Shown here piece after piece: positions 1 to 64,000 of a stretch of DNA of 64,000 nt (position 1 is its first letter; every line of letters begins with the position of its first letter). The translations under genes were made by a program, and so were the position numbers. A model generated the notes under the pieces. That model was not told the origin of the DNA. It saw only the letters and a list, made by a program, of their open reading frames with translations, and did no database searches. The DNA comes from Cyanobium sp. Cruz-8D1 (lineage in GTDB: Bacteria > Cyanobacteriota > Cyanobacteriia > PCC-6307 > Cyanobiaceae): positions 1 through 64,000 of the forward strand of contig NZ_JAGQCD010000013.1 of the NCBI RefSeq assembly GCF_024345975.1. Direction: 5' to 3'.

Positions 1-47
1 GTCGCCTCCCAGTCACTCTCAGAAATGCCGGCAGGTGGTGGATGCAT

Positions 48-68
48 CTCGGGCAGTCTCTGCCTGAG
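48..68. other. Hairpin in the region downstream of dcd
   Basis: Positions 48-56 and 60-68 form a 9-pair stem (one G-T pair) around the loop TCT. No T run follows on either strand, so it is only a weak candidate for a transcription end downstream of the minus-strand dcd. Nothing else is recognisable in 1-176. Confidence 0.3.
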
Positions 69-176
69 ATCCAAGCTGTTTTCAGAGGTCTGTCAAGAGC
101 GGAACTGCCCCGGAGCTTTCTCCCCCCTGAACAGTTACCCGACAACCAACAATCCATTTCGCTGCAGAAGCCCCCC

Positions 177-770
177 TCAAACCCTCGCCAGCGTCACCCG
201 CTCGGGCTGGTGCTGGTATTTGCCCTGGCGGTCGTTGTAGGTGGTGGCGCAGGGATCGCCCTCAAAGAACAAGAGCTGGCAGATGCCTTCGCTGGCGTAG
301 ATGCGGCAGTCGGCACCGGAGGAATTGCTGAACTCCAGGGTGAGGTGGCCCTCCCAGCCGGCCTCCGCCGGGGTGGTGTTCACGATGATGCCCAGCCGCG
401 CGTAGGTGCTCTTGCCCAGGCAGATCACGGTGATGTTCGTCGGCACCCGCATCCGCTCCAGCGCCACCCCCAGCCCGTAGGAATGGGCTGGCAGGATGAA
501 GTAATCGCCGTCGTCGTCGCTGTGCATCGGTGCCGGCTCCAGGTTGGCCGGGTTGAACCGCTTCGGGTTCATCACCGTGCCCGGCACATGGCGGAAGATC
601 AGGAACTCCTGCGGCGACAGCCGCAGGTCATACCCGTACGACGAACACCCGAAGCTCAGCACCGGTCCGGTGCGGGCCTCCGGATCCAGGTGGCGCACCA
701 GCGTCGGCTGAAACGGCTCCAGCATCCCGGCCGCGGCCTGTTCGTTGATCCAGTGGTCGTTCTTGAGCAT
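177..770 (-). CDS. dcd: dCTP deaminase
   Basis: Deaminates dCTP to dUTP and ammonia, feeding dTMP synthesis. The 197-residue protein has the usual family length. It shows the conserved nucleotide-binding stretch GKSTYARLG near residue 120 and the catalytic-region motif TPAEAGWEGHLTLEF just after it, as expected for the dUTPase-fold trimer. It starts at an ATG 4 bases after the stop of the upstream CobO-like gene, so the two are probably cotranscribed. In the family the glutamate of the GWEG stretch is the catalytic residue; it is present here. No oddities. Confidence 0.97.
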   Translation of the reverse strand: MLKNDHWINEQAAAGMLEPFQPTLVRHLDPEARTGPVLSFGCSSYGYDLRLSPQEFLIFRHVPGTVMNPKRFNPANLEPAPMHSDDDGDYFILPAHSYGLGVALERMRVPTNITVICLGKSTYARLGIIVNTTPAEAGWEGHLTLEFSNSSGADCRIYASEGICQLLFFEGDPCATTYNDRQGKYQHQPERVTLARV

Positions 771-774
771 GGCG

Positions 775-1350
775 TCAGCCGCCGCGGCGCAACTGGGTGA
801 CCTGATCGGCCATCGCCATCAGGCTGGCCGGCATCGAGGGGCCCGTCAGGATGACATCCAGATGGGCCGGCCGCTGCTCGAGCGCCTCGATCACCGCTTC
901 GGCGCCCAGGTAGCCCAGGGCCACCGCCAGGCCCAGCTCATCGAGCACCAGCAGATCCAGGTCGCCCTTGAGCAACCGCTCACGGCTCACCTCCCACACC
1001 GCCGCCACCGCCGCGAGCGCCTCCTCGGCCGTGGCCCCCTCCTCCCCCTGGGAACCCGGCGGCCCATCGAGGCAGTGGGGCGTGCCCGGCCGCAGCCACT
1101 CCAGCCGCCCGCACAGCCGCAGGCTGCCGGCCGGCCCCTGCTCCACGCCCCCCTTGAGGAACTGGCTCACCAGCACCCGGCTGCCCAGCCCGGCGCTGCG
1201 CAGGGCCTGGCTGAACACCGCCGCGAAGCTGCCCCGGAACGGCGCCGTGTGGATCTGCAGCAAGCCCTCCGGCTGGCTCACCAGCCGTAAGGGCGGCACC
1301 AGCGCCACAGGCCGATGGGGGTGGCTGGTGTCGATGAGGCTGGCGGTCAT
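775..1350 (-). CDS. CobO/BtuR-like corrinoid adenosyltransferase with degenerate P-loop
   Basis: A 191-residue protein aligning along its length with cob(I)alamin adenosyltransferases of the CobO/BtuR family. The QFLKGG strand near residue 60, a LDLLVLDELGLAVA stretch and a C-terminal VILTGPSMPASL stretch match the family. The P-loop is not intact: where CobO has a TGNGKGKTT-type loop this protein reads HTAPFRGSFAA (about residues 32-42) and lacks the lysine and threonine that bind ATP phosphates. ATP-dependent adenosylation is therefore doubtful. An in-frame GTG two codons upstream (1356) could also be the start. It lies 4 bases upstream of dcd. Confidence 0.75.
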   Translation of the reverse strand: MTASLIDTSHPHRPVALVPPLRLVSQPEGLLQIHTAPFRGSFAAVFSQALRSAGLGSRVLVSQFLKGGVEQGPAGSLRLCGRLEWLRPGTPHCLDGPPGSQGEEGATAEEALAAVAAVWEVSRERLLKGDLDLLVLDELGLAVALGYLGAEAVIEALEQRPAHLDVILTGPSMPASLMAMADQVTQLRRGG

Positions 1351-1514
1351 GGACACCCCAAGGAAGCGTTGGTGTGAAGGGTCCGGACGGCAAGCCCCAG
1401 CCCCTCACCTCCCGAATGTAGCGGCCCCTGCCGGCTCGGCACACCATCGGTAGTGGCTCGGAACAGACGTACCACTGGCGACGTTTACGCTGCCCCAGCC
1501 CCGCCCCAGCCCGC

Positions 1515-2285
1515 GTGCCCAGCCCCGCTGACGCCCTTCGCACGGACCTCCTGCGTAGCGATGGCCGCCGCGCCGACGCGCTGCGCCCCGTGGGCCTCGA
1601 ATGGGACCCGATGGGCTTCGCGCTCAGCTCGGTGTTCTTCTCGGCTGGCCGCACCCGCGTGCTCTGCAGCGTCTGCCTCGATCCCGAGGTGCCCCGCTGG
1701 CGGCGCGGCTCGGGCAGCGGCTGGCTCAGCGCCGAATACCGCCTGCTGCCGGCCTCCACCCCCAGCCGCCAGGGCCGCGAACTGATGAAGCTCTCCGGCC
1801 GCACCCAGGAGATCCAGCGGCTGATCGGCCGCAGCCTGCGGGCCTCCCTCGATCTGGCGGCCCTCGGCGAGCGCACCCTGCTGGTCGACTGCGACGTGCT
1901 CCAGGCCGATGCCGGCACCCGCACCGCCTCGATCACCGGCGCCTGGGTGGCCCTGGCCGCCGCCCTGGAGCGCCTGCAGCAGCAGGGCGTGCTGGAGGCC
2001 TCGCCGCTGCGCCAGCAGGTGTCGGCCGTGTCGGTGGGCCTGGTCGACGGCCGGGCCCTGCTGGATCTCGACTACTCCGAGGATTCCCGCGCCGAGGTCG
2101 ACCTCAACGTGGTGATGGACGAGCAGGGCCGGCTGCTGGAGATCCAGGGCACCGCCGAAGGCGCCCCCTTCCCCCGCTCCAGCCTCGACACCCTGCTGGA
2201 TCTGGCCGAACCGGGCCTGCGCGCCCTGCAGGAAGCCCAGCTCCAGGCCCTGGCTGAGGTTGCGGCCACACGGACGACCGGCTAA
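1515..2285 (+). CDS. rph: Ribonuclease PH
   Basis: Phosphorolytic 3'-to-5' exoribonuclease that trims tRNA precursors. The 256-residue protein has the single RNase PH fold with [17 protein letters not shown] near residue 95 and the phosphate-site stretch [19 protein letters not shown] near residue 125; the acidic catalytic residues sit in [17 protein letters not shown] near residue 190. It is divergent from the CobO-like gene (158 bases apart) and is followed directly by the ntcA promoter; its stop is only 4 bases before the predicted NtcA box. Confidence 0.95.
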
Positions 2286-2288
2286 AGA

Positions 2289-2330
2289 GTGTCATTGGCT
2301 ACATGGATCAGCCAGACCGATCCATAGGTT
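2289..2330 (+). promoter_or_regulatory. NtcA-activated promoter of ntcA (autoregulatory)
   Basis: GTG-N8-TAC at 2289-2302 differs by one base from the NtcA consensus GTA-N8-TAC. Exactly 22 bases later lies TAGGTT (2325-2330), a TAN3T -10 box. This is the geometry of class II NtcA-activated promoters, and NtcA autoregulation is well established in cyanobacteria. The implied transcription start near 2337 is only about 16 bases before the chosen ntcA ATG. Confidence 0.7.
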
Positions 2331-2352
2331 CCTAACCATTCGCCACGCCTTG

Positions 2353-3093
2353 ATGGTCGGCGCCACGCGTGGCTTCAGCCGCTACCCCAGCAGCCCATCC
2401 AGCGGTTCCCCCGGCGCCGTGACGCCCATGGGCCCCCCGGGCGCCACCAGCGTCACCCTGCTGGAGGTGATCCGGGGCCTGGCCGGCAGCAACATCGAAA
2501 CCATTGAGCGCGGCAAGACGATCTTCTTCCCCGGCGATCCCGCCGAGCGCGTCTACCTGCTGCGCCGCGGTGCCGTACGCCTCTCACGCGTCTATGAGTC
2601 CGGCGAGGAGATCACCGTGGCCCTGCTGCGCGAGAACAGCCTCTTCGGCGTGCTCTCCCTGCTCACCGGCCAGCGCTCCGACCGCTTCTATCACGCCATC
2701 GCCTTCACCCGGGTGGAGATGGTCACGGCCCCGGCCACCTCGGTGCGGCGGGCCATCGAGCAGGACGCCAGCGTTGGGCTGCTGCTGCTGCAGGGCCTCT
2801 CCTCCCGCATCCTCCAGACCGAAACCATGATCGAGACCCTCACCCACCGGGACATGTCCTCCCGGCTGGTGAGCTTCCTGCTCGTGCTCTGCCGCGATTT
2901 CGGCGTTCCCGGCAGCGAGGGGATCACCATCGACCTGCGCCTCTCCCACCAGGCCATCGCCGAGGCGATCGGCTCCACCCGCGTCACCATCACCCGCCTG
3001 CTGGGCGACCTGCGCAACGACGGCCTGGTCCAGATCGACCGCAAGAAGATCACCGTCTTCGACCCCATCGCCCTGGCCAAGCGATTCAGCTGA
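2353..3093 (+). CDS. ntcA: Global nitrogen regulator NtcA (CRP/FNR family)
   Basis: 2-Oxoglutarate-responsive transcription factor controlling nitrogen assimilation. The protein has an N-terminal cyclic-nucleotide-binding-like beta-roll ([20 protein letters not shown], then [20 protein letters not shown]) and a C-terminal winged helix ([22 protein letters not shown]) typical of NtcA. The ATG at 2353 gives 246 residues with a Gly/Ser/Pro-rich N-terminal tail. An ATG at 2428 would give 221 residues, close to the usual family length of about 225. The open frame extends upstream to 2260, but that would put the promoter inside the gene. Confidence 0.95.
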
Positions 3094-3168
3094 ACGGGCG
3101 GCCCCGGCCGGGTGCCAGGTGGCCACCGGCAGGGATACTTGGTGCACCGCGGAACCGAGGCGCAGACG

Positions 3169-4416
3169 GTGTCGGGTTGGCTGCTGATCCTGGCCCTTCT
3201 GGTGCTCGGTGGGGTGCTCTCCACCCTGGGCGACCGGCTCGGCAGCCGCGTGGGCAAGGCGCGCCTCAGCCTGTTCAACCTGCGGCCCCGCAAGACGGCC
3301 GTGGTGATCACGGTGCTCACCGGCAGCCTGATCAGCGCCGTGTCGCTGGCGTTGATGCTGCTGGTGAGCGAGCGCCTGCGGGTGGGGCTCTTCCAGCTCG
3401 ACCAGATCGAGGATCGCCTGCGCGACAGCCGCGCCGCCCTGCAGCGCAACAAGGTTGAACTGCAGCGCACCCGGGGCGAACTGGAGCGCAGCCGCCTCGA
3501 TCTGAGCACCGCCGAACGCCGCCGCGACCAGGCCCTGGCCAGCCAGCGCCGGGCCCAGAGCCAGCTGCTGGCCGCCGAGGGCCGCGTTGACACCCTGCGC
3601 CGCGAGCTGCAGCCCCTGCAGGCCGAGCGCGGCCGGCTGGAAGCCGAGCGGGCCCGGCTCACCAACGAGGTGCGCGGCCGGGACGCGGAGATCCGCCGCA
3701 CGGAAGCCGAACTGGCCAGCGTGCGCCGCCGCATCGCCGCCGGCGCCAAGGAACTCAAGGACCTCGAAACCAATGTCATCGCCCTGCGCCGCGGTGATGT
3801 GGTGATCGCCAGCGGCCAGCCCCTGGCCACCGCCAAGGTGCAGCTGCAGCGCCCCGACCAGGCCAAGCAGGTGATCGATGCCCTGCTGCAGGAGTCGAAT
3901 CGGGCGGCCTTCCAGCTGCTGCTGCCCGGCCAGGCCCCCAACCGCCAGATCCTGCTGGTGCCCCGCAGCGACATCACCCGGCTCGAATCGCTGCTCGCCA
4001 CCCCCGGCACCTGGGTGGTCAGCATCCGCTCGGCCGCCAACGTGCTGCGGGGCGAGGCCCAGGTGCTCGCCTTCCCCGACCTGCGCCCCAATCGCCAGGT
4101 GGTGCAGCAGGGGGAGGTGCTCTCCCGCACCGCCCTCGAGCCCGACGTGCGCGACCTCGAGGCCGTGCGCAGCCGCCTCAACCTGCTGCTGGCCGCCGCC
4201 TTCGCCAAGGTGCAGCGCCAGGGCACCCTGGCCAACGGCCTCCAGTTCGATGCCGCAAGCTTGAACGCCCTGGCTCGCGAACTCAGCGAGCGGCCAGACG
4301 GGGTCACCGCCAACCTCGAAGCGGTGGCCAGCCAGAACGCCGACACCCCCGACCCGATCGCCGTGGAGCTGCGCTGGATCCGCAAGGACGCCCCCACCGG
4401 ACCCCTGCGGCCATGA
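3169..4416 (+). CDS. DUF3084 family coiled-coil membrane protein
   Basis: Cyanobacterial DUF3084 protein of unknown function, 415 residues from the GTG at 3169 (start MSGWLLILALLVLGG, which matches where the conserved part begins). Two hydrophobic helices (about residues 2-16 and 45-67) flank a basic segment with RLSLFNLRPRKTAVVI. A long Arg/Glu/Gln-rich coiled coil follows (about residues 75-210), then a mixed C-terminal domain. It is probably anchored in the cytoplasmic membrane with the coil exposed. Its stop overlaps the next start in ATGA, implying translational coupling. Confidence 0.85.
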   Translation: MSGWLLILALLVLGGVLSTLGDRLGSRVGKARLSLFNLRPRKTAVVITVLTGSLISAVSLALMLLVSERLRVGLFQLDQIEDRLRDSRAALQRNKVELQRTRGELERSRLDLSTAERRRDQALASQRRAQSQLLAAEGRVDTLRRELQPLQAERGRLEAERARLTNEVRGRDAEIRRTEAELASVRRRIAAGAKELKDLETNVIALRRGDVVIASGQPLATAKVQLQRPDQAKQVIDALLQESNRAAFQLLLPGQAPNRQILLVPRSDITRLESLLATPGTWVVSIRSAANVLRGEAQVLAFPDLRPNRQVVQQGEVLSRTALEPDVRDLEAVRSRLNLLLAAAFAKVQRQGTLANGLQFDAASLNALARELSERPDGVTANLEAVASQNADTPDPIAVELRWIRKDAPTGPLRP

Positions 4417-4844
4417 CGCTGGCGGCACCTGGCCCCCTGGCCGGCCTCGATCCCGGCCGCAGCAAATGCGGCCTGGTGCTCACCGATCCCCAGCGCCTGG
4501 AGATCCGCCAGGCCCTGGTGCTGCCCCCCGAAGCGGCCTGGAAGCTCCTGCAGGACTGGCACCGCCACCAGGCCCTGGCGGCCGTGGTGATCGGTGATGG
4601 CACCGGCAGCGGCCCCTGGCGGCAGCGCCTGGAGCCCCTGCTGCCGGTGGAGCTGGTGGACGAGCGCGGCACCACCCTGGCGGCACGGCAGCGCTACTGG
4701 GAGCTGTTCCCCGCCCGGGGCTGGCGCCAGCTGCTGCCGCTCGGCCTGCGCCAACCTCCGCGCGACTGGGACGACGTGGTGGCCCAACTGCTGCTGGAGC
4801 GCCGGCTGGGGTGGCCTCTGCTCAGAACGACGCCCGCACCGTGA
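4413..4844 (+). CDS. YqgF/RuvC-like RNase H-fold protein
   Basis: A 143-residue protein with the RNase H-like start GLDPGRSKCGLVLTD (the Asp of GLDPG corresponds to the first catalytic acid of YqgF/RuvX) and a VDERGTTLAARQRYWEL stretch that matches the E..T..A..R motif of YqgF. A late Asp pair (DWDDVVAQLLL) fits the third acidic position. It is shorter and more divergent than the true pre-16S rRNA nuclease, so it is best read as a cyanobacterial paralogue. It overlaps the DUF3084 gene by 4 bases and its end overlaps the convergent DUF3146 gene. Confidence 0.7.
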   Translation: MTLAAPGPLAGLDPGRSKCGLVLTDPQRLEIRQALVLPPEAAWKLLQDWHRHQALAAVVIGDGTGSGPWRQRLEPLLPVELVDERGTTLAARQRYWELFPARGWRQLLPLGLRQPPRDWDDVVAQLLLERRLGWPLLRTTPAP

Positions 4845-5079
4845 AGACGTAGTCGCCGCCGGGTTCGAGCTGGTAGTCGGCCTTGAGCAGGAAGCGCAGC
4901 AGGGCGTCCTGGATCAGGGCACGCCCCAGGGAGGGCTCCACCTGCAGTTCACCCCGGTCGAAGGCCCAGCGGAAGCGCCACTGGAAGCTGCCGGCGCTGA
5001 TCTCCCCCTCCAGCAGGCAGGGGCTGAAGCTCTGGCGCAGCACCCGCAGCTGTGCGTTGGTGGCAGGAAGACGACTCAC
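4822..5079 (-). CDS. DUF3146 family protein
   Basis: An 85-residue cyanobacterial protein of unknown function, beginning at a GTG. It has no membrane segment or signal peptide. Recognisable features are GSFQWRFRWAFDRGELQVEPSLGRALIQDALLRFL, given here only as an overall pattern of alternating aromatic and charged residues between residues 30 and 66. Its 3' end overlaps the convergent YqgF-like gene by 23 bases, and it follows pth on the same strand with a 56-base gap, so it may be the last gene of the psbH-tatA-pth run. Confidence 0.75.
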   Translation of the reverse strand: MSRLPATNAQLRVLRQSFSPCLLEGEISAGSFQWRFRWAFDRGELQVEPSLGRALIQDALLRFLLKADYQLEPGGDYVFTVRASF

Positions 5080-5135
5080 GGGAAGCGGGGGGCTGCGACG
5101 GGTGGAGGTGGTGCCGTCGGTGTCGATCGATGCTC

Positions 5136-5744
5136 TCAGGATGGCGGCGGATCGGGGCGAAAACTGTTCAGGCGGTTGGCGGCCCGCTCCAGACCCACCC
5201 GGCGGATCAGGTCGATGCCCGCCTCCACCTCTTCGAGCACCGTGTCCAGCACGGGCCGATCGGTGGCGGAGAACTTGCCCAGCACGTGCGACACCGTGCG
5301 GGCCCGGCGCTCCTCGGGGGTCTCGCCGGGGGCACCGATGCCGATGCGCAGCCGCGCAAAGGACTCGCTGCCCAGGTGGGCGATCGTGCTGCGCAGGCCG
5401 TTGTGGCCGCCGGCGCCGCCTGAGGCCCGCACCCGCAACCGCCCCAGGGGCAGGTCCATGTCATCCACCAGCACGAGCATCTGGGCGGGCTCAAGCCGGA
5501 ACCAGTCGAGGGCGGCGCGAATCGAGCGGCCGCTGTCGTTCATGAAGGTCTGGGGCATCAGCAGCCGCAGACGCCTGTCCCCCTGGCCGGTCTCGGCCAG
5601 CAGCCCGTGCAGGCGTCCCTGGTTGCGGAAGCTGGCGCCACCGGCGCGGGCCAGCCGCTCCAGCACCATGAAGCCGACGTTGTGGCGGGTGTCGGCGTAG
5701 CGGGCGCCGGGATTACCCAGCCCCACCAGCAATTGCAGATCCAA
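5136..5744 (-). CDS. pth: Peptidyl-tRNA hydrolase
   Basis: Releases peptides from prematurely dissociated peptidyl-tRNA. The protein has LVGLGNPGARYADTRHNVGF at its start (catalytic His in TRHN), then MPQTFMNDSGRS (catalytic-site Asn), DDMDLPLGRLRVR and SGGAGGHNGLRS, all hallmarks of bacterial Pth. The start is uncertain: a TTG at 5744 gives 202 residues with a GAGGG ribosome-binding stretch 11 bases upstream; a TTG at 5786 adds 14 residues and overlaps tatA. It follows tatA on the minus strand. Confidence 0.95.
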   Translation of the reverse strand: MDLQLLVGLGNPGARYADTRHNVGFMVLERLARAGGASFRNQGRLHGLLAETGQGDRRLRLLMPQTFMNDSGRSIRAALDWFRLEPAQMLVLVDDMDLPLGRLRVRASGGAGGHNGLRSTIAHLGSESFARLRIGIGAPGETPEERRARTVSHVLGKFSATDRPVLDTVLEEVEAGIDLIRRVGLERAANRLNSFRPDPPPS

Positions 5745-5757
5745 CGGATGGCCGCCC

Positions 5758-6069
5758 TCAGCTGGAGGGGGCGGCGCTCTCCTCAACCACCACCACCGGT
5801 GTGGCAGCTTCCGTGGCGGCTGGGGTGACGACGGCTGCGGTGTCGGCAGCAGGCGGGATGGCGGCGGGGGGGCCGGAGATGTCGATGGACTGGTCGGTGC
5901 CCACCGCCGTACGGAACTCTTTCTCGAACTCCTGCGAGGCCGACTGGAAACCGCGCAGGGTGCGTCCCAGGGTCTTGCCGAGCTCGGGCAGGCGCTTGGG
6001 TCCGAAGACCAGCAGTCCGATGGCGGCGATGACCGCCATCTCGGGCAGACCGATGCCGAAGATGTTCAT
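5758..6069 (-). CDS. tatA: Twin-arginine translocase subunit TatA/TatE
   Basis: Forms the membrane pore of the Tat export pathway for folded proteins. The 103-residue protein has the family layout: a single short N-terminal transmembrane helix (about residues 7-20), the hinge FGPKRLPELGK, an amphipathic helix (LGRTLRGFQSASQEFEKEF) and a low-complexity Ala/Pro/Val-rich acidic tail. The FGPK-LPELGK hinge is the diagnostic motif. TatA and TatB are hard to separate in cyanobacteria. It lies 19 bases downstream of psbH and just upstream of pth. Confidence 0.92.
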   Translation of the reverse strand: MNIFGIGLPEMAVIAAIGLLVFGPKRLPELGKTLGRTLRGFQSASQEFEKEFRTAVGTDQSIDISGPPAAIPPAADTAAVVTPAATEAATPVVVVEESAAPSS

Positions 6070-6088
6070 GGACAGGGGGCGAGAGGAA

Positions 6089-6289
6089 TCAGCCGACGCC
6101 GTTCCAGTTGACGTTGATGCCCTCAAGCAGGAGGGACTTGTTGTACAGCTGCAGGATCACCAGCAGGAACACCAGGAAGAGCAGCATGGCCACGCCCATC
6201 ACAGGGGTGGTGCCCCAGCCGGGCACCACCTTGCCGTATTCGGAGTTCAGGGGGCGCAGAAGATCTCCCAGACGGGTGCGTTGGGCCAT
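6089..6289 (-). CDS. psbH: Photosystem II reaction centre protein PsbH
   Basis: A 66-residue single-span thylakoid protein of photosystem II, needed for stable binding of CP47 and for the QA/QB side. It reads [20 protein letters not shown] at the stromal N-terminus (with the conserved [19 protein letters not shown] region), then a transmembrane helix (about residues 28-48), then the [13 protein letters not shown] tail. It is divergent from psbN, 128 bases away, as in most cyanobacteria, so the gap holds both promoters. tatA and pth follow on the same strand. Confidence 0.97.
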
Positions 6290-6417
6290 GGCAGCTCGGA
6301 CCTCTCGGGCACGGGATCGCGGTGCTTACTGTAAGGGTCTTGCCGGCCGCACCGAGATGGGCTGTCGAGAGTTGTGACGCAAACCTCGCGTCCCCTGCCC
6401 CGCCTGAGAGCCCCCCC

Positions 6418-6567
6418 ATGGATCCCGCCGCCAGCACCTCCCCCGCCCTCTCCGTGGCCCTCACGGTGCTCGCGGTGCTGCTGGCCCTCACCGGTTTCGG
6501 CGTGTACACCGCCTTCGGCCCCCCCTCCAAGAGCCTCACCGATCCCTTCGACGATCACGAGGACTGA
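6418..6567 (+). CDS. psbN: PsbN protein
   Basis: A 49-residue thylakoid membrane protein. PsbN is not a photosystem II subunit but is needed for photosystem II assembly and repair. One transmembrane helix (about residues 9-29, [20 protein letters not shown]) precedes the conserved tail [20 protein letters not shown], a clear PsbN signature. It is divergent from psbH and convergent with the GH38 gene, which ends 13 bases downstream. Confidence 0.96.
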
Positions 6568-6580
6568 GCCGCCGCGGCTT

Positions 6581-9526
6581 CTACGTCCGGCCGCGTGCCA
6601 GCTTCCAGTGCCCCAGTTGCCAGGGGGACAGCAGCAGGTGATCGCCGCTGCCGTCGTCCGCCAGCCCCTGGCCAAGGCCGTCGCAGCGCTCCAGCACCGC
6701 CCAGTCCGGGCCGGTGCAGAGGCGGCGCCGGCAGGGGCCCAGGTTCTGCACGCTGAGCAGCACCTCCCCCATGCCCGCCTGGTTGCCTTCCGCCGGCAGC
6801 GGCCGCAGGGCCACCAATTGAAGATCGTCCCCGAGCGCGGGGAAGAACGTTGCGCCTGGCGCGACTGGCTCGCCTGAGGCCGCCGCCGCCACCATCGGCC
6901 GGCACCACAGCGGTTCCCGCAGCCGGGTGGCCTGCTGGGGCGCGGCGGCCGCCCGCCAGCCGTCTGGACAGGGCAGCAGGGCCAGCCGCTGGCGCTGCCA
7001 ACCGTTGTCGGCGCCGGGATCGGGCCAGGTGGGCCCGCGCAGCAGCGAAATTCCGAGGGTTTCGGCCGTCGCCGACACCCCCTGGGGGCCGTCCAGGAGC
7101 ACCGCCAGGCCATCGCCGCGGCCCGGACCCACCGAGGCCAGCCAGCTGATGGCGCTCACCTCCCAACGGGCCCGCTCCCGGGCGGTGCGGGCCGTGGCCG
7201 GCCGCTCAATCACCCCACCGGAAGTGTCGGCCGCCCAGCGGCAGACCGGCGCGGCCAGGGGAATCTCCAGCCGCAGCAGCTCATGGCGCTGCTGCCACCG
7301 GGTGCTCAGCACCAGCTCCAGCCAGGGGCTGCCCGCCAGCAGGCGGCCGTCCAGGCGCACCGGGCTCTCGCCGCAGCGGCCGCGCCAGACGAAGCGGCCA
7401 CACAGCGGCCCCGTCTCCAGCCATTGCGGCGCCCCCTGCCAGCTCCACTCCAGCGGGTGCTGGCGGTAGTCGGCAGCCAGATCCCAGGCATCCCAGAACT
7501 CGCCCCGATCGCGCCAGCGGCACCAGGCCAGCGGCCCCGCCAGCTGTGGCGTGCCGGCCGCATCAAACAGCTGCTCCACCCCCCGCGGACCGACCAGCAC
7601 CGAGAGCCGGCCGTTGCTCAGCTGCCAGTGGTCCGGCCCCCCGGCCTCAGCCCGCTCCAGCCGCACCGCCCCCTCCACGGGCCAGAACTTCGCGCCACTG
7701 CCTTGGCGCCGCAGGCGTTGCACCCCCACGCCCTCGATGCCGGGGATCTGCAGCCACTGGCCGCCCCCGGGGGCCGGTTGCCCGCCCAGGCGCCGTTCGC
7801 CGTCGCCGTCCGTCCCTGCCAGCCACCAGTCGCCCGCCGGCAGCCGCAAGGTGCGGGGCTGGGCCGGCAGCGGTTGGAGCTGCATGGCGCACCAGGCTTC
7901 GGCAGCCCCGGCTGGCGCTCCCCCATCCAGGCACCGCCCCAGGGCCCGGTCGCGGCGGCGGGCGGCCCCGCGGCGGGCGTTCCGCCACTGGGGTTCGGCC
8001 TGCTCGAACACCTCCGGGATCGAAGTACCGGGCAGGATGTCGTGGAACTGCTGGAACAGCAGGCTGCGCCAGTCGCCTTCGGAGGCCTCAACGGCCTCGG
8101 CCGGCTGCGCGAACAGCGCCGCGGCCAGATCCGCCTCCCGCAGCAGCCGCTCCAGGCTGCGGTTGTGGCGCTTCTGGTCCGGGCGGCTGGTGGCGCAGCC
8201 CCGGTGCAGCTCCAGATAGAGCTCGTCGCGCCACACCGGCAGTTGACCGGCCAGGGATTCCAGCGGATCGAGATAGGCCCGCAGGGTGCCGTGCCGCTGG
8301 CCGGCCGCCACCGGCTGCCCCTGCCACAGCTCCAGCTGCTCCAGCATCTCGGCGGTGGGTCCGCCGCCGTGGTCCCCCACCCCCGGCAGCCAGAGCGCAT
8401 CGGCGCAGCCGCTGGCCTGTTGCCACTGCAGCCGGTAGCGCTCCATCGCCACCGGGTCGCCATCGCTGCCGATCGGTGCCGTCATCAGGGCCAGCACCTC
8501 GGCGCCACAGCGGCTGCGCCAGCGGAACAAGCGATGGGGGAAAGGGTTGGTGGCGTTCCAGGCCAGCTTGTGGGTGCAGAACCAGCGCACGCCGGTGGCG
8601 GCCGCCAGCGCCGGCAGACCGGCGGCGAAGCCGAAGCTGTCCGGCAGCCAGGCCAGCCGGTGGCTCCACTCCGGAAAGGTGCGCCGGCTGTAGTGCTGGC
8701 CCTCCTGGAACTGGCGCAGCAGCGAGCTGGTGGACAGCAGCACGCAGTCGCTCTCGACCCATGGGCCGTTGAGGGGTTCGAAGCGACCCGCCGCCATCGC
8801 CTGGCGCAGGCGGGCGAACAGGGCCGGCCGATGGCGCTCCAGCCAGGCATAGAGCGCCGGAGTGGAATGGCCGAAATGGAGCGAGCCGAAGCGCTCCATC
8901 AGATCGAGGGCGGAGGCGAAGGTGCGCTCCGCCGCCTGCCAGGTGTCGGCCACGGGCCACAGCCAGGCCAGGTCGAGGTGGGCGTGGCCCAGCACGTGCA
9001 GCAGCCCCTCCCCCGGGGCCTCGGTGCGGCCATGGGCGCGGCGCAGCTCGCGCAGCTCGGCGGCGGTGGCGGCCAGCAGGCCGAGGGGATCGGCCGGGTC
9101 CAGCGGCTCGAGCTCGATCCGGCTGGTCATCAGGGCGCCGTCATCGTGAACCGGGCTGCGCAGCCGCAGCTCCAGATCCAGGGCCTCCCCCTGCCACCAG
9201 CGCTCGGGCAGGGTCCAGCGGCAGGCGGTGTCGAACAGATCACCACTGTGGACCCGCTGCCCATCGACCCACAGCTCGGCCCGGTCGGCCCACCAGCGCA
9301 GCACCAGCCGGGCCCGGGCGCCCGCCGCCAGGGGCCGCAACGACTCCGGGCAGGGGCAGCGCAGCTGCAGATGGCGCCACTGACCACCCCGCGGCCAGAG
9401 GATCAGGCCCCGGGCGGCCCAGTCGGGGCGATGGGTGCGTCCCCACGCCTCCCCAAGGGCCGGACCGCTTCCGCCCCCAGGCTGCACGCCCTGCCAGAGG
9501 GGTTGGAGATCCAGGGGCCGAAGCAT
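6581..9526 (-). CDS. Glycoside hydrolase family 38 alpha-mannosidase
   Basis: A 981-residue cytosolic-type alpha-mannosidase with no signal peptide. An N-terminal beta-sandwich-like part (about 1-150) precedes the GH38 catalytic barrel, which opens with GHAHLDLAWLWP near residue 178 (His and Asp that bind zinc). The nucleophile Asp lies in AWLPDSFGF near residue 296, and zinc-site GDHGGGPT follows near 388. The mid domain and the C-terminal beta domains typical of GH38 follow. The likely substrate is alpha-linked mannose, possibly from stored glycans or glycosylglycerate polymers (inference). It sits between psbN and psbI, an odd place for a carbohydrase. Confidence 0.92.
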   Translation of the reverse strand: MLRPLDLQPLWQGVQPGGGSGPALGEAWGRTHRPDWAARGLILWPRGGQWRHLQLRCPCPESLRPLAAGARARLVLRWWADRAELWVDGQRVHSGDLFDTACRWTLPERWWQGEALDLELRLRSPVHDDGALMTSRIELEPLDPADPLGLLAATAAELRELRRAHGRTEAPGEGLLHVLGHAHLDLAWLWPVADTWQAAERTFASALDLMERFGSLHFGHSTPALYAWLERHRPALFARLRQAMAAGRFEPLNGPWVESDCVLLSTSSLLRQFQEGQHYSRRTFPEWSHRLAWLPDSFGFAAGLPALAAATGVRWFCTHKLAWNATNPFPHRLFRWRSRCGAEVLALMTAPIGSDGDPVAMERYRLQWQQASGCADALWLPGVGDHGGGPTAEMLEQLELWQGQPVAAGQRHGTLRAYLDPLESLAGQLPVWRDELYLELHRGCATSRPDQKRHNRSLERLLREADLAAALFAQPAEAVEASEGDWRSLLFQQFHDILPGTSIPEVFEQAEPQWRNARRGAARRRDRALGRCLDGGAPAGAAEAWCAMQLQPLPAQPRTLRLPAGDWWLAGTDGDGERRLGGQPAPGGGQWLQIPGIEGVGVQRLRRQGSGAKFWPVEGAVRLERAEAGGPDHWQLSNGRLSVLVGPRGVEQLFDAAGTPQLAGPLAWCRWRDRGEFWDAWDLAADYRQHPLEWSWQGAPQWLETGPLCGRFVWRGRCGESPVRLDGRLLAGSPWLELVLSTRWQQRHELLRLEIPLAAPVCRWAADTSGGVIERPATARTARERARWEVSAISWLASVGPGRGDGLAVLLDGPQGVSATAETLGISLLRGPTWPDPGADNGWQRQRLALLPCPDGWRAAAAPQQATRLREPLWCRPMVAAAASGEPVAPGATFFPALGDDLQLVALRPLPAEGNQAGMGEVLLSVQNLGPCRRRLCTGPDWAVLERCDGLGQGLADDGSGDHLLLSPWQLGHWKLARGRT

Positions 9527-9687
9527 GGGGAACGTGACCGAAACGTTTCAATCGGAGCCGGTTGCCCCTGCCAAACGGCATCGGACAGCCTGGATGTCAA
9601 CCACCACCCATAAGATGATGCGGCTGCCGAGGGGTCATTGAGACCCGTACCGGCGCCTGTCACTCCCTGTCACCCGCCGGACAGACC

Positions 9688-9807
9688 ATGCTCGCTCTCA
9701 AGATCTCGGTTTACTCCGTCGTCTTCTTCTTCATCGGGATCTTCGTCTTCGGCTTCCTGGCCAGCGATCCCACCCGCTCCCCCAGCCGCAAGGACCTGGA
9801 GGACTGA
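9688..9807 (+). CDS. psbI: Photosystem II reaction centre protein PsbI
   Basis: A 39-residue single-span subunit bound next to D1 in the photosystem II core. It reads [20 protein letters not shown], then [19 protein letters not shown]. The transmembrane helix at the N-terminus and the FGFL.SDP.R.P.RKD tail are diagnostic. It is preceded by a 161-base gap divergent from the GH38 gene and followed after 116 bases by the DUF3769 gene on the same strand. Confidence 0.96.
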
Positions 9808-9923
9808 AATCTCTTCTGCGGCGACGCCATCCGCCACCCGTCCCGACAACCGGACCGCAGCGGGGGAAGCCCCCTGACTCCCATGGCAGGATCGGCCGCG
9901 TCCTCGCCGCTCCTCCACCACCT

Positions 9924-12900
9924 GTGGTGCTCCATCCCAGCTCGGGACGTCGCCAGGCCCCTGAAGGCCTGACCCCTGGGCTAGGCCTGTGGATAGGGCT
10001 GTGCGGCGTGCTGGCGCTGACGGCATCCCCGGCCAGGGCACGACCGGAACTCCCCTCCAGGCTCCAGGCCGCCCAGGCGCAGCTGGCGCCGGCAGCCCCC
10101 CCCACAGCCAATCCCTTCGACGACGAGCCCCAAGCCGAGCCGCACGTCCAGTCGCAGCCTGAGCCCCCAGCGGAACCAGCAGGCCCCGTTCAGCCTCTGC
10201 CTGCGGCCGCGACGGCACCGGCGCCAGGCGTTGACCCCGCACCGACGGGCGACGCGGTGCCCCTCGAGCTGGAGCTGACCGCCAACCAGCAGGGCTACGA
10301 CAGCCAGCTGCAGCGCTTCGTGGCCACCGGCAGCGTCATGGCCCGCCTCGCCGGTGGCCGGCTGCTGGCCGACCGGCTGGAGTTCGAGGCCAGCACCCGC
10401 ACCCTCCTGGCCGTGGGCAATGTGCGCTTTCAGCGCGGCCAGCAGTACCTGCAGGGCAGTCGCCTCCGTTATGCCCTTCTGGAGGGAGTAGGGGAAATCG
10501 ACGACGTCTATGGCGTCATCGATCTGGACAGCACCCAGGAGGATTTCGACCTTGAGCAGGCCGCCTCCACGCCCCTGCCGCCGCCGGAGCCGATCAGCTG
10601 CACGCCCTCTTATCCGGCCGTACCTCAGTGGCAGCCGTACCCCTGGGCCGTCACCACCTGGGCCGGCCAGATGTATGCCGGTGAATTCGGCGACACCTTC
10701 ACGTTCAGCGGCCGCTTCCGGCCCGAATACCTGGGGGGGATCGGGATGCAGCGCCGCCTGTTCCAGGCAGGCCCGCTGTCGCTGGAGTTCGATGCCAACC
10801 TGCTGGGGCACAAGGCCAATTCCCAGCCGGGGGGCGGCTTCAACCAGCTGTTCCCCTTCTCCGACACCCCCGCCCAGAACTTCGGCGAATTCACCGGTGG
10901 TATCGGCCTGCGACTCTGGCTGCGGCCCTGGCTCAACGTCTTCTTCGTGGAGGGCCTGAGCGTCACCACGGCCAAGAGCAACTACGAGCAGACCTTCCGA
11001 GAGAACTCGGCGCGCCTGCTCAATTACCTGGCCTTTGAGGTGGAGGCTCTGGTCACGCCCCGTTGGTCGGCGGTGGGCCGGATCCACCACCGATCAGGGG
11101 CCTACGGCACCTTCAGCGGCGTCAGCGAGGGCAGCAACGCCTATCTGCTGGGTCTGCGCTATCGCTTCGGCACCGACAACATCGCCAGCCAGCCGCTGCC
11201 GGTGCCGCCCGCCCAGGGCTGCCCGGGGGCCCCACCGCTGGCCAGCGAGCCACCCGATGGGCTGGCCCAACAGCTGGAGCAGGTGACGATGGGCCCCGGC
11301 TGGACCGGCACCAGCGGCCAGCCGGCCCCACCGCCGCCCCAGGCCGCCCCCCCGGCCCAGGGCGGCGTGTGGCGCAACGCCCGGGAGCAGGAACGGCGGC
11401 GCCGCGAGGCCATCGCCAGGATTCCCCAGCGGGTCGAGAACGTGACCTTCGAGCGCAGTCTCAAGGCCGAGCGGCGCTTCGGCTTCCCGCGGGAGTTCAC
11501 CACGCCGGACACGGCCAACGATTTCGGCACCACCCGGCCCGAGCAGCTCAAGGACCAGACCACCACCGGCAACCAGGAACTGATCAAGGGCACCGTGAGC
11601 CGCTGGCGCCTCCAGGCCCGGCGGCTGAAATTCACCCCCAACACCCTCTCGGGCGACCGGGTGGGCTTCACCAACGACCCATTCACACCCGCCCAGTCGT
11701 GGATGGATTCGGAGCAGGTCGTCATCACCCTGCTGCCCAACGGCGACACCCTGGTCAAAGCCCGCCGCAACACGCTGCGGCTGGAGGATCGCCTGCCGGT
11801 CCGGGTCGTGCGCGAGCGCCGCATCGAGAAGGAAGAAGAGGTGAGCAATCCCCTGGTGATCGGCAACGACCGCGAAGACCGGGACGGCTTCTTCCTCGGC
11901 TACAACATTCCGGTCAAGATCGGTGAGAAGGGACTCCTCAACCTGCAGCCGCAGGTGATGATCCAGCGCCTCTACACCGGCAACACCGACGCCTACCCCC
12001 TGCCCGGATCGCCAGCGGGCTCCACCAACATCGTGGAGCAGCCGGCCGAGGGCGGCGACTACTTCGGCCTCGACGCGCGACTCACCGGGCCCCTGCTGGG
12101 CTTCAACGCCGATGCCCGCCTCAGTCTCTCCACCCTCAATCCCGACAACATCGCCAACGGCACCCGCAGCTTCGGCGACCTGGCCCGGGTGCTGAATGTG
12201 CCCCTGCTGGGCACCAGCACCTTCCGCCTCTTCGGCGCCTATCGCTTCCGCACCTGGAACGGCTCCCTGGGCGAGCAGGACGTCTACTCCGCCTATGGCG
12301 TTTCGCTCGAGCAGCAGGGGAACCTGCCCAGCTGGGGTCAGCTGTCCCGCAGCTACTACTGGCGCATGGGGGTGGGTAACTTCCAGGCCGTCCAGACCAA
12401 TGACATCGATCTGCTCCAGGTTTGGCGCGCCAATGGCATCGGCTCCTTCAACGTCTCCTACCCGATCTGGACCGGCAAACCCACAACCAGCCCACCGGTG
12501 ATCTCCCTGGCCAATTCACCGGTGCCCATCGTTCCCGGCCTGCGCTTCAACGCCAACCTGCTCGGCGTGGCCGCCTACTTCAGTGACGGCACCAACCAGA
12601 ACACGGTCGGTCTCTCCGGTGGCCCCACCCTCACCCTGGGACGCTTCGAGAAGCCCTTCCTCGACTACACCCAGTTGACCGTCACCGGCGGCATCACCCT
12701 GCGCCAGGGCCAGAGCCCGCTCAACTTTGACCGCGCCGTTGACCTGGGCACGATCGGCATCGGCCTGTCCCAGCAGCTGGTGGGGCCGCTGGTCTTCAGC
12801 GGCGGCATCGGCTTCAACGTGGATCCCAGTTCGGGCTTCTACGGCGATGTCACCGGCTCCTATGTGGAGCTGCGCTGGCAGCGGCGCTCCTACGAAGTCG

Positions 12901-13031
12901 GCGTGTATTACAGCCCCTACGACGGTCTGGGTGGCATCCGGGTGCGCCTCAACGACTTCAACTTCAAGGGTCCCGGCACCCCCTTCATCCCTTACCACCC
13001 CACCCAGGGGGCCCTGCAGCGGCCCTTCTAG
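9924..13031 (+). CDS. DUF3769 outer-membrane (LptD/OstA-like) protein
   Basis: A 1035-residue envelope protein from a GTG start. It has a hydrophobic signal segment (about residues 18-37, ending ASPARARP), a Pro/Ala-rich linker, an OstA/LptA-like jellyroll (about 110-200: TGSVMARLAGGRLLADRLEF, GNVRFQRG), and a long C-terminal part rich in alternating aromatic beta strands that ends in a likely barrel. Family knowledge places DUF3769 as the cyanobacterial counterpart of LptD, the lipopolysaccharide-assembly barrel. It ends with the convergent leuD, overlapping by 4 bases. The exact start is uncertain. Confidence 0.85.
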   Translation: MVLHPSSGRRQAPEGLTPGLGLWIGLCGVLALTASPARARPELPSRLQAAQAQLAPAAPPTANPFDDEPQAEPHVQSQPEPPAEPAGPVQPLPAAATAPAPGVDPAPTGDAVPLELELTANQQGYDSQLQRFVATGSVMARLAGGRLLADRLEFEASTRTLLAVGNVRFQRGQQYLQGSRLRYALLEGVGEIDDVYGVIDLDSTQEDFDLEQAASTPLPPPEPISCTPSYPAVPQWQPYPWAVTTWAGQMYAGEFGDTFTFSGRFRPEYLGGIGMQRRLFQAGPLSLEFDANLLGHKANSQPGGGFNQLFPFSDTPAQNFGEFTGGIGLRLWLRPWLNVFFVEGLSVTTAKSNYEQTFRENSARLLNYLAFEVEALVTPRWSAVGRIHHRSGAYGTFSGVSEGSNAYLLGLRYRFGTDNIASQPLPVPPAQGCPGAPPLASEPPDGLAQQLEQVTMGPGWTGTSGQPAPPPPQAAPPAQGGVWRNAREQERRRREAIARIPQRVENVTFERSLKAERRFGFPREFTTPDTANDFGTTRPEQLKDQTTTGNQELIKGTVSRWRLQARRLKFTPNTLSGDRVGFTNDPFTPAQSWMDSEQVVITLLPNGDTLVKARRNTLRLEDRLPVRVVRERRIEKEEEVSNPLVIGNDREDRDGFFLGYNIPVKIGEKGLLNLQPQVMIQRLYTGNTDAYPLPGSPAGSTNIVEQPAEGGDYFGLDARLTGPLLGFNADARLSLSTLNPDNIANGTRSFGDLARVLNVPLLGTSTFRLFGAYRFRTWNGSLGEQDVYSAYGVSLEQQGNLPSWGQLSRSYYWRMGVGNFQAVQTNDIDLLQVWRANGIGSFNVSYPIWTGKPTTSPPVISLANSPVPIVPGLRFNANLLGVAAYFSDGTNQNTVGLSGGPTLTLGRFEKPFLDYTQLTVTGGITLRQGQSPLNFDRAVDLGTIGIGLSQQLVGPLVFSGGIGFNVDPSSGFYGDVTGSYVELRWQRRSYEVGVYYSPYDGLGGIRVRLNDFNFKGPGTPFIPYHPTQGALQRPF

Positions 13032-13660
13032 GCCGCCGCGAACCCGCTCAGGTAGGGGAGCCGGCTGGCGGTGGCCCGCAGCTCGCCGTCATGGGCCACC
13101 AGTTGGGCGGTGCCGTTCCATTCGCCGCTCACCAGCATGCGGCGGGGGCCGGCAGGCAGGCTCAGCGACCACTCCTGAACGTCGCCACCGGCCTTGAGTG
13201 TCACCCGGGGTGGCTCCAGTTCGAGTTGGAGAACCGCACCGGGATGGGCGGCGATGGCGGCCTGCAGGGCCAGCACGGCGTCGTGGTCGGCGCTGAGGCA
13301 GGGGATCCCCAGGGCCAGGCAATTGCCGAAGAAGATCTCGGCGAAGCTTTCGCCGATCACCGCCCGCAGGCCCCAGCGCATCAGCGCCTGGGGGGCGTGT
13401 TCACGGCTGGAACCACAGCCGAAGTTGCGGTTCACCACGAGGATCGCGGCGCCCTGGTTCTCGGGCCGGTCGAAAGGGTGATCGCCGGCCCGCTCGCTGC
13501 GGTCATCGGCAAAGACACCCTCCGCCAGCCCGTCGAAGCTGACGCACTTGAGGTAGCGGGCCGGGATGATCCGGTCGGTGTCGATGTCGTCGCCGGGCAC
13601 GACCACGGCGCGGCCTTCGCAGCGCTGGATCGGTCCGGCCGGGAAAGGGGTGGTGCTCAT
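13028..13660 (-). CDS. leuD: 3-Isopropylmalate dehydratase small subunit
   Basis: Small (swivel-domain) subunit of isopropylmalate isomerase, step two of leucine synthesis. The 210-residue protein has [15 protein letters not shown] near residue 25 and [15 protein letters not shown] near residue 80, the substrate-binding loop of the aconitase swivel domain. Its start overlaps the leuC stop by 4 bases, so the two subunits are translationally coupled. Its 3' end overlaps the DUF3769 gene by 4 bases on the opposite strand. Confidence 0.96.
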
Positions 13661-15099
13661 GCTCGGGTGCTGGCGGGCTCTGGTCTCGTCGGGGCGGCGA
13701 CCAGGCGACGCACGTCGGCCACATGGCCGCTCACCGCCGCCGCCGCCACCATGGCGGGGCTCATCAACAGGGTGCGGCCGGTGGCCGACCCCTGGCGCCC
13801 CTTGAAGTTGCGGTTGCTGGAACTGGCGCTGATCTGGCGCCCCTCAAGGCGATCGGGGTTCATGGCCAGGCACATCGAGCAGCCCGGTTCGCGCCACTCG
13901 AAGCCGGCGGCACGGAACACCGCATCGAGGCCCTCGGCCTCGGCCTCAGCCGCCACCTGCTCACTGCCCGGCACCACAAAGGCCTTGATGCCGGCCGCCA
14001 CGTGGCGGCCGCGGGCAACGTCGGCGGCGGCCCGCAGATCGCTGAGGCGGCCGTTGGTGCAGCTGCCGATGAAGCACACATCCACCGGCAACCCCTCGAT
14101 CGGCGCACCGGGACGCAGATCCATGTAGCGGTAGGCCTCCTCGGCGATCGGCCGCTCGTCGCTCTCGGTCTGCTCGAGGGTGGGAACGGTTTCGTCGACG
14201 CCGATGGCCTGGCCCGGCGTGATGCCCCAGGTGATGGTGGGCGCGATCGTGGCCGCCTCAAACACCACCTCGTGATCGAAGCTGGCCTCAGGACCCGAGG
14301 CCAGGGAGCGCCACCAGGCCACGGCCCGCTCCCAGGCCTCCCCGGCGGGGGCGTGGGGCCGCCCCTTGAGGTAAGCGAAAGTGACGGCATCGGGGTTGAC
14401 GTAGCCGCAGCGGGCCCCCCCCTCGATGGCCATGTTGCAGAGCGTCATCCGCTCCTCCATGGAGAGGGCCTCGATCGCCGGTCCGGCGAACTCGTAGGCA
14501 TAGCCGACGCCGGCCTTCACCCCCAGGGTCCGGATCACGTGCAGCACCAGATCCTTGGCATAGACGCCGGGTTGCAGGGCCCCCTCCACCCGGATCCGAC
14601 GCACCTTGAGCTTGCCCATCGCCAGGCTCTGGCTGGCCAGCACGTCGCGCACCTGGCTGGTGCCGATGCCGAAGGCGATGGCACCGAAGGCGCCGTGGGT
14701 GGAGGTGTGGGAATCGCCGCAGGCCACGGTCATGCCCGGCTGGGTAAGACCCAGTTCGGGGGCGATCACGTGCACGATCCCCTGGCGGCCACTGCCGAGG
14801 CCATGCAGGGTGATGCCGTGACGGGCACAGTTGCCCTCCAGGGTGGCGAGCATCGCCTCGGCCAGGGGGTCAGCGAAGGGGCGGACCTGGGAGGTGGTGG
14901 GGACGATGTGGTCCACCGTGGCCACCGTGCGCTCGGGGTGGCGCACCGACAGGCCCAGATCGTCCAGGGCGGCGAAGGCCTGGGGGCTGGTGACCTCATG
15001 GATCAGGTGCAACCCGATGAACAGCTGGGTGGCACCACCCGGCAGGTCGGCGACCCGGTGCAACTCCCAGACCTTGTCGTAGAGGGTGCCGGCGCTCAA
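13657..15099 (-). CDS. leuC: 3-Isopropylmalate dehydratase large subunit
   Basis: Large 4Fe-4S subunit of isopropylmalate isomerase. The 480-residue protein begins at a TTG that overlaps the upstream DUF2811 stop by 4 bases. It shows [16 protein letters not shown] near residue 130, and the cluster cysteines in [10 protein letters not shown] near residue 345 and [17 protein letters not shown] near residue 408. Length and motifs are normal for LeuC. It forms an operon DUF2811-leuC-leuD. Confidence 0.96.
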
Positions 15100-15374
15100 G
15101 AGGAAGGATCGAGACGGTCTGAAACCACCCTAGAAGGCATGTGTTCCGCCGGGGCGGGCTCGCGCCGGAAGAGACCGTCGAGGTAGTGGCGGGCCACGGC
15201 CCGGTCATGGCTGGCGTGCTGGAACAGAAAACCGGCCAGGGCGGCCTGCATCAGCCGGTACTGGTCCCATTGGGGGTGCACCCGGATGAACTCCCGCATG
15301 GCCTCGAAGAGGTCCTCCGGCATCTGGTTCTCGATGCTCACGGTCCGGGGAGCGTGGTCGGGGATCTGGCTCAT
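15096..15374 (-). CDS. DUF2811 family protein
   Basis: A 92-residue cyanobacterial protein of unknown function with the family core [19 protein letters not shown] and [18 protein letters not shown] followed by [12 protein letters not shown]. It is predicted to be soluble and alpha-helical. ATG at 15374 is chosen because the conserved region begins a few residues later; an in-frame start at 15401 would add 9 residues. It overlaps the leuC start by 4 bases, so it is probably cotranslated with leuC. Confidence 0.8.
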
Positions 15375-15731
15375 GCGGTGCTGGTCGTCGGTCCCCCCCA
15401 TCAGGCCATGGGGCTCCCCCCGACGTCAAAGCGGGCCCCACCGGTCCGGTCCCAAGGGACCGCCACTGAGAATCACGGCGGGGGGCGGCTTCCGGGCCAA
15501 CGCTCGGGGGCGGCTGTCGGACCTGCGTGCGGGACTGCGTCCGGTCAAGGGGGGAAGGCCTTTCCCGCAAAAAGAGGTGAGGACCCCTCTGGCAGCTCCC
15601 ACCCGGCCCCAGCGGCCTGTGGAAAAACCCCGGTGTTTCGGGGGAAAAGTCGCCGGCAGGGGGGAAAACTCCATGCCACAGGATTCGTGATCGTTGGCGG
15701 CCGGGGCAGCAGATGTTCCGATGGGGCCCGA
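15375..15731. other. Non-coding gap between DUF2811 and cinA
   Basis: About 350 bases with no convincing gene. It holds the minus-strand terminator of cinA (separate entry), repeated GGGGAAAA runs near 15641 and 15660, and presumably the promoter of the DUF2811-leuC-leuD operon. No known cyanobacterial small RNA was recognised by eye. Confidence 0.5.
15623..15643 (-). terminator. Rho-independent terminator downstream of cinA
   Basis: On the minus strand CCCCG pairs with CGGGG around a 6-base loop (stem arms 15639-15643 and 15628-15632) and is followed by five T residues (15623-15627). It lies about 90 bases past the cinA stop and fits the end of the WecA-like/cinA transcript. Confidence 0.6.
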
Positions 15732-17006
15732 TCAGCTGGCTGCCGTGTTCAGCCGTAACCGCAGGCGGTTCAGGCTTTCCCCCACCGTGAGCGTCTGGAT
15801 CCAGGTGCGCTCACGGCCACGGCCGAAGCGCACCGCCTCGCTGTGGATGCCATCGGGACCGGCCACGGCGATGTGGACCAGACCCAGGGGCTTCTCGGGG
15901 CTGCCCCCTCCGGGCCCGGCGATGCCCGTCACGGCCAGGGCCCAGGTCGCCCCCGTCAGGCGCCGCGCCCCTGCAGCCATCGCCTCGGCCACCGGGTCGC
16001 TCACCGCCCCATGGGCATCGAGCAGCTCAGCCGGCACTCCCAGCAGGTCCTGCTTGACGGCGTTGGCGTAGGCGATCACCCCACCGAGAAACACCTCCGA
16101 CGCCCCCGGCACCGCCACCAGGGCCGCGCCGAGGCCACCACCGGTGCATGACTCCGCCACCGCCAGGCTCTCGCCGCGGCGGCGCAACTCCGCCAGCACC
16201 ACCGAGGCCAGGCTGTCGCCATCGGCGCCGAAACAGCTGGCACCGGTTCGGCGGCGCAGTTCCGCCTCCACCGGGGCCAGCAACGCGGCGGCAGCGGCCC
16301 CATCGGCGGCCCTGGCCGTGACGCGCAGCTTCACCTCCCCCGCACCGGCATAGGGCGCCACGGTGGGGTTCTCCAGCGCCAGCAGGTCCTGCACCCGCTC
16401 CGCCAGGTCGGATTCGGCCACGCCCCAGAAGCGCAGCATGCGGCTGGCGAACACCCCGTCCGCCAGGCCCGCCTGTTGCAGCCAAGGCGCCGCAGTGGCG
16501 TCCCACATCGCCCGCAGTTCGCTGGGCACCCCGGGGAAGGTGAGCACGGTGAACCCCGGCACCGGCGTCCAGATCATCCCGGGCGCGGTGCCGGTGGGGT
16601 TAGGAAGCACCGCGGCACCGCGCGGCAACAGGGCCTGCTTGCGGTTGCTGGCGGCGACGCTGCGGCCCCGGGCCGTGATCCGGGCCTGGATCGCCGCCCA
16701 GATCTCGCCGTGCTCCACCAAATCGGCGCCGAAGGCCGCCGCGATCGCTTCGGTGGTGAGGTCGTCGGGGGTGGGGCCCAGGCCGCCGGTGGTGATCAGC
16801 ACCCGGCAGCGGCCCGAGGCCTGGCGCACCGCTTCGATCAGCCGTTCGCGGTTGTCGCCCACCACCTGCTGGCGGTGGTGCACCACCCCGAGGGCCGCCA
16901 GCTGTTCAGCGAGCCAGCGGGCATTGCCGTTGACGATGTTGCCCAGCAGCAGCTCGGTGCCGATGCAGAGCACCTCCACCCCGGCGCCGCCGGGGGAGCC
17001 GTTCAC
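15732..17006 (-). CDS. cinA: CinA family protein (nicotinamide-nucleotide amidase)
   Basis: A 424-residue two-domain protein. The N-terminal MoCF-like domain ([21 protein letters not shown], then [13 protein letters not shown]) acts on ADP-ribose-type nucleotides. The C-terminal CinA domain (about residues 270-420; [22 protein letters not shown] and [19 protein letters not shown]) is the NMN deamidase of pyridine nucleotide salvage. GTG at 17006 overlaps the upstream stop as GTGA, and gives the usual family length. It is coupled to the WecA-like gene, and a terminator lies about 90 bases after it. Confidence 0.93.
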
Positions 17007-18085
17007 TTGGCCTCCTGCTGCATCTGCCGGCGGCAGACCACGAGCACGGCGATCAGCACCGCCGTGGCCAGGGCCAGCCAGAGGAAACGCATCTCGGCAT
17101 TGGCCAGCACCAGGGCGATGGACGCCAGCCACTGGGTGAAGGCATAGATGACCACCACGGTGCGGCGATGGCTGAAGCCGGCCCGCAGCAGCCGGTGGTG
17201 CAGGTGACGGCGATCGGGATAGAAGGGCGAGCGGCCGGCCTTGAGGCGGCCCATGATCACCGCCGACATGTCGGCCAGGGGCAAGGACAGGATCAACAGG
17301 GGCAGCAACAGGCTGACGCTGGTGAGCCGCTTGGCCGGACCCACGATGCTGATCGCCGCCAGGGCGAAGCCGAGGAAGTAGGAGCCGCCATCCCCCATGA
17401 AGATGCGGGCGGGGTTGAAGTTGTGGCGCAGGAACCCCAGACAGCTGCCGGCCAGGGCCGCCGCCAGCAGGCCGGCGGCGGGCTGGCTGAGGCTGAAGCT
17501 CACCGAGAGCAACCCCACGGCCGCGATGCCGCTCACCCCGGCCGCCAGCCCATCAAGGCCATCGAGCCAGTTGATCGCGTTGGTGATCCCCACCAGCCAG
17601 ACCACCGTCGCCAGCAGGCTCAGCCCCTCCGGCAAGGGCAGCGAGGAGAGGGAGTCCCCCAGGCCAAACGGCAGGTCGATGCTGCCGATGCGCACGCCCT
17701 GGTTCCACACCGCCGCAGCCACCAGCACCTGGCCGAACAGGCGCGGCAGGGGGGGCAGGGCGAACAGGTCATCGGCCAGGCCGATGACGAAATAGCAGAG
17801 GGCCCCCGCCAGAGTGGTCCAGATCAGCTGGTCCTTGTCCGGCGACAGCTCGGCGAAGCCGGCGAAGGCCCAGGTGCAGGCCAGCGAAAGGCTGAAGCCG
17901 GCCACGATGCCGACCCCACCGAGCCGCACCATGGGCAGGGTGTGCTGTTTGCGCTCATCGGGCGGATCGACCAGCCCCCAGCGCAGTCCGAGCCGCCGGA
18001 CCACCGGCACGATCAGCGCCGTGAGCAGGGCCGCCGCCGTGGCCGTGATCAAGGCCGCCGCGTTGGGGCTGTAGGCGAGGGTCAC
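17003..18085 (-). CDS. WecA/MraY-type undecaprenyl-phosphate sugar-1-phosphate transferase
   Basis: A 360-residue polytopic membrane enzyme of glycosyltransferase family 4, predicted to start lipid-linked polysaccharide synthesis by moving a HexNAc-1-phosphate to undecaprenyl phosphate. It shows about ten transmembrane helices, the [21 protein letters not shown] loop near residue 40, [15 protein letters not shown] near residue 165 and the [11 protein letters not shown] stretch near 230 (catalytic Asp residues). The C-terminal [15 protein letters not shown] matches the WecA cytoplasmic loop. Starts at GTG; coupled to cinA. Confidence 0.9.
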
Positions 18086-18143
18086 AACGGCGGGCCGGAA
18101 AGCAGCGGACCTGTAGGCGCCACGTTACGGGCGAACGGGTCCG

Positions 18144-19457
18144 TCAGGCGTGCTGAAGCTCACGTTGGCGCCCGTAGAGGGGGAAGCGCCCGCAAAGGGA
18201 AGCCACCCGTTCCCGGCAGCGCAGCTCGACGGCGGCATCGTCCTGCTGCAGCAGGCGATCGGCGATGACATCGGCCACCTCACGGAAGGCCTCGGCATCG
18301 AAGCCGCGCGTGGTGAGCGCGGCGCTGCCCAGGCGCAGGCCACTGGTCACGAACGGGGACTCCGGATCGAAGGGCACCGTGTTCTTGTTGGCGGTGATGT
18401 TGACATCGCTCACCAGTCGGTCGGCCAGCTTGCCGGTCAGGCCGATGGAGCGCAGGTCGAGCAGCACCAGATGGTTGTCGGTGCCGCCGGAGACCACGGC
18501 GATGCCCCGCTCCTGGATCCGCTCGGCCAGGGCCTGGGCGTTGCGCACCACTTGCTGGCTGTAGCTGCGGAAGCTCGGCTGCAGCGCTTCCCCGAAGGCC
18601 ACGGCCTTGGCAGCAATCACGTGCTCCAGGGGGCCGCCCTGGGAGCCTGGGAAGACGGCCTTGTCGAACTGGCGGCCGAAGTCGGCGTCGTTGCAGAGAA
18701 TCAGGCCACCCCGGGGGCCCCGCAGGGTCTTGTGGGTGGTGGTGGTGACCACATGGCAGTGGGGCAGGGGGCTGGGGTGCACCCCGGAGGCCACCAGGCC
18801 GGCGACGTGGGCCATGTCGGCCAGCAGGTAGGCGCCCACCTCGTCGGCGATGGCGCGGAAGGCGGCGAAATCGATCGTGCGGGGGTAGGCGGAATAGCCG
18901 CAGATGATCAGCTTCGGCCGGTGCTCCAGAGCCAGCTGGCGGATGGTGTCGAAGTTGAGCCGGTGGGTCTCGGGATCGACGCCGTAGTGGACGGCCTTGA
19001 ACCACTTGCCCGACACATTCACCGGGGAGCCGTGGGTGAGGTGGCCGCCGTGGGAGAGATCCATGCCCAGGATCGTGTCGCCGGGCTCGAGCAGGGCCAG
19101 GAAGACAGCGAAGTTGGCCTGGGCGCCGCTGTGGGGCTGGACATTGGCCCAGGCGGCACCGAACAGCTGCTTGGCCCGCTCGATCGCCAGGTCCTCGATG
19201 ATGTCGACGTGCTCGCAGCCGCCGTAGTAGCGCTTGTGGGGCAGGCCTTCGGCGTACTTGTTGGTAAGTACCGAACCCTGGGCCTCCATCACCGCCCTTG
19301 AGGTGAAGTTTTCGCTGGCGATCAGCTCCAGATGGGTCTGCTGGCGCCGCAGCTCCTTCTCGATCAGGGCGGCGATGGCCGGATCGCCACTGGCCAGGGG
19401 GCTGTCGATGGGCGCAGGCGCAAGGCCGTGATCCGCTCGGTCCGCTCGGTCCGCCAT
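18144..19457 (-). CDS. glyA: Serine hydroxymethyltransferase
   Basis: PLP enzyme interconverting serine and glycine with tetrahydrofolate; it supplies one-carbon units. From the ATG at 19457 the protein has 437 residues, normal for the family. It shows [29 protein letters not shown], and the PLP-lysine motif [16 protein letters not shown] near residue 240. A TTG at 19490 would add 11 residues. tRNA-Arg and its terminator lie just upstream, so glyA probably has its own promoter within 19458-19537. Confidence 0.97.
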
Positions 19458-19537
19458 GGGGCTACGCAATGTGGACCCGATCGTAGGCAAACGGCGCTGG
19501 GTTGGCCGGGCCCCGGGCGCGGGCCAGCCCGGTGGCC

Positions 19538-19562
19538 AAAAAAAAACCGCCCCGGAGGGCGG
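19538..19562 (-). terminator. Terminator of tRNA-Arg
   Basis: On the minus strand a perfect 6-pair stem CCGCCC/GGGCGG (plus-strand 19547-19552 with 19557-19562) with a 4-base loop is followed by nine T residues (19538-19546). It lies 13 bases past the 3' end of tRNA-Arg and separates it from glyA. Confidence 0.85.
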
Positions 19563-19575
19563 TGAGAAATGGAAC

Positions 19576-19648
19576 GCGCCTGGAGAGATTCGAACTCCCG
19601 ACCCTCTGATCCGTAGTCAGATGCTCTAATCCGCTGAGCTACAAGCGC
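19576..19648 (-). tRNA. tRNA-Arg (anticodon ACG)
   Basis: A 73-base cloverleaf: acceptor GCGCUUG/CAGGCGC, D arm with AGCUCAGCGGAUUAGAGC, anticodon arm CUGACUACGGAUCAG with anticodon ACG, T arm GGGAGUUCGAAUCUCUC. The A at position 34 is expected to be edited to inosine by TadA. No encoded CCA. It lies upstream of glyA with its own terminator. Confidence 0.97.
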
Positions 19649-19764
19649 CTGCCAGGTCATTCTCACCCCATGGGGTGCCGATCCGTCAACAACGCCCCTG
19701 CCGCCTTCGCCCCGATAGGGTCCACTTCAGAGCGCCACCACCGCCTGCGGCGGACTTTCCCACC

Positions 19765-20004
19765 ATGCCGATTCGCTGGTACGGGCCTGCTGATCCCGAC
19801 GATCCCACCTATCGGCACTTCGCGCGGATCGTGAATCTCACGCTCCATGCCGCCCTGTTCGCCGCCGTGAACAGCGGCCTCTGGTTCGTCCAAGGGATGC
19901 GGCACCCCTGGTCCCACCTGGAGTGGCTCACGGTCGGCTGGGCCGGACTGCTGCTGCTCCATGGCAGCGTGGTGGTGCTGCAACGCCCCCAACCCCAGCC
20001 ATGA
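19765..20004 (+). CDS. Small two-helix membrane protein
   Basis: A 79-residue protein with the start MPIRWYGPADPDDPTYRHFA, a first hydrophobic helix (about residues 25-42) with a tryptophan-rich loop (WFVQGMRHPWSHLEWL) and a second helix (about 56-73). It resembles the small two-transmembrane-domain family found in cyanobacteria. Function unknown. The ATG at 19765 follows a CACC stretch; its stop overlaps the next start as ATGA. Confidence 0.75.
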   Translation: MPIRWYGPADPDDPTYRHFARIVNLTLHAALFAAVNSGLWFVQGMRHPWSHLEWLTVGWAGLLLLHGSVVVLQRPQPQP

Positions 20005-20288
20005 CGCTTGCCGCCGCCGATCTCGAAGAACTGAGCCGGACGATCGCGGACCGGCTCTACGTGCAGGTGGCCGGCTGGCACCTGTATCTGGGTGATGCGG
20101 GCCTGGCCCAGACCCTGGCGATCGAGTGTGCGGCCCGGCTCGACCAGGGCGCCGAGGTCTGTGCCCGCCAGGCCCTGGAGGCGGTGCAGGTGCCGATCGG
20201 CGGCGGGGCGACGCGCCTGCCCCTGGCGCGACTGGTGCCCGCGGGCCAGCTGAGGGATCTCGAAGACGTGCTGCAACCCTTTTGCTGA
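20001..20288 (+). CDS. DUF3181 family protein
   Basis: A 95-residue soluble cyanobacterial protein of unknown function. The conserved stretch ADRLYVQVAGWHLYLGDAGL near residue 20 and VQVPIGGGATRLPLARLVP near residue 65 identify the family with moderate confidence. It is coupled by a 4-base overlap to the preceding two-helix membrane protein, which suggests related roles. Confidence 0.7.
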   Translation: MTLAAADLEELSRTIADRLYVQVAGWHLYLGDAGLAQTLAIECAARLDQGAEVCARQALEAVQVPIGGGATRLPLARLVPAGQLRDLEDVLQPFC

Positions 20289-20344
20289 CATCCACTGCTG
20301 GAAGGCCTGTCTGCCGATAAGGTGACGCCCCACGCAGGCGGGTC

Positions 20345-20602
20345 GTGCTGGTCATCGAAGTCACCAATGCCCGCGACGTGGTGCGCCAGCGCATCGGCAG
20401 GCTCGGCGGGCGTCTGATCGGCAAGGTGGTCGATGCGGAGGCCCAGGTGGAGAAGGCCCTGATCCAGGAACTGGAGACGGCCTTCCGGGATTTCGGCATC
20501 GAAGCCAGAATCGTCTCGATCGATGGCCCGAAGATGATCGGCCGTTCCCATCTGGAGATTCCCGTCCAGGTCCGCGAGGACCGCCAGGTGAAACTTTCCT
20601 AG
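20345..20602 (+). CDS. Conserved hypothetical protein
   Basis: An 85-residue protein from a GTG start with no membrane segment. The sequence has a regular alpha/beta character: TNARDVVRQRIGRLGGRLIG, a helical stretch AEAQVEKALIQELETAF, and a final strand SHLEIPVQVREDRQVKL. I cannot assign a domain. It lies 56 bases downstream of the DUF3181 gene on the same strand and is convergent with murJ. Confidence 0.65.
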   Translation: MLVIEVTNARDVVRQRIGRLGGRLIGKVVDAEAQVEKALIQELETAFRDFGIEARIVSIDGPKMIGRSHLEIPVQVREDRQVKLS

Positions 20603-20636
20603 GCCCGCTCAGCACGACCCACGACGGCACAGCCCC

Positions 20637-22241
20637 TCAGGAGCGGCGGCGCACCATCTGCAGCAGCTGGCGGGCCTCCGGCACACCGGCAAGGGACGTC
20701 AGCAGTCCGTACAGACCCACCGCCAGGCCGCCGCAGAGCACGTTCTGCAGCAGCAGGCCCCCCAGACCCGGGGGCCAGACCACTTGCAGCGAAAGCCACC
20801 AGCAGGCCGCCCCGGCGGCCACCGCGGCCAGCAGCAGCTTGCCGCTGTCGACGGCCCAGAGCCGCAGGGGCAGGCCCCCCAGCCGGCTGCTCAGGGCCAG
20901 CAGCAGCCCCGCGCAGGTGATCAGATTCACCGCCACGGTGGCCAGCACCAGGCCGGCGGCCCCGGCGTTGAGCATCGGCAGCTGGTTGCCCCAGGCGGGG
21001 GTGGGGCCGCCGGTGAAAGCCCAGCAGAACACAGCGTTGAGGCCGATCCCCGCCAACGACCAGCGGAAGGGGGTGTTGGCGTCGCCGAGGGCGTAGAACA
21101 CGCGCACCAGCACGTCACGGCCCAGGTAGGCCGGCATACCGATCCCGTAGGCCATCAGCAGCTGACCCACCAGGTCGGCGGCGCTGCGGTCGAAGGCGCC
21201 GCGTTGATAGATCAGCGCCACGATCGGCACCGCCAGCGCCACCATCAGCGCTCCCAGCGGCAGCATCGTGGCGTTGGAGAGCATCAGGCCCTGGCGGATA
21301 CGGCCGATCAGCTCGGGCCGGTCCTCCGGCGCCGTGAGCCTGGCGTACACCGGCAGCAGCGGCACCAGCAGCACATTCGAGAGCAGGCCCAGGGGCGTCT
21401 GCACCAGCAGGTTGGCGTAGCCCAGGCCGGCCGCCGCCGCCGGCAGGCCCGAAGCGAAGAACAGCGACACGAACACGTTGATCTGGAGCATGCCGGAGGA
21501 GAGGGTGGCCGGACCCATCACCTTCAGCACCTCCCGCACGCCGGGATCGCGCCAGTCCCATACCAGTTGCAGCCGGTTGAGGCCCTCCTTGGCCAGGGCC
21601 GGCAGCTGGATCAGCCACTGCAGGACCGCCCCCACCGTGGTGCTGGCGGCCAGCACCACACCGCCGATCACCGCTGTGGCGGGCAGGGTGATGCTGCTGC
21701 CCAGCTGCCACCAGAGCAGACCGATGCCACCGATGACGGCAACGCTGGAGAGCAGCGGGCTGACCGAGGGCAGCCAGAACACGTCAGCGGCGTTGAGGGC
21801 GCCGAAGCCGAGGCCGATCAGGCCCGCGAACAGGGCCATCGGCGCCATCCAGCGCAGCTGGAGAACGGCCAGGGCGTGGCGCTCCGGGTCCAGGCTGGGA
21901 CCCACCAGATCAATCAGCGGATCAGCGGCCACCAGTAACAGCAGGGTGACGACGATCAGGCCCGCCCCCACCAGGGTGTTGATGCTGGCCAGCACATGGG
22001 CACCCTGGTGGCGGGGCCGCCGGGCGAGCACGCTCACCATGGCGCTGTGGAACGGTCCGTTGATGCCCCCAAGCAGGATCAGCAGGAAGCCCGGCAACAC
22101 GTAGGCGTAGTTGTAGGCGTCATAGGCCGCTCCCACGCCGAAGGCGGCGGCAATCACCTGCTGGCGCACCAGTCCCGCCACCTTGCTGAGGGCGGTGGCC
22201 GCCCCCACGATCAGGGCAATCCGGCGCAGGGATCGGGCCAT
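20637..22241 (-). CDS. murJ: Lipid II flippase MurJ
   Basis: MOP-superfamily flippase that moves the peptidoglycan precursor lipid II across the cytoplasmic membrane. The 534-residue protein has 13-14 transmembrane helices. It opens with SLRRIALIVGAATALSKVAG (the RxxGxxR-type N-terminal segment), followed by AYDAYNYAYVLPGFL and the GGINGPFHSAMVSVL loop, all MurJ/MviN signatures. It starts at the ATG 22239-22241, divergent from sfsA. Confidence 0.95.
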   Translation of the reverse strand: MARSLRRIALIVGAATALSKVAGLVRQQVIAAAFGVGAAYDAYNYAYVLPGFLLILLGGINGPFHSAMVSVLARRPRHQGAHVLASINTLVGAGLIVVTLLLLVAADPLIDLVGPSLDPERHALAVLQLRWMAPMALFAGLIGLGFGALNAADVFWLPSVSPLLSSVAVIGGIGLLWWQLGSSITLPATAVIGGVVLAASTTVGAVLQWLIQLPALAKEGLNRLQLVWDWRDPGVREVLKVMGPATLSSGMLQINVFVSLFFASGLPAAAAGLGYANLLVQTPLGLLSNVLLVPLLPVYARLTAPEDRPELIGRIRQGLMLSNATMLPLGALMVALAVPIVALIYQRGAFDRSAADLVGQLLMAYGIGMPAYLGRDVLVRVFYALGDANTPFRWSLAGIGLNAVFCWAFTGGPTPAWGNQLPMLNAGAAGLVLATVAVNLITCAGLLLALSSRLGGLPLRLWAVDSGKLLLAAVAAGAACWWLSLQVVWPPGLGGLLLQNVLCGGLAVGLYGLLTSLAGVPEARQLLQMVRRRS

Positions 22242-22307
22242 GGCGGCTGGGCACTGCCCATCGGGACGCACGGCAGTATGGCCCTCCTCCCCCGGGCACC
22301 CGATCCC

Positions 22308-23066
22308 ATGGCCCCTGCGACCGTTGCCGTGCCCGTGCTGCCCACCGGTCCGCTGCTGGAGGGGGTGCTGCTGAAGCGCTACAAGCGTTTCCTGGCCGAC
22401 GTGGCACTGGACGATGGTCGGACGGTGACGGCCCACTGCCCCAACACCGGGCCCATGACCGGGGTGCTGCGGCCGGGCGGGCGGGTGCGCCTGCGCCACG
22501 ACCCCTCCCCCAGCCGCAAGCTGGCCTGGACCTGGGAACAGGCTGAGGTGCCGGCCCATGGCGGCGGCCTGGTGTGGGTGGGGGTCAACACGGCGCTGCC
22601 CAACCGGCTGGTGCGAGCCACCGTTGAAGCGGGGGTCCTGGAACCCTGGCTGGGTCCCATCGGCACGATCCGGGCCGAGGTGCCCTACGGCGAAGGGCGC
22701 CGCAGCCGCATCGATCTGCTGCTGACGCCGGCGGAAGGGGCCGCCGATCCCCGGCCGATCTACCTGGAGGTGAAGAACACCACCTGGAGCGACGGTGATC
22801 TGGCCCTGTTTCCCGACACGGTCACCGAGCGGGGCCAGAAACATCTGGTGGAGCTCACGGCCCTGGTGCCCGGGGCCCGGGCCGTGCTGGTGCCCTGCCT
22901 GAGCCGTGGCGACGTGACCCGCTTCGCTCCGGGGGACAGTGCCGACCCTCGCTACGGGGAACTGTTCCGAACGGCCGTGGCCGCCGGGGTGGAGGTCCTC
23001 CCCTGCCGCTACAGCTTCAGCGACGGCTCAGTGGCGTACCTCGGCCTTGCCGATCAGGCGTGGTGA
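22308..23066 (+). CDS. sfsA: SfsA family DNA/RNA nuclease-like protein
   Basis: A 252-residue protein of the sugar fermentation stimulation (SfsA) family. It shows EGVLLKRYKRFLADVALDDG, HCPNTGPMTGVLRPG, the nuclease-like core IYLEVKNTTWSD with FPDTVTERGQKHL, and a C-terminal PCRYSFSDGSVAYLG. The Asp/Glu-Val-Lys pattern suggests a PD-(D/E)XK-type fold. The ATG at 22278 would add 10 residues; 22308 leaves 66 bases for the divergent promoters. It overlaps the convergent DUF4278 gene by 13 bases. Confidence 0.93.
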   Translation: MAPATVAVPVLPTGPLLEGVLLKRYKRFLADVALDDGRTVTAHCPNTGPMTGVLRPGGRVRLRHDPSPSRKLAWTWEQAEVPAHGGGLVWVGVNTALPNRLVRATVEAGVLEPWLGPIGTIRAEVPYGEGRRSRIDLLLTPAEGAADPRPIYLEVKNTTWSDGDLALFPDTVTERGQKHLVELTALVPGARAVLVPCLSRGDVTRFAPGDSADPRYGELFRTAVAAGVEVLPCRYSFSDGSVAYLGLADQAW

Positions 23067-23248
23067 GGGTGGTAGTGGGTGCCGCGGTAGATGAGGTCGA
23101 GCCCCTCATCAGCGTGGGAAGGCTGATGCAGCAGCGGCGAGGCGTAGTGGTGGCCGCGGTAGACGTGCTCCATCGGGGCGGCTGAGGGACGCTCGTCGTG
23201 GGAGTGGTCGTAGGGAAGACCGCGGTAGCAGAGGTCGGAATGGGCCAT
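23054..23248 (-). CDS. DUF4278 family small protein
   Basis: A 64-residue protein with three copies of the YRG-x-x-Y motif (CYRGLPY, VYRGHHY, IYRGTHY), the hallmark of DUF4278, and a histidine-rich C-terminus (HYHPHHA). Such proteins are common in cyanobacteria and of unknown function. Its 3' end overlaps the convergent sfsA end by 13 bases. Confidence 0.8.
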   Translation of the reverse strand: MAHSDLCYRGLPYDHSHDERPSAAPMEHVYRGHHYASPLLHQPSHADEGLDLIYRGTHYHPHHA

Positions 23249-23452
23249 GGGGACAGGAGCGGAGACGGAAGGGCTGGAGCTGGTGCCCGCCCTGGGCGCG
23301 CCATGAGCGCGGAACGGGGGACATGGACCTGCCTGGATCATCTCTAGCGCCTTTCCACTGTTCAGAATGAACATTTACGCGAATTCTTTGCATTCTCTGA
23401 GGAGCTGGGAGTGACAGGCGTCGCAGCCAGCCCGGACCCTCGGCCGCGTTTT

Positions 23453-23492
23453 GTATCGGTTCAGACATTGGAACGCCTCCCCCTCCTAGATA
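23453..23492 (+). promoter_or_regulatory. Candidate NtcA-regulated promoter of amt
   Basis: GTA-N8-GAC at 23453-23466 matches the NtcA consensus at five of six fixed bases. TAGATA (23487-23492), a weak -10 box, follows after 20 bases, close to the usual 22-23. Ammonium transporters are classic NtcA targets, which supports the reading, but one mismatch and the short spacing leave it unproven. The leader to the ATG at 23639 would be about 140 bases. Confidence 0.4.
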
Positions 23493-23638
23493 GTCGGTCG
23501 TTGTTGATGCCTACATCGGCGTCAGAAGTCGAGCGTTCTCTTCACCACGTTCCCATGATCGCTTCAAGTCACCAGCCCAAGGTTCGACCACCGAGAAGCC
23601 TCAGGGAGGCCAGTCTCCTGGAGGCTCCCACACTGTTA

Positions 23639-25000
23639 ATGCGCAAGGTTCGTGGTCTGTCTTCCCAGGAGGGGCTCACCTGGCTCGCCTGCGTGCCTCT
23701 GGCTCTGTTCGGGCTGGGCGTCTTCAACCTCTCGGCCCACGCGGCCGAACTGCCCGAGCTCACGCCCGCTTTCCTGATCAACAACCTCTGGTTGGCGATT
23801 GCGGCCTTCCTGGTGATCTTCATGAACGCCGGCTTCGCCATGGTGGAGGCCGGCCTCTGCCGCCAGAAGAACGCCGTCAACATCCTGGCCAAGAACCTGA
23901 TCGTTTTCGCCCTGGCGGTCACGGCCTACTGGTTCATCGGCTATTCCCTGATGTACGGCGATTCGATCGCCGGTGGCTGGCTGCACTTCAAGGGTCTGTT
24001 CTTTGATCCCACCGTCACCGCTGAAATGGTGACCGAAGGCAAGCTCACCCCGAGCGTTGACTTCCTCTTCCAGGCCGCCTTCGCCGGCACCGCCGCCACG
24101 ATCGTCTCCGGCCTGGTGGCCGAGCGGATCAAGTTCAAGGAGTTCGTGATCTTCTCCCTGATCCTTGTCGGCATCATCTACCCGATCGCCGGCAGCTGGA
24201 AGTGGAACGCCAACGGCTGGCTCAACCAGCTCGGTTTCATCGACTTCGCCGGCTCCACCCTGGTCCACTCCGTCGGAGCCTGGGCGGGCGTGGTCGGCGC
24301 CATGATCCTCGGCCCCCGCATCGGCAAGTACGTCGACTCCAAGCCCCAGGCCATCCCCGGCCACAGTCTCGCCCTGGCCACCCTGGGTGCCCTGATCCTC
24401 TGGCTCGGCTGGTACGGCTTCAACCCGGGTTCCGTCCTGGCCATGACCGAAGCCGTTCCCTACATCGCCGTCACCACCACCCTCGGCGCCGCCGGCGGCG
24501 GCATCGCCGGCACCTTGGTCTCACAGTTCCACTCCGGCAAGCCCGACCTGACGATGACCATCAACGGCATCCTGGCCGGCCTGGTGGGCGTCACAGCCGG
24601 CTGCGACGGCTTCCCGATGTGGGCCGCCTGGGTGGTGGGCTTCATCGGCGGCGCCCTCGTTGTCTATGCCGTCAGCTTCGTCGACTCCATCGGCATCGAC
24701 GACCCCGTCGGCGCCTTCTCCGTCCATGGCATCGGCGGCATCTGGGGCACCCTGGCCGTCGGCCTGTTCAACAAGGACGCCGGCCTGCTGTTCGGCAAGG
24801 GCTTCAACCAGCTCGGCCTGCAGTTCCTTGGCGTCTTCGCTTACGCCATTTTCACGATCGTCACGGCCTTGATCCTCTGGAGCATCCTCGGCGCCTTCAC
24901 CGGCGGCATCCGGGTGCACGAGAAGGAGGAGATGGTCGGTCTCGACATCAGCGAGCACGGCATGGAGGCCTATCCCGACTTCGTGGCGTCCTCCAACTGA
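23639..25000 (+). CDS. amt: Ammonium transporter (Amt family)
   Basis: Ammonium channel of the cytoplasmic membrane. From the ATG at 23639 the protein has 453 residues: an N-terminal signal-like helix ending NLSAHAAELP, then about 11 transmembrane helices. The twin pore histidines fall at residue 210 (LVHSVGAWAG) and residue 363 (SVHGIGGIWGT). The MNAGFAMVEAGLCRQKN motif near residue 60 is typical. The frame stays open to 23411, but that would cover the predicted promoter; an ATG at 23555 is another alternative. A strong terminator follows. Confidence 0.96.
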   Translation: MRKVRGLSSQEGLTWLACVPLALFGLGVFNLSAHAAELPELTPAFLINNLWLAIAAFLVIFMNAGFAMVEAGLCRQKNAVNILAKNLIVFALAVTAYWFIGYSLMYGDSIAGGWLHFKGLFFDPTVTAEMVTEGKLTPSVDFLFQAAFAGTAATIVSGLVAERIKFKEFVIFSLILVGIIYPIAGSWKWNANGWLNQLGFIDFAGSTLVHSVGAWAGVVGAMILGPRIGKYVDSKPQAIPGHSLALATLGALILWLGWYGFNPGSVLAMTEAVPYIAVTTTLGAAGGGIAGTLVSQFHSGKPDLTMTINGILAGLVGVTAGCDGFPMWAAWVVGFIGGALVVYAVSFVDSIGIDDPVGAFSVHGIGGIWGTLAVGLFNKDAGLLFGKGFNQLGLQFLGVFAYAIFTIVTALILWSILGAFTGGIRVHEKEEMVGLDISEHGMEAYPDFVASSN

Positions 25001-25025
25001 CCTTCAGTCTTCGTTCCCCCTTTTC

Positions 25026-25053
25026 AACCGCGGTTTCGGCCGCGGTTTTTTTT
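25026..25053 (+). terminator. Terminator downstream of amt
   Basis: A perfect 8-pair stem AACCGCGG/CCGCGGTT (25026-25033 with 25040-25047) around a 6-base loop runs into a block of eight T residues (25046-25053). This is a textbook rho-independent terminator, 25 bases after the amt stop. Confidence 0.92.
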
Positions 25054-25104
25054 CGCCCGCCCCCTCGCCGACCCCCATAGAGTCGGCACAACCGGACCTA
25101 GCCA

Positions 25105-26313
25105 GTGGACACCCGAGCCTTCAAGCGTTCCCTTCACCATTCGGATCGCTACAACCGCCGCGGCTTCGGCCTGGGTGAGGAGGTCGCGGGCAGCCTCGAG
25201 CAGGCCTATCAGAGCAATCTGATCGCCAGCCTCAGGGAGAACGGCCACGTGCTGCAGCGCGGTCGTCTCAAGATCCGCCTGGCCGAGGCCTTCGGCTTCT
25301 GCTGGGGGGTGGAGCGGGCCGTGGCGATGGCCTACGAAACCCGCCGCCATTACCCCAGCGAGCGGATCTGGATCACCAACGAGATCATCCACAACCCTTC
25401 GGTCAACGCCCATCTGCGTCAGATGGACGTCCGCTTCATCCCCGTCGACGACGACGTCAAGGACTTCTCCGAGGTGGGCACCGGTGATGTGGTGATCCTG
25501 CCCGCCTTCGGCGCCACCGTCCAGGAGATGCAGCTGCTCAACGAGCGCGGCTGCCACATCGTCGACACCACCTGCCCCTGGGTGTCAAAGGTGTGGAACA
25601 CGGTGGAGAAGCACAAGAAGCACGCCTTCACCTCGATCATCCACGGCAAGGTGAAGCACGAGGAGACGCTCGCCACCAGCTCCTTTGCCGGCACCTACCT
25701 GGTGGTGCTCGATCTGGCCGAAGCCCGCATGGTCAGCGATTTCATCCTCGAGCGGGGCCAGGGGGCCATCGATCGGCAGGCCTTCATGACCCATTTCGCC
25801 AATGCCTGCTCCCCAGGCTTCGACCCGGACCGGGACCTGGCGCGGGTGGGCGTCGCCAACCAGACCACCATGCTCAAGAGCGAAACGGAGGAGATCGGGC
25901 GGCTGTTCGAGCGCACCATGCTGCAGCGCTTCGGCCCCGCCGAACTGGACGAGCACTTCCTGGCCTTCAACACCATCTGCGATGCCACCCAGGAGCGCCA
26001 GGACGCCATGTTCGCCCTGGTGGACGAGCCCCTCGACCTGATGGTGGTCATCGGTGGCTACAACTCCTCCAACACCACCCACCTGCAGGAGATCGCCGTC
26101 AGCCGCGGCATCCGCTCCTTCCACATCGACACCCCCGAGCGGATCGGTCCTGGCAACCGCATCGAGCACAAGCCCCTGGGGGGTGCCCTGGAGACCCTGG
26201 AACCCTTCCTGCCGGCCGGGCCGGTCCGGGTGGGCCTCACCTCCGGCGCCTCCACCCCCGACCGGGTGGTGGAGGATGTGATCGAGCGCCTGGTGGTGCT
26301 CAGCGAGGCGTGA
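25105..26313 (+). CDS. ispH: 4-Hydroxy-3-methylbut-2-enyl diphosphate reductase
   Basis: Last enzyme of the MEP isoprenoid pathway, an Fe-S protein making IPP and DMAPP for carotenoid, phytol and quinone synthesis. The 402-residue protein is the longer cyanobacterial/plastid type. The three cluster cysteines lie in GFCWGVERA near residue 65, [10 protein letters not shown] near 158 and [10 protein letters not shown] near 293; the catalytic-site TEE stretch is present (SETEEIG). It starts at a GTG at 25105, 52 bases after the amt terminator. Confidence 0.96.
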
Positions 26314-26465
26314 GCCGCCAGCCCGGATGACCCCGCGGGGAGCAGGAACCGACCGGGTGGCTTTAGATTCGTGAAATCTTTGTCTGCCCCCAGGCCGCCG
26401 GGGAAAGATCAACCTCTGTCCTTTCCAGCTGCTCCCCTCTGACCCACCGCACGCCCCAGATCACG

Positions 26466-27143
26466 ATGGCGGCAGGTTCCTCCCTGCACCAGGCTCCCGA
26501 CGATCCAGGGGCCCCCAAGAGCGCACCCCTGCGGGAGCGGTCGGATCCGTCCGTGCGTCGCTACGCCAGTGCCTTCGCCGATCTGATGGAGATGCGGGCT
26601 CCGGCCTCCGTGGTGGGCGCCTACCTCGACCGCCACGAAGGCTGGTTCCGCCGCTGTGCCGCCCCGATGACGGTCGAACCGATCGGCAGCCAGGGCTACG
26701 TGCTCACCCTCGGCCGGTTCGGCAACTTCGGCTTTGAGGTCGAACCGACGATCGGCCTCGAACTGCTCCCCCAGGCCGGCGGCGTCTACCGCATCGTCAC
26801 CGTGCCCCTGCCCGAGGTGGATGAGGCCCTGCGCGGGCTCTATGACGTCGAATTCGCCGCCTCCCTGAGGCTCGACGAGGCCGGCGGGGCGGAGGTGTCC
26901 ACCGAAGAGGTGGATGGCGTCATGCTGCACACCCTGGTGCGCTGGCAGCTGGATCTGGCCGTGTGGCTGCGGCTCCCGGGCATGCTCTCGATCCTTCCCG
27001 ACCACCTGGTCCAGAGCAGCGGTGACCACCTGCTGCGCCAGATCGTGCGGCAGATCTCCCGGCGCCTCACCTGGAAGGTGCAGGAGGATTTCCATGCCAG
27101 CCACGGCATCCCCTGCCCGCCGCGGCGCCGGGCCCAGTTCTGA
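26466..27143 (+). CDS. DUF1997 family protein
   Basis: A 225-residue protein of the cyanobacterial/plant DUF1997 family, unknown function. It shows the family pattern: an N-terminal disordered tail, then ERSDPSVRRYASAFADLMEMRAP compressed as charged helix, an IGSQGYVLTLGRFGNFGFEVEP strand region, and a C-terminal basic stretch (ISRRLTWKVQEDFHASHGIP). It has no membrane segment. A TAGATT box near 26366 in the 152-base gap after ispH may be its -10 element. Confidence 0.8.
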   Translation: MAAGSSLHQAPDDPGAPKSAPLRERSDPSVRRYASAFADLMEMRAPASVVGAYLDRHEGWFRRCAAPMTVEPIGSQGYVLTLGRFGNFGFEVEPTIGLELLPQAGGVYRIVTVPLPEVDEALRGLYDVEFAASLRLDEAGGAEVSTEEVDGVMLHTLVRWQLDLAVWLRLPGMLSILPDHLVQSSGDHLLRQIVRQISRRLTWKVQEDFHASHGIPCPPRRRAQF

Positions 27144-27182
27144 GCCTGCTTCCTTCCGTGAACGAAACGAGTCCCGATCGCC

Positions 27183-27659
27183 TCAGGCGGCCGGGGCGGT
27201 GAGGATCTTGTTGACGATCTGCATGCCGGTGACGGCCTGCCAGAGGAACAGGGTCATCACGGTCATGTTGAGGCCCACGTGCACTTTGCGGGCGATCAGG
27301 TTGCCGGCCTGCATCAGCGGGGACAGGGCCGCCGCCATGGCGATCAGGGAGGCCATGGCCAGTCCCACCAGCAGGTGCGGACCGACGAACAGCTTGCCAT
27401 TGTTGATGTAGGTGACGGCCATGCCACCGACCAAGCCGAGCACGAGCACGGCCAGCACGAGGCTGCCGAAGAGGTAATGGCGTTTGGCGAACTGGCCCTT
27501 GATCAGCTCCTTGCGGTCCTCGGCCGTGGCCGTGCGGGTCTTCTTGGCCTTGATGCCCAGGAACATCGCGTAGCCGGCCAGGCCCAGCAACACCCACATC
27601 AGCAGGGGATGGACGAAATTGAGGCCGAAGGCAAGGGAACTGGGAAGGGCGGCGAACAT
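27183..27659 (-). CDS. DUF4079 family membrane protein
   Basis: A 158-residue integral membrane protein with four transmembrane helices. The start MFAALPSSLAFGLNFVHPLL is typical of the family; an in-frame start 6 codons upstream is possible. Histidines at the helix ends (NFVHPLLMW, KRHYLFGSL, VGPHLLVG, KVHVGLNMT) recall the haem-ligand layout of cytochrome b561-like proteins, but haem binding is only an inference. It is convergent with the DUF1997 gene. Confidence 0.8.
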   Translation of the reverse strand: MFAALPSSLAFGLNFVHPLLMWVLLGLAGYAMFLGIKAKKTRTATAEDRKELIKGQFAKRHYLFGSLVLAVLVLGLVGGMAVTYINNGKLFVGPHLLVGLAMASLIAMAAALSPLMQAGNLIARKVHVGLNMTVMTLFLWQAVTGMQIVNKILTAPAA

Positions 27660-27726
27660 CACGCGTCGGAACTCCACCGGGCCAGGGCCGGTTGGGAGTC
27701 CAACGAAGTTACAACTGCCCGCGGCC

Positions 27727-29289
27727 TCAGTGCAGAAAATGACGACGGCCGGTGATCACCATCACCATGTCGTTGGCCTTGCAGGCGGCGATCGAATCCG
27801 GGTCGCGCTTGCTGCCGCCGGGCTGGATCAATGCGGTGATGCCATGCCGTGCCGCCAGCAACACGGTGTCATCGAACGGAAAGAAGCCGTCGCTGGCCAG
27901 GACCGCCCCACGGGCAGCGTCGCCGGCGGCCTCCAGGGCCAACCGGGCTGAGCCCACCCGGTTCATCTGGCCGGCCCCGACCCCGAGGGTGCGGCCGCCC
28001 TGGGCCACCAGGATGGCGTTGGAGCGCACGTGGCGCACCACCTGCCAAGCGAAGCGCAGATCCCGCCACTCGTCCTCGCTGGGCTGGCGCTCGCTCACCA
28101 CCTGCCAGCTGTCGGGATCGGCGGGGCCATCATCCGCCTGCTGGGCCAGCACACCCCCCAGCACACTGCGTAGCTGCAGGCGCCCGGAGGCCGCCGTCAC
28201 GGCCTTGGGGTCGAGCTCCAGCAGGCGCAGGTTGGCCTTCGCCGCCAGCCGCTGGCGGGCCTCCTCCGAGAAGGATGGCGCCACCACACACTCCAGGAAC
28301 AACCCCGCCAGGTGATCGGCGGCGGTCCGATCCACCGCCCCATTGAGGGCAACGATGCCCCCGAAGGCGGAAACCCGGTCGGCATCCAGGGCCCGCAGCA
28401 GGGCGTCGGCGGAGTCGTCACCGAGGGCGACGCCGCAGGGGTTGGTGTGTTTGATCACCGCCGCCGCCGGCTCGGCGCCGGGGCCGTACCCGAAGGCCGC
28501 CACCGTGGTCAGGGCCGCTTCCAGGTCGATCAGGTTGTTGTAGCTGAGCTCCTTGCCCTGAAGCTGGCGGGCCGCCCCCCAGCCCACGCTGGCCTCCCCG
28601 CACCAGCGGGCGCTCTGGTGGGGGTTCTCGCCATAGCGAAGCACCTGCCGCAGGGGCAGCTCCAGCCGCAGGGGCTGCGCCTCCACCGCGGCGGCGGGCT
28701 GCTGATCAGCCAGGCGGCCCTCGATCCAGGTCGCGATGGCGGCGTCGTAGGCGGCGGTGTGGGCAAAGGCGGCCAGGGCCAACCGGCGCCGCAGGGGCCC
28801 ATCGACCCGGCCGGCCGCCCGGGCGTCCAGGAAAGCCGGGTACTGGTCGGGATCGGTGAGCACCACCACATCCGCGTGATTCTTGGCGGCGGCGCGGACC
28901 ATGGCCGGTCCGCCGATGTCGATGTTCTCGATGGCGGTCTCCCAGCTGACGCCGGGGTCCGCCACGGTGGCGCGGAAGGGGTAGAGGTTGACCACCACCA
29001 CATCGATCGGGACGATCCCCTGGGCCTCCAGGTCGGCCTGGTGGGCGGGGTCATCGCGGCGGGCCAGGATGCCGCCGTGGATGCGGGGATGGAGGGTCTT
29101 GACCCGTCCGCCCAGGATTTCCGGGGCTCCGGTGTGCTCCGCCACCTTGGTGACCGGCAGGCCGGCGGCCGCGAGGGCCGCCGCGGTGCCACCGCTGGAA
29201 AGCAGCGCGAAACCCTGGGCCAGCAACCCCTGCGCCAGCGGCACCAGGCCCCGCTTGTCGGACACGCTCAGAAGGGCCGTGGGAGCCAT
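27727..29289 (-). CDS. purH: Bifunctional AICAR formyltransferase / IMP cyclohydrolase
   Basis: Catalyses the last two steps of IMP synthesis. The 520-residue protein has the N-terminal MGS-like IMP cyclohydrolase domain ([37 protein letters not shown]) and the C-terminal AICAR transformylase domain ([25 protein letters not shown], the catalytic Lys-His pair in KHTNPCG, and SDGFFPFDD near the end). Length and motifs are normal. Confidence 0.97.
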
Positions 29290-29345
29290 GACGGCAGCAG
29301 GGGCAGGGGAGGAGCCAACCTACGCAGCAACAGCCGAACGCCACC

Positions 29346-30023
29346 GTGCCGACAGATCCCTCCGCCCAAGCCCAGCTGAGCGAAGACGACGGCACCGCCC
29401 TCTGGGCCGGTCCCTGTCAGGCCGAGCACCGCCTGGTGCTGCTGCACGGCTGGGGCGCTGACGCCGATGACCTGCTCGATCTGGGCACGGAACTCCTCGG
29501 TGCCGATCCCGCCAGCCTCAAGCTGAGCCTGGTGGCCCTGCGGGCGCCCCTGTCCCATCCCGGCGGCTTGGGCCGCCAGTGGTACGACCTGCAGCAACCC
29601 GAATGGCCCCAGTTGCCCCAGGCCCGCCGCGACCTGCGGCAGCGGCTGCTGGCCCTGGGCCGCTCGGTGCCCCTGGAGCGCACCAGCCTGCTGGGCTTCT
29701 CCCAGGGGGCCGCCATGGCCATCGACGTGGCCACCGGCGGTGGCTCCGACGCCTGCGCCCCCCTCGCCCTGGCGGGGCTGATCGCCTGCAGCGGCTACCC
29801 CCACCCCGACTGGCAGCCCGAGGCTCCCCGCACGAAGATCCTGCTCACCCATGGCGAACAGGATCCGGTGGTGCCCTTCGCGGCGAGCCTGGCTCTGGAG
29901 CGCTCCCTGGTGGAGGCCGGGGGATCGGTGCGCCGGATCGCCTTCCCAGGCGGCCACTGCATCGATCCCGACCTGATCGCCACCATGCGGGACTTTCTGT
30001 TCAGCAGCTGGCGGGGAGACTGA
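29346..30023 (+). CDS. Alpha/beta hydrolase (carboxylesterase / phospholipase family)
   Basis: A 225-residue serine hydrolase of the acyl-protein-thioesterase-like group, from a GTG start. It has LVLLHGWGADADDLLDLG (oxyanion-hole loop) near residue 28, the nucleophile elbow LLGFSQGAAMA with the catalytic Ser near residue 121, the Asp in THGEQDPVVPF near 176 and the His in FPGGHCIDPDL near 206. The triad is complete. No signal peptide, so it is cytosolic. Substrate unknown. It is divergent from purH by 56 bases. Confidence 0.88.
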   Translation: MPTDPSAQAQLSEDDGTALWAGPCQAEHRLVLLHGWGADADDLLDLGTELLGADPASLKLSLVALRAPLSHPGGLGRQWYDLQQPEWPQLPQARRDLRQRLLALGRSVPLERTSLLGFSQGAAMAIDVATGGGSDACAPLALAGLIACSGYPHPDWQPEAPRTKILLTHGEQDPVVPFAASLALERSLVEAGGSVRRIAFPGGHCIDPDLIATMRDFLFSSWRGD

Positions 30024-30044
30024 GCCCACCGCCAGCCGTCGGAA

Positions 30045-30416
30045 TCAGACGAAGGCGTACTCGTACTCCTCCATCTCCTCCCAGTCGTCGGAGGCGAGAG
30101 CTTCAAGGCCTTCGAACAGGACCTCCTCGCCGATGCTGTCGACGATCAGGCGCAGGGACGGGAACAGGAAGTGGTTCTCTTCGGCGTACTGGGCGCTGAA
30201 CAGACCTTTCTCCCCCCAGAAGAAGCGGTCGGTGGTGTGCTCGTTGCGGCGCACGTTGAGGATCGCCGGAGCCATCAGCTCCGTTTCGGCGATGTAGCGG
30301 CGCGCCGCCGTGACCGGTTTGTGGGCACCGGTTTCAAGGTTGAAGGTCGGGACATGGGCGAGAACCCGCTGACCCGCCAGACGACGGCGACTGATCCGCT
30401 TGCGCTTCTTGGACAT
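30045..30416 (-). CDS. DUF3155 family protein
   Basis: A 123-residue cyanobacterial protein of unknown function. The basic N-terminus (MSKKRKRISRRRLAGQRVLA) contrasts with an acidic C-terminus (ASDDWEEMEEYEYAFV), with a family-typical middle (VPTFNLETGAHKPVTAARRYI). The N-terminus suggests nucleic-acid contact, an inference only. It has an unusually long upstream gap of about 400 bases shared with the divergent histidine kinase. Confidence 0.8.
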   Translation of the reverse strand: MSKKRKRISRRRLAGQRVLAHVPTFNLETGAHKPVTAARRYIAETELMAPAILNVRRNEHTTDRFFWGEKGLFSAQYAEENHFLFPSLRLIVDSIGEEVLFEGLEALASDDWEEMEEYEYAFV

Positions 30417-30822
30417 GGGATGGATCCCTGTGGAGGGAGACCGAAAGGTGGAATGGGGGGGGCTGCAGACGAGCGAGGGTCGGCGGGAGCCGACGACGAG
30501 CGCCATGGCGGGCCCGCCACCCTGGAGAGATGGCGGGTCCACGTCCACACGACTGTCGACCTGAAGCGGGTCGGAAAGGATCACCGTCGGTAACGCCGGC
30601 CTGAACCCCTGGAGGGGTGGTGGCCGGGACAGAGGCGGTACGCAGCTGCCCCTGCTGTAGCCTCGGATGCGAGCGAAGCGCAACACTGGCTGTTACGACT
30701 GCAACTTTCCGCCCGTCCGAGGACTGCGAAGTAGTGGTCGTTACCGACAGCTTAAAACTATTTTTGCGTTTCGACACGCCTCCTTCCGAAATTTCCCGAA
30801 CGGACGCCGTCCGCGGGTCGTG
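30417..30822. other. 406-base divergent intergenic region with a perfect NtcA consensus
   Basis: No gene is visible. GTA-GTGGTCGT-TAC at 30731-30744 is a perfect GTA-N8-TAC palindrome. It lacks a TAN3T box at the usual 22-23 bases on either strand; the closest is TATTTT at 30759-30764, 14 bases away on the plus strand. The region holds the promoters of the DUF3155 and histidine kinase genes and could hold a leader or small RNA, which I cannot establish. Confidence 0.4.
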
Positions 30823-31953
30823 ATGCCTGTCTCAGAGCGGTTTCTGGCCCTGGTGGGTTTCCAGCTGGGTCAGTTCATCGACTGCCCGGAGGTCCGGTCG
30901 CTGGTGGTCTACGTCACCCAGCAGGGCGAAACGGGCCAGCCCAGCCTGCTACCGGTCGGCCACTGGCCCCCGGACGAGCGGGCCCTGCCTGCCGTCGACA
31001 CGGTCAGCCGTCTGCGGGTGCCCGCCGAACAGCGGCGCTGGCTGCCCCTGCGCGATGGCCAGCGCCTGCTCGGTGCCCTGCAGGTGGAGGCCTCCCGCAA
31101 CCCCTGGCCGGAGCCCCTCGCCCAGCGGCTACAGGCCGTAGCCCTGGCGCTTACCGAAGCCCTGCGACTGGATCTGGAGGGGGGAGAGCTACGCCAGCAG
31201 CTCACGGAGCGCGAGGAGCAGCTGGGTTTGCTGCTCCACCAGCTGCGCAACCCCCTCACGGCCCTGCGCACCTTCGGCCAGCTGCTGCTGCGGCGCCTTG
31301 GACCCGACCACAACGACCGCTCCCTGGTGCAGGGCCTGCTGGCCGAGGAGCGCCAGCTCAATCGCTATGTCGATGCCATCAGCGAGCTGGTCCACCCCGA
31401 AGGATTGCTCGCCGGCTCCGCCACGCCCCAGCCCCTGTTGCTGCCACCGCTGCTGAGCGGGCCGGAGGGCCAGCCCCTGGCCGGGCTGCTCGAACCGCTG
31501 CTGCAACGGGCCGCCGCCACCGCCACCCTGCAGGGCCGGGGGTGGCAGGGACCTGAGGGCCTGCCCGACTGGAGCGGCGACAGCGGCGCGGTGGCGGAGA
31601 TCCTGGCCAACCTGCTGGAGAACGCCTTCCGCTACAGCCCCCATGGCGCCAGCGTGGGCCTGCACACGGCCAGCGACGACGCGCTGCTCCACCTGACGGT
31701 GTGGGATGGCGGGCCGGCCATCGCGGTGGCGGAGCGGCAGGCGATCTTCGGGCGGGGGGTGCGGGGAACGCGGGGACAGGACCTGCCCGGCACCGGGCTG
31801 GGCCTGGCGCTCGGCCGGGATCTGGCCCGCAGCCTGGGCGGCGAGCTGGAGCTGGTGGTGCCGCCCCGGGCACTGGCCGGAACGTTGCCCGAGCAGGGCA
31901 ACGCCTTCCGACTCAGCCTGCCGCGGCCGCCAGCCTCAGCGCCGCGGCGATGA
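30823..31953 (+). CDS. Sensor histidine kinase
   Basis: A 376-residue kinase from the ATG at 30823, without transmembrane helices, so probably cytosolic. The N-terminal ~120 residues resemble a divergent GAF-like input domain. A coiled stretch leads to the H box LLLHQLRNPLTALRTFGQLL (phospho-His near residue 139), then the N box NLLENAFRYSPHG near 265, VWDGGPAI (D box) and the G2 box LPGTGLGLALGRDLA near 325. No response regulator lies nearby. Its 3' end overlaps cobS by 41 bases. Confidence 0.9.
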   Translation: MPVSERFLALVGFQLGQFIDCPEVRSLVVYVTQQGETGQPSLLPVGHWPPDERALPAVDTVSRLRVPAEQRRWLPLRDGQRLLGALQVEASRNPWPEPLAQRLQAVALALTEALRLDLEGGELRQQLTEREEQLGLLLHQLRNPLTALRTFGQLLLRRLGPDHNDRSLVQGLLAEERQLNRYVDAISELVHPEGLLAGSATPQPLLLPPLLSGPEGQPLAGLLEPLLQRAAATATLQGRGWQGPEGLPDWSGDSGAVAEILANLLENAFRYSPHGASVGLHTASDDALLHLTVWDGGPAIAVAERQAIFGRGVRGTRGQDLPGTGLGLALGRDLARSLGGELELVVPPRALAGTLPEQGNAFRLSLPRPPASAPRR

Positions 31954-32665
31954 GCAGCAGGCCCAACGATTCGGTCCACTCCACGCAGGCCCCGTAGCTG
32001 TCGCCGCTGTGGCCGCCCAGGCGGCGGCCCAGGGCCACCGGAACGAGCAGCGCCGGCACCAGGGCCACAAGGCCCGGCCAGGGCAGCAGCAGCAGCAGCC
32101 CCGGCAGCAGCAACAGCGTGGGCAACAGTTCCATCGCCAGGGGGGCCCCATGGGCCCGGTGGAACGCGGCGCTGCCGCCGGGCCGCAGGTAGGGGAACCA
32201 GGCCATGGCGGGCAGGGGCGCCACCCGCCCGCAGACCGCCGCCCAGACCAGGGCCATCGGCGCCGCCGTCCCCAGCAGGGCGAGGGCCGCGCTCCGCAGC
32301 AGCAGCACCAGCACCAGGGCCTGCACACCGCTGGCCCCCACCCGGCTGTCGGCCATCGCCTCCAGGCAGCGATCGCCGGCGGCCAGGCCATCGGCGCTGT
32401 CCATGACGCCATCCATGTGCAGGCCACCGCTCAGCCACAGGCCCAGCGCCAGCACCAGGGCCACCTGGGCCACCAGGGGCACCCGTCCCTCCAGCCCCCA
32501 CCACAGCAAGGCCTGCAGGGCGCCGAGAACGGCACCGACCCAGGGCGCGAAGCGGGCGATCCGCTCGAAGCGGGGCTTCGGCGCCGGCCAGGCCGGCAGC
32601 ACCGAATAGAAGATCCAGGCCCCGGCCAGATCCCGCAGCCACGGTGGAGCGCTCAGGCGGGGCAT
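31913..32665 (-). CDS. cobS: Adenosylcobinamide-GDP ribazoletransferase
   Basis: Membrane enzyme joining adenosylcobinamide-GDP and alpha-ribazole in the last steps of (pseudo)cobalamin synthesis. The 250-residue protein has six or more transmembrane helices, the metal-site motif [15 protein letters not shown] near residue 77, [17 protein letters not shown], and a C-terminal [16 protein letters not shown] stretch, all CobS signatures. It is convergent with the histidine kinase (41-base overlap) and its ATG overlaps the predicted tgt start on the other strand. Confidence 0.94.
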
Positions 32666-33878
32666 GGGGCGGGGAGCGACGGGGAGGTGGCGGCAGGCCC
32701 CCCGCATAGCGTCGCAGCAGGCCCGCCTAGCCTCACGGCTGAGCAGGTTCGGCGCCATCGCCTTCGACTTCACGATCACCGCCCGCTGCCCGCGCACCCG
32801 GGCCCGCTGCGGCTGCTTCACCACCCCCCACGGTGCCGTGCAGACGCCCCGGTTCATGCCGGTGGGCACCGCCGCCACGGTCAAGGGCGTCACCACGCCG
32901 CAGCTGCAGGAGACCGGGGCGCAGATGGTGCTGGCCAACACCTTCCACCTGCATCTGCAGCCGGGGGAGTCGGTGGTGGAGGACGCCGGCGGGCTGCATC
33001 GCTTCATGGGCTGGAACGGACCCCTGTTGACCGACTCGGGCGGCTTCCAGGTGTTCAGCCTCGATGCCATCAACCGCATCGACGACGCGGGGGTGGTGTT
33101 CCGCTCCCCCCGCGACGGCGCGCGGATCGACCTGACCCCCGAACGCTCCATGGCCATCCAGCGGGCCCTTGGCGCCGACGTGGCCATGGCCTTCGACCAG
33201 TGCCCGCCCTACCCCGCCACTGAAGCGGCGGTGGCCGAGGCCTGCCGCCGCACCCACCGCTGGCTGGAGCGCTGCATCACCAGCCACGGCGGCGGCACCC
33301 AGGCCCTGTTCGGCATCGTGCAGGGGGGCTGCTTCCCCCAGCTGCGCGAGGCCTCGGCCCGGGTGGTGGCGGCGATGGACCTGCCCGGCATCGCCGTGGG
33401 CGGCGTCAGCGTGGGGGAACCCGTCGAGGAGATGCACCGGGTGGTCCGACAGGTGGGTCCCCTGCTGCCGGAGCAGCGGCCCCACTATCTGATGGGGGTG
33501 GGCAGCCTGCGGGAGATGGCGATCGCGGTCGCCAACGGCTTCGACCTGTTCGACTGCGTGCTGCCGACCCGGCTGGGCCGCCATGGCACCGCCCTGGTGG
33601 CGGGGGAGCGCTGGAACCTGCGCAACGCCCGCTTCCGCCACGACCACGGCCCCCTCGATCCCAGCTGCGGCTGTCTGGCCTGCCGTCACCACAGCCGCAG
33701 CTACCTGCACCACCTGTTCCGCAGCCAGGAACTGCTGGGCCGCACCCTGTTGAGCCTGCACAATCTCACCACCCTGCTGCGCTACACGAGCGCCATGGCG
33801 CGGGCGATCAGCGAGGGATGTTTTGCAGAGGATTTCGCTCCCTGGGAGCCCGACTCCCCGGCCGCCCACACGTGGTAG
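32664..33878 (+). CDS. tgt: tRNA-guanine transglycosylase (queuine)
   Basis: Exchanges G34 for the queuosine precursor in tRNAs with GUN anticodons. The protein has the TIM-barrel motifs [28 protein letters not shown], the nucleophile-region [23 protein letters not shown], and the zinc site CGCLACRH with a later His. The ATG at 32664 gives 404 residues but about 35 residues precede the usual family start (near [10 protein letters not shown]), where no ATG, GTG or TTG is in frame. The true start is therefore uncertain. Confidence 0.93.
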
Positions 33879-33885
33879 GTTCCAG

Positions 33886-33897
33886 CCATTGCAATGG
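33886..33897. repeat. 12-base perfect palindrome upstream of psbK
   Basis: CCATTGCAATGG is a perfect inverted repeat ending 13 bases before the psbK ATG. It could be an operator or a leader hairpin; its position near the ribosome-binding region is notable but no function is shown. Confidence 0.4.
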
Positions 33898-33910
33898 TTT
33901 CCCTCCAGGC

Positions 33911-34069
33911 ATGGCTCTCTCCCTGCTGGCCAGCTACGCGCCCCACACTCTCGCCCAGCTGCCCGAGGCCTACCAGGCCTTCGGACCCCTGGTGGACATC
34001 CTGCCGATCATCCCCCTGTTCTTCCTGCTGCTGGCCTTCGTCTGGCAGGCCTCAGTCGGCTTCCGCTGA
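33911..34069 (+). CDS. psbK: Photosystem II reaction centre protein PsbK
   Basis: A 52-residue precursor of a single-span photosystem II subunit bound at CP43. The conserved mature part begins [20 protein letters not shown] and ends in a transmembrane helix (about residues 29-45) and WQASVGFR. The N-terminal ~15 residues are the cleaved presequence. It starts 32 bases after the tgt stop. Confidence 0.95.
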
Positions 34070-34293
34070 AGCGCCGAGCGCCCTTGGGCACCAAAGCGAT
34101 CAAAACCCGCCCAGCATGCTGCCGACGCGACCCAACCATGCGGGCCAGGGGAGGGGACCGAGATCTGCCTGGGCAAGCAGCGACCGGGCCAAAGCCTGGG
34201 TGGGCCCTTAAGCCAGGCTTATGGTTTCCTTGCAAGCGTTCAATTGGACTGTCAAGGGGGTAAACTGATGCAGTTACGCATCTTGTTCGTGCA

Positions 34294-34932
34294 ATGTCGG
34301 TTGCCTCATTTGCCCTGAGAAGCGGCTTGGCTGTTTTGAGTGTTGGAGCCGTAGCCTTCCATGCTCCGCAAGTCCAAGCACTTTGTGTCTCGTCAAGTGC
34401 CGCAAGTGATTGCGCCACCTTTGACCCAACCTCTTCAAGCGTCATCACCTATTTCGGATACACTGATGCTTCGTTTGGCCTCAATCAATCAATATCTCAA
34501 ATACGGTTCACATCGGAATCCCTGACCCCCTTGAGCAATATAACTTTTATTAGCCTCGAATATTCATTCGACAGTGGCATCAATTGGCTTACCACTAACC
34601 TTACGACCGGTGGATCCGTAGCGCCCAATGAAACGGGCTCAAACCTTCTTTCCGCCTCGGTTACCAAGCCTGGCGGCGGCAACGTCGGAACTGGGTTCCA
34701 GCTTCGATTCGTGCTTCCGGCACAGACGCTTCTGCCCATCAATGACGCTAATTCTGTCATTGGCTTTGTTGTACGAAGCGCCGGCACGCAGGGCAACTCA
34801 ACTCAACAAAGGTTTAGTTCTCCTGTTTCTGCCCCTGCCGTACCGGGCCCCCTTCCCATCCTGGGTGCCGGCGTAGCCTTCAGTCTCTCGCGCACTTTGA
34901 GAAAGCGCATCAAGGCTACAACTGAGGCCTGA
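34294..34932 (+). CDS. PEP-CTERM-type sorted surface protein
   Basis: A 212-residue exported protein. An N-terminal signal peptide (about residues 1-29, SGLAVLSVGAVAFHAPQVQA) precedes a Ser/Thr-rich beta-type domain. The C-terminus reads APAVPGPLPILGAGVAFSLS then RTLRKRIK: the PGPLPILGAGxAF core, a hydrophobic helix and a basic tail of the cyanobacterial PEP-CTERM sorting signal. Such proteins are processed by an exosortase; none is in this window. Codon use is clearly more AT-rich than the neighbours, suggesting transfer. A terminator follows. Confidence 0.8.
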   Translation: MSVASFALRSGLAVLSVGAVAFHAPQVQALCVSSSAASDCATFDPTSSSVITYFGYTDASFGLNQSISQIRFTSESLTPLSNITFISLEYSFDSGINWLTTNLTTGGSVAPNETGSNLLSASVTKPGGGNVGTGFQLRFVLPAQTLLPINDANSVIGFVVRSAGTQGNSTQQRFSSPVSAPAVPGPLPILGAGVAFSLSRTLRKRIKATTEA

Positions 34933-34998
34933 TCGGTAGCTCTGCTTCGGATCAAGGCAGCTCAGTTGATGCCTGATTTGAATTAAATTTCTACACTG

Positions 34999-35036
34999 AC
35001 CAACCCGATCACAGTGATTGGGTTGGTAATTTTTTA
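34999..35036 (+). terminator. Terminator after the PEP-CTERM gene
   Basis: ACCAACCC (34999-35006) pairs with GGGTTGGT (35020-35027), extended inward by GATCA/TGATT, giving about 13 pairs around a 3-base loop, then AATTTTTTA. This is a convincing rho-independent terminator 66 bases past the stop. Confidence 0.85.
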
Positions 35037-35129
35037 TGGCGCGGCCTAGAGTTAAGTATTGAAAACCAAAAAACACCCTTTCCGCGCTGACCTCCATATT
35101 CTTCCTTCTGACCTGCCTTCCAGTACCCC

Positions 35130-35939
35130 ATGGCGCTTAGGTACCGTTCCCAGGCCCAGGAAGTCTCCTCGGTGCTCTTCTGGGTCGCCACGGCGCTGCT
35201 CGGCATTTATACCGTCACCGTCCTGGCTGCCGCGCTGCCGTTGAGGTTGTTGGAACCCGCCTGGATCGAGCGGGTCTGCGGCAGTGTGCGCGCCGGCGTC
35301 AGTTTTCCGCTGGTGGCGATGGCGCTGTTGCTGCTGGCTGCCATCGTCAATGACAGTTCGGAAGAGCCCCGCTATCTCACGGTGACCCGCCGTTTCGCCT
35401 GCTTTGCCGCCATCGGCTTCTTCCTGATGATCCCCCTGCAAACCTGGGCGGGCATCGCGGTGCTCCAGCAGACCAACGCCAACGAACACGCCCAGCTGCG
35501 TCCCTACACCAGGGCTCTCGCTGCTATCCGCACCGCCGACTCGCAAGAATCGCTCCTGCAGGCCCTGGCCGCTATCCCCGGCAGACCATCGAATCTGGGT
35601 GGCGCACTGAAAGAACCATTGCCCCAGGTGCGTGAGCAGTTGGTTCGCCAGATTGAGCCCCAGGTGAACGCCAGGTTGACCCAGCTGCAGGCAGTCCAGG
35701 GCAGCCGCTGGCAGGAGGGCTTTCTGCGCTGGTTCAAGGATGCCTTGGTGGCTTTGTTCAGTGCCATCGGCTGCGCCGCCATCGGCCGCTTTTCTGTCGG
35801 TCGCCGCACACTTTGGAGTGCCATTCTCGATAAGAGGCCGAAGCCCAAGCAAAGCCACCCGCCTTTTGCGATCGAAGGTCTGATGCCGCTGGACAAAGTT
35901 CAGAGGGCGGGCCGGTCCAGACGACGCAAGAGGCTGTGA
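35130..35939 (+). CDS. HpsJ-like membrane protein
   Basis: A 269-residue membrane protein with two N-terminal transmembrane helices (about 14-36 and 50-70), a third near 88-108, a soluble region (about 110-210) and a last hydrophobic segment near 210-225 before a very basic tail (GRSRRRKRL). This layout and the PLQTWAGIAVLQQTNANEHAQL stretch, quoted only as an aid, recall the HpsJ family, members of which are found beside cyanobacterial exosortases. The PEP-CTERM gene just upstream fits that link. Family call is moderate. Confidence 0.6.
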   Translation: MALRYRSQAQEVSSVLFWVATALLGIYTVTVLAAALPLRLLEPAWIERVCGSVRAGVSFPLVAMALLLLAAIVNDSSEEPRYLTVTRRFACFAAIGFFLMIPLQTWAGIAVLQQTNANEHAQLRPYTRALAAIRTADSQESLLQALAAIPGRPSNLGGALKEPLPQVREQLVRQIEPQVNARLTQLQAVQGSRWQEGFLRWFKDALVALFSAIGCAAIGRFSVGRRTLWSAILDKRPKPKQSHPPFAIEGLMPLDKVQRAGRSRRRKRL

Positions 35940-35970
35940 TGTGCCGATCCAGCCCCTTAGCCCAGCTCGC

Positions 35971-36699
35971 TCAGCGCGGTTCCCGCAGCACTGCCCAGGC
36001 GAATTCCGGCAGCGCCAGCATGCGGCGCCAGCGGCTGGGTTCCTTGATCAGCCGATAGAGCCACTCGATCTGCAGGGCTCCCATCCAGCGAGGGGCTCGG
36101 TTCTTGACGCCAGCCCAGACATCAAAACTCCCCCCCACCCCCATCCAGAGGCCGGTGCGGGGTTGGGGCAGCGCCTGAATCCAGGTTTCCTGGCGCGGCA
36201 CGCCCAGGGCCACCAGCACCAGATCGGGGCGGCCCTGCAGCAGCTGACTCTCCAGACCGGGCCAGGCCTCGGCGGGCTGATAGCCATGGGCGCAGAACAC
36301 CAGCTGCAGATTGGGCAGGTCGTGGGCCAGGCGCTCCCGCAGCTGCTCCATCACCGCCGGGCTCGCCCCCACCAGGGCCACCCGCCAGCCCACCGCCGCC
36401 CCGTGCTCCAGCAGGCGCCGGGCCAGCTCGATGCCGGGGCTGCGGCGGACGCGGTGGGACTGGAGGCCCAGGGCCCAGACCACCCCGGCGCCATCGGGGA
36501 TGACCATCCGGGCCGCCTCAATCGCCGCCCCAAGGGCGGGATCGGCTCGGGCCGCCATGGTCATCTCCGCATTGAGGGTGACGATCTGGCCGCCACCGGC
36601 CCCGTGCAGGGCGACGGCATCGCCGAAAACGTCGTTGCTTACATTCACGGGAATGCCCAGAACGCGGGCACGAACCGGCGTGGTCGCGAGGGCTGCCAT
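35971..36699 (-). CDS. WecG/TagA/CpsF family glycosyltransferase
   Basis: A 242-residue cytosolic glycosyltransferase (GT26) adding a sugar to a lipid-linked polysaccharide precursor. It shows VRVLGIPVNVSN-like opening, TLNAEMTMAARADPALGAAI, IPDGAGVVWALG (catalytic Asp region) near residue 67, and the C-terminal ALGVPRQETWIQ and GVGGSFDVWAGVKNRAPRWM, ending with EWLYRLIKEPSRWRRM. All are family signatures. It may act with the WecA-like transferase at 17003. Confidence 0.92.
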   Translation of the reverse strand: MAALATTPVRARVLGIPVNVSNDVFGDAVALHGAGGGQIVTLNAEMTMAARADPALGAAIEAARMVIPDGAGVVWALGLQSHRVRRSPGIELARRLLEHGAAVGWRVALVGASPAVMEQLRERLAHDLPNLQLVFCAHGYQPAEAWPGLESQLLQGRPDLVLVALGVPRQETWIQALPQPRTGLWMGVGGSFDVWAGVKNRAPRWMGALQIEWLYRLIKEPSRWRRMLALPEFAWAVLREPR

Positions 36700-36778
36700 G
36701 GGAGGGGGCGACGGCGGGGAGAATCTATGGCCTGGCTCCACAACAGCGGCCTCTGGCACGCCCCGTCCTGACGCGAAC

Positions 36779-39700
36779 ATGATCACCACGGCGAGCACAG
36801 GCGACATCGGGGAGGAAGAGGCCCAACAGCTTCTCGAACGGCTGGACCGCCAGATCGAGCACGTCGTCCTGCGCCGGCAGCATCCGATCACCGGTCTGCT
36901 GCCCGCCAGCACCGCCAGCACCGTGCACGGCAACTACGGCGATGCCTGGGTGCGGGACTGCGTCTACTCGATCCAGTGCGTCTGGGGGCTGGCCCTGGCC
37001 CACCGCCGCCTGCACGGACCCTGCCGCCGCTCCTTCGAGCTGGAACAGCGGGTCCTGCAGCTGATGCGGGGTCTGATGCGCTCGATGATGCGCCAGTCGC
37101 CGAAGGTGGAGCGCTTCAAGACCAGCCTCGAGCGGCTCGACGCCATCCACGCCAAGTTCGACACGGCCACGGGAGATCCGGTGGTGCCCGACGACGGCTG
37201 GGGCCATCTGCAGCTCGATGCCACGGCCCTGTTCCTGCTGCAGCTGGCCCAGCTCACCCGCTCGGGGCTGGTGATCGTTCAGACCAGCCACGAGCGCGAT
37301 TTCCTCCAGAACCTCGTCTACTACGTGGCTCGCGCTTACCGGGTGGCCGACTACGGCATCTGGGAACGGGGCGACAAAGGCAACCACGGTCAGCCGGAGC
37401 GCAACGCCAGTTCGATCGGCATGGTGAAGGCCGCCCTTGAGACCCTCATCGGGCTGGATCTCTATGGGCCCCATGGTGACGGCAGCAGCTGCCTGACCAT
37501 TCCCCATGACGCCATCGTGCGGCTGCGGCGCGCCCTGCGCGGCCTGCTGCCGAGGGAGTCGGCCAGCAAGGAGGCCGACAGCGCCTGCCTCTCGGTGATC
37601 GGCTACCCCGCCTGGGCCGTCGAGGATCCGGCGCTCGTGGAGCGCACCCGGGAGAAGATCCGCAGCGAGCTGGCGGGCTCCTACGGCTACAAGCGCTTCC
37701 TGCGCGACGGCCACCAGACCGCGCTGGAGGACGTGAGTCGGCTCCACTACGAGCGGGAGGAGCTGGCCCAGTTCGAGCACATCGAATGCGAGTGGCCCCT
37801 GTTCCTGGCCTACGAGCTGATCACCGCCTGCTGCGAGGGCCGCTGGAGCGAGGCCCGTCAGTGGCGCCAGCAGCTGGAGGAGCTGAGCGTGCCGGTCGAT
37901 GGGGAGGCCCTGCTGCCCGAGCTTTACCTGGTGCCGGAGCGGCTGATCGAGGCGGAGCGGCGCCAACCCGGCAGCCAGACAAGGGTTCCCAACGAGAACG
38001 TGCCCCTGCTCTGGACCCAGAGCCTCACCTGGCTCTCGGATCTGCTGTTGCACGGGTTGATCACGGCCGACGATCTCGATCCCTGCGGCCGCCGCCACCC
38101 CAGCCCCCCGGGGGCCGAGGAGGTGCTGGTGGCCCTGGCTCCGGCCGATGCCAGCGTCGCTGCGGCCCTGGCGGAGGCCGGCCTGCCGGTGCAGCCGCTG
38201 CCGGCGGGCGAGACGCTCCGCCTGCGGGTGGCCAGTTCCCGCGAGCTGGCCCGGCGCCTGGCGACGGTGGGGGCCAACGGGCGGCTGGGGCTCTCCGGCC
38301 ATCCACCCGTGCGCATGGAGACCCAGGCGACCGCCAGGCTCTACCGCCACAACGGCGAGCTGATCGGCTTCCTGCCGGCGGTGCTGGAGGAGGACACCTT
38401 CTACCTGGCCGACGATGCCCAGGTGCTGGTGGACACCGTCGCCACCGAGGTGAGGGTGCTGCAACGCCACTGGCGGGGCGCCGGAGCCCCCCTGCTGCTC
38501 GTGCCGGTCCATGCCGGCCCCTTCCGGCGCGACCCCGAGGCGTTCCTGGGCCTGGGCCGTGAACTGCAGCGGGGCCAGCTGGGCTCGGTGGCCGTACGCC
38601 TGGTGTCCCTGGAAGAGTTGGTGCCGCTGGCCAGCCTGATCGACCTGCCACCCCAGGCCCTGGCCGCCTGTGATCTGGTGCCCGACGGCCACACCCTGCT
38701 GCCGGCCAGTGCCAGCCACCAGCCGCTCACCGCCCGCCAGGAACAGGAGCTCGAAGACGTCCCGCTGGCCCATCTGGTCGATCGGCTCTGGAGCAGCCGC
38801 TTGCTGGAGGAGCAGGCGGAGGTGCTGGAACTGCTGTGCCGCCGGCTCGGCCCCAATGCCCGCCTGCAGGGACCCCGCAGCGGTCCGGGGGTGCGGCTGA
38901 TGGTGCTGCTGGAGGAGGTCTACCGCCGCGGCCTGGCCGATGCCGACTGGAGTGTGGTGCGCCGCGCCGCCGGTGCCATGGGCCTGGTGCACCCCCAGCT
39001 GGAGGATGCCCTCACCGATCTGCTGCTGCGCCAGAAGCAGGTGGTGGTGGGCCGCAACTACACCCACGACTCCCTGCTCAGCCAGCCGGAAGGCAGCCTC
39101 GCCATCGCCGCGATGGTGCGCCGCTTCAGCGGCGAGGACGGACGCGAATGGATGCTGCAGCAGGAGCTGCTGCTGGCCATCGACGCCCTGGCCCGCTCCG
39201 ACGTGAATCTGCTCAGCGGCAGCCTCACCCTGCAGCTGGGCCAGTTGCTGCTGTTGCTCACCGGCGAGCTGGCGGCCGAGGCCAACCTCAGCCCCAGTGA
39301 GGCCTTCGAAAGCCTCTGCAGCCTGCCCCCCCACGCCATTCGCCGCCGGCTCCAGGCCGTGCTGGCCGACGTGGAACATGCGCGGGCCTCCCTGCAGCGC
39401 AAGGAACAGCTGCACCTGCGCGGACGGGTGCGCTGGGAGGTTCCCGATCCCCTGGCCGAACTGCCGAAGGACGGCAGCTGGCTGCAGCACCGCATGCGGC
39501 TGGGGGCGCTGCAGCGGGTGCCGAAAGAGTTCTACCCCGGCATCTGGGACCTGCTGCACCACTGCCGAGGCCTGGTGATCGGCGACAAGCTGGAGCGGCG
39601 CAACCGCCTGGAGAGTGCCCCCCTGCTGCGGGAGAAGACGCCAGGGGAAAAGAACTTCGCCATGTTGGTGGAGCACCTCCTGAGCAAGATCGAAGCCCCG

Positions 39701-40009
39701 GAGTACCGCCGGCTGTGCATCGAAACCCTGCTCACCCTGATGGCCTTCATGGCCGCCAACCCCCAGGTGCAGTTCGACGACGACCTCGCCCTTGACGTGG
39801 TGATCGGTCACGCCGTGCGGGTGGGCTGGCAGCAGTGCCATCCCGAGGTGTCGATCGCCGATTACGGCCCCCACAAGGCGGAGGCCTGGGACCTCTTCTA
39901 TCGCTCCTCCCCCGCCGACTGCCGCCGCTGGCAGCTGCTGGCCCTTCAGGAACTCACCGACCGGGAACTGGCCCCCCTGGCCGGGACGAACCGGCGGCGG
40001 GTCGTCTAG
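36779..40009 (+). CDS. GH15-like protein related to phosphorylase kinase alpha/beta
   Basis: A 1076-residue protein whose N-terminal half is a glycoside hydrolase family 15 (alpha/alpha)6 barrel (about residues 10-430; YGDAWVRDCVYSIQCVWGLA, then PDDGWGHLQLDATALFL and PVVPDDGWGH near 140). The C-terminal half is alpha-helical and matches the regulatory alpha/beta subunits of eukaryotic phosphorylase kinase. No signal peptide. The role in cyanobacteria is unknown; glycogen metabolism is a guess. The stop overlaps the convergent oxidoreductase gene by 4 bases. Confidence 0.85.
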   Translation: MITTASTGDIGEEEAQQLLERLDRQIEHVVLRRQHPITGLLPASTASTVHGNYGDAWVRDCVYSIQCVWGLALAHRRLHGPCRRSFELEQRVLQLMRGLMRSMMRQSPKVERFKTSLERLDAIHAKFDTATGDPVVPDDGWGHLQLDATALFLLQLAQLTRSGLVIVQTSHERDFLQNLVYYVARAYRVADYGIWERGDKGNHGQPERNASSIGMVKAALETLIGLDLYGPHGDGSSCLTIPHDAIVRLRRALRGLLPRESASKEADSACLSVIGYPAWAVEDPALVERTREKIRSELAGSYGYKRFLRDGHQTALEDVSRLHYEREELAQFEHIECEWPLFLAYELITACCEGRWSEARQWRQQLEELSVPVDGEALLPELYLVPERLIEAERRQPGSQTRVPNENVPLLWTQSLTWLSDLLLHGLITADDLDPCGRRHPSPPGAEEVLVALAPADASVAAALAEAGLPVQPLPAGETLRLRVASSRELARRLATVGANGRLGLSGHPPVRMETQATARLYRHNGELIGFLPAVLEEDTFYLADDAQVLVDTVATEVRVLQRHWRGAGAPLLLVPVHAGPFRRDPEAFLGLGRELQRGQLGSVAVRLVSLEELVPLASLIDLPPQALAACDLVPDGHTLLPASASHQPLTARQEQELEDVPLAHLVDRLWSSRLLEEQAEVLELLCRRLGPNARLQGPRSGPGVRLMVLLEEVYRRGLADADWSVVRRAAGAMGLVHPQLEDALTDLLLRQKQVVVGRNYTHDSLLSQPEGSLAIAAMVRRFSGEDGREWMLQQELLLAIDALARSDVNLLSGSLTLQLGQLLLLLTGELAAEANLSPSEAFESLCSLPPHAIRRRLQAVLADVEHARASLQRKEQLHLRGRVRWEVPDPLAELPKDGSWLQHRMRLGALQRVPKEFYPGIWDLLHHCRGLVIGDKLERRNRLESAPLLREKTPGEKNFAMLVEHLLSKIEAPEYRRLCIETLLTLMAFMAANPQVQFDDDLALDVVIGHAVRVGWQQCHPEVSIADYGPHKAEAWDLFYRSSPADCRRWQLLALQELTDRELAPLAGTNRRRVV

Positions 40010-40998
40010 ATGGGGGCCTCCAGGGCCATGCAGAGGTTGGGCTGCTCGACGCACTGCTCGATCAGGTCGGCCAGCTGCAACGCCCGCGAGGCCTGAAGGC
40101 CATCGACAGCTGGGGTTTCCCGGCCCCGCACACATTGGAGAAAATGCTCGAGCTCGGCGTAGAGGGGTTCGATGGAGGTGGTGCTCACCTCCTCGATGAA
40201 GCCGTCGTTGCGGTAAAGCAGCTCGCCGTGGTCGGCGCTCACCGACTCATGGGAGCGCCTGTGGATGCGCAGATTGCGGTTGAGGAAATCCGTTTCCATC
40301 AGGCTGCTGCGGCAGTGGGCGCTGAGGCTGCGGATCTTGCGGTGGGCCATCTTGCTGGCCGTGAGGCTGGCCACCACGCCGTTGGCGAAGCCGAGGGTGG
40401 CATTGACGTAGTCAATCGGGCCATCGGAGCTGCGGCCACCGGCCGCGGCCAGCCGCACCACGGGGGAGGCGGCCAGCTCCAGCACCAGATCGATGTCGTG
40501 GATCATCAGGTCGAGCACCACCGACACATCGTTGGCCCGGTCGGCATTGGGGCTGTGGCGCCGCGCTTCCAGCACCACCACCTCCTCGTTGGCCACCACC
40601 CGCAGCAGCTCCCGGAAGGCGGGGTTGAAACGCTCAATGTGGCCCACCTGCAGCAGGCGACGGGCCGATTCGGCCGCGCGGATCAGATCGGCCGCCTCCT
40701 CCTGGGTGGCGGCGATCGGCTTCTCGATCAGCACGTGCACCCCCGCCTGCAGACAGGTCATGCCGACCCGGTGGTGCAACAGGGTGGGAACGGCGATGCA
40801 GACAGCCTCCACCTCGCCCAGCAGGTCCTCGTAGGTGGGGAACCAGCGGCAGTTGAACTGCTCGACCGCCAGGCGGCCGCGGGCCTCGTTGGGATCGGCG
40901 ACGCCCACCAGTTCGGCATCCCGCAACAGGCTCAGCACCCGGGCGTGGTGCCAGCCCATGTTGCCGATGCCGATGACACCCACGCGCACTGGGTTCAT
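40006..40998 (-). CDS. Gfo/Idh/MocA family oxidoreductase
   Basis: A 330-residue NAD(P)-dependent dehydrogenase acting on a sugar or sugar derivative. The Rossmann start VRVGVIGIGNMGWHHARVL, the HVLIEKPIAATQEEA loop (catalytic Lys region) and the VGHIERFNPAF stretch followed by LDLMIHDIDLVLELA (catalytic His) are family signatures. The ERFNPAF/DLMIHDID pattern is common in UDP-N-acetylglucosamine 3-dehydrogenase-like members, so a nucleotide-sugar substrate is possible. Confidence 0.92.
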   Translation of the reverse strand: MNPVRVGVIGIGNMGWHHARVLSLLRDAELVGVADPNEARGRLAVEQFNCRWFPTYEDLLGEVEAVCIAVPTLLHHRVGMTCLQAGVHVLIEKPIAATQEEAADLIRAAESARRLLQVGHIERFNPAFRELLRVVANEEVVVLEARRHSPNADRANDVSVVLDLMIHDIDLVLELAASPVVRLAAAGGRSSDGPIDYVNATLGFANGVVASLTASKMAHRKIRSLSAHCRSSLMETDFLNRNLRIHRRSHESVSADHGELLYRNDGFIEEVSTTSIEPLYAELEHFLQCVRGRETPAVDGLQASRALQLADLIEQCVEQPNLCMALEAPI

Positions 40999-41033
40999 GG
41001 CAAGGGCAGAGCAGAAGGGCGCATTATCGATGA

Positions 41034-42308
41034 TCAGGTTCCTTCCATGCTGGCGAGGGTGATCTGCACCCGCTCGATGCGGGGTCCATCCATGGTGAGC
41101 ACGTCGATGCGGACGCCATGCCAGCTGAGGCCTTCCCCAGGGGCGGGGATGTGCTGCAGTCGCTCGAGCACAAACCCGGCCAGGGTGTGGTGGCCCTCCG
41201 CCTCGGGCAGCTGCAGGCCCAGCTGGCGGTTGAGCTCGACGATCTCCAGATCGCCCGCCGCCGACCAGCTGCCGTCGACAAGTTGCAGCAGATCCTGGGC
41301 CGTCTCCAGGGGGTTGTCGTCCTCACCCACGATCTCACCGGTGAGGTCAGACACGGTGACCAGCCCCTCCGTGCCGCCGTGCTCGTCGACCACGACCAGC
41401 AAGGGCTGTCCGCTGCGGATCAGGGGCAGAAGGTCGGCCAGCGAGGCACTTTCCTGCACCTGGGCCACCGGCAGGATCCAGGGAGCCAGCGGCGTCTCGG
41501 GGCGCAGCAAACCCCGGGCGATGGGCTCGGCCAGGCGCCTGAGGTCGAGCATGCCGCGCACGTCATCGAGGGAACTGCCGATGACCGGAAAGCGGGCGTG
41601 CTGGCTGGCGTGGACCGACTCCATCATCTCGGCGAAGGTCACCTCCACCGGCAGCGTGACCATCCCCGAGCGCGGCATCATCACTTCCCGTACCAAGGTG
41701 TCCCGCAGGGAGAACACCCCCTCCAGGATGCTGCGTTCATCGGGCATCAGCCCGGTGACACTGCCGCTTTCGATCAGCGTCTCGAGTTCGCCGGCCGAGA
41801 GCACCGGCACCAGCTCATCCCAGTTGCGCGGCAACCCCAGCAGTCGGAGCAAACCCCCACTGAAGCGCTCGATCAGCAGCAGCAACGGCGCCAGGGTGCG
41901 GGTGAGCGATTCCAGCAGCGGCGCCAGTCGCAGGGCCGAGCCTTCCGGGCGGTGGAGCACCCAGGCCTTCGGCACCAGACCGCCCAGCAAGGTGGCCAGC
42001 AGCGCCAGCGCCAGGAAGACACCGGCATCAATCCAGGCCTGTTCGCTCCGGCCCATCCAGCCGGCCACCTGCTCCGCCAGGCCCCGCGCCAGCCAGCCCA
42101 TGGCCAGCAAGGCCAGCACCAAGCCCAGCTGGGTGGCCACCAGAACACTGCGCATCCGGTGCTGCAGCCGGGCCACGGAACGGGCCCCGGGCTCCTCGGC
42201 CTCCTCGAGCTGCTGGACCCGGCTGGGCCGCAGGCGAATCAACGCAAGCTCCCCGGCAGCGAAGAAGGCCAGCAGGGCCAACAGGATCGCCAGGACCAGG
42301 AAGCGCAT
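41034..42308 (-). CDS. CNNM/HlyC-CorC family transporter with CBS domains
   Basis: A 424-residue membrane protein. An N-terminal DUF21/CNNM domain (about 1-150, three or four helices) is followed by a CBS pair (about 195-315; VREVMMPRSGMVTLPVE, FPVIGSSLDDVRGML, VVDEHGGTEGLVTVSDLTGEIVG quoted as pattern) and a CorC_HlyC domain (about 325-420). Family members move Mg2+ or related ions. It is the last intact core gene before the accessory region. Confidence 0.9.
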   Translation of the reverse strand: MRFLVLAILLALLAFFAAGELALIRLRPSRVQQLEEAEEPGARSVARLQHRMRSVLVATQLGLVLALLAMGWLARGLAEQVAGWMGRSEQAWIDAGVFLALALLATLLGGLVPKAWVLHRPEGSALRLAPLLESLTRTLAPLLLLIERFSGGLLRLLGLPRNWDELVPVLSAGELETLIESGSVTGLMPDERSILEGVFSLRDTLVREVMMPRSGMVTLPVEVTFAEMMESVHASQHARFPVIGSSLDDVRGMLDLRRLAEPIARGLLRPETPLAPWILPVAQVQESASLADLLPLIRSGQPLLVVVDEHGGTEGLVTVSDLTGEIVGEDDNPLETAQDLLQLVDGSWSAAGDLEIVELNRQLGLQLPEAEGHHTLAGFVLERLQHIPAPGEGLSWHGVRIDVLTMDGPRIERVQITLASMEGT

Positions 42309-42402
42309 TGGTGGGGGAGGTTGGCAGAAGGTTAGGCCCCGCCGCCCGGCTCAGCCTTCGCCGCCTTCACACGCCGGGTCATGGGCCTGTCTGTGTCAGG
42401 AA

Positions 42403-42449
42403 TGGGGGTCCCGGGGATCGAACCCGGCTAAGGCGAATGATGAGTTCGC
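42403..42449 (-). tRNA. tRNA 3'-half fragment, candidate attachment site
   Basis: On the minus strand the sequence folds as a 5-pair hairpin GCGAA/TTCGC with a 7-base loop CTCATCA (anticodon-arm size), a 5-base variable loop, a perfect T arm (CCGGG, loop TTCGATC, CCCGG), a 7-base acceptor strand GACCCCC and discriminator A. No complementary 5' acceptor strand or D arm occurs upstream. Loop position 37 would be C, which is unusual, so the tRNA identity (CAU as read) is uncertain. It marks the border between core and accessory DNA. Confidence 0.65.
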
Positions 42450-42486
42450 ACGAAGCCCTTGCCCTGACTTGGTTCTTGGCAGGAGC

Positions 42487-42507
42487 GTGACTACCAAGTG
42501 ACTACCA
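42487..42507. repeat. Direct repeat GTGACTACCA x2, 11-base period
   Basis: Two identical 10-base copies at 42487-42496 and 42498-42507, one helical turn apart, lie 37 bases from the tRNA fragment. The spacing suits a protein-binding site such as a recombinase arm site, but no integrase gene is present in the window to support that. Confidence 0.5.
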
Positions 42508-42547
42508 CGGCTCACAACTGTGCCTTTTTGGCACTGAAATACGCCTC

Positions 42548-42742
42548 TTACAGCCGACGGATCTCCTCGCCGTTCGGCTCTTGGAACACAACCGCTAGGC
42601 CTGAGTCAAGGGTCCCAGCCCCGCCGAATGACCTGACTCGTTTCGTAGGAGCGATCACCCCCGGTCTTCCCACCGGGCCAACCCCAACCACTTGTCTTGT
42701 CAGATAGGGGGGGCTCACGTCACGGGGCTGCTCGTCTGACAT
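42548..42742 (-). CDS. Small hypothetical protein, possibly a remnant
   Basis: A possible 64-residue reading frame from an ATG at 42742. Only its C-terminal part (DSGLAVVFQEPNGEEIRRL) looks protein-like. After the TAA the same frame continues EAYFSAKKAQL before the next stop, so this may be the broken end of a longer gene. No family recognised. Confidence 0.3.
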   Translation of the reverse strand: MSDEQPRDVSPPYLTRQVVGVGPVGRPGVIAPTKRVRSFGGAGTLDSGLAVVFQEPNGEEIRRL

Positions 42743-42863
42743 TCCATCCGTTTCTGGTTCTGAAAGGCGCCCTTACCCCAACGCGATCACTGCGTCAGCC
42801 ATGGACGGCAAGCAGGACCGCATCGGCGCGATGGCAGGGACGCTCCTTGTAGGCATAGATAGG

Positions 42864-42890
42864 CAGAGAGAGAGAGAGAGGGGGGGGGGC
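42864..42890. repeat. (GA)n-(G)n low-complexity tract
   Basis: A run of alternating G and A (from about 42864) passes into about ten consecutive G residues up to 42889. Such a tract is prone to slippage and to sequencing error. It lies in a gene-free stretch. Confidence 0.85.
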
Positions 42891-42932
42891 GGCAACCAGC
42901 CCAAACACAAATCCAGCTTATCAATCAAAACG

Positions 42933-42974
42933 CCTTACATAAGGTGATCTTATCATCTAGTGGTGTCATCACCA
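42933..42974. promoter_or_regulatory. Cluster of short inverted repeats in AT-rich DNA
   Basis: Three short perfect inverted repeats lie together: CCTTA-CA-TAAGG (42933-42944), ATAAG-GTGAT-CTTAT (42939-42953) and TGGTG-TCAT-CACCA (42961-42974). The surrounding 42895-42960 is markedly AT-rich for this genome. It looks like an operator/promoter area, but no intact gene starts beside it. Confidence 0.4.
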
Positions 42975-43066
42975 ACCCATTCGCACCAGTCAACGCTCGG
43001 TGATGTGATGCCCCAGCCGACCATCCCGTCTCCAGGCTCTTGGCCACCCCCACCGGTGCTGGTGGC

Positions 43067-43100
43067 GCGGGCCCGCTCCTGCCCAGAGGAGCGGGCCCGC
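43067..43100. repeat. Perfect 14-base inverted repeat (hairpin)
   Basis: GCGGGCCCGCTCCT (43067-43080) and its exact complement (43087-43100) flank a 6-base loop GCCCAG. The stem is very stable. It lies just past the stop of the broken sigma-factor gene on the minus strand and could end that transcript, though no T run follows. Confidence 0.8.
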
Positions 43101-43107
43101 ATGGCCC

Positions 43108-43597
43108 TCAGGCCGTCACCTGCTCCCGCAGGCTCAGACCCTCCAGCACCGTGAGCCGCAGGGCAGCCGCCTGGGCAGTGGGTAGCTGCTCCACCAGGGC
43201 CTCCAGCCCAGGCTCCAGGGCTGAACCAACCTCGGAGGACTCAGGGGCGCCGAGGGCATCGAGCCAGCTGCCACCACTGCCCTCCAGCGGCTGATCCAGG
43301 CACTGGTGTTTCCAGGTCGCTTCTGCGCGGGCAGCGGCCGGCAGTCGGACAGACGATCAGCGCCCGATCGCGCAGCCAGTGGGCCAGGGCACCCTGGATG
43401 CAGCGCTTGAGGTACGCCGGGGCGGTGGTGGGATCGGTGACGCGGCCGCAGGCCCGAACGAGCTCCAGCTGGGCGACCCCGAGCGCATCGCAGGCTTCAA
43501 CGAGGTCGTGGTAGCGGCGGTGGAAACGACGGGCTAAGGCACCAGCCAAGGGAAGGTATTGATGCACAAGGCGATCGCGGTCTGAAAGGGGGCGCAT
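43108..43597 (-). pseudogene. Frameshifted sigma-70-like factor
   Basis: From ATG at 43597 the frame reads MRPLSDRDRLVHQYLPLAGA and continues through sigma region 2 (ARRFHRRYHDLVEA, then YLKRCIQGALAHWLRDRALIV). At 43348-43354 the sequence GTCTGTC (minus strand) looks like a 4-base tandem duplication that shifts the frame. The shifted frame continues RLPAAARAEATWKHQCLDQP, then LEALVEQLPTAQAAALRLTV and EGLSLREQVTA, i.e. sigma regions 3-4, stopping before the usual helix-turn-helix. The gene is thus doubly damaged: frameshift and truncated region 4. Confidence 0.7.
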
Positions 43598-44002
43598 CGT
43601 GGGGTTGGCGCAGGACGCGCCCCCCAACCCGCAGCAGAGCGAAGGGACAATCGGGGGAAGACCAAGCCGGCACCACGACGCCCCCTCCAGACGCGTGTCG
43701 TGTCAGCAGCAGCACCCCCACCAGGGGCAACAGCCCAACGAACAAGCCGCGCACCACGCACCGAAAGCTGCAACCCACCGGGGAGCCCCAGCGGGTCAGC
43801 AGACACGGCCAGCACCCCGGCAGCCCCCCCCCTGCAGCAGCACCCCCAGCGCCACGGGCGGTAGCGGCATAACCCCGAGCAGGCGCGAGCGGGTGGAGCC
43901 GACACCGCAGGCGCGGGGCAACCAACAGGCGCTGCTCGACGAGCAGCACGATCCGCTGTCACAGGGGCAGGTGTCCGAAAAGGGGCCGCAGCCCCTCAGG
44001 CG
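43598..44002. other. Gap without a convincing gene
   Basis: About 400 bases, very GC-rich. Minus-strand frames can be opened (for example one with LFVGLLPLVGVLLL near 43730) but none has a credible start, length and composition together. I see no RNA gene. It may be decayed coding DNA. Confidence 0.4.
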
Positions 44003-44167
44003 TCAGTCCCGCTGCCAGCGGCGTTCACAGCGGCGCAGTTCCAGCTCGATCGCCAACCGGCGCGGCAGGGTCCACAGCGGCCAGACCAGGGCCACAAACC
44101 AGCGCAGACCCCGCGTCTGGCGGTACAGCCAGAACCAGCAGGTGAGTTTCCAAGAGCGGCTTTTCAT
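44003..44167 (-). CDS. Small basic hypothetical protein
   Basis: A 54-residue frame from ATG at 44167, starting MKSRSWKLTCWFWLYRQTRG and rich in Trp, Leu and Arg, with one hydrophobic stretch (WFVALVWPLWTL, about residues 23-34) and a charged tail ELELRRCERRWQRD. It could be a small membrane protein. No family recognised. Confidence 0.4.
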   Translation of the reverse strand: MKSRSWKLTCWFWLYRQTRGLRWFVALVWPLWTLPRRLAIELELRRCERRWQRD

Positions 44168-44380
44168 GGCTGAGGCGCCAAAGAACACCGCTTCCACCAC
44201 CCGGGGGCCAGGCCCGTCCAGGGGGCCATCGGCCCGGGGGGTATGCACCCCGCGCAGCCCTTGACGGGTCTGGACGCAGACCAAAAGGCGTAGCCAACCA
44301 AAACCCTGCTCCCCGGGTGAGGCTCAGCGGTGTCTGGCGCGGCAGCCATGAACCAGCCGCCGCTACCAGCACCTGGGGGC

Positions 44381-44635
44381 TCACCAGGGTTCAAAGGCGG
44401 CAAAGCCCGGCTGCTCTTCCACCTGGGGTTGCTCCAGATAGGGGTTGGAGGACCAGCTGTCCCAGGCCGAACCCAGCAAGCCCTGGTCAGCAGCAGCGGG
44501 GAGGGAGAGTTCGCCCTGCAGATCCACCGGCGCGGGCTCGCTCCAGCCGGCAGCGCATTCGGCTTCCCAGGCCTCGATCGTGGCGGCCAGCTGCAGGTCA
44601 GCGGGGTGTTGGTGAGCAGTGGTGATTGGCTCCAT
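44381..44635 (-). CDS. Small acidic hypothetical protein
   Basis: An 84-residue acidic frame from ATG at 44635 (MEPITTAHQHPADLQLAATI), with helical EAWEAECAAGW and a Trp/Tyr/Pro-rich C-terminus (SSNPYLEQPQVEEQPGFAAF). Composition is protein-like and the frame lies 141 bases downstream of the ArdC-like gene on the same strand. An acidic partner protein is possible; no family recognised. Confidence 0.45.
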   Translation of the reverse strand: MEPITTAHQHPADLQLAATIEAWEAECAAGWSEPAPVDLQGELSLPAAADQGLLGSAWDSWSSNPYLEQPQVEEQPGFAAFEPW

Positions 44636-44776
44636 GGGAGGAACGGCAAAGAACACCGTCCCCACCCACTGGCTGCTGCTACCAGGCAAGGGTGGTGCTC
44701 AGCAACACCCGCGAAGCCCTTGCCGGTGGCTGCCCCCACCCCCGCGTGCAACACGGGCTGGTGGGGGGCCGGTGGA

Positions 44777-45778
44777 TCATCGGGGCGGGGTTTGGCGTTC
44801 GCCCAGAGCCGCTCCAGCGGCCCCCACCACGAGCTCCACGGCTTGGCGGGCCTCCCCGAGGACCTGGTACAGCACCTGCGGGCTCTGCCGGAGCAACTCG
44901 ATCCAGTGCCCCAGGTAAGCCGCGTGGTTTTCAAGCGCACTGCCGATCTCCAGCTGGTCCCCCAGCAGCACTGAGCCCAGCTCCGCTACGAGCTCCTCGC
45001 GGGCGTAAGCCCTGGAGCCACACCGACCGCTGAGGTCTCGGTTGAGGCGACTGGTGTGTCCCGTGGAATGAATCACCTCGTGGGCCCAGGTGGCATAGAA
45101 ACCTGCGGCTGTATGAAACGCCTGGCGCTCAGGCAGCTGGATCCGATCGATCTGCGGGAGGTAACAAGCCCGTTCCCCGCCGTAGCTCACCGGCACCGGC
45201 CAGGCCCCCAGCAGAGACTCAGCCGCTGCCAGCCGTTCTGGTTCACTGCGCTCAGCCCCAGCAGCTTCTGCCTGCCTTTGCTCCACCCAGCCAGCCAGGG
45301 CGGCACCTTCAAGATCCACCGCGTTGAACACCACCACTGGGCGGAAGCTCATCCAGACGCGGTCGGCTGCGTTTCCTGCTTCAGTGCCTGAGTCCGAGGT
45401 GTCCGGGATCCCCGACCCCTCCGTACCAGCTGCCACCCGGTTGACCTGTGGGCGCAAGATCCGCACCCCCTGCGAGCCTTTACGGGGGAAGATCCCTTGG
45501 GCACGGGCCTCGGCAAACCCGCACCAGTACGGCAACCCAGAACCCCGTAGGTGCATCCCCAGGCACAACAAGATCGGGTTGGCCCCCTGGTAGCGATGAC
45601 CGCTCAGGAGGTTGACGTGGTGCCCACCACCGGTGGAGTCCCATTCGCGGCGCCAGGGCGTGGTGCCTGCTTCCAGCAGCTGGATCAGCGCCTCCACAAG
45701 ACGGTCGGGTTGAGCATTCGACTGGCTGGTGGGCTCGGAGCGGGTCTTCGAACGGGAGCGGGAAGAAACAGCAGCCAT
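44777..45778 (-). CDS. ArdC-like antirestriction / zincin protein
   Basis: A 333-residue protein matching the ArdC group. The N-terminal ssDNA-binding-type domain (about residues 20-150) includes TPWRREWDSTGGGHHVNLLSG, NPILLCLGMHL and KGSQGVRILRP. The C-terminal zincin-like metallopeptidase domain holds HEVIHSTGH near residue 234 (HExxH) and the downstream ELVAELGSVLL glutamate. ArdC of conjugative elements protects incoming DNA from restriction. Its place beside a defence locus suggests it arrived with a mobile element. The ATG at 45778 is used. Confidence 0.8.
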   Translation of the reverse strand: MAAVSSRSRSKTRSEPTSQSNAQPDRLVEALIQLLEAGTTPWRREWDSTGGGHHVNLLSGHRYQGANPILLCLGMHLRGSGLPYWCGFAEARAQGIFPRKGSQGVRILRPQVNRVAAGTEGSGIPDTSDSGTEAGNAADRVWMSFRPVVVFNAVDLEGAALAGWVEQRQAEAAGAERSEPERLAAAESLLGAWPVPVSYGGERACYLPQIDRIQLPERQAFHTAAGFYATWAHEVIHSTGHTSRLNRDLSGRCGSRAYAREELVAELGSVLLGDQLEIGSALENHAAYLGHWIELLRQSPQVLYQVLGEARQAVELVVGAAGAALGERQTPPR

Positions 45779-46016
45779 CGGGCAGCAGCGCAGGACCCGA
45801 AGCACCCGCGCGGCCAGCAGCAAGGGCTGGCCCGGGGCCTCGACCTACAACCAGTTCCACCGGGCGTCACCAACCCAAGGCGGGCCAGCTTGCGTCAGCC
45901 CTTGTGCGGCCGCGCATGCTGAGGAATCCAGCGCGCGCCACCTTTGGTGGATTCGGGGGTGGCATCAGCCATCCGCCCCAGGCGTCTTGATGCAATGACT
46001 GCCCCAAGCCCTGCCA
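45779..46016. other. Gap between drmC and the ArdC-like gene
   Basis: About 240 bases without a recognisable gene or strong terminator. It would hold the end of the drm transcript and the promoter of the ArdC-like gene. Confidence 0.4.
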
Positions 46017-46814
46017 TCAAGCCTCAATGTCCAGGGGCAAAAAAAGGCCCTGGTCCACGGACAGCGTGAACTGGCGCCTGATCTCCTGAACCCTTGATGT
46101 TGACGTCGTCAGCCAGCCAGCCTCTACGTTGTGACGCTGGGCGGTTTCGCTGAAGTTGGCGCTGGTCACAAGGGCTTTGGCGTTGGGGGTCGTTGCATCA
46201 GCGATGACAACCTTGGCGTGCTGATAACAACGCTCAGGTGATCCGGAAACCAGCCGTCGGTCCACGTAGGCATGGGGCTTGGTGGGCCAAGGCCAGACGT
46301 CCCGGTTGAACCATGCTGAAATCGTCGCCAGGGGGTCAGCACCAAGGCGATCCTCAATCTGCTTGGGGTGGAAGAACAGGTCGACACGGTTCAGCTGGCG
46401 ATGGGCCAGGCGATCGGCAATGGAGGCGAACAATTCGCGAAACTCGCTGCTGAGGCCGATGTTGTAGGTGGCGATCAGCAAGCTGCAACGGGCTTCGCTG
46501 ATGAGTTGAGCGACAGTGGCAAACGTGTCGGCCGTTTTGGCATGGAGAGGATCCGGGCCCGACCAGACAAAGCTCCAGGCGTTCCGTTCCTTTTGGAGAG
46601 CGTCCTGGGCATCGGCGAGACGATCCAGCAGCAACGCCATCAGGCGGGGATGGGCCTCCTCTCGGACCATCTCCACCAGCAGTGGTTCGAGCTGCTGGCG
46701 GATCGCTTCGCTGTGGGTAGAGAGCAAGCCCTGCCAGCTGGTGGGGGTGTAGCTCAGTCGCCTCAGATCTGTCGCCACTGCCCGCAGGGTCAGAGCTGGC
46801 AGGGTGGGGCTCAT
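46017..46814 (-). CDS. drmC: DISARM protein DrmC (phospholipase D-like)
   Basis: A 265-residue PLD-superfamily protein. A helical N-terminal part (about 1-85) is followed by one HKD-type motif, YQHAKVVIADATTPNAKALV near residue 200, then TSANFSETAQRHNVEAG. DrmC is the PLD component of DISARM; in the original description it was not essential for protection in all tests. Its ATG overlaps the drmB stop (ATGA), so it is coupled to drmB and is the last gene of the operon. Confidence 0.88.
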   Translation of the reverse strand: MSPTLPALTLRAVATDLRRLSYTPTSWQGLLSTHSEAIRQQLEPLLVEMVREEAHPRLMALLLDRLADAQDALQKERNAWSFVWSGPDPLHAKTADTFATVAQLISEARCSLLIATYNIGLSSEFRELFASIADRLAHRQLNRVDLFFHPKQIEDRLGADPLATISAWFNRDVWPWPTKPHAYVDRRLVSGSPERCYQHAKVVIADATTPNAKALVTSANFSETAQRHNVEAGWLTTSTSRVQEIRRQFTLSVDQGLFLPLDIEA

Positions 46815-48709
46815 GCGTTGATGAACTCCCAGAACGAGGGATCACCCACCTCAGGGTTGGCAGACACGGTGGGACTCACCAGGGCTCGATCGAGGAACTC
46901 ATTGCGAATCTCGCAGGAGGTTTCCGCGATCAATTCACAGCCATGGCAAGCGGCGCCATGGGTGGGGCGGATGTCGAAGGGGTGGTTGGGGTCGTGCTCG
47001 GAGCAGAAGGGATCATTGCTGCAGAGCTGGCCGCGCTCGAAGGCCTTCTCCAGATAGGCCACGATCCGCTTGCCGGCTCCCACCAGGCCGCCCAGGGTGC
47101 CTTCCGATCCGGAGCTGCTGGTGAACAGCAGGATGCCGTAGCCGATCTCGCTGTTGGCGTAAATGCGCTCGCGAATCGAGCTGGCGCCGTAGCCGCACTC
47201 CAGAGCCATCTCAGTGATCAGCAGATGGCTGAGGCTGTGGAGCAGGAGGTAGGGGGCTCCAGGGAAGGGGAACTGGACTTCGTCCAGCCCCCGCGACGCC
47301 AGCCATTCGTTCTCGAAGGCCCTGGTGAACTGTCCGGCCCGCATCGCCACCGGATCACTGGCGGCCCAGGCACGGATCGTGGCGGGATCGAACTCGATGA
47401 AGATCCCTTCCCCCTTGTTCTCACTGGCAGGCACCCAGCGCAGGTCGTTGGCCAGCGGTGCTCGGCGGTTCACCTTGGTGGTGTCGATCGGCAGGCCGCC
47501 GAGGCTGCTGGTGCGAGCTGTGAAGCGGGTGAACCCCACCAGGGCCTGAACTTCCCTCAGGCGGTGCACCAGCAGCACCCGCTTGATGGCATGGCTGAAC
47601 CAGGCTGGAGGGTTGGGGGGCTGCCAGACATCGGCTTCGAACAGGCTCCCCTCGGCTGAGCTGGAGACCCCATCCATGGGACCGATCAGCAGGGCCAGCT
47701 CCTCATCCTTGGGTTGGGCGACCTGGCCGGCGGATCCGCCCCTCTGGGCCTCGATCGTCTGCCAAAGGACTGCTGGATCCACCCCCGCGAAGGCGCTCTT
47801 GAGGCGAGGGTTGAACTTGATGGCTGCAGGCACGTCCGCCTCCGTTTCGATCAAAGCGAGGTCGTCCTTGAGTTCGGTGACGCGCTTGACCAGGGAGTTG
47901 GCTTCCTCCGGCAGGGAGATCACCGAGATCGTCTCGGTGAAGTAGGCGTTGGTGGCCGAACGCACCAGGAGGCGGTTCGTGGTGGGCTCACCATCGGTGT
48001 GGCACTTTTCCGGATCACGGGTATTGCGGCCCAGCCAGGGCGTGTGACCCTGGCAAAGCCCCAGAGGGCTCATGTCCGTGACCAGGGCATCGGCCAGCTT
48101 GCGGGTGGTGCCACCTTCTGACTGCACATAGATCTGGGTGAAGTCGTTGCCGGTACCGGCCTCAAGCAGATAGAGGCGCTCGCTGTTCTTGCAGCCGAAC
48201 TGGCGGAAGCAGAAATCGCGCCAGCGGATATCGCTGAGGTGGCCGTGGGGGCAGGCCATCACGAAGCGAACGGGCACCAGCGAGTACTTGCCTTCGTCGT
48301 CCTGGTAGGTGCGCCAGTCGGAGATGCAGCCGTCGTTGAAGTGCACCAGGGGCCTGGCCCGGCAGGGAACCCCGAACGCGATCCGCTCGCTCACCTTCTG
48401 GGCGACGGACCACTCCGGAAAGCGCAGTGCCTTGATCGAACCGCTGATGCCCTTGAGTTTGTCGACCTCCTTGGGGGGCGTGCGCAGGTCGACCCGGACC
48501 GCCCCTGTGGCCTGCCGCACCAACTGCAGCAGCCGCGGCTCATGGATCAGGTCGCAGCCCCGCTCGTTCCAGAAATCCAGCCCCCCGATCAACAGCGAGT
48601 AGTCGGGCAGATCGACCATCGCCCCGGGCCCATAGAGCTGGAGCACCTGGCTCTGACGGGCCTCGCCGAGGGGCGGGGGAGCAGCTTTGCGGCGCGTGGA
48701 GGGGGGCAT
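46811..48709 (-). CDS. drmB: DISARM protein DrmB (DUF1998)
   Basis: A 632-residue protein with QSQVLQLYGPGAMVDLPDYS near residue 18, typical of DrmB. The C-terminal DUF1998 domain (about 485-610) holds LLLHSLSHLLITEMALECGY, YGASSIRERIY and cysteine clusters CSNDPFCSEH near 563 and CHGCELIAETSC near 588, a likely zinc site. DrmA and DrmB form the core DISARM complex that recognises unmodified phage DNA. It lies 20 bases after drmA and overlaps drmC by 4 bases. Confidence 0.9.
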   Translation of the reverse strand: MPPSTRRKAAPPPLGEARQSQVLQLYGPGAMVDLPDYSLLIGGLDFWNERGCDLIHEPRLLQLVRQATGAVRVDLRTPPKEVDKLKGISGSIKALRFPEWSVAQKVSERIAFGVPCRARPLVHFNDGCISDWRTYQDDEGKYSLVPVRFVMACPHGHLSDIRWRDFCFRQFGCKNSERLYLLEAGTGNDFTQIYVQSEGGTTRKLADALVTDMSPLGLCQGHTPWLGRNTRDPEKCHTDGEPTTNRLLVRSATNAYFTETISVISLPEEANSLVKRVTELKDDLALIETEADVPAAIKFNPRLKSAFAGVDPAVLWQTIEAQRGGSAGQVAQPKDEELALLIGPMDGVSSSAEGSLFEADVWQPPNPPAWFSHAIKRVLLVHRLREVQALVGFTRFTARTSSLGGLPIDTTKVNRRAPLANDLRWVPASENKGEGIFIEFDPATIRAWAASDPVAMRAGQFTRAFENEWLASRGLDEVQFPFPGAPYLLLHSLSHLLITEMALECGYGASSIRERIYANSEIGYGILLFTSSSGSEGTLGGLVGAGKRIVAYLEKAFERGQLCSNDPFCSEHDPNHPFDIRPTHGAACHGCELIAETSCEIRNEFLDRALVSPTVSANPEVGDPSFWEFINA

Positions 48710-48729
48710 AGGGGGGTTGGCTATCGGGT

Positions 48730-51700
48730 TCAGTCGTCGGCGGTGATCTCTTCTTTGAAATTGACCATCCGGATCGGTGCAGAGGGTTCCACATCGCGCA
48801 GGCTCCAGTTGGTGGTGAACTGCTTGTAGCCCTCGGCTTGGTAGATCGGGTCGTTGTCGAGGGCGGTGTGCAGGAAGCCCGCCCCAGCACCCTTTTCCTC
48901 ATGGGTCCAGTACTGCAGCTTGGCCTCCGGCTCCTGGGTGAGCTTCCACCAGGCCTCCAGCAGATCGATCACGTGATCGCGCACGTCGGTGGGCAGGTGC
49001 TCATCGAGGCTGTCGTCTGCTGCACCAGTGGCGATGCAACGCTCCTGCAGTGCCTTGGCGATCTGGGCCTTGCTGCGTTGCAGGGCATCGGCTGCCATGG
49101 CGCCCTTGGCACCAGCCAGGGCTGGATCGCCGTGGCGGGCCATCGCCACCACCACTCCCGGCAGGCCGCGGTCAAGGGCCCGGCTGGCGAAGGGCGTGCA
49201 GCTGGTGGCTTCCACATGCCGGTAAAAGGTCTGGTGCCAGTAGGGGAACAGCTCGAAATGGGAGCGATCCCGCGGGCGGTTGGGGTTGAGCAGCACCAGC
49301 ACCAGGCCAGGTTTGTTCTGCTGTGGGTTGTCGCTCAGCTGGCGGCCGACGCGGCTGGTGGCCTGGATGTACTCGGCGGCGGTCTTGGGCTGGTTGAGCA
49401 CCACCATCAAGCCGAGGCGCGAGATGTCGAGACCCACCGAAATCATGTTGGTGGCCAGGGCCACGTCGAGGTGGTCCTTGTCGATGTAGGGCTTGGAGAG
49501 GCGGTCTTTGGTGCTGCTGATCCTGGCGGTGTTGACGCGGGACGTGAGCTCCTCTGGTTCGCAGGGCCGCTTGCGACTGGCGAACGGGTTCTCGAAACCC
49601 TCCATGGCGAGGCCACGATTTTTGGCGAACTGCTCCAACTGGGCGCCGAGTTCGTCTTCCAGGATGCTGCGCGTCACGCCGAGCTCCTTGAGGTTGGAGA
49701 AATAGCCCAGCAGGGTCATGTAGGGATCCGCCGGGTTGTTGGCGCCCATGGCCTTGTTGTCGTTCCAGCCCTTCTGGGCCGCAGCCATCAGGCCCAGATA
49801 AGAACGCAGCAGCACACCCTTGAGGTTGCGGCCCGGGGCTGAGAGGCCCACGTACAGCCGCGCCTGGTCGGGATCAGGGATGGTGCGGGAGAAGAAGTTG
49901 TCGTCGCGTTCGGGGCCCGGCGGCGGAAAGATCCGCACCTGGCTGCGGGCGAACAGGGCCTTGATCTGGGCCTCGGCCCGGCGCACGGTGGCGGTGGAGG
50001 CAATGATCTTGGGAGGCGGGGTGGAGGCGTTCGGCCGCATCAGCCCCTCGATCACCGTTTCATAGAGGCCAGCGAGGGTGCCGAGGGGGCCACTGATCAG
50101 GTGCAGTTCGTCCTGGATCACCAGTTCCGGCGGCAGCAGACGGCCGTGGGGAATCTTCAAGCCACCCGTGCCCTTTTCCGCCGGCCCCCAGAAGCCGGCA
50201 GGTGCAGTCCCCGTGGGCAACTGATAGGTGCTGACGTTGCCGAACAGCGAGGAGGTTTTGCCGACCCAGGGGAGGGCGGCGAACTTGTCGATCGTGGCGA
50301 TCAGAAAGCAGGGCAGGCGGCGGTAGATCTGCTCATCCACCGCCAGCACCGGCAAAGGCGTGCCCTTATGGAAGGGGCATGGCCCCATGGGGGCGAATTC
50401 CTGCTTGGCCTCAGGAGAGCGGGGCTCGCGGCAGTAGATCTCCAGACGATCGGGATTCCTCGGGGGCAACAGGTGGAATCCTTCCGGCTGGAGGGGGCGG
50501 TTGCACCAGGGGCAGGTTTCAATTGGAATCGGACGGTCGCGCTTGCCGGCCTTCCACTTGGTGAGCACCGCATGGGTGGACTGCTGGTCGCTGTCGCCCG
50601 GTCCGCCGAGCTTGTTGGGGGTGGCGGCCTTGCCCACCCACATGCCGATCTCGAAGGGCCATTCACCCAGCAGGTAGGGGTCGCTCTTCTCGATTCGCTC
50701 CAGGCGCTCCAGCTCCAGGGCGCAGATCAAGGTGGCGGCGCGGCCGAGCTGATCGAGGGTGAGCAGCCGCAGGGTGTAACGCATCAGCACCGTGATGCCG
50801 GCGGATTCGATCCCAGGGCTCTGCAGGCGACGGTGCACCAGGAGGAAGGCGGCCAGTCCCAGGTACGCCTCCGTCTTGCCGCCACCGGTGGGGAAGAACA
50901 GCAGCTCCACGGCCTCACGATCCAGCCGGCCATCGGGTGTCTCTGGAGCCGCCAGGCCCGGCAGGTTCATCAGCACAAAGGCCAGCTGAAAGAAGCGCCA
51001 CTTGGGGGCGCGGGTGTTCGGAGCGATGCCGATCTGATCCGGCGGCACCTTGGCGCTGAAGGCACTGCGCTGGCGGCTGGCGCGGGCCATCACCAGGTTC
51101 ATGGTGCGGAAGGCCTCGCGCACCAGGGGATCGGCGAGCAGCTTGATGCCGTTTTCGATGCGCGTGGCGCAGGCTTCCGCCTGGGCCCGCAGCTGCTTGG
51201 CGGTTTCGTTCTGCTCGTTGTTGCTGATGGGGTGTTTTGGTTGCTGGGTGATCCAGCCCCGGTAGGAGGTCACCATCGGCATCAACTGCTGGCCGATGCG
51301 TTCGCTGCGGGCCAGATCCGCCAGGGCCTCCATGCCCATCGGCACGTTGGTGCCGGGGGGTGGTTCCGGCAGGGTGCGGAAGACCCGGGCCGTGGGTAGC
51401 CAGGTGGTGGTGAGCGTGTGGCAGCGGGCCGGGTTGTCGTCTGGGATGTCTGAGGCGATCACGGCGACGTTGTGGCCGCCCGCAAAGCAGTAGTCGCGCC
51501 GGTACTGGAGAGCCGCGAGGCGTTCGTCGGGATCCTTGGCGGCCTGCTGCAGGGCATCGCGACGCGGTGGGAAGCCCTGGGGGCACTGGAGGCTCAGCTC
51601 CACCTGGAAGGCAGAAACCGGATCACGGTGACGGATCTGGTTGGTCCTGGGCGGCTCCCTCTTGTTGAGCAGAAACAACGACACCGACAGCTGATCACTG

Positions 51701-52269
51701 GGATAGCCGAGCTTGCTGGGGGCACGCCGAGCAATCCAGCGCAGGCAGAGGCCCTGAGGGTTGGCCTCCAATGGGATGTCTGGGCTGGTGCCCTCGCCGG
51801 CGATCGTGAGCGTCACGCTGTGGCGCTGAGGGGTGCGCAGCCAGAGCTTCTCGTCGTCGCCATCGGCCGGGGCTGTGTAATCCCCCCAGGAGACAGTGGC
51901 CTCGATGGTGGAGCCACGCTCCAGGATGAAGCTCAGGCCGCAGGAGGAGGTAAACCAGCTGCGGCGGGTGTTGGCCTGATCGAGGGCATCGTTGGCGTCG
52001 TCGTCGTTCTCGTTGCTTTCCAGGCGATGGCCGGCGTCATTGCTGGGTTCTTCTCCAGCGAGATCAGCGAAGGACAGTTGCTCATCACCAGAGGCACGAG
52101 CCGCTTCCTGCTGGAACACATGGGGCACCAGGAAGCCCGTGGTGAACCAGACCGAAGGCGGCTGGGGCAGTTGCTCACGGCGGCGGGCGACATCGTCCCA
52201 GCCTGGTCCGATCAGATCGCTATGCAGGGCAGCGACCAGCTGGGAGCGGATGTCGGCGGAGGTAGCCAT
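48730..52269 (-). CDS. drmA: DISARM helicase DrmA
   Basis: A 1179-residue SF2 helicase. Walker A is LLFFPTGGGKTEAYLGLAAF near residues 455-472; the Walker B/DEAH-like IQDELHLISGPLGTLAGLYE is near 718; motif VI IQATSRVGRQLSD is near 970. The N-terminal ~400 residues are specific to DrmA. DrmA binds and moves along DNA in the DISARM complex. It starts 4 bases after the hepT stop, which ties the toxin pair to the drm operon. Confidence 0.92.
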   Translation of the reverse strand: MATSADIRSQLVAALHSDLIGPGWDDVARRREQLPQPPSVWFTTGFLVPHVFQQEAARASGDEQLSFADLAGEEPSNDAGHRLESNENDDDANDALDQANTRRSWFTSSCGLSFILERGSTIEATVSWGDYTAPADGDDEKLWLRTPQRHSVTLTIAGEGTSPDIPLEANPQGLCLRWIARRAPSKLGYPSDQLSVSLFLLNKREPPRTNQIRHRDPVSAFQVELSLQCPQGFPPRRDALQQAAKDPDERLAALQYRRDYCFAGGHNVAVIASDIPDDNPARCHTLTTTWLPTARVFRTLPEPPPGTNVPMGMEALADLARSERIGQQLMPMVTSYRGWITQQPKHPISNNEQNETAKQLRAQAEACATRIENGIKLLADPLVREAFRTMNLVMARASRQRSAFSAKVPPDQIGIAPNTRAPKWRFFQLAFVLMNLPGLAAPETPDGRLDREAVELLFFPTGGGKTEAYLGLAAFLLVHRRLQSPGIESAGITVLMRYTLRLLTLDQLGRAATLICALELERLERIEKSDPYLLGEWPFEIGMWVGKAATPNKLGGPGDSDQQSTHAVLTKWKAGKRDRPIPIETCPWCNRPLQPEGFHLLPPRNPDRLEIYCREPRSPEAKQEFAPMGPCPFHKGTPLPVLAVDEQIYRRLPCFLIATIDKFAALPWVGKTSSLFGNVSTYQLPTGTAPAGFWGPAEKGTGGLKIPHGRLLPPELVIQDELHLISGPLGTLAGLYETVIEGLMRPNASTPPPKIIASTATVRRAEAQIKALFARSQVRIFPPPGPERDDNFFSRTIPDPDQARLYVGLSAPGRNLKGVLLRSYLGLMAAAQKGWNDNKAMGANNPADPYMTLLGYFSNLKELGVTRSILEDELGAQLEQFAKNRGLAMEGFENPFASRKRPCEPEELTSRVNTARISSTKDRLSKPYIDKDHLDVALATNMISVGLDISRLGLMVVLNQPKTAAEYIQATSRVGRQLSDNPQQNKPGLVLVLLNPNRPRDRSHFELFPYWHQTFYRHVEATSCTPFASRALDRGLPGVVVAMARHGDPALAGAKGAMAADALQRSKAQIAKALQERCIATGAADDSLDEHLPTDVRDHVIDLLEAWWKLTQEPEAKLQYWTHEEKGAGAGFLHTALDNDPIYQAEGYKQFTTNWSLRDVEPSAPIRMVNFKEEITADD

Positions 52270-52273
52270 GGCG

Positions 52274-52624
52274 TCAGGGAGCCTCCAACTGCTTGAGCAA
52301 CTGCTGGCAGCTGGCGTGCAGGGCCTGCAGGTGGTGCTGGATCACGCCCCAGACCAGCGGATGGTTGATGGTGACGTACTCGTGGGTGAGCTTGTTGCGG
52401 AAGCTGATGATCTGCGGTGCCTCCTCAACGCGGGCGAAGAGGTCGGCATCCCGGCGGGAAAGGTGGGTGAGAGCCTCTCCGATGATGATGAATTCGCGCT
52501 CCACAGAAGAGCGAATCAGCCGGCTCTGCTCGTAGTGCTCCAGCGTGATGCCTGCAACGGCCGCCTGGATGGCCTCGATGGCCTCCTGAATGTCCAGCAG
52601 GTAGGCCCGGGGATCACGCTTCAT
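52274..52624 (-). CDS. hepT: HEPN RNase toxin HepT
   Basis: A 116-residue DUF86/HEPN protein, an all-alpha RNase. The catalytic motif RNxxxH is intact: SFRNKLTHEYV with Arg76 and His81. GEALTHLSRR and a C-terminal HHLQALHASCQQLLKQL helix complete the family pattern. HepT toxins are silenced by tri- or di-AMPylation by MntA. Its start overlaps the mntA end by 11 bases and its stop is 4 bases from drmA. Confidence 0.9.
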   Translation of the reverse strand: MKRDPRAYLLDIQEAIEAIQAAVAGITLEHYEQSRLIRSSVEREFIIIGEALTHLSRRDADLFARVEEAPQIISFRNKLTHEYVTINHPLVWGVIQHHLQALHASCQQLLKQLEAP

Positions 52625-52925
52625 AGATCAACTGCTTGGACGCATCGATGTCGGCCCGCACGTAGCGGTTGCGCACGGCATCTGCCATCACCAGATCCAC
52701 ACGCTGGCCGGTGATGGCGGCAAGTTGACGCTCCAGGCCGAAGTAGGCGCCCACCAAAGCAGCAGGATCGATCGGCTGAAACTCCACCAGCAGATCAAGG
52801 TCGCTGCGGCTGGGGTCGAAGTCGTCCCGCAGTCCAGAGCCAAACAGGTGCATGCGCAGCACCCGGTGCTGCCGGCAGGCGACGGCAATGGCGTCCAGCT
52901 GGGGCTTGGCAAGGGTGAGGCTCAT
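52614..52925 (-). CDS. mntA: MNT nucleotidyltransferase antitoxin MntA
   Basis: A 103-residue minimal nucleotidyltransferase. The GSGLR motif is at residues 29-33 and SDLDLLV at 41-47, giving the GSxxR...SDxD pattern of active family members, with a third acid in VDLVMAD near residue 76. MntA AMPylates its partner HepT next to the RNase site. It precedes hepT with an 11-base overlap, the standard order, and lies 30 bases after the SAP-like gene. Confidence 0.9.
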   Translation of the reverse strand: MSLTLAKPQLDAIAVACRQHRVLRMHLFGSGLRDDFDPSRSDLDLLVEFQPIDPAALVGAYFGLERQLAAITGQRVDLVMADAVRNRYVRADIDASKQLIYEA

Positions 52926-52955
52926 CGATCCATTGTGCTCACGGAGGCAGGCTGC

Positions 52956-53483
52956 TCAGCTCTTCGGTTGCCTGGGATCCGACCAGGCCTCATCGATGGC
53001 GTCGGTTGCGGTTCCCAGTTGTCGCAGCAACAGCAACAGCAGTCGCTCGATGCGGTTGGCCTCTGGCGGGTAGGGAAGGGAGGGGACAGCAGCAGGGCCT
53101 GGGGCCTCCGCAGCGTGTTCTCGCTCCTGCCGTCGGACCGCCTCCACGGTCTGCAGTTCAGGGCCCAGCTTTTCCTGGAGGAAGGCGATCAGTTCGCTGC
53201 GGCGGAGCTTCGACCAGCCACGCAACCCATGGCGCCGGCAGATGTTCTGCATGTCCCCGGCAGTAAGGCTGTTCAGATCCAAGCCAGGGGGAAGGAGGAC
53301 GTCAGCGGTTTCAGAGAGGAGATGGCCGTGGCGTTCCTCGATCCGGCCGGCCTGCCGCTGGAGATAGTCATCGAGGCCGCGGGTGTGGTTGGCAAGAATG
53401 GTGCCCAGGGTGTGCAGATCGGCGCCAAGGCTGTCGCTGATCGGCGTGCCACGGCGACGACGGGGCTCAGGCTTCATCGTCAT
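52956..53483 (-). CDS. Unknown protein with SAP/Rho-N-like motif
   Basis: About 175 residues from an ATG at 53483 (another ATG at 53477). A helical N-terminal half (GADLHTLGTILANHTRGLDD, YLQRQAGRIEERHGHLL) is followed by LTAGDMQNICRRHGLRGWSK and LRRSELIAFLQEKLG (about residues 75-110), which fits a SAP or Rho-N-terminal fold that binds nucleic acid. The C-terminal helix is RIERLLLLLLRQLG. Not a known DISARM component. It overlaps the coiled-coil gene upstream. Confidence 0.65.
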   Translation of the reverse strand: MTMKPEPRRRRGTPISDSLGADLHTLGTILANHTRGLDDYLQRQAGRIEERHGHLLSETADVLLPPGLDLNSLTAGDMQNICRRHGLRGWSKLRRSELIAFLQEKLGPELQTVEAVRRQEREHAAEAPGPAAVPSLPYPPEANRIERLLLLLLRQLGTATDAIDEAWSDPRQPKS

Positions 53484-53988
53484 CGATCGATTCCTCGAAG
53501 AACTCAACGGAATCGGCCCGCTCCAGCAACCGTTCCACCGCGAGCTTGAGATCCTGGATCGACTGGCTGGTGGGGCCACCGCTGGCGCGCTCCTGCTGGT
53601 CGACCGCCTCCTTGATGTCGGCCAGGTTCTCCAGGGCCTGCTCGATCTGCTGCACCTGCAGCAGCCGGCCCTTGAGGCGTGGCAGCACGGCGGAGATCTG
53701 GTTGGCCTCCTCCTCCACCTGTTGGCGGTAGGCGAGCAGGTCGTCCCGTTCCTGCTCCAGGAGGGTCATCTCCGCCTCCAGCTGGGCGATCTTCTTCTTG
53801 GCCTTGGTCACCAGACCCTGCTGGGCCCCGGCGCGGCGGTTGGCGGAGATCAGGGACTCGCGCATGTCCCGGTAGAAGTTGCGCAGATCGGCGAAATGGA
53901 TCAGCTGGTGCACCAACGGAAACCGCCGCGAAGAGGTCTTGTCGATCTCCGCAGGGGACTGGCTGGACGTTCGACGGGCGGCGGGCAT
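53467..53988 (-). CDS. Unknown coiled-coil protein heading the drm operon
   Basis: A 173-residue protein from ATG at 53988 (MPAARRTSSQSPAEIDKTSS). After a short N-terminal domain (RRFPLVHQLIHFADLRNFYR) it is a long coiled coil (about residues 55-125; KKKIAQLEAEMTLLEQERDD) ending in a very acidic tail (FFEESIDDDEA). A frame start at 54066 is possible. No family recognised. It is the first gene of the run coiled-coil, SAP-like, mntA, hepT, drmA, drmB, drmC, and is divergent from the Fic gene. Confidence 0.6.
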   Translation of the reverse strand: MPAARRTSSQSPAEIDKTSSRRFPLVHQLIHFADLRNFYRDMRESLISANRRAGAQQGLVTKAKKKIAQLEAEMTLLEQERDDLLAYRQQVEEEANQISAVLPRLKGRLLQVQQIEQALENLADIKEAVDQQERASGGPTSQSIQDLKLAVERLLERADSVEFFEESIDDDEA

Positions 53989-54258
53989 GATCCAGGCCGG
54001 CGGATAGGAGCCTCGCGCCAGTATGAACCGCAACCGCGTAGATCCGTCGGGCCCACCCCTCACCATGACCCCATGGTGATGCCCGCTCAAGATCGTGTTG
54101 AGCGCCACGCTGTGCCCCTTGCCGGTCATGGGAACCGTGAGTGCCTCGGGAGGCGAACGGCGGCCTCGATAAGCCCCGTGCAGGCTCTGCTGGCCAGGCT
54201 GCAGGCCCGACCCGCCTCGGATGTCGGCCCACGGGCACAACGCCAAACCATCTTCTAA

Positions 54259-54276
54259 TTTGAAGCAAGTTTGAAG
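54259..54276. repeat. TTTGAAG direct repeat in the fic/coiled-coil gap
   Basis: TTTGAAG occurs at 54259-54265 and 54270-54276, 11 bases apart, in an AT-rich stretch directly in front of the Fic start. The one-turn spacing suits an operator for a dimeric regulator, perhaps the winged-helix tail of the Fic protein itself. Inference only. Confidence 0.35.
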
Positions 54277-54277
54277 T

Positions 54278-55612
54278 TTGTCGCCCTTGTCCGCCCGGCT
54301 GCCCCGCAAGCCCCCTTCTCTCCAGGAGATGCTGCAGCGCTGCGGGGGACTGGAGGAGACGCTGCCGATGCTCTCCCGCCTGGCCACCGCGGCGGAAGGA
54401 GATCACTACCTGCACTGGGATGAGCTGCGCCATCGCCCCCCGCCGGAGGGGCTGAGCCATGAACAGTGGTGGTTGGCCGAGAAGCTCTCCCGCCGGCCCA
54501 CCCCACTGCCGCTTCTGGCGAGTGACGGACAGGCCTTCTGGTGCTCGCAACCGCCTGTGCTGCTCCAGGGCCTGCATCAGATCGAGAGGCAGGCTGGTAT
54601 CAATGCGGTGGCCCCCGAGGCCGTCAACACCCGCTCCACCCGGGATCGCTATCTGCTGAGCTCGCTGATGGAGGAGGCGATCACCTCCTCGCAGATGGAG
54701 GGCGCCGCCACAACGCGGGATGTGGCCAAGGCGATGATCCGCAGCCGCCGGCCGCCCCGGGACCGCTCCGAGCGGATGATCCTCAACAACTTCCTGACGA
54801 TGCAGCGCATCCGGGAGCTGCGGGAGCAACCGCTGACACCTGAACTGGTGCTGGATCTGCACCGTTTGGTGAGCGCGGACACGCTGGATGACCCCGGGGA
54901 TGCCGGCCGGCTCAGGCCACCAGGGAAAGAGGTGGTGGTGGACGACGCCTACGGCACCGTGTTCCATGTGCCGCCACCGGCCGAGGAGCTGCCCGGGCGG
55001 CTGGAGGAGCTTTGCCGCTTTGCCAATGGCGAAACCCCAAAGGTGTTCATCCACCCGGTGGTGCGGGCGATCGGCCTGCACTTCTGGCTGGCCTACGACC
55101 ACCCCTTCTGCGATGGCAACGGCCGCACGGCCCGGGCGCTTTTCTATTGGGCGATGCTGCATCAGGGCTACTGGCTATTTGAGTTCATCTCGATCTCCTC
55201 GGTGATCAACAAGGCCCGCGGCCAGTACGAGCGGTCGTTCCTGTTCAGCGAGAGCGACGACAACGACCTCACCTATTTCCTGCTGGCCCAGGTGAAGGTG
55301 ATCCAGCAGGCCATCGCCAGCCTGCATGCCTATCTGGAGCGCAAGGCCGGCGAGGTGGGGGCCCTGCAGCAGCGGTTGGAGGGGATGGATGGGCTGAACC
55401 ATCGCCAGCTGGCGCTGCTGCGCCATGCTCTGCGGCATTCCGGATTCCGCTATTCGGTGCTCTCCCACCAGAACAGCCATGGCGTGAGCCATCAGACCGC
55501 CCGCAGTGATCTGCAGAAGCTGGCAGGGCGTGGGCTGCTGATAGCGGGCAAGGACGGACGGCGGGAGGTGTTTCGGGTGCCCGAGGATCTGGCGATGCGG
55601 CTGCCGGGCTGA
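54278..55612 (+). CDS. Fic family protein
   Basis: A 444-residue Fido-fold AMP-transferase-type protein. The inhibitory motif TSSQMEGA near residue 137 fits S/T-xxx-E-G/N (alpha-inh on the N-terminal side, class II). The active loop HPFCDGNGRTARA is at about residues 274-286 (HPFxxGNGR complete). The C-terminal ~80 residues look like a winged helix (SVLSHQNSHGVSHQTARSDL). Start TTG at 54278; an ATG at 54329 is the main alternative. It is the only gene on the plus strand inside the defence block. Confidence 0.9.
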   Translation: MSPLSARLPRKPPSLQEMLQRCGGLEETLPMLSRLATAAEGDHYLHWDELRHRPPPEGLSHEQWWLAEKLSRRPTPLPLLASDGQAFWCSQPPVLLQGLHQIERQAGINAVAPEAVNTRSTRDRYLLSSLMEEAITSSQMEGAATTRDVAKAMIRSRRPPRDRSERMILNNFLTMQRIRELREQPLTPELVLDLHRLVSADTLDDPGDAGRLRPPGKEVVVDDAYGTVFHVPPPAEELPGRLEELCRFANGETPKVFIHPVVRAIGLHFWLAYDHPFCDGNGRTARALFYWAMLHQGYWLFEFISISSVINKARGQYERSFLFSESDDNDLTYFLLAQVKVIQQAIASLHAYLERKAGEVGALQQRLEGMDGLNHRQLALLRHALRHSGFRYSVLSHQNSHGVSHQTARSDLQKLAGRGLLIAGKDGRREVFRVPEDLAMRLPG

Positions 55613-55741
55613 GCACGGCGGACGCTGAGCGATGATGGCAATCTGATGCATAGAAACACCTCTGCCGATAAAGCTTCCAGTGATTCATGAGCAGCAGAGG
55701 AGAATTGCAGCCAGTTGCTAGTTACTAGACTGATGCCGATC

Positions 55742-55775
55742 AAAAACGGTCATGCGGCCTCTCCAAGGGAGCCGC
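55742..55775 (-). terminator. Weak terminator candidate after the AAA ATPase gene
   Basis: On the minus strand an imperfect stem GCGGC.../...GCCGC (arms in 55754-55775) is followed, 7 bases later, by five T residues (55742-55746). It lies about 115 bases past the AAA ATPase stop. The stem has a bulge, so this is uncertain. Confidence 0.35.
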
Positions 55776-55890
55776 GATGAAAACTTGCCAGACAAGATTC
55801 ATGACCTTGTCAATGCCTTGCAATGACGGGCCTAGGAGCTTGAATTGTTCATTTCATTACGAACCGAACCAGAGAGATCATCGACGGGCA

Positions 55891-58107
55891 TCAAGTCGCC
55901 ACATCCACAAAGGTATCCGCCATCATCATCTTGTAGTGAGCGTCGTGGTTCGTTTTTTCGAATATCGCCCTGAATACCCTCAGATACGACTCCACCATCG
56001 TTTCATTGATTGAAACATAAAGGTCATCGAGGGCATAGTGTGAACCATCATTGACCCAGGAGCAAAGCGAGTTGCAGATATACCTTTCATTCCCCTCAAA
56101 CTTTGCACAGAGGTCGTCAAAGGCCATGCCACCTAGAATCTTGAAATAGTTCTCCAATATGCGTCGCAACGTGTTTTGGATCGCGGGGCTTGAATGCTCT
56201 TGCTTACGAACCTCCGCCCAAAGCAGCTCATATGATGTTTTTATTGGATTAGACTGATACTTCTCAAGTCTTGACATTAGACCCGGCTTCCTCACGATCC
56301 AGTAAGTCCTTTCACTCAGCGACACACCTTTTTGCCTAGACGGGTAGGTTACTTCCTTGTGAAAGTACACGTTATGAGTGAGAACAAAGATTTGCTTTAT
56401 GTGTCCCACCCCAGCGCGAACCTCACTGAATAGCTGCTTGATAAGACTGCCCACAATAAACAGAATATCGCTATCGAGTCTCGAGACAGGGTCGTCAAAG
56501 ACTACAATCCTATCAGTGGTCATCCCAGTCTCAGTCTCACTACCCTTAAGAAGATAATAAAAATAAAGAAAGGTGACAAATGTCTTCTCTCCTTCGCTTA
56601 AAGTTGCCATAGCCTCTGATCCATCTGAACGAACCAGCTTGTAAGACTTACCGCTGGCTACTGTCGAAAGTATAAAGCCTTGGAAACCAAACGAAGAAAG
56701 CAGACCATTGACACCATCGACGGTTGGCTGGATGCTAGTGGATTGTTTTTCCAGTTCGCTAATCTCTGCCTCCTTCTTCAGCATTTCCGCCGTTGCCTCT
56801 TCGATCTGCGCTGTCATCGCCGTGATCGCCTTTTCCAGTCCATCCTTTGAAGCCTTGTATTTAGAGAGCTCAGGCTTTAATTCCTCAAGAATGAATCTCC
56901 ATATCTGCGCAGTCAGATTGATGCGCTCATTCCTTAGGTTCGCAACCATCTTGTTATGCTCAGCTACATCCATATTAGAGTCGTCGACGAGACCCTTAAG
57001 TACTGCACAGACATTGCTAAGGGAATCCAACTCGACCAATCGGCTCGCTTCCTTCTTCTTTACGGCAAGGCGTTGGTTATTGATTAAAATCTTTGCATCA
57101 AGCAAATCCTTCTCTAATTTTAGCTTCTCCACGTCAAGAAACCTGGAATGCGACGCAATGATTGACTCTATTAGCTGCTGAATTCGCGAAGCTTCGGTGC
57201 GGTAGTCCTCGGCTAGATTATCAATTAACCTGGTATCTTGCGCAAAAGCATCGTCAAAGAAATCTCTTAGACTTTGCGCAAAAGCATCGCTCGTCTTCTG
57301 CTGGCAAAACGGGCACACACCATTATTTACGTGATAAAAGTCTAGGCCAGCTCGAATCCAATCGCTGTTTTCAAGCTTTTTTACCATCGCAGCTATGTCG
57401 ACAGTGTCCTTGCCAATGACTTGCTTTCTAAGAATGGGAGTTGCTTCAAGCTCAAGTAGCTTGGTGGTATCGACAGTGGGAGTAAAAGTCTCCACAGCTG
57501 GGGAACCTGCAAACAGATTCTCCGCTTTTTTCTCCAGCTCATCTAAGGTCAGAAGACTCGCAGCATTTGAGATACTCTCTTCAAGTACCTTGTTCTTAAA
57601 TCGTTCCGCGCTATTCCGAAATCCTTCAAAGCCACCTTGTAGTTTCGCATCGTGCTTTTGCTTTTGTAACCAACACCTGGCTTTGAATCCCACTTCGATA
57701 CTCGCCAACTCCCCCTTCTTCCCTCCCTTCCCATCGTCGCCCTGGAGGTTCCGCCTTAGATTTACAACTTTCGCCGTACTTGCATCTTGCTCTTCCTTCG
57801 CAGATGTAATCTGCGCGAGTATGTCGACCTGCTTCTCGCCTAAAGTGAACACGCCTTTTAGATGTGTCGACTGATTGAAGTTCCGCTCAACAAAGTCGTT
57901 ATTGTAGACGAGCGCCCTTAACTTTTGACCAGCCCTCCAGGTCACTGGACAAGTCGGAAATGTTGATTCATCCGCGATAATCCGACCAATTGTGGTCTTC
58001 CCCGTGCCATTAGAGCCGTAAATGAAATTGAAATGGGATAATCCCTCAAGCAACTCTGCAGTATCGCCGTAGGTAGCAACTCCAGAAATACTAATAGACT
58101 CAATCAT
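55891..58107 (-). CDS. RloC-like AAA_13 ATPase with zinc hook
   Basis: A 738-residue SMC/Rad50-like ATPase. Walker A is FIYGSNGTGKTTIGRII near residue 30; a CPFC zinc-hook motif (NNGVCPFCQQKTSD) is near 266 within long coiled coils; the ABC signature TLSEGEKTFVTFLYF is near 504; Walker B DRIVVFDDPVSRLDSDI near 536; the H loop VLTHNVYFH near 577. This layout is that of RloC/PrrC-type AAA_13 proteins, some of which are anticodon nucleases; the nuclease residues are not certain here. The gene is much more AT-rich than its neighbours, indicating a separate transfer. Confidence 0.8.
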   Translation of the reverse strand: MIESISISGVATYGDTAELLEGLSHFNFIYGSNGTGKTTIGRIIADESTFPTCPVTWRAGQKLRALVYNNDFVERNFNQSTHLKGVFTLGEKQVDILAQITSAKEEQDASTAKVVNLRRNLQGDDGKGGKKGELASIEVGFKARCWLQKQKHDAKLQGGFEGFRNSAERFKNKVLEESISNAASLLTLDELEKKAENLFAGSPAVETFTPTVDTTKLLELEATPILRKQVIGKDTVDIAAMVKKLENSDWIRAGLDFYHVNNGVCPFCQQKTSDAFAQSLRDFFDDAFAQDTRLIDNLAEDYRTEASRIQQLIESIIASHSRFLDVEKLKLEKDLLDAKILINNQRLAVKKKEASRLVELDSLSNVCAVLKGLVDDSNMDVAEHNKMVANLRNERINLTAQIWRFILEELKPELSKYKASKDGLEKAITAMTAQIEEATAEMLKKEAEISELEKQSTSIQPTVDGVNGLLSSFGFQGFILSTVASGKSYKLVRSDGSEAMATLSEGEKTFVTFLYFYYLLKGSETETGMTTDRIVVFDDPVSRLDSDILFIVGSLIKQLFSEVRAGVGHIKQIFVLTHNVYFHKEVTYPSRQKGVSLSERTYWIVRKPGLMSRLEKYQSNPIKTSYELLWAEVRKQEHSSPAIQNTLRRILENYFKILGGMAFDDLCAKFEGNERYICNSLCSWVNDGSHYALDDLYVSINETMVESYLRVFRAIFEKTNHDAHYKMMMADTFVDVAT

Positions 58108-58350
58108 GGCTTGTCTCCTCTGCTGGATTATTGATTGATTCACTTGCTACCGCGTGGCTAGTCCCGTGAGCCAGGTTATGCCTGGTTTTGTGTAGCGAAA
58201 ATCCATCTCGAGCGGAGGGTGCGTCAAGATAGATGCAGCAGACTTTTGGGCGCTCAAATCTGTAGCAATTCCATCGTTTTTGCCACTCATGCTTTAGTTC
58301 AAGCTTGATCCAGTGATGCGCCGGGTGTCGAGGCTGGGCAAGGGAACCAC

Positions 58351-61300
58351 TCACAACCCCAGTCCCATCTGCTCGACTTGTTGAGCTTCAGTCTGGCCCG
58401 AATCGCCCGCCGAGGCGGCTTTGGAGGGCCGGCCCCGCTTCTTGGCCCCACCAGCAATAGCCGCCACCTTGGCCGCCTTCTTCCCGCCCTTGCCATGCAA
58501 CCCCTGGGCCACCTCCTCCGCATAGCGCTCCGCATTCAGCGCCAGCAAGCGGGCGAGCACGTCGTCGCGAACGTCATCAGACCAGCGGTAGCGCCAGGGG
58601 AGTTTCTTTTTGCCCTTCACGGCGCCGTAGGCGCGCACTTGGGCCTCGAAGGCACAGGCTTCATCGGGCTCCCAGAAGAACAGCTCGCCGCTGTCGATGC
58701 GGTCCTGGAGGTCGTCGGGAAGCTGGGCGTCGTCTTCAAGATCGAGGTAATCGAGCCCGAAGCCGCAGTCGGTGAGCACATCGCTCCAGCCGTAGGCGGC
58801 CAGTATGGCCTGATCCATCTCGACGTGGAGACGACGCAGCTCCAGGAGGCCGCTGCTGGTTTCGGCAGGATCGTGGAATCGGTTGTAGGTGCTGGTGAGG
58901 CCTTCGTTGTTGCTCACCATCAGCTCGGCGCGGAATTGGTGGTAGCGCTCGCCGATGGCTTCGAGGCTCTGGCAAGTGGCTGAGTGGGCGGGATCGTTGG
59001 CGGCGGAATCGAGGAGGGCGGTGGGGAAGGGAAAGGTCTCGAAGCAGTCGGAGGGGGTGTAGCGAAGGCGTTCTTCAAGCGAGGAGCCAAGAAACCGCAG
59101 CCACTCTTCATGGAGCTGGCTTTGCAGAGCAGCAAGCCGCTGACTCTCCTCAGTCGAAATGACGATTGTTGCCTCTGAAAAGACGCAGCCCGTGGGCATG
59201 AAGGTGATCTGCCAGTACTGCTGATGCCTTGATAGTGCCAGCACCCGCTCACACCCTGCAATCGCCTCATACAGCGCAGGACATGTCTCTCCAAAGCGCC
59301 ACCAGTAACGTGCACGAATCTCGCGGTTCTGAGCAAGACGCCCAGGCTTCACCTTTCGATCCACAATCGCCATCAGATCCGGCCACTCTCGACGGCACTC
59401 CTCCTCGCTCCGCTCCCCGAAGTTGATCACATAGCGGTGATGGGCATGGGTGGGGCTGCTGTTCACCTCCTCTCCGCCGATATACGGAAGAATCACCTCG
59501 ACATTCTTCGGGTTCTCCGCGATCAACCGCTCCATCGTGGCGATCGGTGAGGGAATGCCCGGTGTGTCGTCGTCGGCCGGGCTGGAATCATCGAAGGTGA
59601 AACCCATGCCCAGCACATAGCTGCCCACGAAGCTCTTGCCGGCATTGGATGCCAGCTGTTTGGGATCCTCACTGCCACCATTGGCGAACAGGAACGCCGT
59701 GATCTGCTGTACCGGCCGCCGCTCCAGCAGCTTCACACCGGCGTAGGCCCCCTTGAACAGGTGCACCACGCTGACCACGACGGCTGCTACGCCGGGCCAC
59801 TTGTAGCGCTTGCGGGCGGCATAAATCGTGCCTCCGTTGAGGCAGATCCAGCGGAGGCCGGTGCTGCGGGTGTCGCCCTGGGCGATGGTGTTGGTGGCGA
59901 TCAGGCCCAGTGATCCACCAGGCCGCAACAGATCAAAGCAGCGGCGGAAGAAGTGGGCCACCAGATCGGCGTTGCCGTGGCTCTCAGGGTGCAGCTGCTT
60001 GAACCAGTCGAGGATGCCGTCGGGGCTGCCCTCGGCGATGGTGTTCTTGCCGGCGAAGGGCGGGTTGCCCACGACAACATCGAACCCCGGCTCTACCCGC
60101 CCGAACACATCCGGGAAGGCGAACTGCCAGTGCAGGGGCGTGATGCCCTTCTCGCCTTCGCGCAGCCGCTCCAACGGTTCTGCCAGCTCGTCCTCCAGCT
60201 CCGCCGCTGAGCTGTGCTGCAGTGTGGCCGCCAGATACAGCTGCTTCAGCTCTACGCGATCCTTCGCCTTCTTGCCGTTGAAGAACGCCGCCACCAGCAG
60301 ATCGCCCACGGTGCGCAGATAGGCGGTGCTGGCGTTCAGCGCATCGAGGGCCTGGCGCTTCTGGGCATCGTCGGCATCGCTGCGGCTGTCGGCATGGAAC
60401 AAGGCAAAGCTGCGGGCCTCTTGCTGCCGCACCTGATCGAGCAAGGTGATCTGGAGCTCGCGCTGCAGGCTCGCCCCCTTCAGGGCCTTCTCAATCTCGC
60501 CGCGTTCCATCCCCACCAGCGAATCGCCGCACTTGAGGGCGTGATCCACGAAGGTGAAGGGCGCGTCCTTGCTCAGGCTCACCAGCCACAGGCTCAGCCG
60601 GGCCAGGTTCACCGCAAACGGGTTCTTGTCGACCCCGTACAGGCAGCTCTGGGCGATCAGCCGGCGGGCATAGATCAAGGGCTCTTCCCCGTGGGCAGAG
60701 CCACCGGGCTGGAGGGCATCTGGCAGGCCCTCCCTGCTCCAGGCCAGCTCCAGCAGTTCGGCCAGGTAGCGGCAGCACTCCACCAGGAAGGCGCCGGAGC
60801 CCATGGCCGGATCGCAGATCTTCAGCGCCAGGATCTGGGCGACCGTTGGCTTGCCGCCGCAACGATCCAACCAAGGCCGCAGGGCTTCTTCCACGATCGG
60901 CCTCGTGAGCGCCCGGGGTGTGTAGTGGCTGCCGCTGCGGCGCCGTTCCTCAGTGGGCTGGAACACCAGGCTGCCGGTGGCCTGGGGTCCCTCGAACAGG
61001 CTGCGGTCAATGCGGGGGGCCAAGGCCTCCAACAGCTCGGCCTCGCTGGTCGCCGCCTTCAGGGCATTGGCCGCTTTGGCCGGCAGGGTGGTGGCGGCCT
61101 GCTCCTCCAGCCAGGCCTTGCGCTTGGCACCCGAAAGAGCCAGCAGGGCATCGAGGTCCACCGCCGTGGTGAGCTGTTTCTTGGCCCCCTGGGGCTTGCT
61201 CTTGAGGCCGATGCAGCGGCCAGGGATGCGGCGCACCGCATAGCCCATGATCCCCTCGTACACCGAGCCGATCTGCTCCACATCGAGGGCGCGGTAGCTG

Positions 61301-62541
61301 ATGCGCTCGCCCTTCACCACCAGCAGGTTGGAAAGCACCTCGTGCACCACCCCATCGCTGATCCAGGGGGTTTCCAGCCAGGGGTAGGCCTCGGGGTTGA
61401 ACAGCTGCCCTTTGCGCGCCGGCAGGTAATCCACCGTGGGGCCACCACCGGCGAACACCAGCCGGCAGAGGCTCATCAACCCGGCCCAGGCGCCATAGCG
61501 CTGCTCCATGGTGTCGGGAAACTCAGCGGCGTCCTGCTCCAGCCGCTCGAAAACACCGCTCACCTTGTAGTTCTGCTCATACACCGCGTCCTTTGGCAAC
61601 AAGGCGTTGTCCTCTGCGTAGAGCAGGAACACCAGCCGCATCAGCACCGTGATCAGGCCGCCGTAGAGCTGCTGCGGGTCCCGATCAGGCAAGTCCCTGA
61701 GCAACGGGCTCCCTTGGCGCTGGCTCAGCTCATCGGCCTGCTGGAACCCCCGCAGCAGATCCCACAAGGCCGCCAGCACCTGATCCGCCAGGGCATTGCT
61801 GACCACCGCCTGGAAGCTGCGGCTCTTTTTGAGCACATCCGCTAAGCGGTAGCCATCGGGGTCGAGGAACACATGGCTCACCCCCAGCAGCAGATCCAGC
61901 CCCGAGAACATCAGCCGGCCGCTCACCTCGGCGAGATCCTTGAGCAAGAAGGTGATGTGCCCAGAGCTCTCCCCCTTGGGTGCCACCACCAACCGCAACT
62001 GGCTGCCGTTGAACAGCAACCCCGCCTCCACCCCTGTTTCGCGCAGCAGCCGCTCAAAACGCTCCTGGGCGCTGGCCCGCCAGAGGTGCTCGCCACCGGT
62101 GACCTTCTGATCCAGGGGCGTGAGCAACGGCAATGCCTGCACGAGCAGTTGCGCGCCATCGCCGGAAGCAGCAGGCACCACGGCTGAAGGTTGCAAGGTT
62201 TCGCCGAGTTCAGGCAGTTCCCTGGTGTAGCCCTCGATCAGGTTCGGGTCGCTCTGGACCTGGTCGCCACTCCAGCCCAGGTGATCCACCAGCAAGGTCT
62301 CGATGCTGGAGAAACCCAGCTCCCGGTCTTCCGCATCAGCCTCGTCCTCGGAACCAAGGGCTTCCAGGGATTCCCGGTAGCGCTCCTGCCGCTCGATCAG
62401 CTCACTACCACTGCGGGTCACCACCCAGCCGGCGTCCTGCATCGCCGCAGGCGCCACCACCAGGCCCACCGGCTGCAGGTAGCCCAGCCACTCCCGGTGG
62501 GCCAGGAGCTCTGGATCGCGTTGGACTCCTCGATTGGCCAT
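58351..62541 (-). CDS. drmMI: DISARM class 1 adenine methylase DrmMI
   Basis: A 1396-residue N6-adenine DNA methyltransferase of the large PglX/Eco57I-like type. Motif I is KICDPAMGSGAFLVECCRYL near residue 572 and motif IV VVVGNPPFAGKN near 822; RRSGSHYTPRALTRPIVEEA near 545 is the typical entry to the methylase domain. A long N-terminal region and a basic Lys/Gly/Ala-rich C-terminal tail flank it. It marks host DNA so DISARM spares it. It begins 2 bases after the drmD stop. Confidence 0.9.
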   Translation of the reverse strand: MANRGVQRDPELLAHREWLGYLQPVGLVVAPAAMQDAGWVVTRSGSELIERQERYRESLEALGSEDEADAEDRELGFSSIETLLVDHLGWSGDQVQSDPNLIEGYTRELPELGETLQPSAVVPAASGDGAQLLVQALPLLTPLDQKVTGGEHLWRASAQERFERLLRETGVEAGLLFNGSQLRLVVAPKGESSGHITFLLKDLAEVSGRLMFSGLDLLLGVSHVFLDPDGYRLADVLKKSRSFQAVVSNALADQVLAALWDLLRGFQQADELSQRQGSPLLRDLPDRDPQQLYGGLITVLMRLVFLLYAEDNALLPKDAVYEQNYKVSGVFERLEQDAAEFPDTMEQRYGAWAGLMSLCRLVFAGGGPTVDYLPARKGQLFNPEAYPWLETPWISDGVVHEVLSNLLVVKGERISYRALDVEQIGSVYEGIMGYAVRRIPGRCIGLKSKPQGAKKQLTTAVDLDALLALSGAKRKAWLEEQAATTLPAKAANALKAATSEAELLEALAPRIDRSLFEGPQATGSLVFQPTEERRRSGSHYTPRALTRPIVEEALRPWLDRCGGKPTVAQILALKICDPAMGSGAFLVECCRYLAELLELAWSREGLPDALQPGGSAHGEEPLIYARRLIAQSCLYGVDKNPFAVNLARLSLWLVSLSKDAPFTFVDHALKCGDSLVGMERGEIEKALKGASLQRELQITLLDQVRQQEARSFALFHADSRSDADDAQKRQALDALNASTAYLRTVGDLLVAAFFNGKKAKDRVELKQLYLAATLQHSSAAELEDELAEPLERLREGEKGITPLHWQFAFPDVFGRVEPGFDVVVGNPPFAGKNTIAEGSPDGILDWFKQLHPESHGNADLVAHFFRRCFDLLRPGGSLGLIATNTIAQGDTRSTGLRWICLNGGTIYAARKRYKWPGVAAVVVSVVHLFKGAYAGVKLLERRPVQQITAFLFANGGSEDPKQLASNAGKSFVGSYVLGMGFTFDDSSPADDDTPGIPSPIATMERLIAENPKNVEVILPYIGGEEVNSSPTHAHHRYVINFGERSEEECRREWPDLMAIVDRKVKPGRLAQNREIRARYWWRFGETCPALYEAIAGCERVLALSRHQQYWQITFMPTGCVFSEATIVISTEESQRLAALQSQLHEEWLRFLGSSLEERLRYTPSDCFETFPFPTALLDSAANDPAHSATCQSLEAIGERYHQFRAELMVSNNEGLTSTYNRFHDPAETSSGLLELRRLHVEMDQAILAAYGWSDVLTDCGFGLDYLDLEDDAQLPDDLQDRIDSGELFFWEPDEACAFEAQVRAYGAVKGKKKLPWRYRWSDDVRDDVLARLLALNAERYAEEVAQGLHGKGGKKAAKVAAIAGGAKKRGRPSKAASAGDSGQTEAQQVEQMGLGL

Positions 62542-62543
62542 GG

Positions 62544-64000
62544 TTATCCGCTGATCGGCCAGAGGTACACGAGCCCCGCCGGCTCCAGCCGGTGGGTGAT
62601 CACCCGGTAGCTCTCCTGAATCCGCTTCGGTTCAGAGGCCAGCTCTGTTTCGATCGCTTCCAGGCGCCGCTGCCAGTGCTTCTGATCAGCAGAGAGTTGT
62701 TTGCGCTCCTGGCTGGAGAGCTTCTGCAGATCCAGGGCAGGCACATCCAGCTGCTCTTCCAGACCTGGGATCAGTGCGGTGGACTCAGCAGCCGCAGCCT
62801 GTCGATCGAGCTTGGCCAGATCCCGGTTGCGCTGTCTCACGGTGGCATTGATGCGTTTGCGCTGGGCCCGGAGCACCTCCTTGAGAGCAGCAGCCTCCGT
62901 GTCCCCCCGCTGCTTGAGCAGTTGAGCCGCGCCGGCCTGGGCCTGGCCCGCGGCCTCATCCAAGGCGGGCTTGAGCGCTGCCACATCGGCTGGGGCTTCG
63001 GCCTGCAGCTGGCTGCGGATCGCAGCCGAGATCGCCTCTGAGTTGCCGTGCTCCATCGCCTTGGTGAGGGCGGCCCAGGCCTGCTCCTGCTGAGCACCCG
63101 CCAGTGGCTTCAGCACAGAAGCGCGGTCTGCACCGGGATGCCAGTCGGCGATCACGCTGATCAGCTGGTCGTGCAGCCGGGTGGCCCCCTGACCAAACAG
63201 GGACAGCCGGCCCAGCACCAACACCTTCGGCTGCGGATCCGTGCTGGCCAGCACGCAGGCCCGGCTCAGCTCGTGGTGCAGGAACCCCTGGCTCAGGAAG
63301 CGGCTCAGCAAGCGCTGCACCAAGCGGTGCTCCAGGTGCAGGTGCACAGCCTCGGCATTGAGGCGGCCGGGATCCGAGAAGATCACCGGCCGTACCGGGT
63401 GCTCCTGGCGCCACTGCCACAGCGGCGTCTTGCGATCCCACACGCCCCGCAGGCTGTCGAGGGTGTGCTCCCAGCTGCGGTCATTGCTGCCGGCCGCCAG
63501 GGCTTCAGGGTGATCCAGGCGCCAGCAGGGCTGCCCCTTCTCGTCGCTGCCCTGCACCAGGCCACTCACGCCCAATAGATCGAGCGAGCAGTTGAGGGCC
63601 TCGCGGAAGGGGTCGTCATCGAATCCCAGCCAGTCGTGGGATTTGGCCAGGAGCTGGCGCAGTTCATCCTGCTGATGCTGCAGCTTCTCCACCCGACGGG
63701 TCGCTTCCAGCTCCTCGCGGGCCCGGTTGAGCATCGCGCCGCGATCGGTGCTGGCGGAATCCATCGCCAGCAGCTGCTGTTGCACCGCCTCGGTGTCGTC
63801 GGTGTCGATGCCGCCTTCGAGCACCTCATCCACCTGGCGCTGCACCAGGGGTGAAAGGGAACCCAGCTCCTGGCGGATCACCTCCGTTTTCTTCACCAGG
63901 ACATCCATCACCCGGTCTTCCGGCCGGTCTTCCAGCACGAAGTAGTGGCACCACACCTGGGGAGCCCGCTGCAGCTTCCGGTCAATCCGGCCGTTGCGCT
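62544..64000 (-). CDS. drmD: DISARM SNF2-like helicase DrmD (partial, 3' part)
   Basis: The frame is open to the window end, so only the last ~485 residues are seen. The first visible stretch, RNGRIDRKLQRAPQVWCHYF, is helicase motif VI of SF2/SNF2 proteins (QRxGRIDR). Downstream is a long helical C-terminal region with charged coiled-coil parts. DrmD is the SNF2-like member of class 1 DISARM, encoded just before drmMI, as here (2-base gap). Confidence 0.88.
   Translation of the reverse strand, partial: RNGRIDRKLQRAPQVWCHYFVLEDRPEDRVMDVLVKKTEVIRQELGSLSPLVQRQVDEVLEGGIDTDDTEAVQQQLLAMDSASTDRGAMLNRAREELEATRRVEKLQHQQDELRQLLAKSHDWLGFDDDPFREALNCSLDLLGVSGLVQGSDEKGQPCWRLDHPEALAAGSNDRSWEHTLDSLRGVWDRKTPLWQWRQEHPVRPVIFSDPGRLNAEAVHLHLEHRLVQRLLSRFLSQGFLHHELSRACVLASTDPQPKVLVLGRLSLFGQGATRLHDQLISVIADWHPGADRASVLKPLAGAQQEQAWAALTKAMEHGNSEAISAAIRSQLQAEAPADVAALKPALDEAAGQAQAGAAQLLKQRGDTEAAALKEVLRAQRKRINATVRQRNRDLAKLDRQAAAAESTALIPGLEEQLDVPALDLQKLSSQERKQLSADQKHWQRRLEAIETELASEPKRIQESYRVITHRLEPAGLVYLWPISG

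Follow-up and report, generated by a model that had tools for sequence, protein, structure and literature searches.

A putatively portable gene cassette encoding a coiled-coil protein and a Rho-N/SAP-like protein is joined to different defence systems in picocyanobacteria

The analysed stretch of DNA (the window; 64,000 nt) contains two short genes on the reverse strand, which encode a coiled-coil protein of 173 amino acids (CC; 53467–53988, ATG start) and a Rho-N/SAP-like protein of 175 amino acids (SAP; 52956–53483) and represent the first and second genes of a cassette. SAP starts either with the ATG at 53483 or with a second ATG at 53477, and its reading frame overlaps the end of CC by 17 nt (53467–53483) or, from the second ATG, by 11 nt. 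The pair heads a contiguous run of genes on the same strand (CC–SAP–MntA–HepT–DrmA–DrmB–DrmC), which continues with an MntA-like nucleotidyltransferase (52614–52925; NTP_transf_2, PADLOC PDC-S09, NCBIfam MntA match below cut-off), a HepT-like HEPN RNase (52274–52624; over the cut-off of the Pfam HepT-like family with E = 8e-18, below that of NCBIfam HepT), the helicase DrmA (48730–52269; NF038325, 1111 bits, cut-off 950), DrmB (46811–48709; NF038324, 519 bits, cut-off 240), and the PLD-like DrmC (46017–46814; NF038319, 163 bits, cut-off 133). SAP and MntA are separated by 30 nt and HepT and DrmA by 4 nt, and the MntA and HepT genes overlap by 11 nt.

The methyltransferase DrmMI (58351–62541; PADLOC DrmMI, 1277 bits) and the helicase DrmD (1140 amino acids; PADLOC DrmD, 1042 bits) are encoded upstream in the same locus and on the same strand; the DrmD gene extends from 62544 to 65966 of the contig, and its part within the window (62544–63998) encodes the C-terminal part of the protein. 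Class-1 DISARM comprises DrmD, DrmMI, DrmA, DrmB, and DrmC, all of which are present, and the locus is a complete class-1 DISARM system. The earlier statement that the pair leads the operon therefore holds for the run from CC to DrmC but not for the locus as a whole, because DrmMI and DrmD precede it. In contrast to the class-1 gene set, the locus contains six extra genes that match no DISARM model: CC, SAP, MntA, HepT, an AAA_13 ATPase located between DrmMI and the cassette on the reverse strand (55891–58143; Pfam AAA_13, 597 bits; PADLOC PDC-S06, 922 bits), and a Fic protein encoded on the forward strand, divergently from CC (54278–55612; Pfam Fic, E = 2e-18; PADLOC SoFic-like, 130 bits). 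The view that neither CC nor SAP is a recognised DISARM component is borne out by the absence of PADLOC or NCBIfam DISARM matches for both proteins.

The surroundings of the pair vary among related loci. In L053 and L054, it lies directly between DrmMI and MntA, and in these loci and L059, CC directly follows DrmMI and the Fic gene is absent from that place. The cassette of L055 likewise has a Fic gene as its neighbour, and L054 contains a weak Fic match between DrmD and DrmMI. In the window, the divergent intergenic region between Fic and CC contains a direct repeat (TTTGAAG-N4-TTTGAAG, 54259–54276) just before the Fic start, which was noticed by eye and is a possible operator. An open reading frame adjoining DrmC (44777–45823, reverse strand) and another near the cassette of L065 (10306–11166) may encode ArdC-type antirestriction proteins.

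Both CC and SAP are genuine genes. Pairwise dN/dS values of 0.07–0.31 for CC (nine sequences) and 0.24–0.60 for SAP (eight sequences) indicate purifying selection, and together with the presence of relatives in other genomes rule out spurious reading frames. The AlphaFold2 model of CC (14 sequences; mean pLDDT 81) consists of a single helix from residue 24 to 136 and a further helix from 141 to 160, and the protein terminates in FFEESIDDDEA, with a pI of 4.1 for the last 14 residues, in agreement with the long coiled coil and acidic end proposed in the preliminary description. In profile databases, CC yielded only weak generic cross-matches with coiled-coil proteins.

The Rho_N (PF07498) and SAP (PF02037) domains share a helix–extended loop–helix of about 45 residues. 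The window SAP matches the Pfam models for Rho_N (E = 0.0035) and SAP (E = 0.099) below their curated cut-offs, with 17.7 bits for Rho_N (cut-off 24.9). Among three relatives scanned, those in L063 (34.3 bits) and L025 (31.6 bits) pass the Rho_N cut-off and that in L022 (17.9 bits) fails, so that the window protein is best described as Rho_N-like and is tied to the family via its relatives. The AlphaFold2 model of SAP (15 sequences; mean pLDDT 72) comprises a long N-terminal helix (residues 14–62), a helix-loop-helix (75–84 and 95 onward), and two C-terminal helices. VIA-align superimposes residues 64–112 on the N-terminal domain of Rho (Z about 5.5, rmsd 2.1, 47 residues) and also on the SAP-like domains of MANF/CDNF (Z about 5), at scores where chance arrangements are common; a Foldseek search by itself returned nothing significant for SAP (E of 2.8 or worse). 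Unlike Rho, the protein lacks the Rho ATPase domain, possesses the long N-terminal helix and C-terminal helices, and is accompanied by CC in all 58 loci. Its Rho-N-like stretch is basic (pI 9.3), and a basic loop/helix-2 pattern recurs in 47 of 58 SAPs, with near-variants among the misses. The weak Pfam match, the relatives over the cut-off, and the tentative likeness in fold of the model are consistent with the suggestion that SAP contains a Rho-N/SAP-like motif that could bind nucleic acid. SAP has no match in PADLOC or NCBIfam, and CC, SAP, and the relatives scanned have no Pfam match over cut-off to HTH, WYL, STAS, kinase, or peptidase families.

The family was delineated with the SAP protein. 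Loci with a match of at least 89 bits at the level of the open reading frame were considered strong or full-length (58 loci including the window, all from the window's own cyanobacterial family, and among them the truncated SAP of L093), and those with 40–89 bits divergent (17 loci). Each locus represents a stretch of up to 20 kb around the matches, with one genome per species. L115 (no matching reading frame) and L069 (21 bits) were dropped, the CC fragments L067 and L068 lay outside the scan, and further SAP matches of 40–55 bits lie outside the locus set (e.g., in G046, G142, G141, G273, G148, G247, G155, and G177). Because the genome searches scored 11–13 candidates in each genome that had been preselected by a permissive screen, all counts are lower bounds.

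Of 299 genomes from the order, at least 75 contain a match to the SAP profile at E ≤ 1e-5. Among 292 genomes from across the phylum (11–13 candidates scored per genome), all strong full-length matches belong to the window's own family, and the best match outside that family among the candidates scored reached 48.8 bits. A search with the long-form and intermediate CC against contigs of 84,980 species (one genome each) confirmed 16 loci, whose titles name Synechococcus (six), Cyanobium (three), Prochlorococcus (one), Microcystis elabens (one), four further cyanobacteria, and one metagenome-assembled genome of Bifidobacterium breve, which is taken to be a mislabelled or mixed record. No relatives of the window SAP, the window CC, or the short-form SAP of L025 were found in plasmids, none of the L025 SAP or the window CC in phage records, and none of a short-form SAP (A6) or the long and intermediate CC (A5) in viral contigs. 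An origin as a phage or plasmid gene was rejected on these empty searches, each made with the queries named.

According to automatic pairing, SAP has a CC match of 40 bits or more as its immediate neighbour in 57 of the 58 strong loci; with the split CC of the remaining one (L066), CC or a CC remnant directly precedes SAP in all 58. The CC gene is split in two in L059, L066, L086, and L093, short in L100, and weakly matched (46–78 bits) in L104 and L109–L114. The spacing between the two genes is −17 in 21 loci, −4 in 18, −11 in five, −1 in four, and −8 in three, which amounts to overlapping reading frames in 51 of the 58; the spacing is +3 or +4 in another six and 124 in one degraded locus. 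The constant adjacency and the overlapping frames support the proposal that the two proteins act as a pair. Also among the divergent SAPs (L070, L116–L131; 40–69 bits), 16 of 17 have an adjacent CC, and some genomes (e.g., G141 and G046) contain several such matches. Separately, genomes of genus g21 contain open frames of approximately 2,000–2,600 amino acids (G114:C1, G192:C47, G195:C87, G196:C10, G199:C156, G215:C8, G229:C29, and G253:C44), most of which have several SAP/Rho-N-like matches in a row.

The genes that follow the cassette are diverse. By hand grouping, 33 of the 58 loci (window included) have a gene of restriction type, or another PADLOC-like one, downstream of the cassette or in its vicinity. 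DISARM or its MntA-HepT is present in ten (the window, L053, L054, L055 in decayed form, L056, L057, L059, L072, L080, and L084), and a DrmD-like gene with a type IIG enzyme in L074. Other cassettes are followed by type I systems with hsdM first (L063, L064, L065 in decayed form, L081, a fragment in L083, L085, and L091) or HsdR first (L086, L088, L089, and L100), GmrSD_N with HsdR (L076, L087, L090, L099, and L102), SspA-SspB-SspC-SspD (L075), PLD-SNF2 with a type IIG enzyme (L095), a methylase with a ResIII-HNH protein (L105), RNase_H_2/AAA_12-type helicases (L082 and L103), or a CC-fused protein and then hsdM (L112). The first genes behind the cassette accordingly vary between DrmD, HsdM, HsdR, GmrSD, SspA, and PLD-SNF2, and a further strong cassette of the window genome itself (L085, on a different contig) precedes hsdM. 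One representative of most partner kinds was scanned with Pfam and PADLOC, and the others were grouped by BLAST or by eye. Most partners are systems of DNA modification or cleavage, among which N6-adenine methylases and SF2 helicases recur. This distribution indicates, at the level of sequence, that CC–SAP is a portable two-gene cassette joined to many different phage-defence systems, and suggests a module with a general role in control or sensing, as opposed to a component of a single system.

Nothing clear is located close behind the cassette in the other 25 loci. The hand grouping counts decayed neighbours (L055, L065, and L083) and distant ones (L057, L082, L103, and L105) as partnered. 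In a leave-one-out comparison, in which reference proteins were drawn from the 58 loci themselves and own-locus matches were excluded, defence homologues were present on the same strand within 6.5 kb downstream in 29 of the 58 loci, as opposed to two of 40 random 19.5-kb regions (either strand) taken from 24 long contigs of SAP-positive genomes; one of these two positives is cysteine-desulfurase-like (L186). L073, L092, and L101 are among the 29 and, by hand, among the 25 without a clear partner. The Fisher p of 1.4e-6 is nominal, because the 58 loci are not independent (shared ancestry and some shared sites). Omission of the MntA, HepT, AAA_13, and SNF2 references lowers the count to 27 of 58 (L055, with MntA/HepT, and L101, with SNF2, drop out; again two of 40 in the controls), and the strictest count (matches of at least 150 bits) yields 20 of 58 versus two of 40 (nominal p 4.6e-4). 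At similar distance upstream, on either strand, defence homologues were found at nine of the 58. The preliminary description held that a wide occurrence of the pair without nearby defence genes would refute it; this applies only in part, since 25 of the 58 loci lack a clear system by hand grouping and yet the enrichment over random regions is strong. At the divergent loci, reference defence genes were found downstream in none of 17 and upstream in four.

Several loci have additional features. In L109, L110, L111, L112, and L114, CC–SAP is followed by an overlapping gene for a protein of 854–1096 amino acids that begins with a second CC-like domain; the proteins of L109 and L114, the two scanned, have no Pfam or PADLOC match. 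In L082, a second CC match (44 bits) lies approximately 2.3 kb behind the first pair and is followed by a 168-amino-acid reading frame that appears SAP-like by eye and an RNase_H_2/AAA helicase, perhaps representing two cassettes in one run. A gene that we presume to be RmuC-like adjoins the cassettes of L064, L075, and L096, whose contents differ (type I restriction–modification, Ssp, and none), and this site is a possible defence hotspot.

The diversity of partners bears directly on the idea that the pair is dedicated to DrmAB or MntA-HepT, sensing DNA for the former or controlling the latter. Such a role has some basis in the long-form subfamily to which the window belongs: DISARM or MntA-HepT genes are present in the locus of all seven partnered cassettes, with no partner in the other four of the 11, and MntA follows SAP in the window, L053, L054, L055, and L059. 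However, the same wider family fronts type I restriction–modification, GmrSD with HsdR, SspABCD, and PLD-SNF2 with type IIG systems; in L057, DrmD, DrmMI, MntA, and HepT are kilobases away from the cassette, and in L055 the neighbours comprise only MntA-HepT. Conversely, at least 36 DrmA genes over the family cut-off were found in 32 of 299 genomes (at most two candidates per genome scored; three genes with an internal stop), and just seven of the 36 (G000, G055, G079, G149, G155, G181, and G216) have a strong cassette on their contig at a distance of no more than about 15 kb. G119 has a broken SAP match beside DrmA and G177 remnants of both genes, and contig ends limit the call in G167 and G283. 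A regular co-occurrence with drmA is thus not observed, and the absence of a strong cassette near the other 29 DrmA genes led us to reject a DISARM-specific subunit. The postulated link to mntA-hepT fared no better: MntA or HepT homologues are present behind the cassette in four of the 57 other loci (L053, L054, L055, and L059), and the pair was likewise rejected as a specific partner of MntA-HepT. All in all, an accessory confined to these two systems is very improbable. A similar picture emerges for type I systems, since HsdM_N is present in 105 of the 299 genomes and HsdM homologues follow 15 of the 58 cassettes; together with the DrmA count, this characterises the cassette as an optional add-on.

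The junctions between the cassette and its partners are precise. Breakpoints were compared pairwise in 20 short-form loci of the 58 (190 pairs). Between loci with different named partners, 89 of 98 alignments stop within 25 nt of the SAP stop codon and nine run past it; if one side is partnerless, all 64 alignments stop there. By contrast, 19 of 22 alignments between loci with the same named partner continue into the next gene, and three end at the SAP stop. The DNA identity of the different-partner pairs is 66–93%; the best pair is L085 (HsdM) and L095 (PLD-SNF2), with 92.8%, and L087 (GmrSD) and L091 (HsdM) share 90.0% from −920 to +9. In addition, SAP overlaps the next reading frame by 4 nt in 12 of the 58 loci, and several kinds of next gene are involved. 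In a SAP tree (quick method), partners change 12 times, as compared to a possible minimum of nine and a mean of 25 after shuffling, which means that partners cluster on the tree, yet GmrSD, HsdM, and PLD-SNF2 occur together within one starred group of six with branches of 0.03–0.1.

On the upstream side, 55 of the 98 different-partner alignments start between approximately 95 nt before CC and the CC start, five start earlier, and 38 later. Of 19 aligned short-form loci, roughly 11 have a similar stretch of approximately 80 nt ahead of CC, and most of these differ in their more distant flanks. L087 and L091 have only this leader, CC, and SAP in common. The short-form leader is surrounded by a weak inverted repeat, seen by eye only. 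The long form shows no clear conservation of a leader; no known operator was found, and a promoter scan near CC in the window gave no match to the consensus used, which cyanobacterial promoters need not fit. In L085, L091, and L095, the cassette and its upstream flank are common (>90%) up to the comparison limit at −2000, but the downstream system of L095 differs from that of the other two, indicating an exchange of the system in these loci behind a cassette that was already in place.

These common flanks, the partnerless cassettes, and the presence of several SAP-like matches in some genomes would also be expected of a hitchhiker, i.e., a selfish, toxin–antitoxin-like or island-boundary unit at defence hotspots that plays no role in the systems and merely serves as an anchor behind which they change by homologous recombination. 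Nevertheless, the junctions at the SAP stop and the frequent 4-nt overlaps with the next gene are those expected for co-expression, neither CC nor SAP matches a known toxin, antitoxin, or integrase family (the neighbouring MntA-HepT does match Pfam families), and the plasmid, phage, and viral searches with the queries named above were empty. We consider a mere hitchhiker unlikely.

A second alternative is a generic sensor or adaptor, in which CC–SAP would bind DNA, be it that of an incoming phage, at replication forks, or lacking modification, and recruit or gate the downstream nuclease, helicase, or methylase as an accessory subunit of many DNA-targeting systems. The Rho-N/SAP-type domain agrees with this idea, as do the charges of the short-form proteins (SAP mostly basic, pI mostly 9–10; CC mostly acidic, with a minority of basic values), the internal position of the pair in the DISARM loci L053, L054, and L059, and the preponderance of DNA-modifying and DNA-cleaving partners; the recurrence of N6-adenine methylases and SF2 helicases in particular would fit an adaptor as well. 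It is hard to reconcile with specific contacts, however, that very similar cassettes (as much as 92.8% identical in DNA) accompany different effectors; furthermore, the majority of the sampled DISARM and type I loci have no cassette. A sensor or adaptor is a possibility to be taken seriously, albeit a rather doubtful one.

We tentatively favour a third reading, not far from an even bet, in which CC–SAP would be a portable two-gene controller cassette of defence operons. The overlapping frames, the attachment of different effectors, and the boundary at the stop codon are most simply explained by an action in cis, on expression, and the quick change between unlike effectors also points to such an action rather than to fitted protein contacts. 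In this controller, CC and SAP would be translated together and probably form a complex, in which CC may multimerise via its coiled coil and SAP would contribute the putative nucleic-acid-binding Rho-N/SAP domain. Situated 5' of a defence operon and equipped with what appears to be a short leader of its own in the best-sampled subfamily, the cassette would control the expression of the co-transcribed genes behind it; most simply, it would repress or tune them until infection or DNA damage provides a signal. In the window, this control would extend to the MntA-HepT-DrmA-DrmB-DrmC half of the class-1 DISARM. Several observations count against a controller: the lack of an HTH domain and of an operator among the searches made, the location of CC–SAP inside the DISARM run behind DrmMI in three loci, the lack of a promoter-like match near CC in the window and of a conserved leader in the long form, the cassettes with no clear system behind them, the absence of one downstream of any of the 17 divergent SAPs, the many DrmA and HsdM genes that do without a cassette, and the methylases and helicases that partners have in common.

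Two-gene controllers ahead of immune operons are not without precedent. CapK-CapS and CapH-CapP are described as "controllers of associated/adjacent pathways" in PMC13373217, where an immune operon follows 348 of 443 capKS loci in strict gene order, CapK is an HTH-STAS-GHKL kinase, and CapS is a STAS-wHTH repressor. CC–SAP resembles CapK-CapS in that two adjacent genes in a strict order lie ahead of diverse immune operons, and the Cap-type feature "upstream of and adjacent to diverse immune operons" applies to 29 of the 58 loci (strictest count 20) versus two of 40 controls. It differs in possessing a coiled coil and a Rho-N/SAP-like domain, in its partners, which are mostly DNA-modification and restriction systems, and in that its regulatory role is inferred. 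We therefore regard CC–SAP as a putative plug-in controller or sensor cassette that is like CapK-CapS in layout but built from other proteins.

Single-gene regulators provide a further comparison. Like CC–SAP, BrxR and CapW are small regulator genes near diverse systems (PMC9122601, PMC9122588, and PMC9122589), but they are single DNA-binding WYL proteins that act on inverted repeats, and neither a WYL domain nor an operator was found for CC–SAP. An association with defence systems was reported for 48.41% of 347 BrxR homologues in PMC9122601, with a distance limit, apparently 50 kb, that is wider than the 6.5 kb of the CC–SAP count. RptR is a small controller linked to type I restriction–modification operons; unlike CC–SAP, it is a single repressor with a 6-bp palindromic site and no coiled-coil partner (PMC12255303). 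The domains that define CapK-CapS, CapH-CapP, BrxR, and RptR were not found in CC and SAP, so that the pair may work in a similar manner without belonging to any of these groups. A preprint on YprA/ARMADA (PMC12458937) mentions coiled coils that occur inside helicases or belong to CoCoNuT systems. Searches of the openly available literature yielded no description of the CC–SAP pair.

Rho-N domains bind RNA. A more specific and rather unlikely version of the controller would be a lineage-specific, HTH-free regulator of immunity, in which the co-translated CC/Rho-N-like pair would bind its own short leader, as DNA or nascent RNA, and gate whichever restriction-type system has recombined behind it.

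The CC–SAP cassette represents a discrete, so far unnamed two-gene unit that has repeatedly become attached, with a sharply defined boundary, to various DNA-targeting defence systems of picocyanobacteria, which corrects the impression that CC and SAP are DISARM-specific parts. If the pair acts as a controller, it could account for the safe uptake of new restriction systems by these cells, would open a way to study how DISARM and Ssp are regulated, and would serve as a genomic marker for new defence systems, with any genes behind CC–SAP as candidates. Should the HTH-free version prove true, picocyanobacteria would exchange their effectors under one constant control unit.
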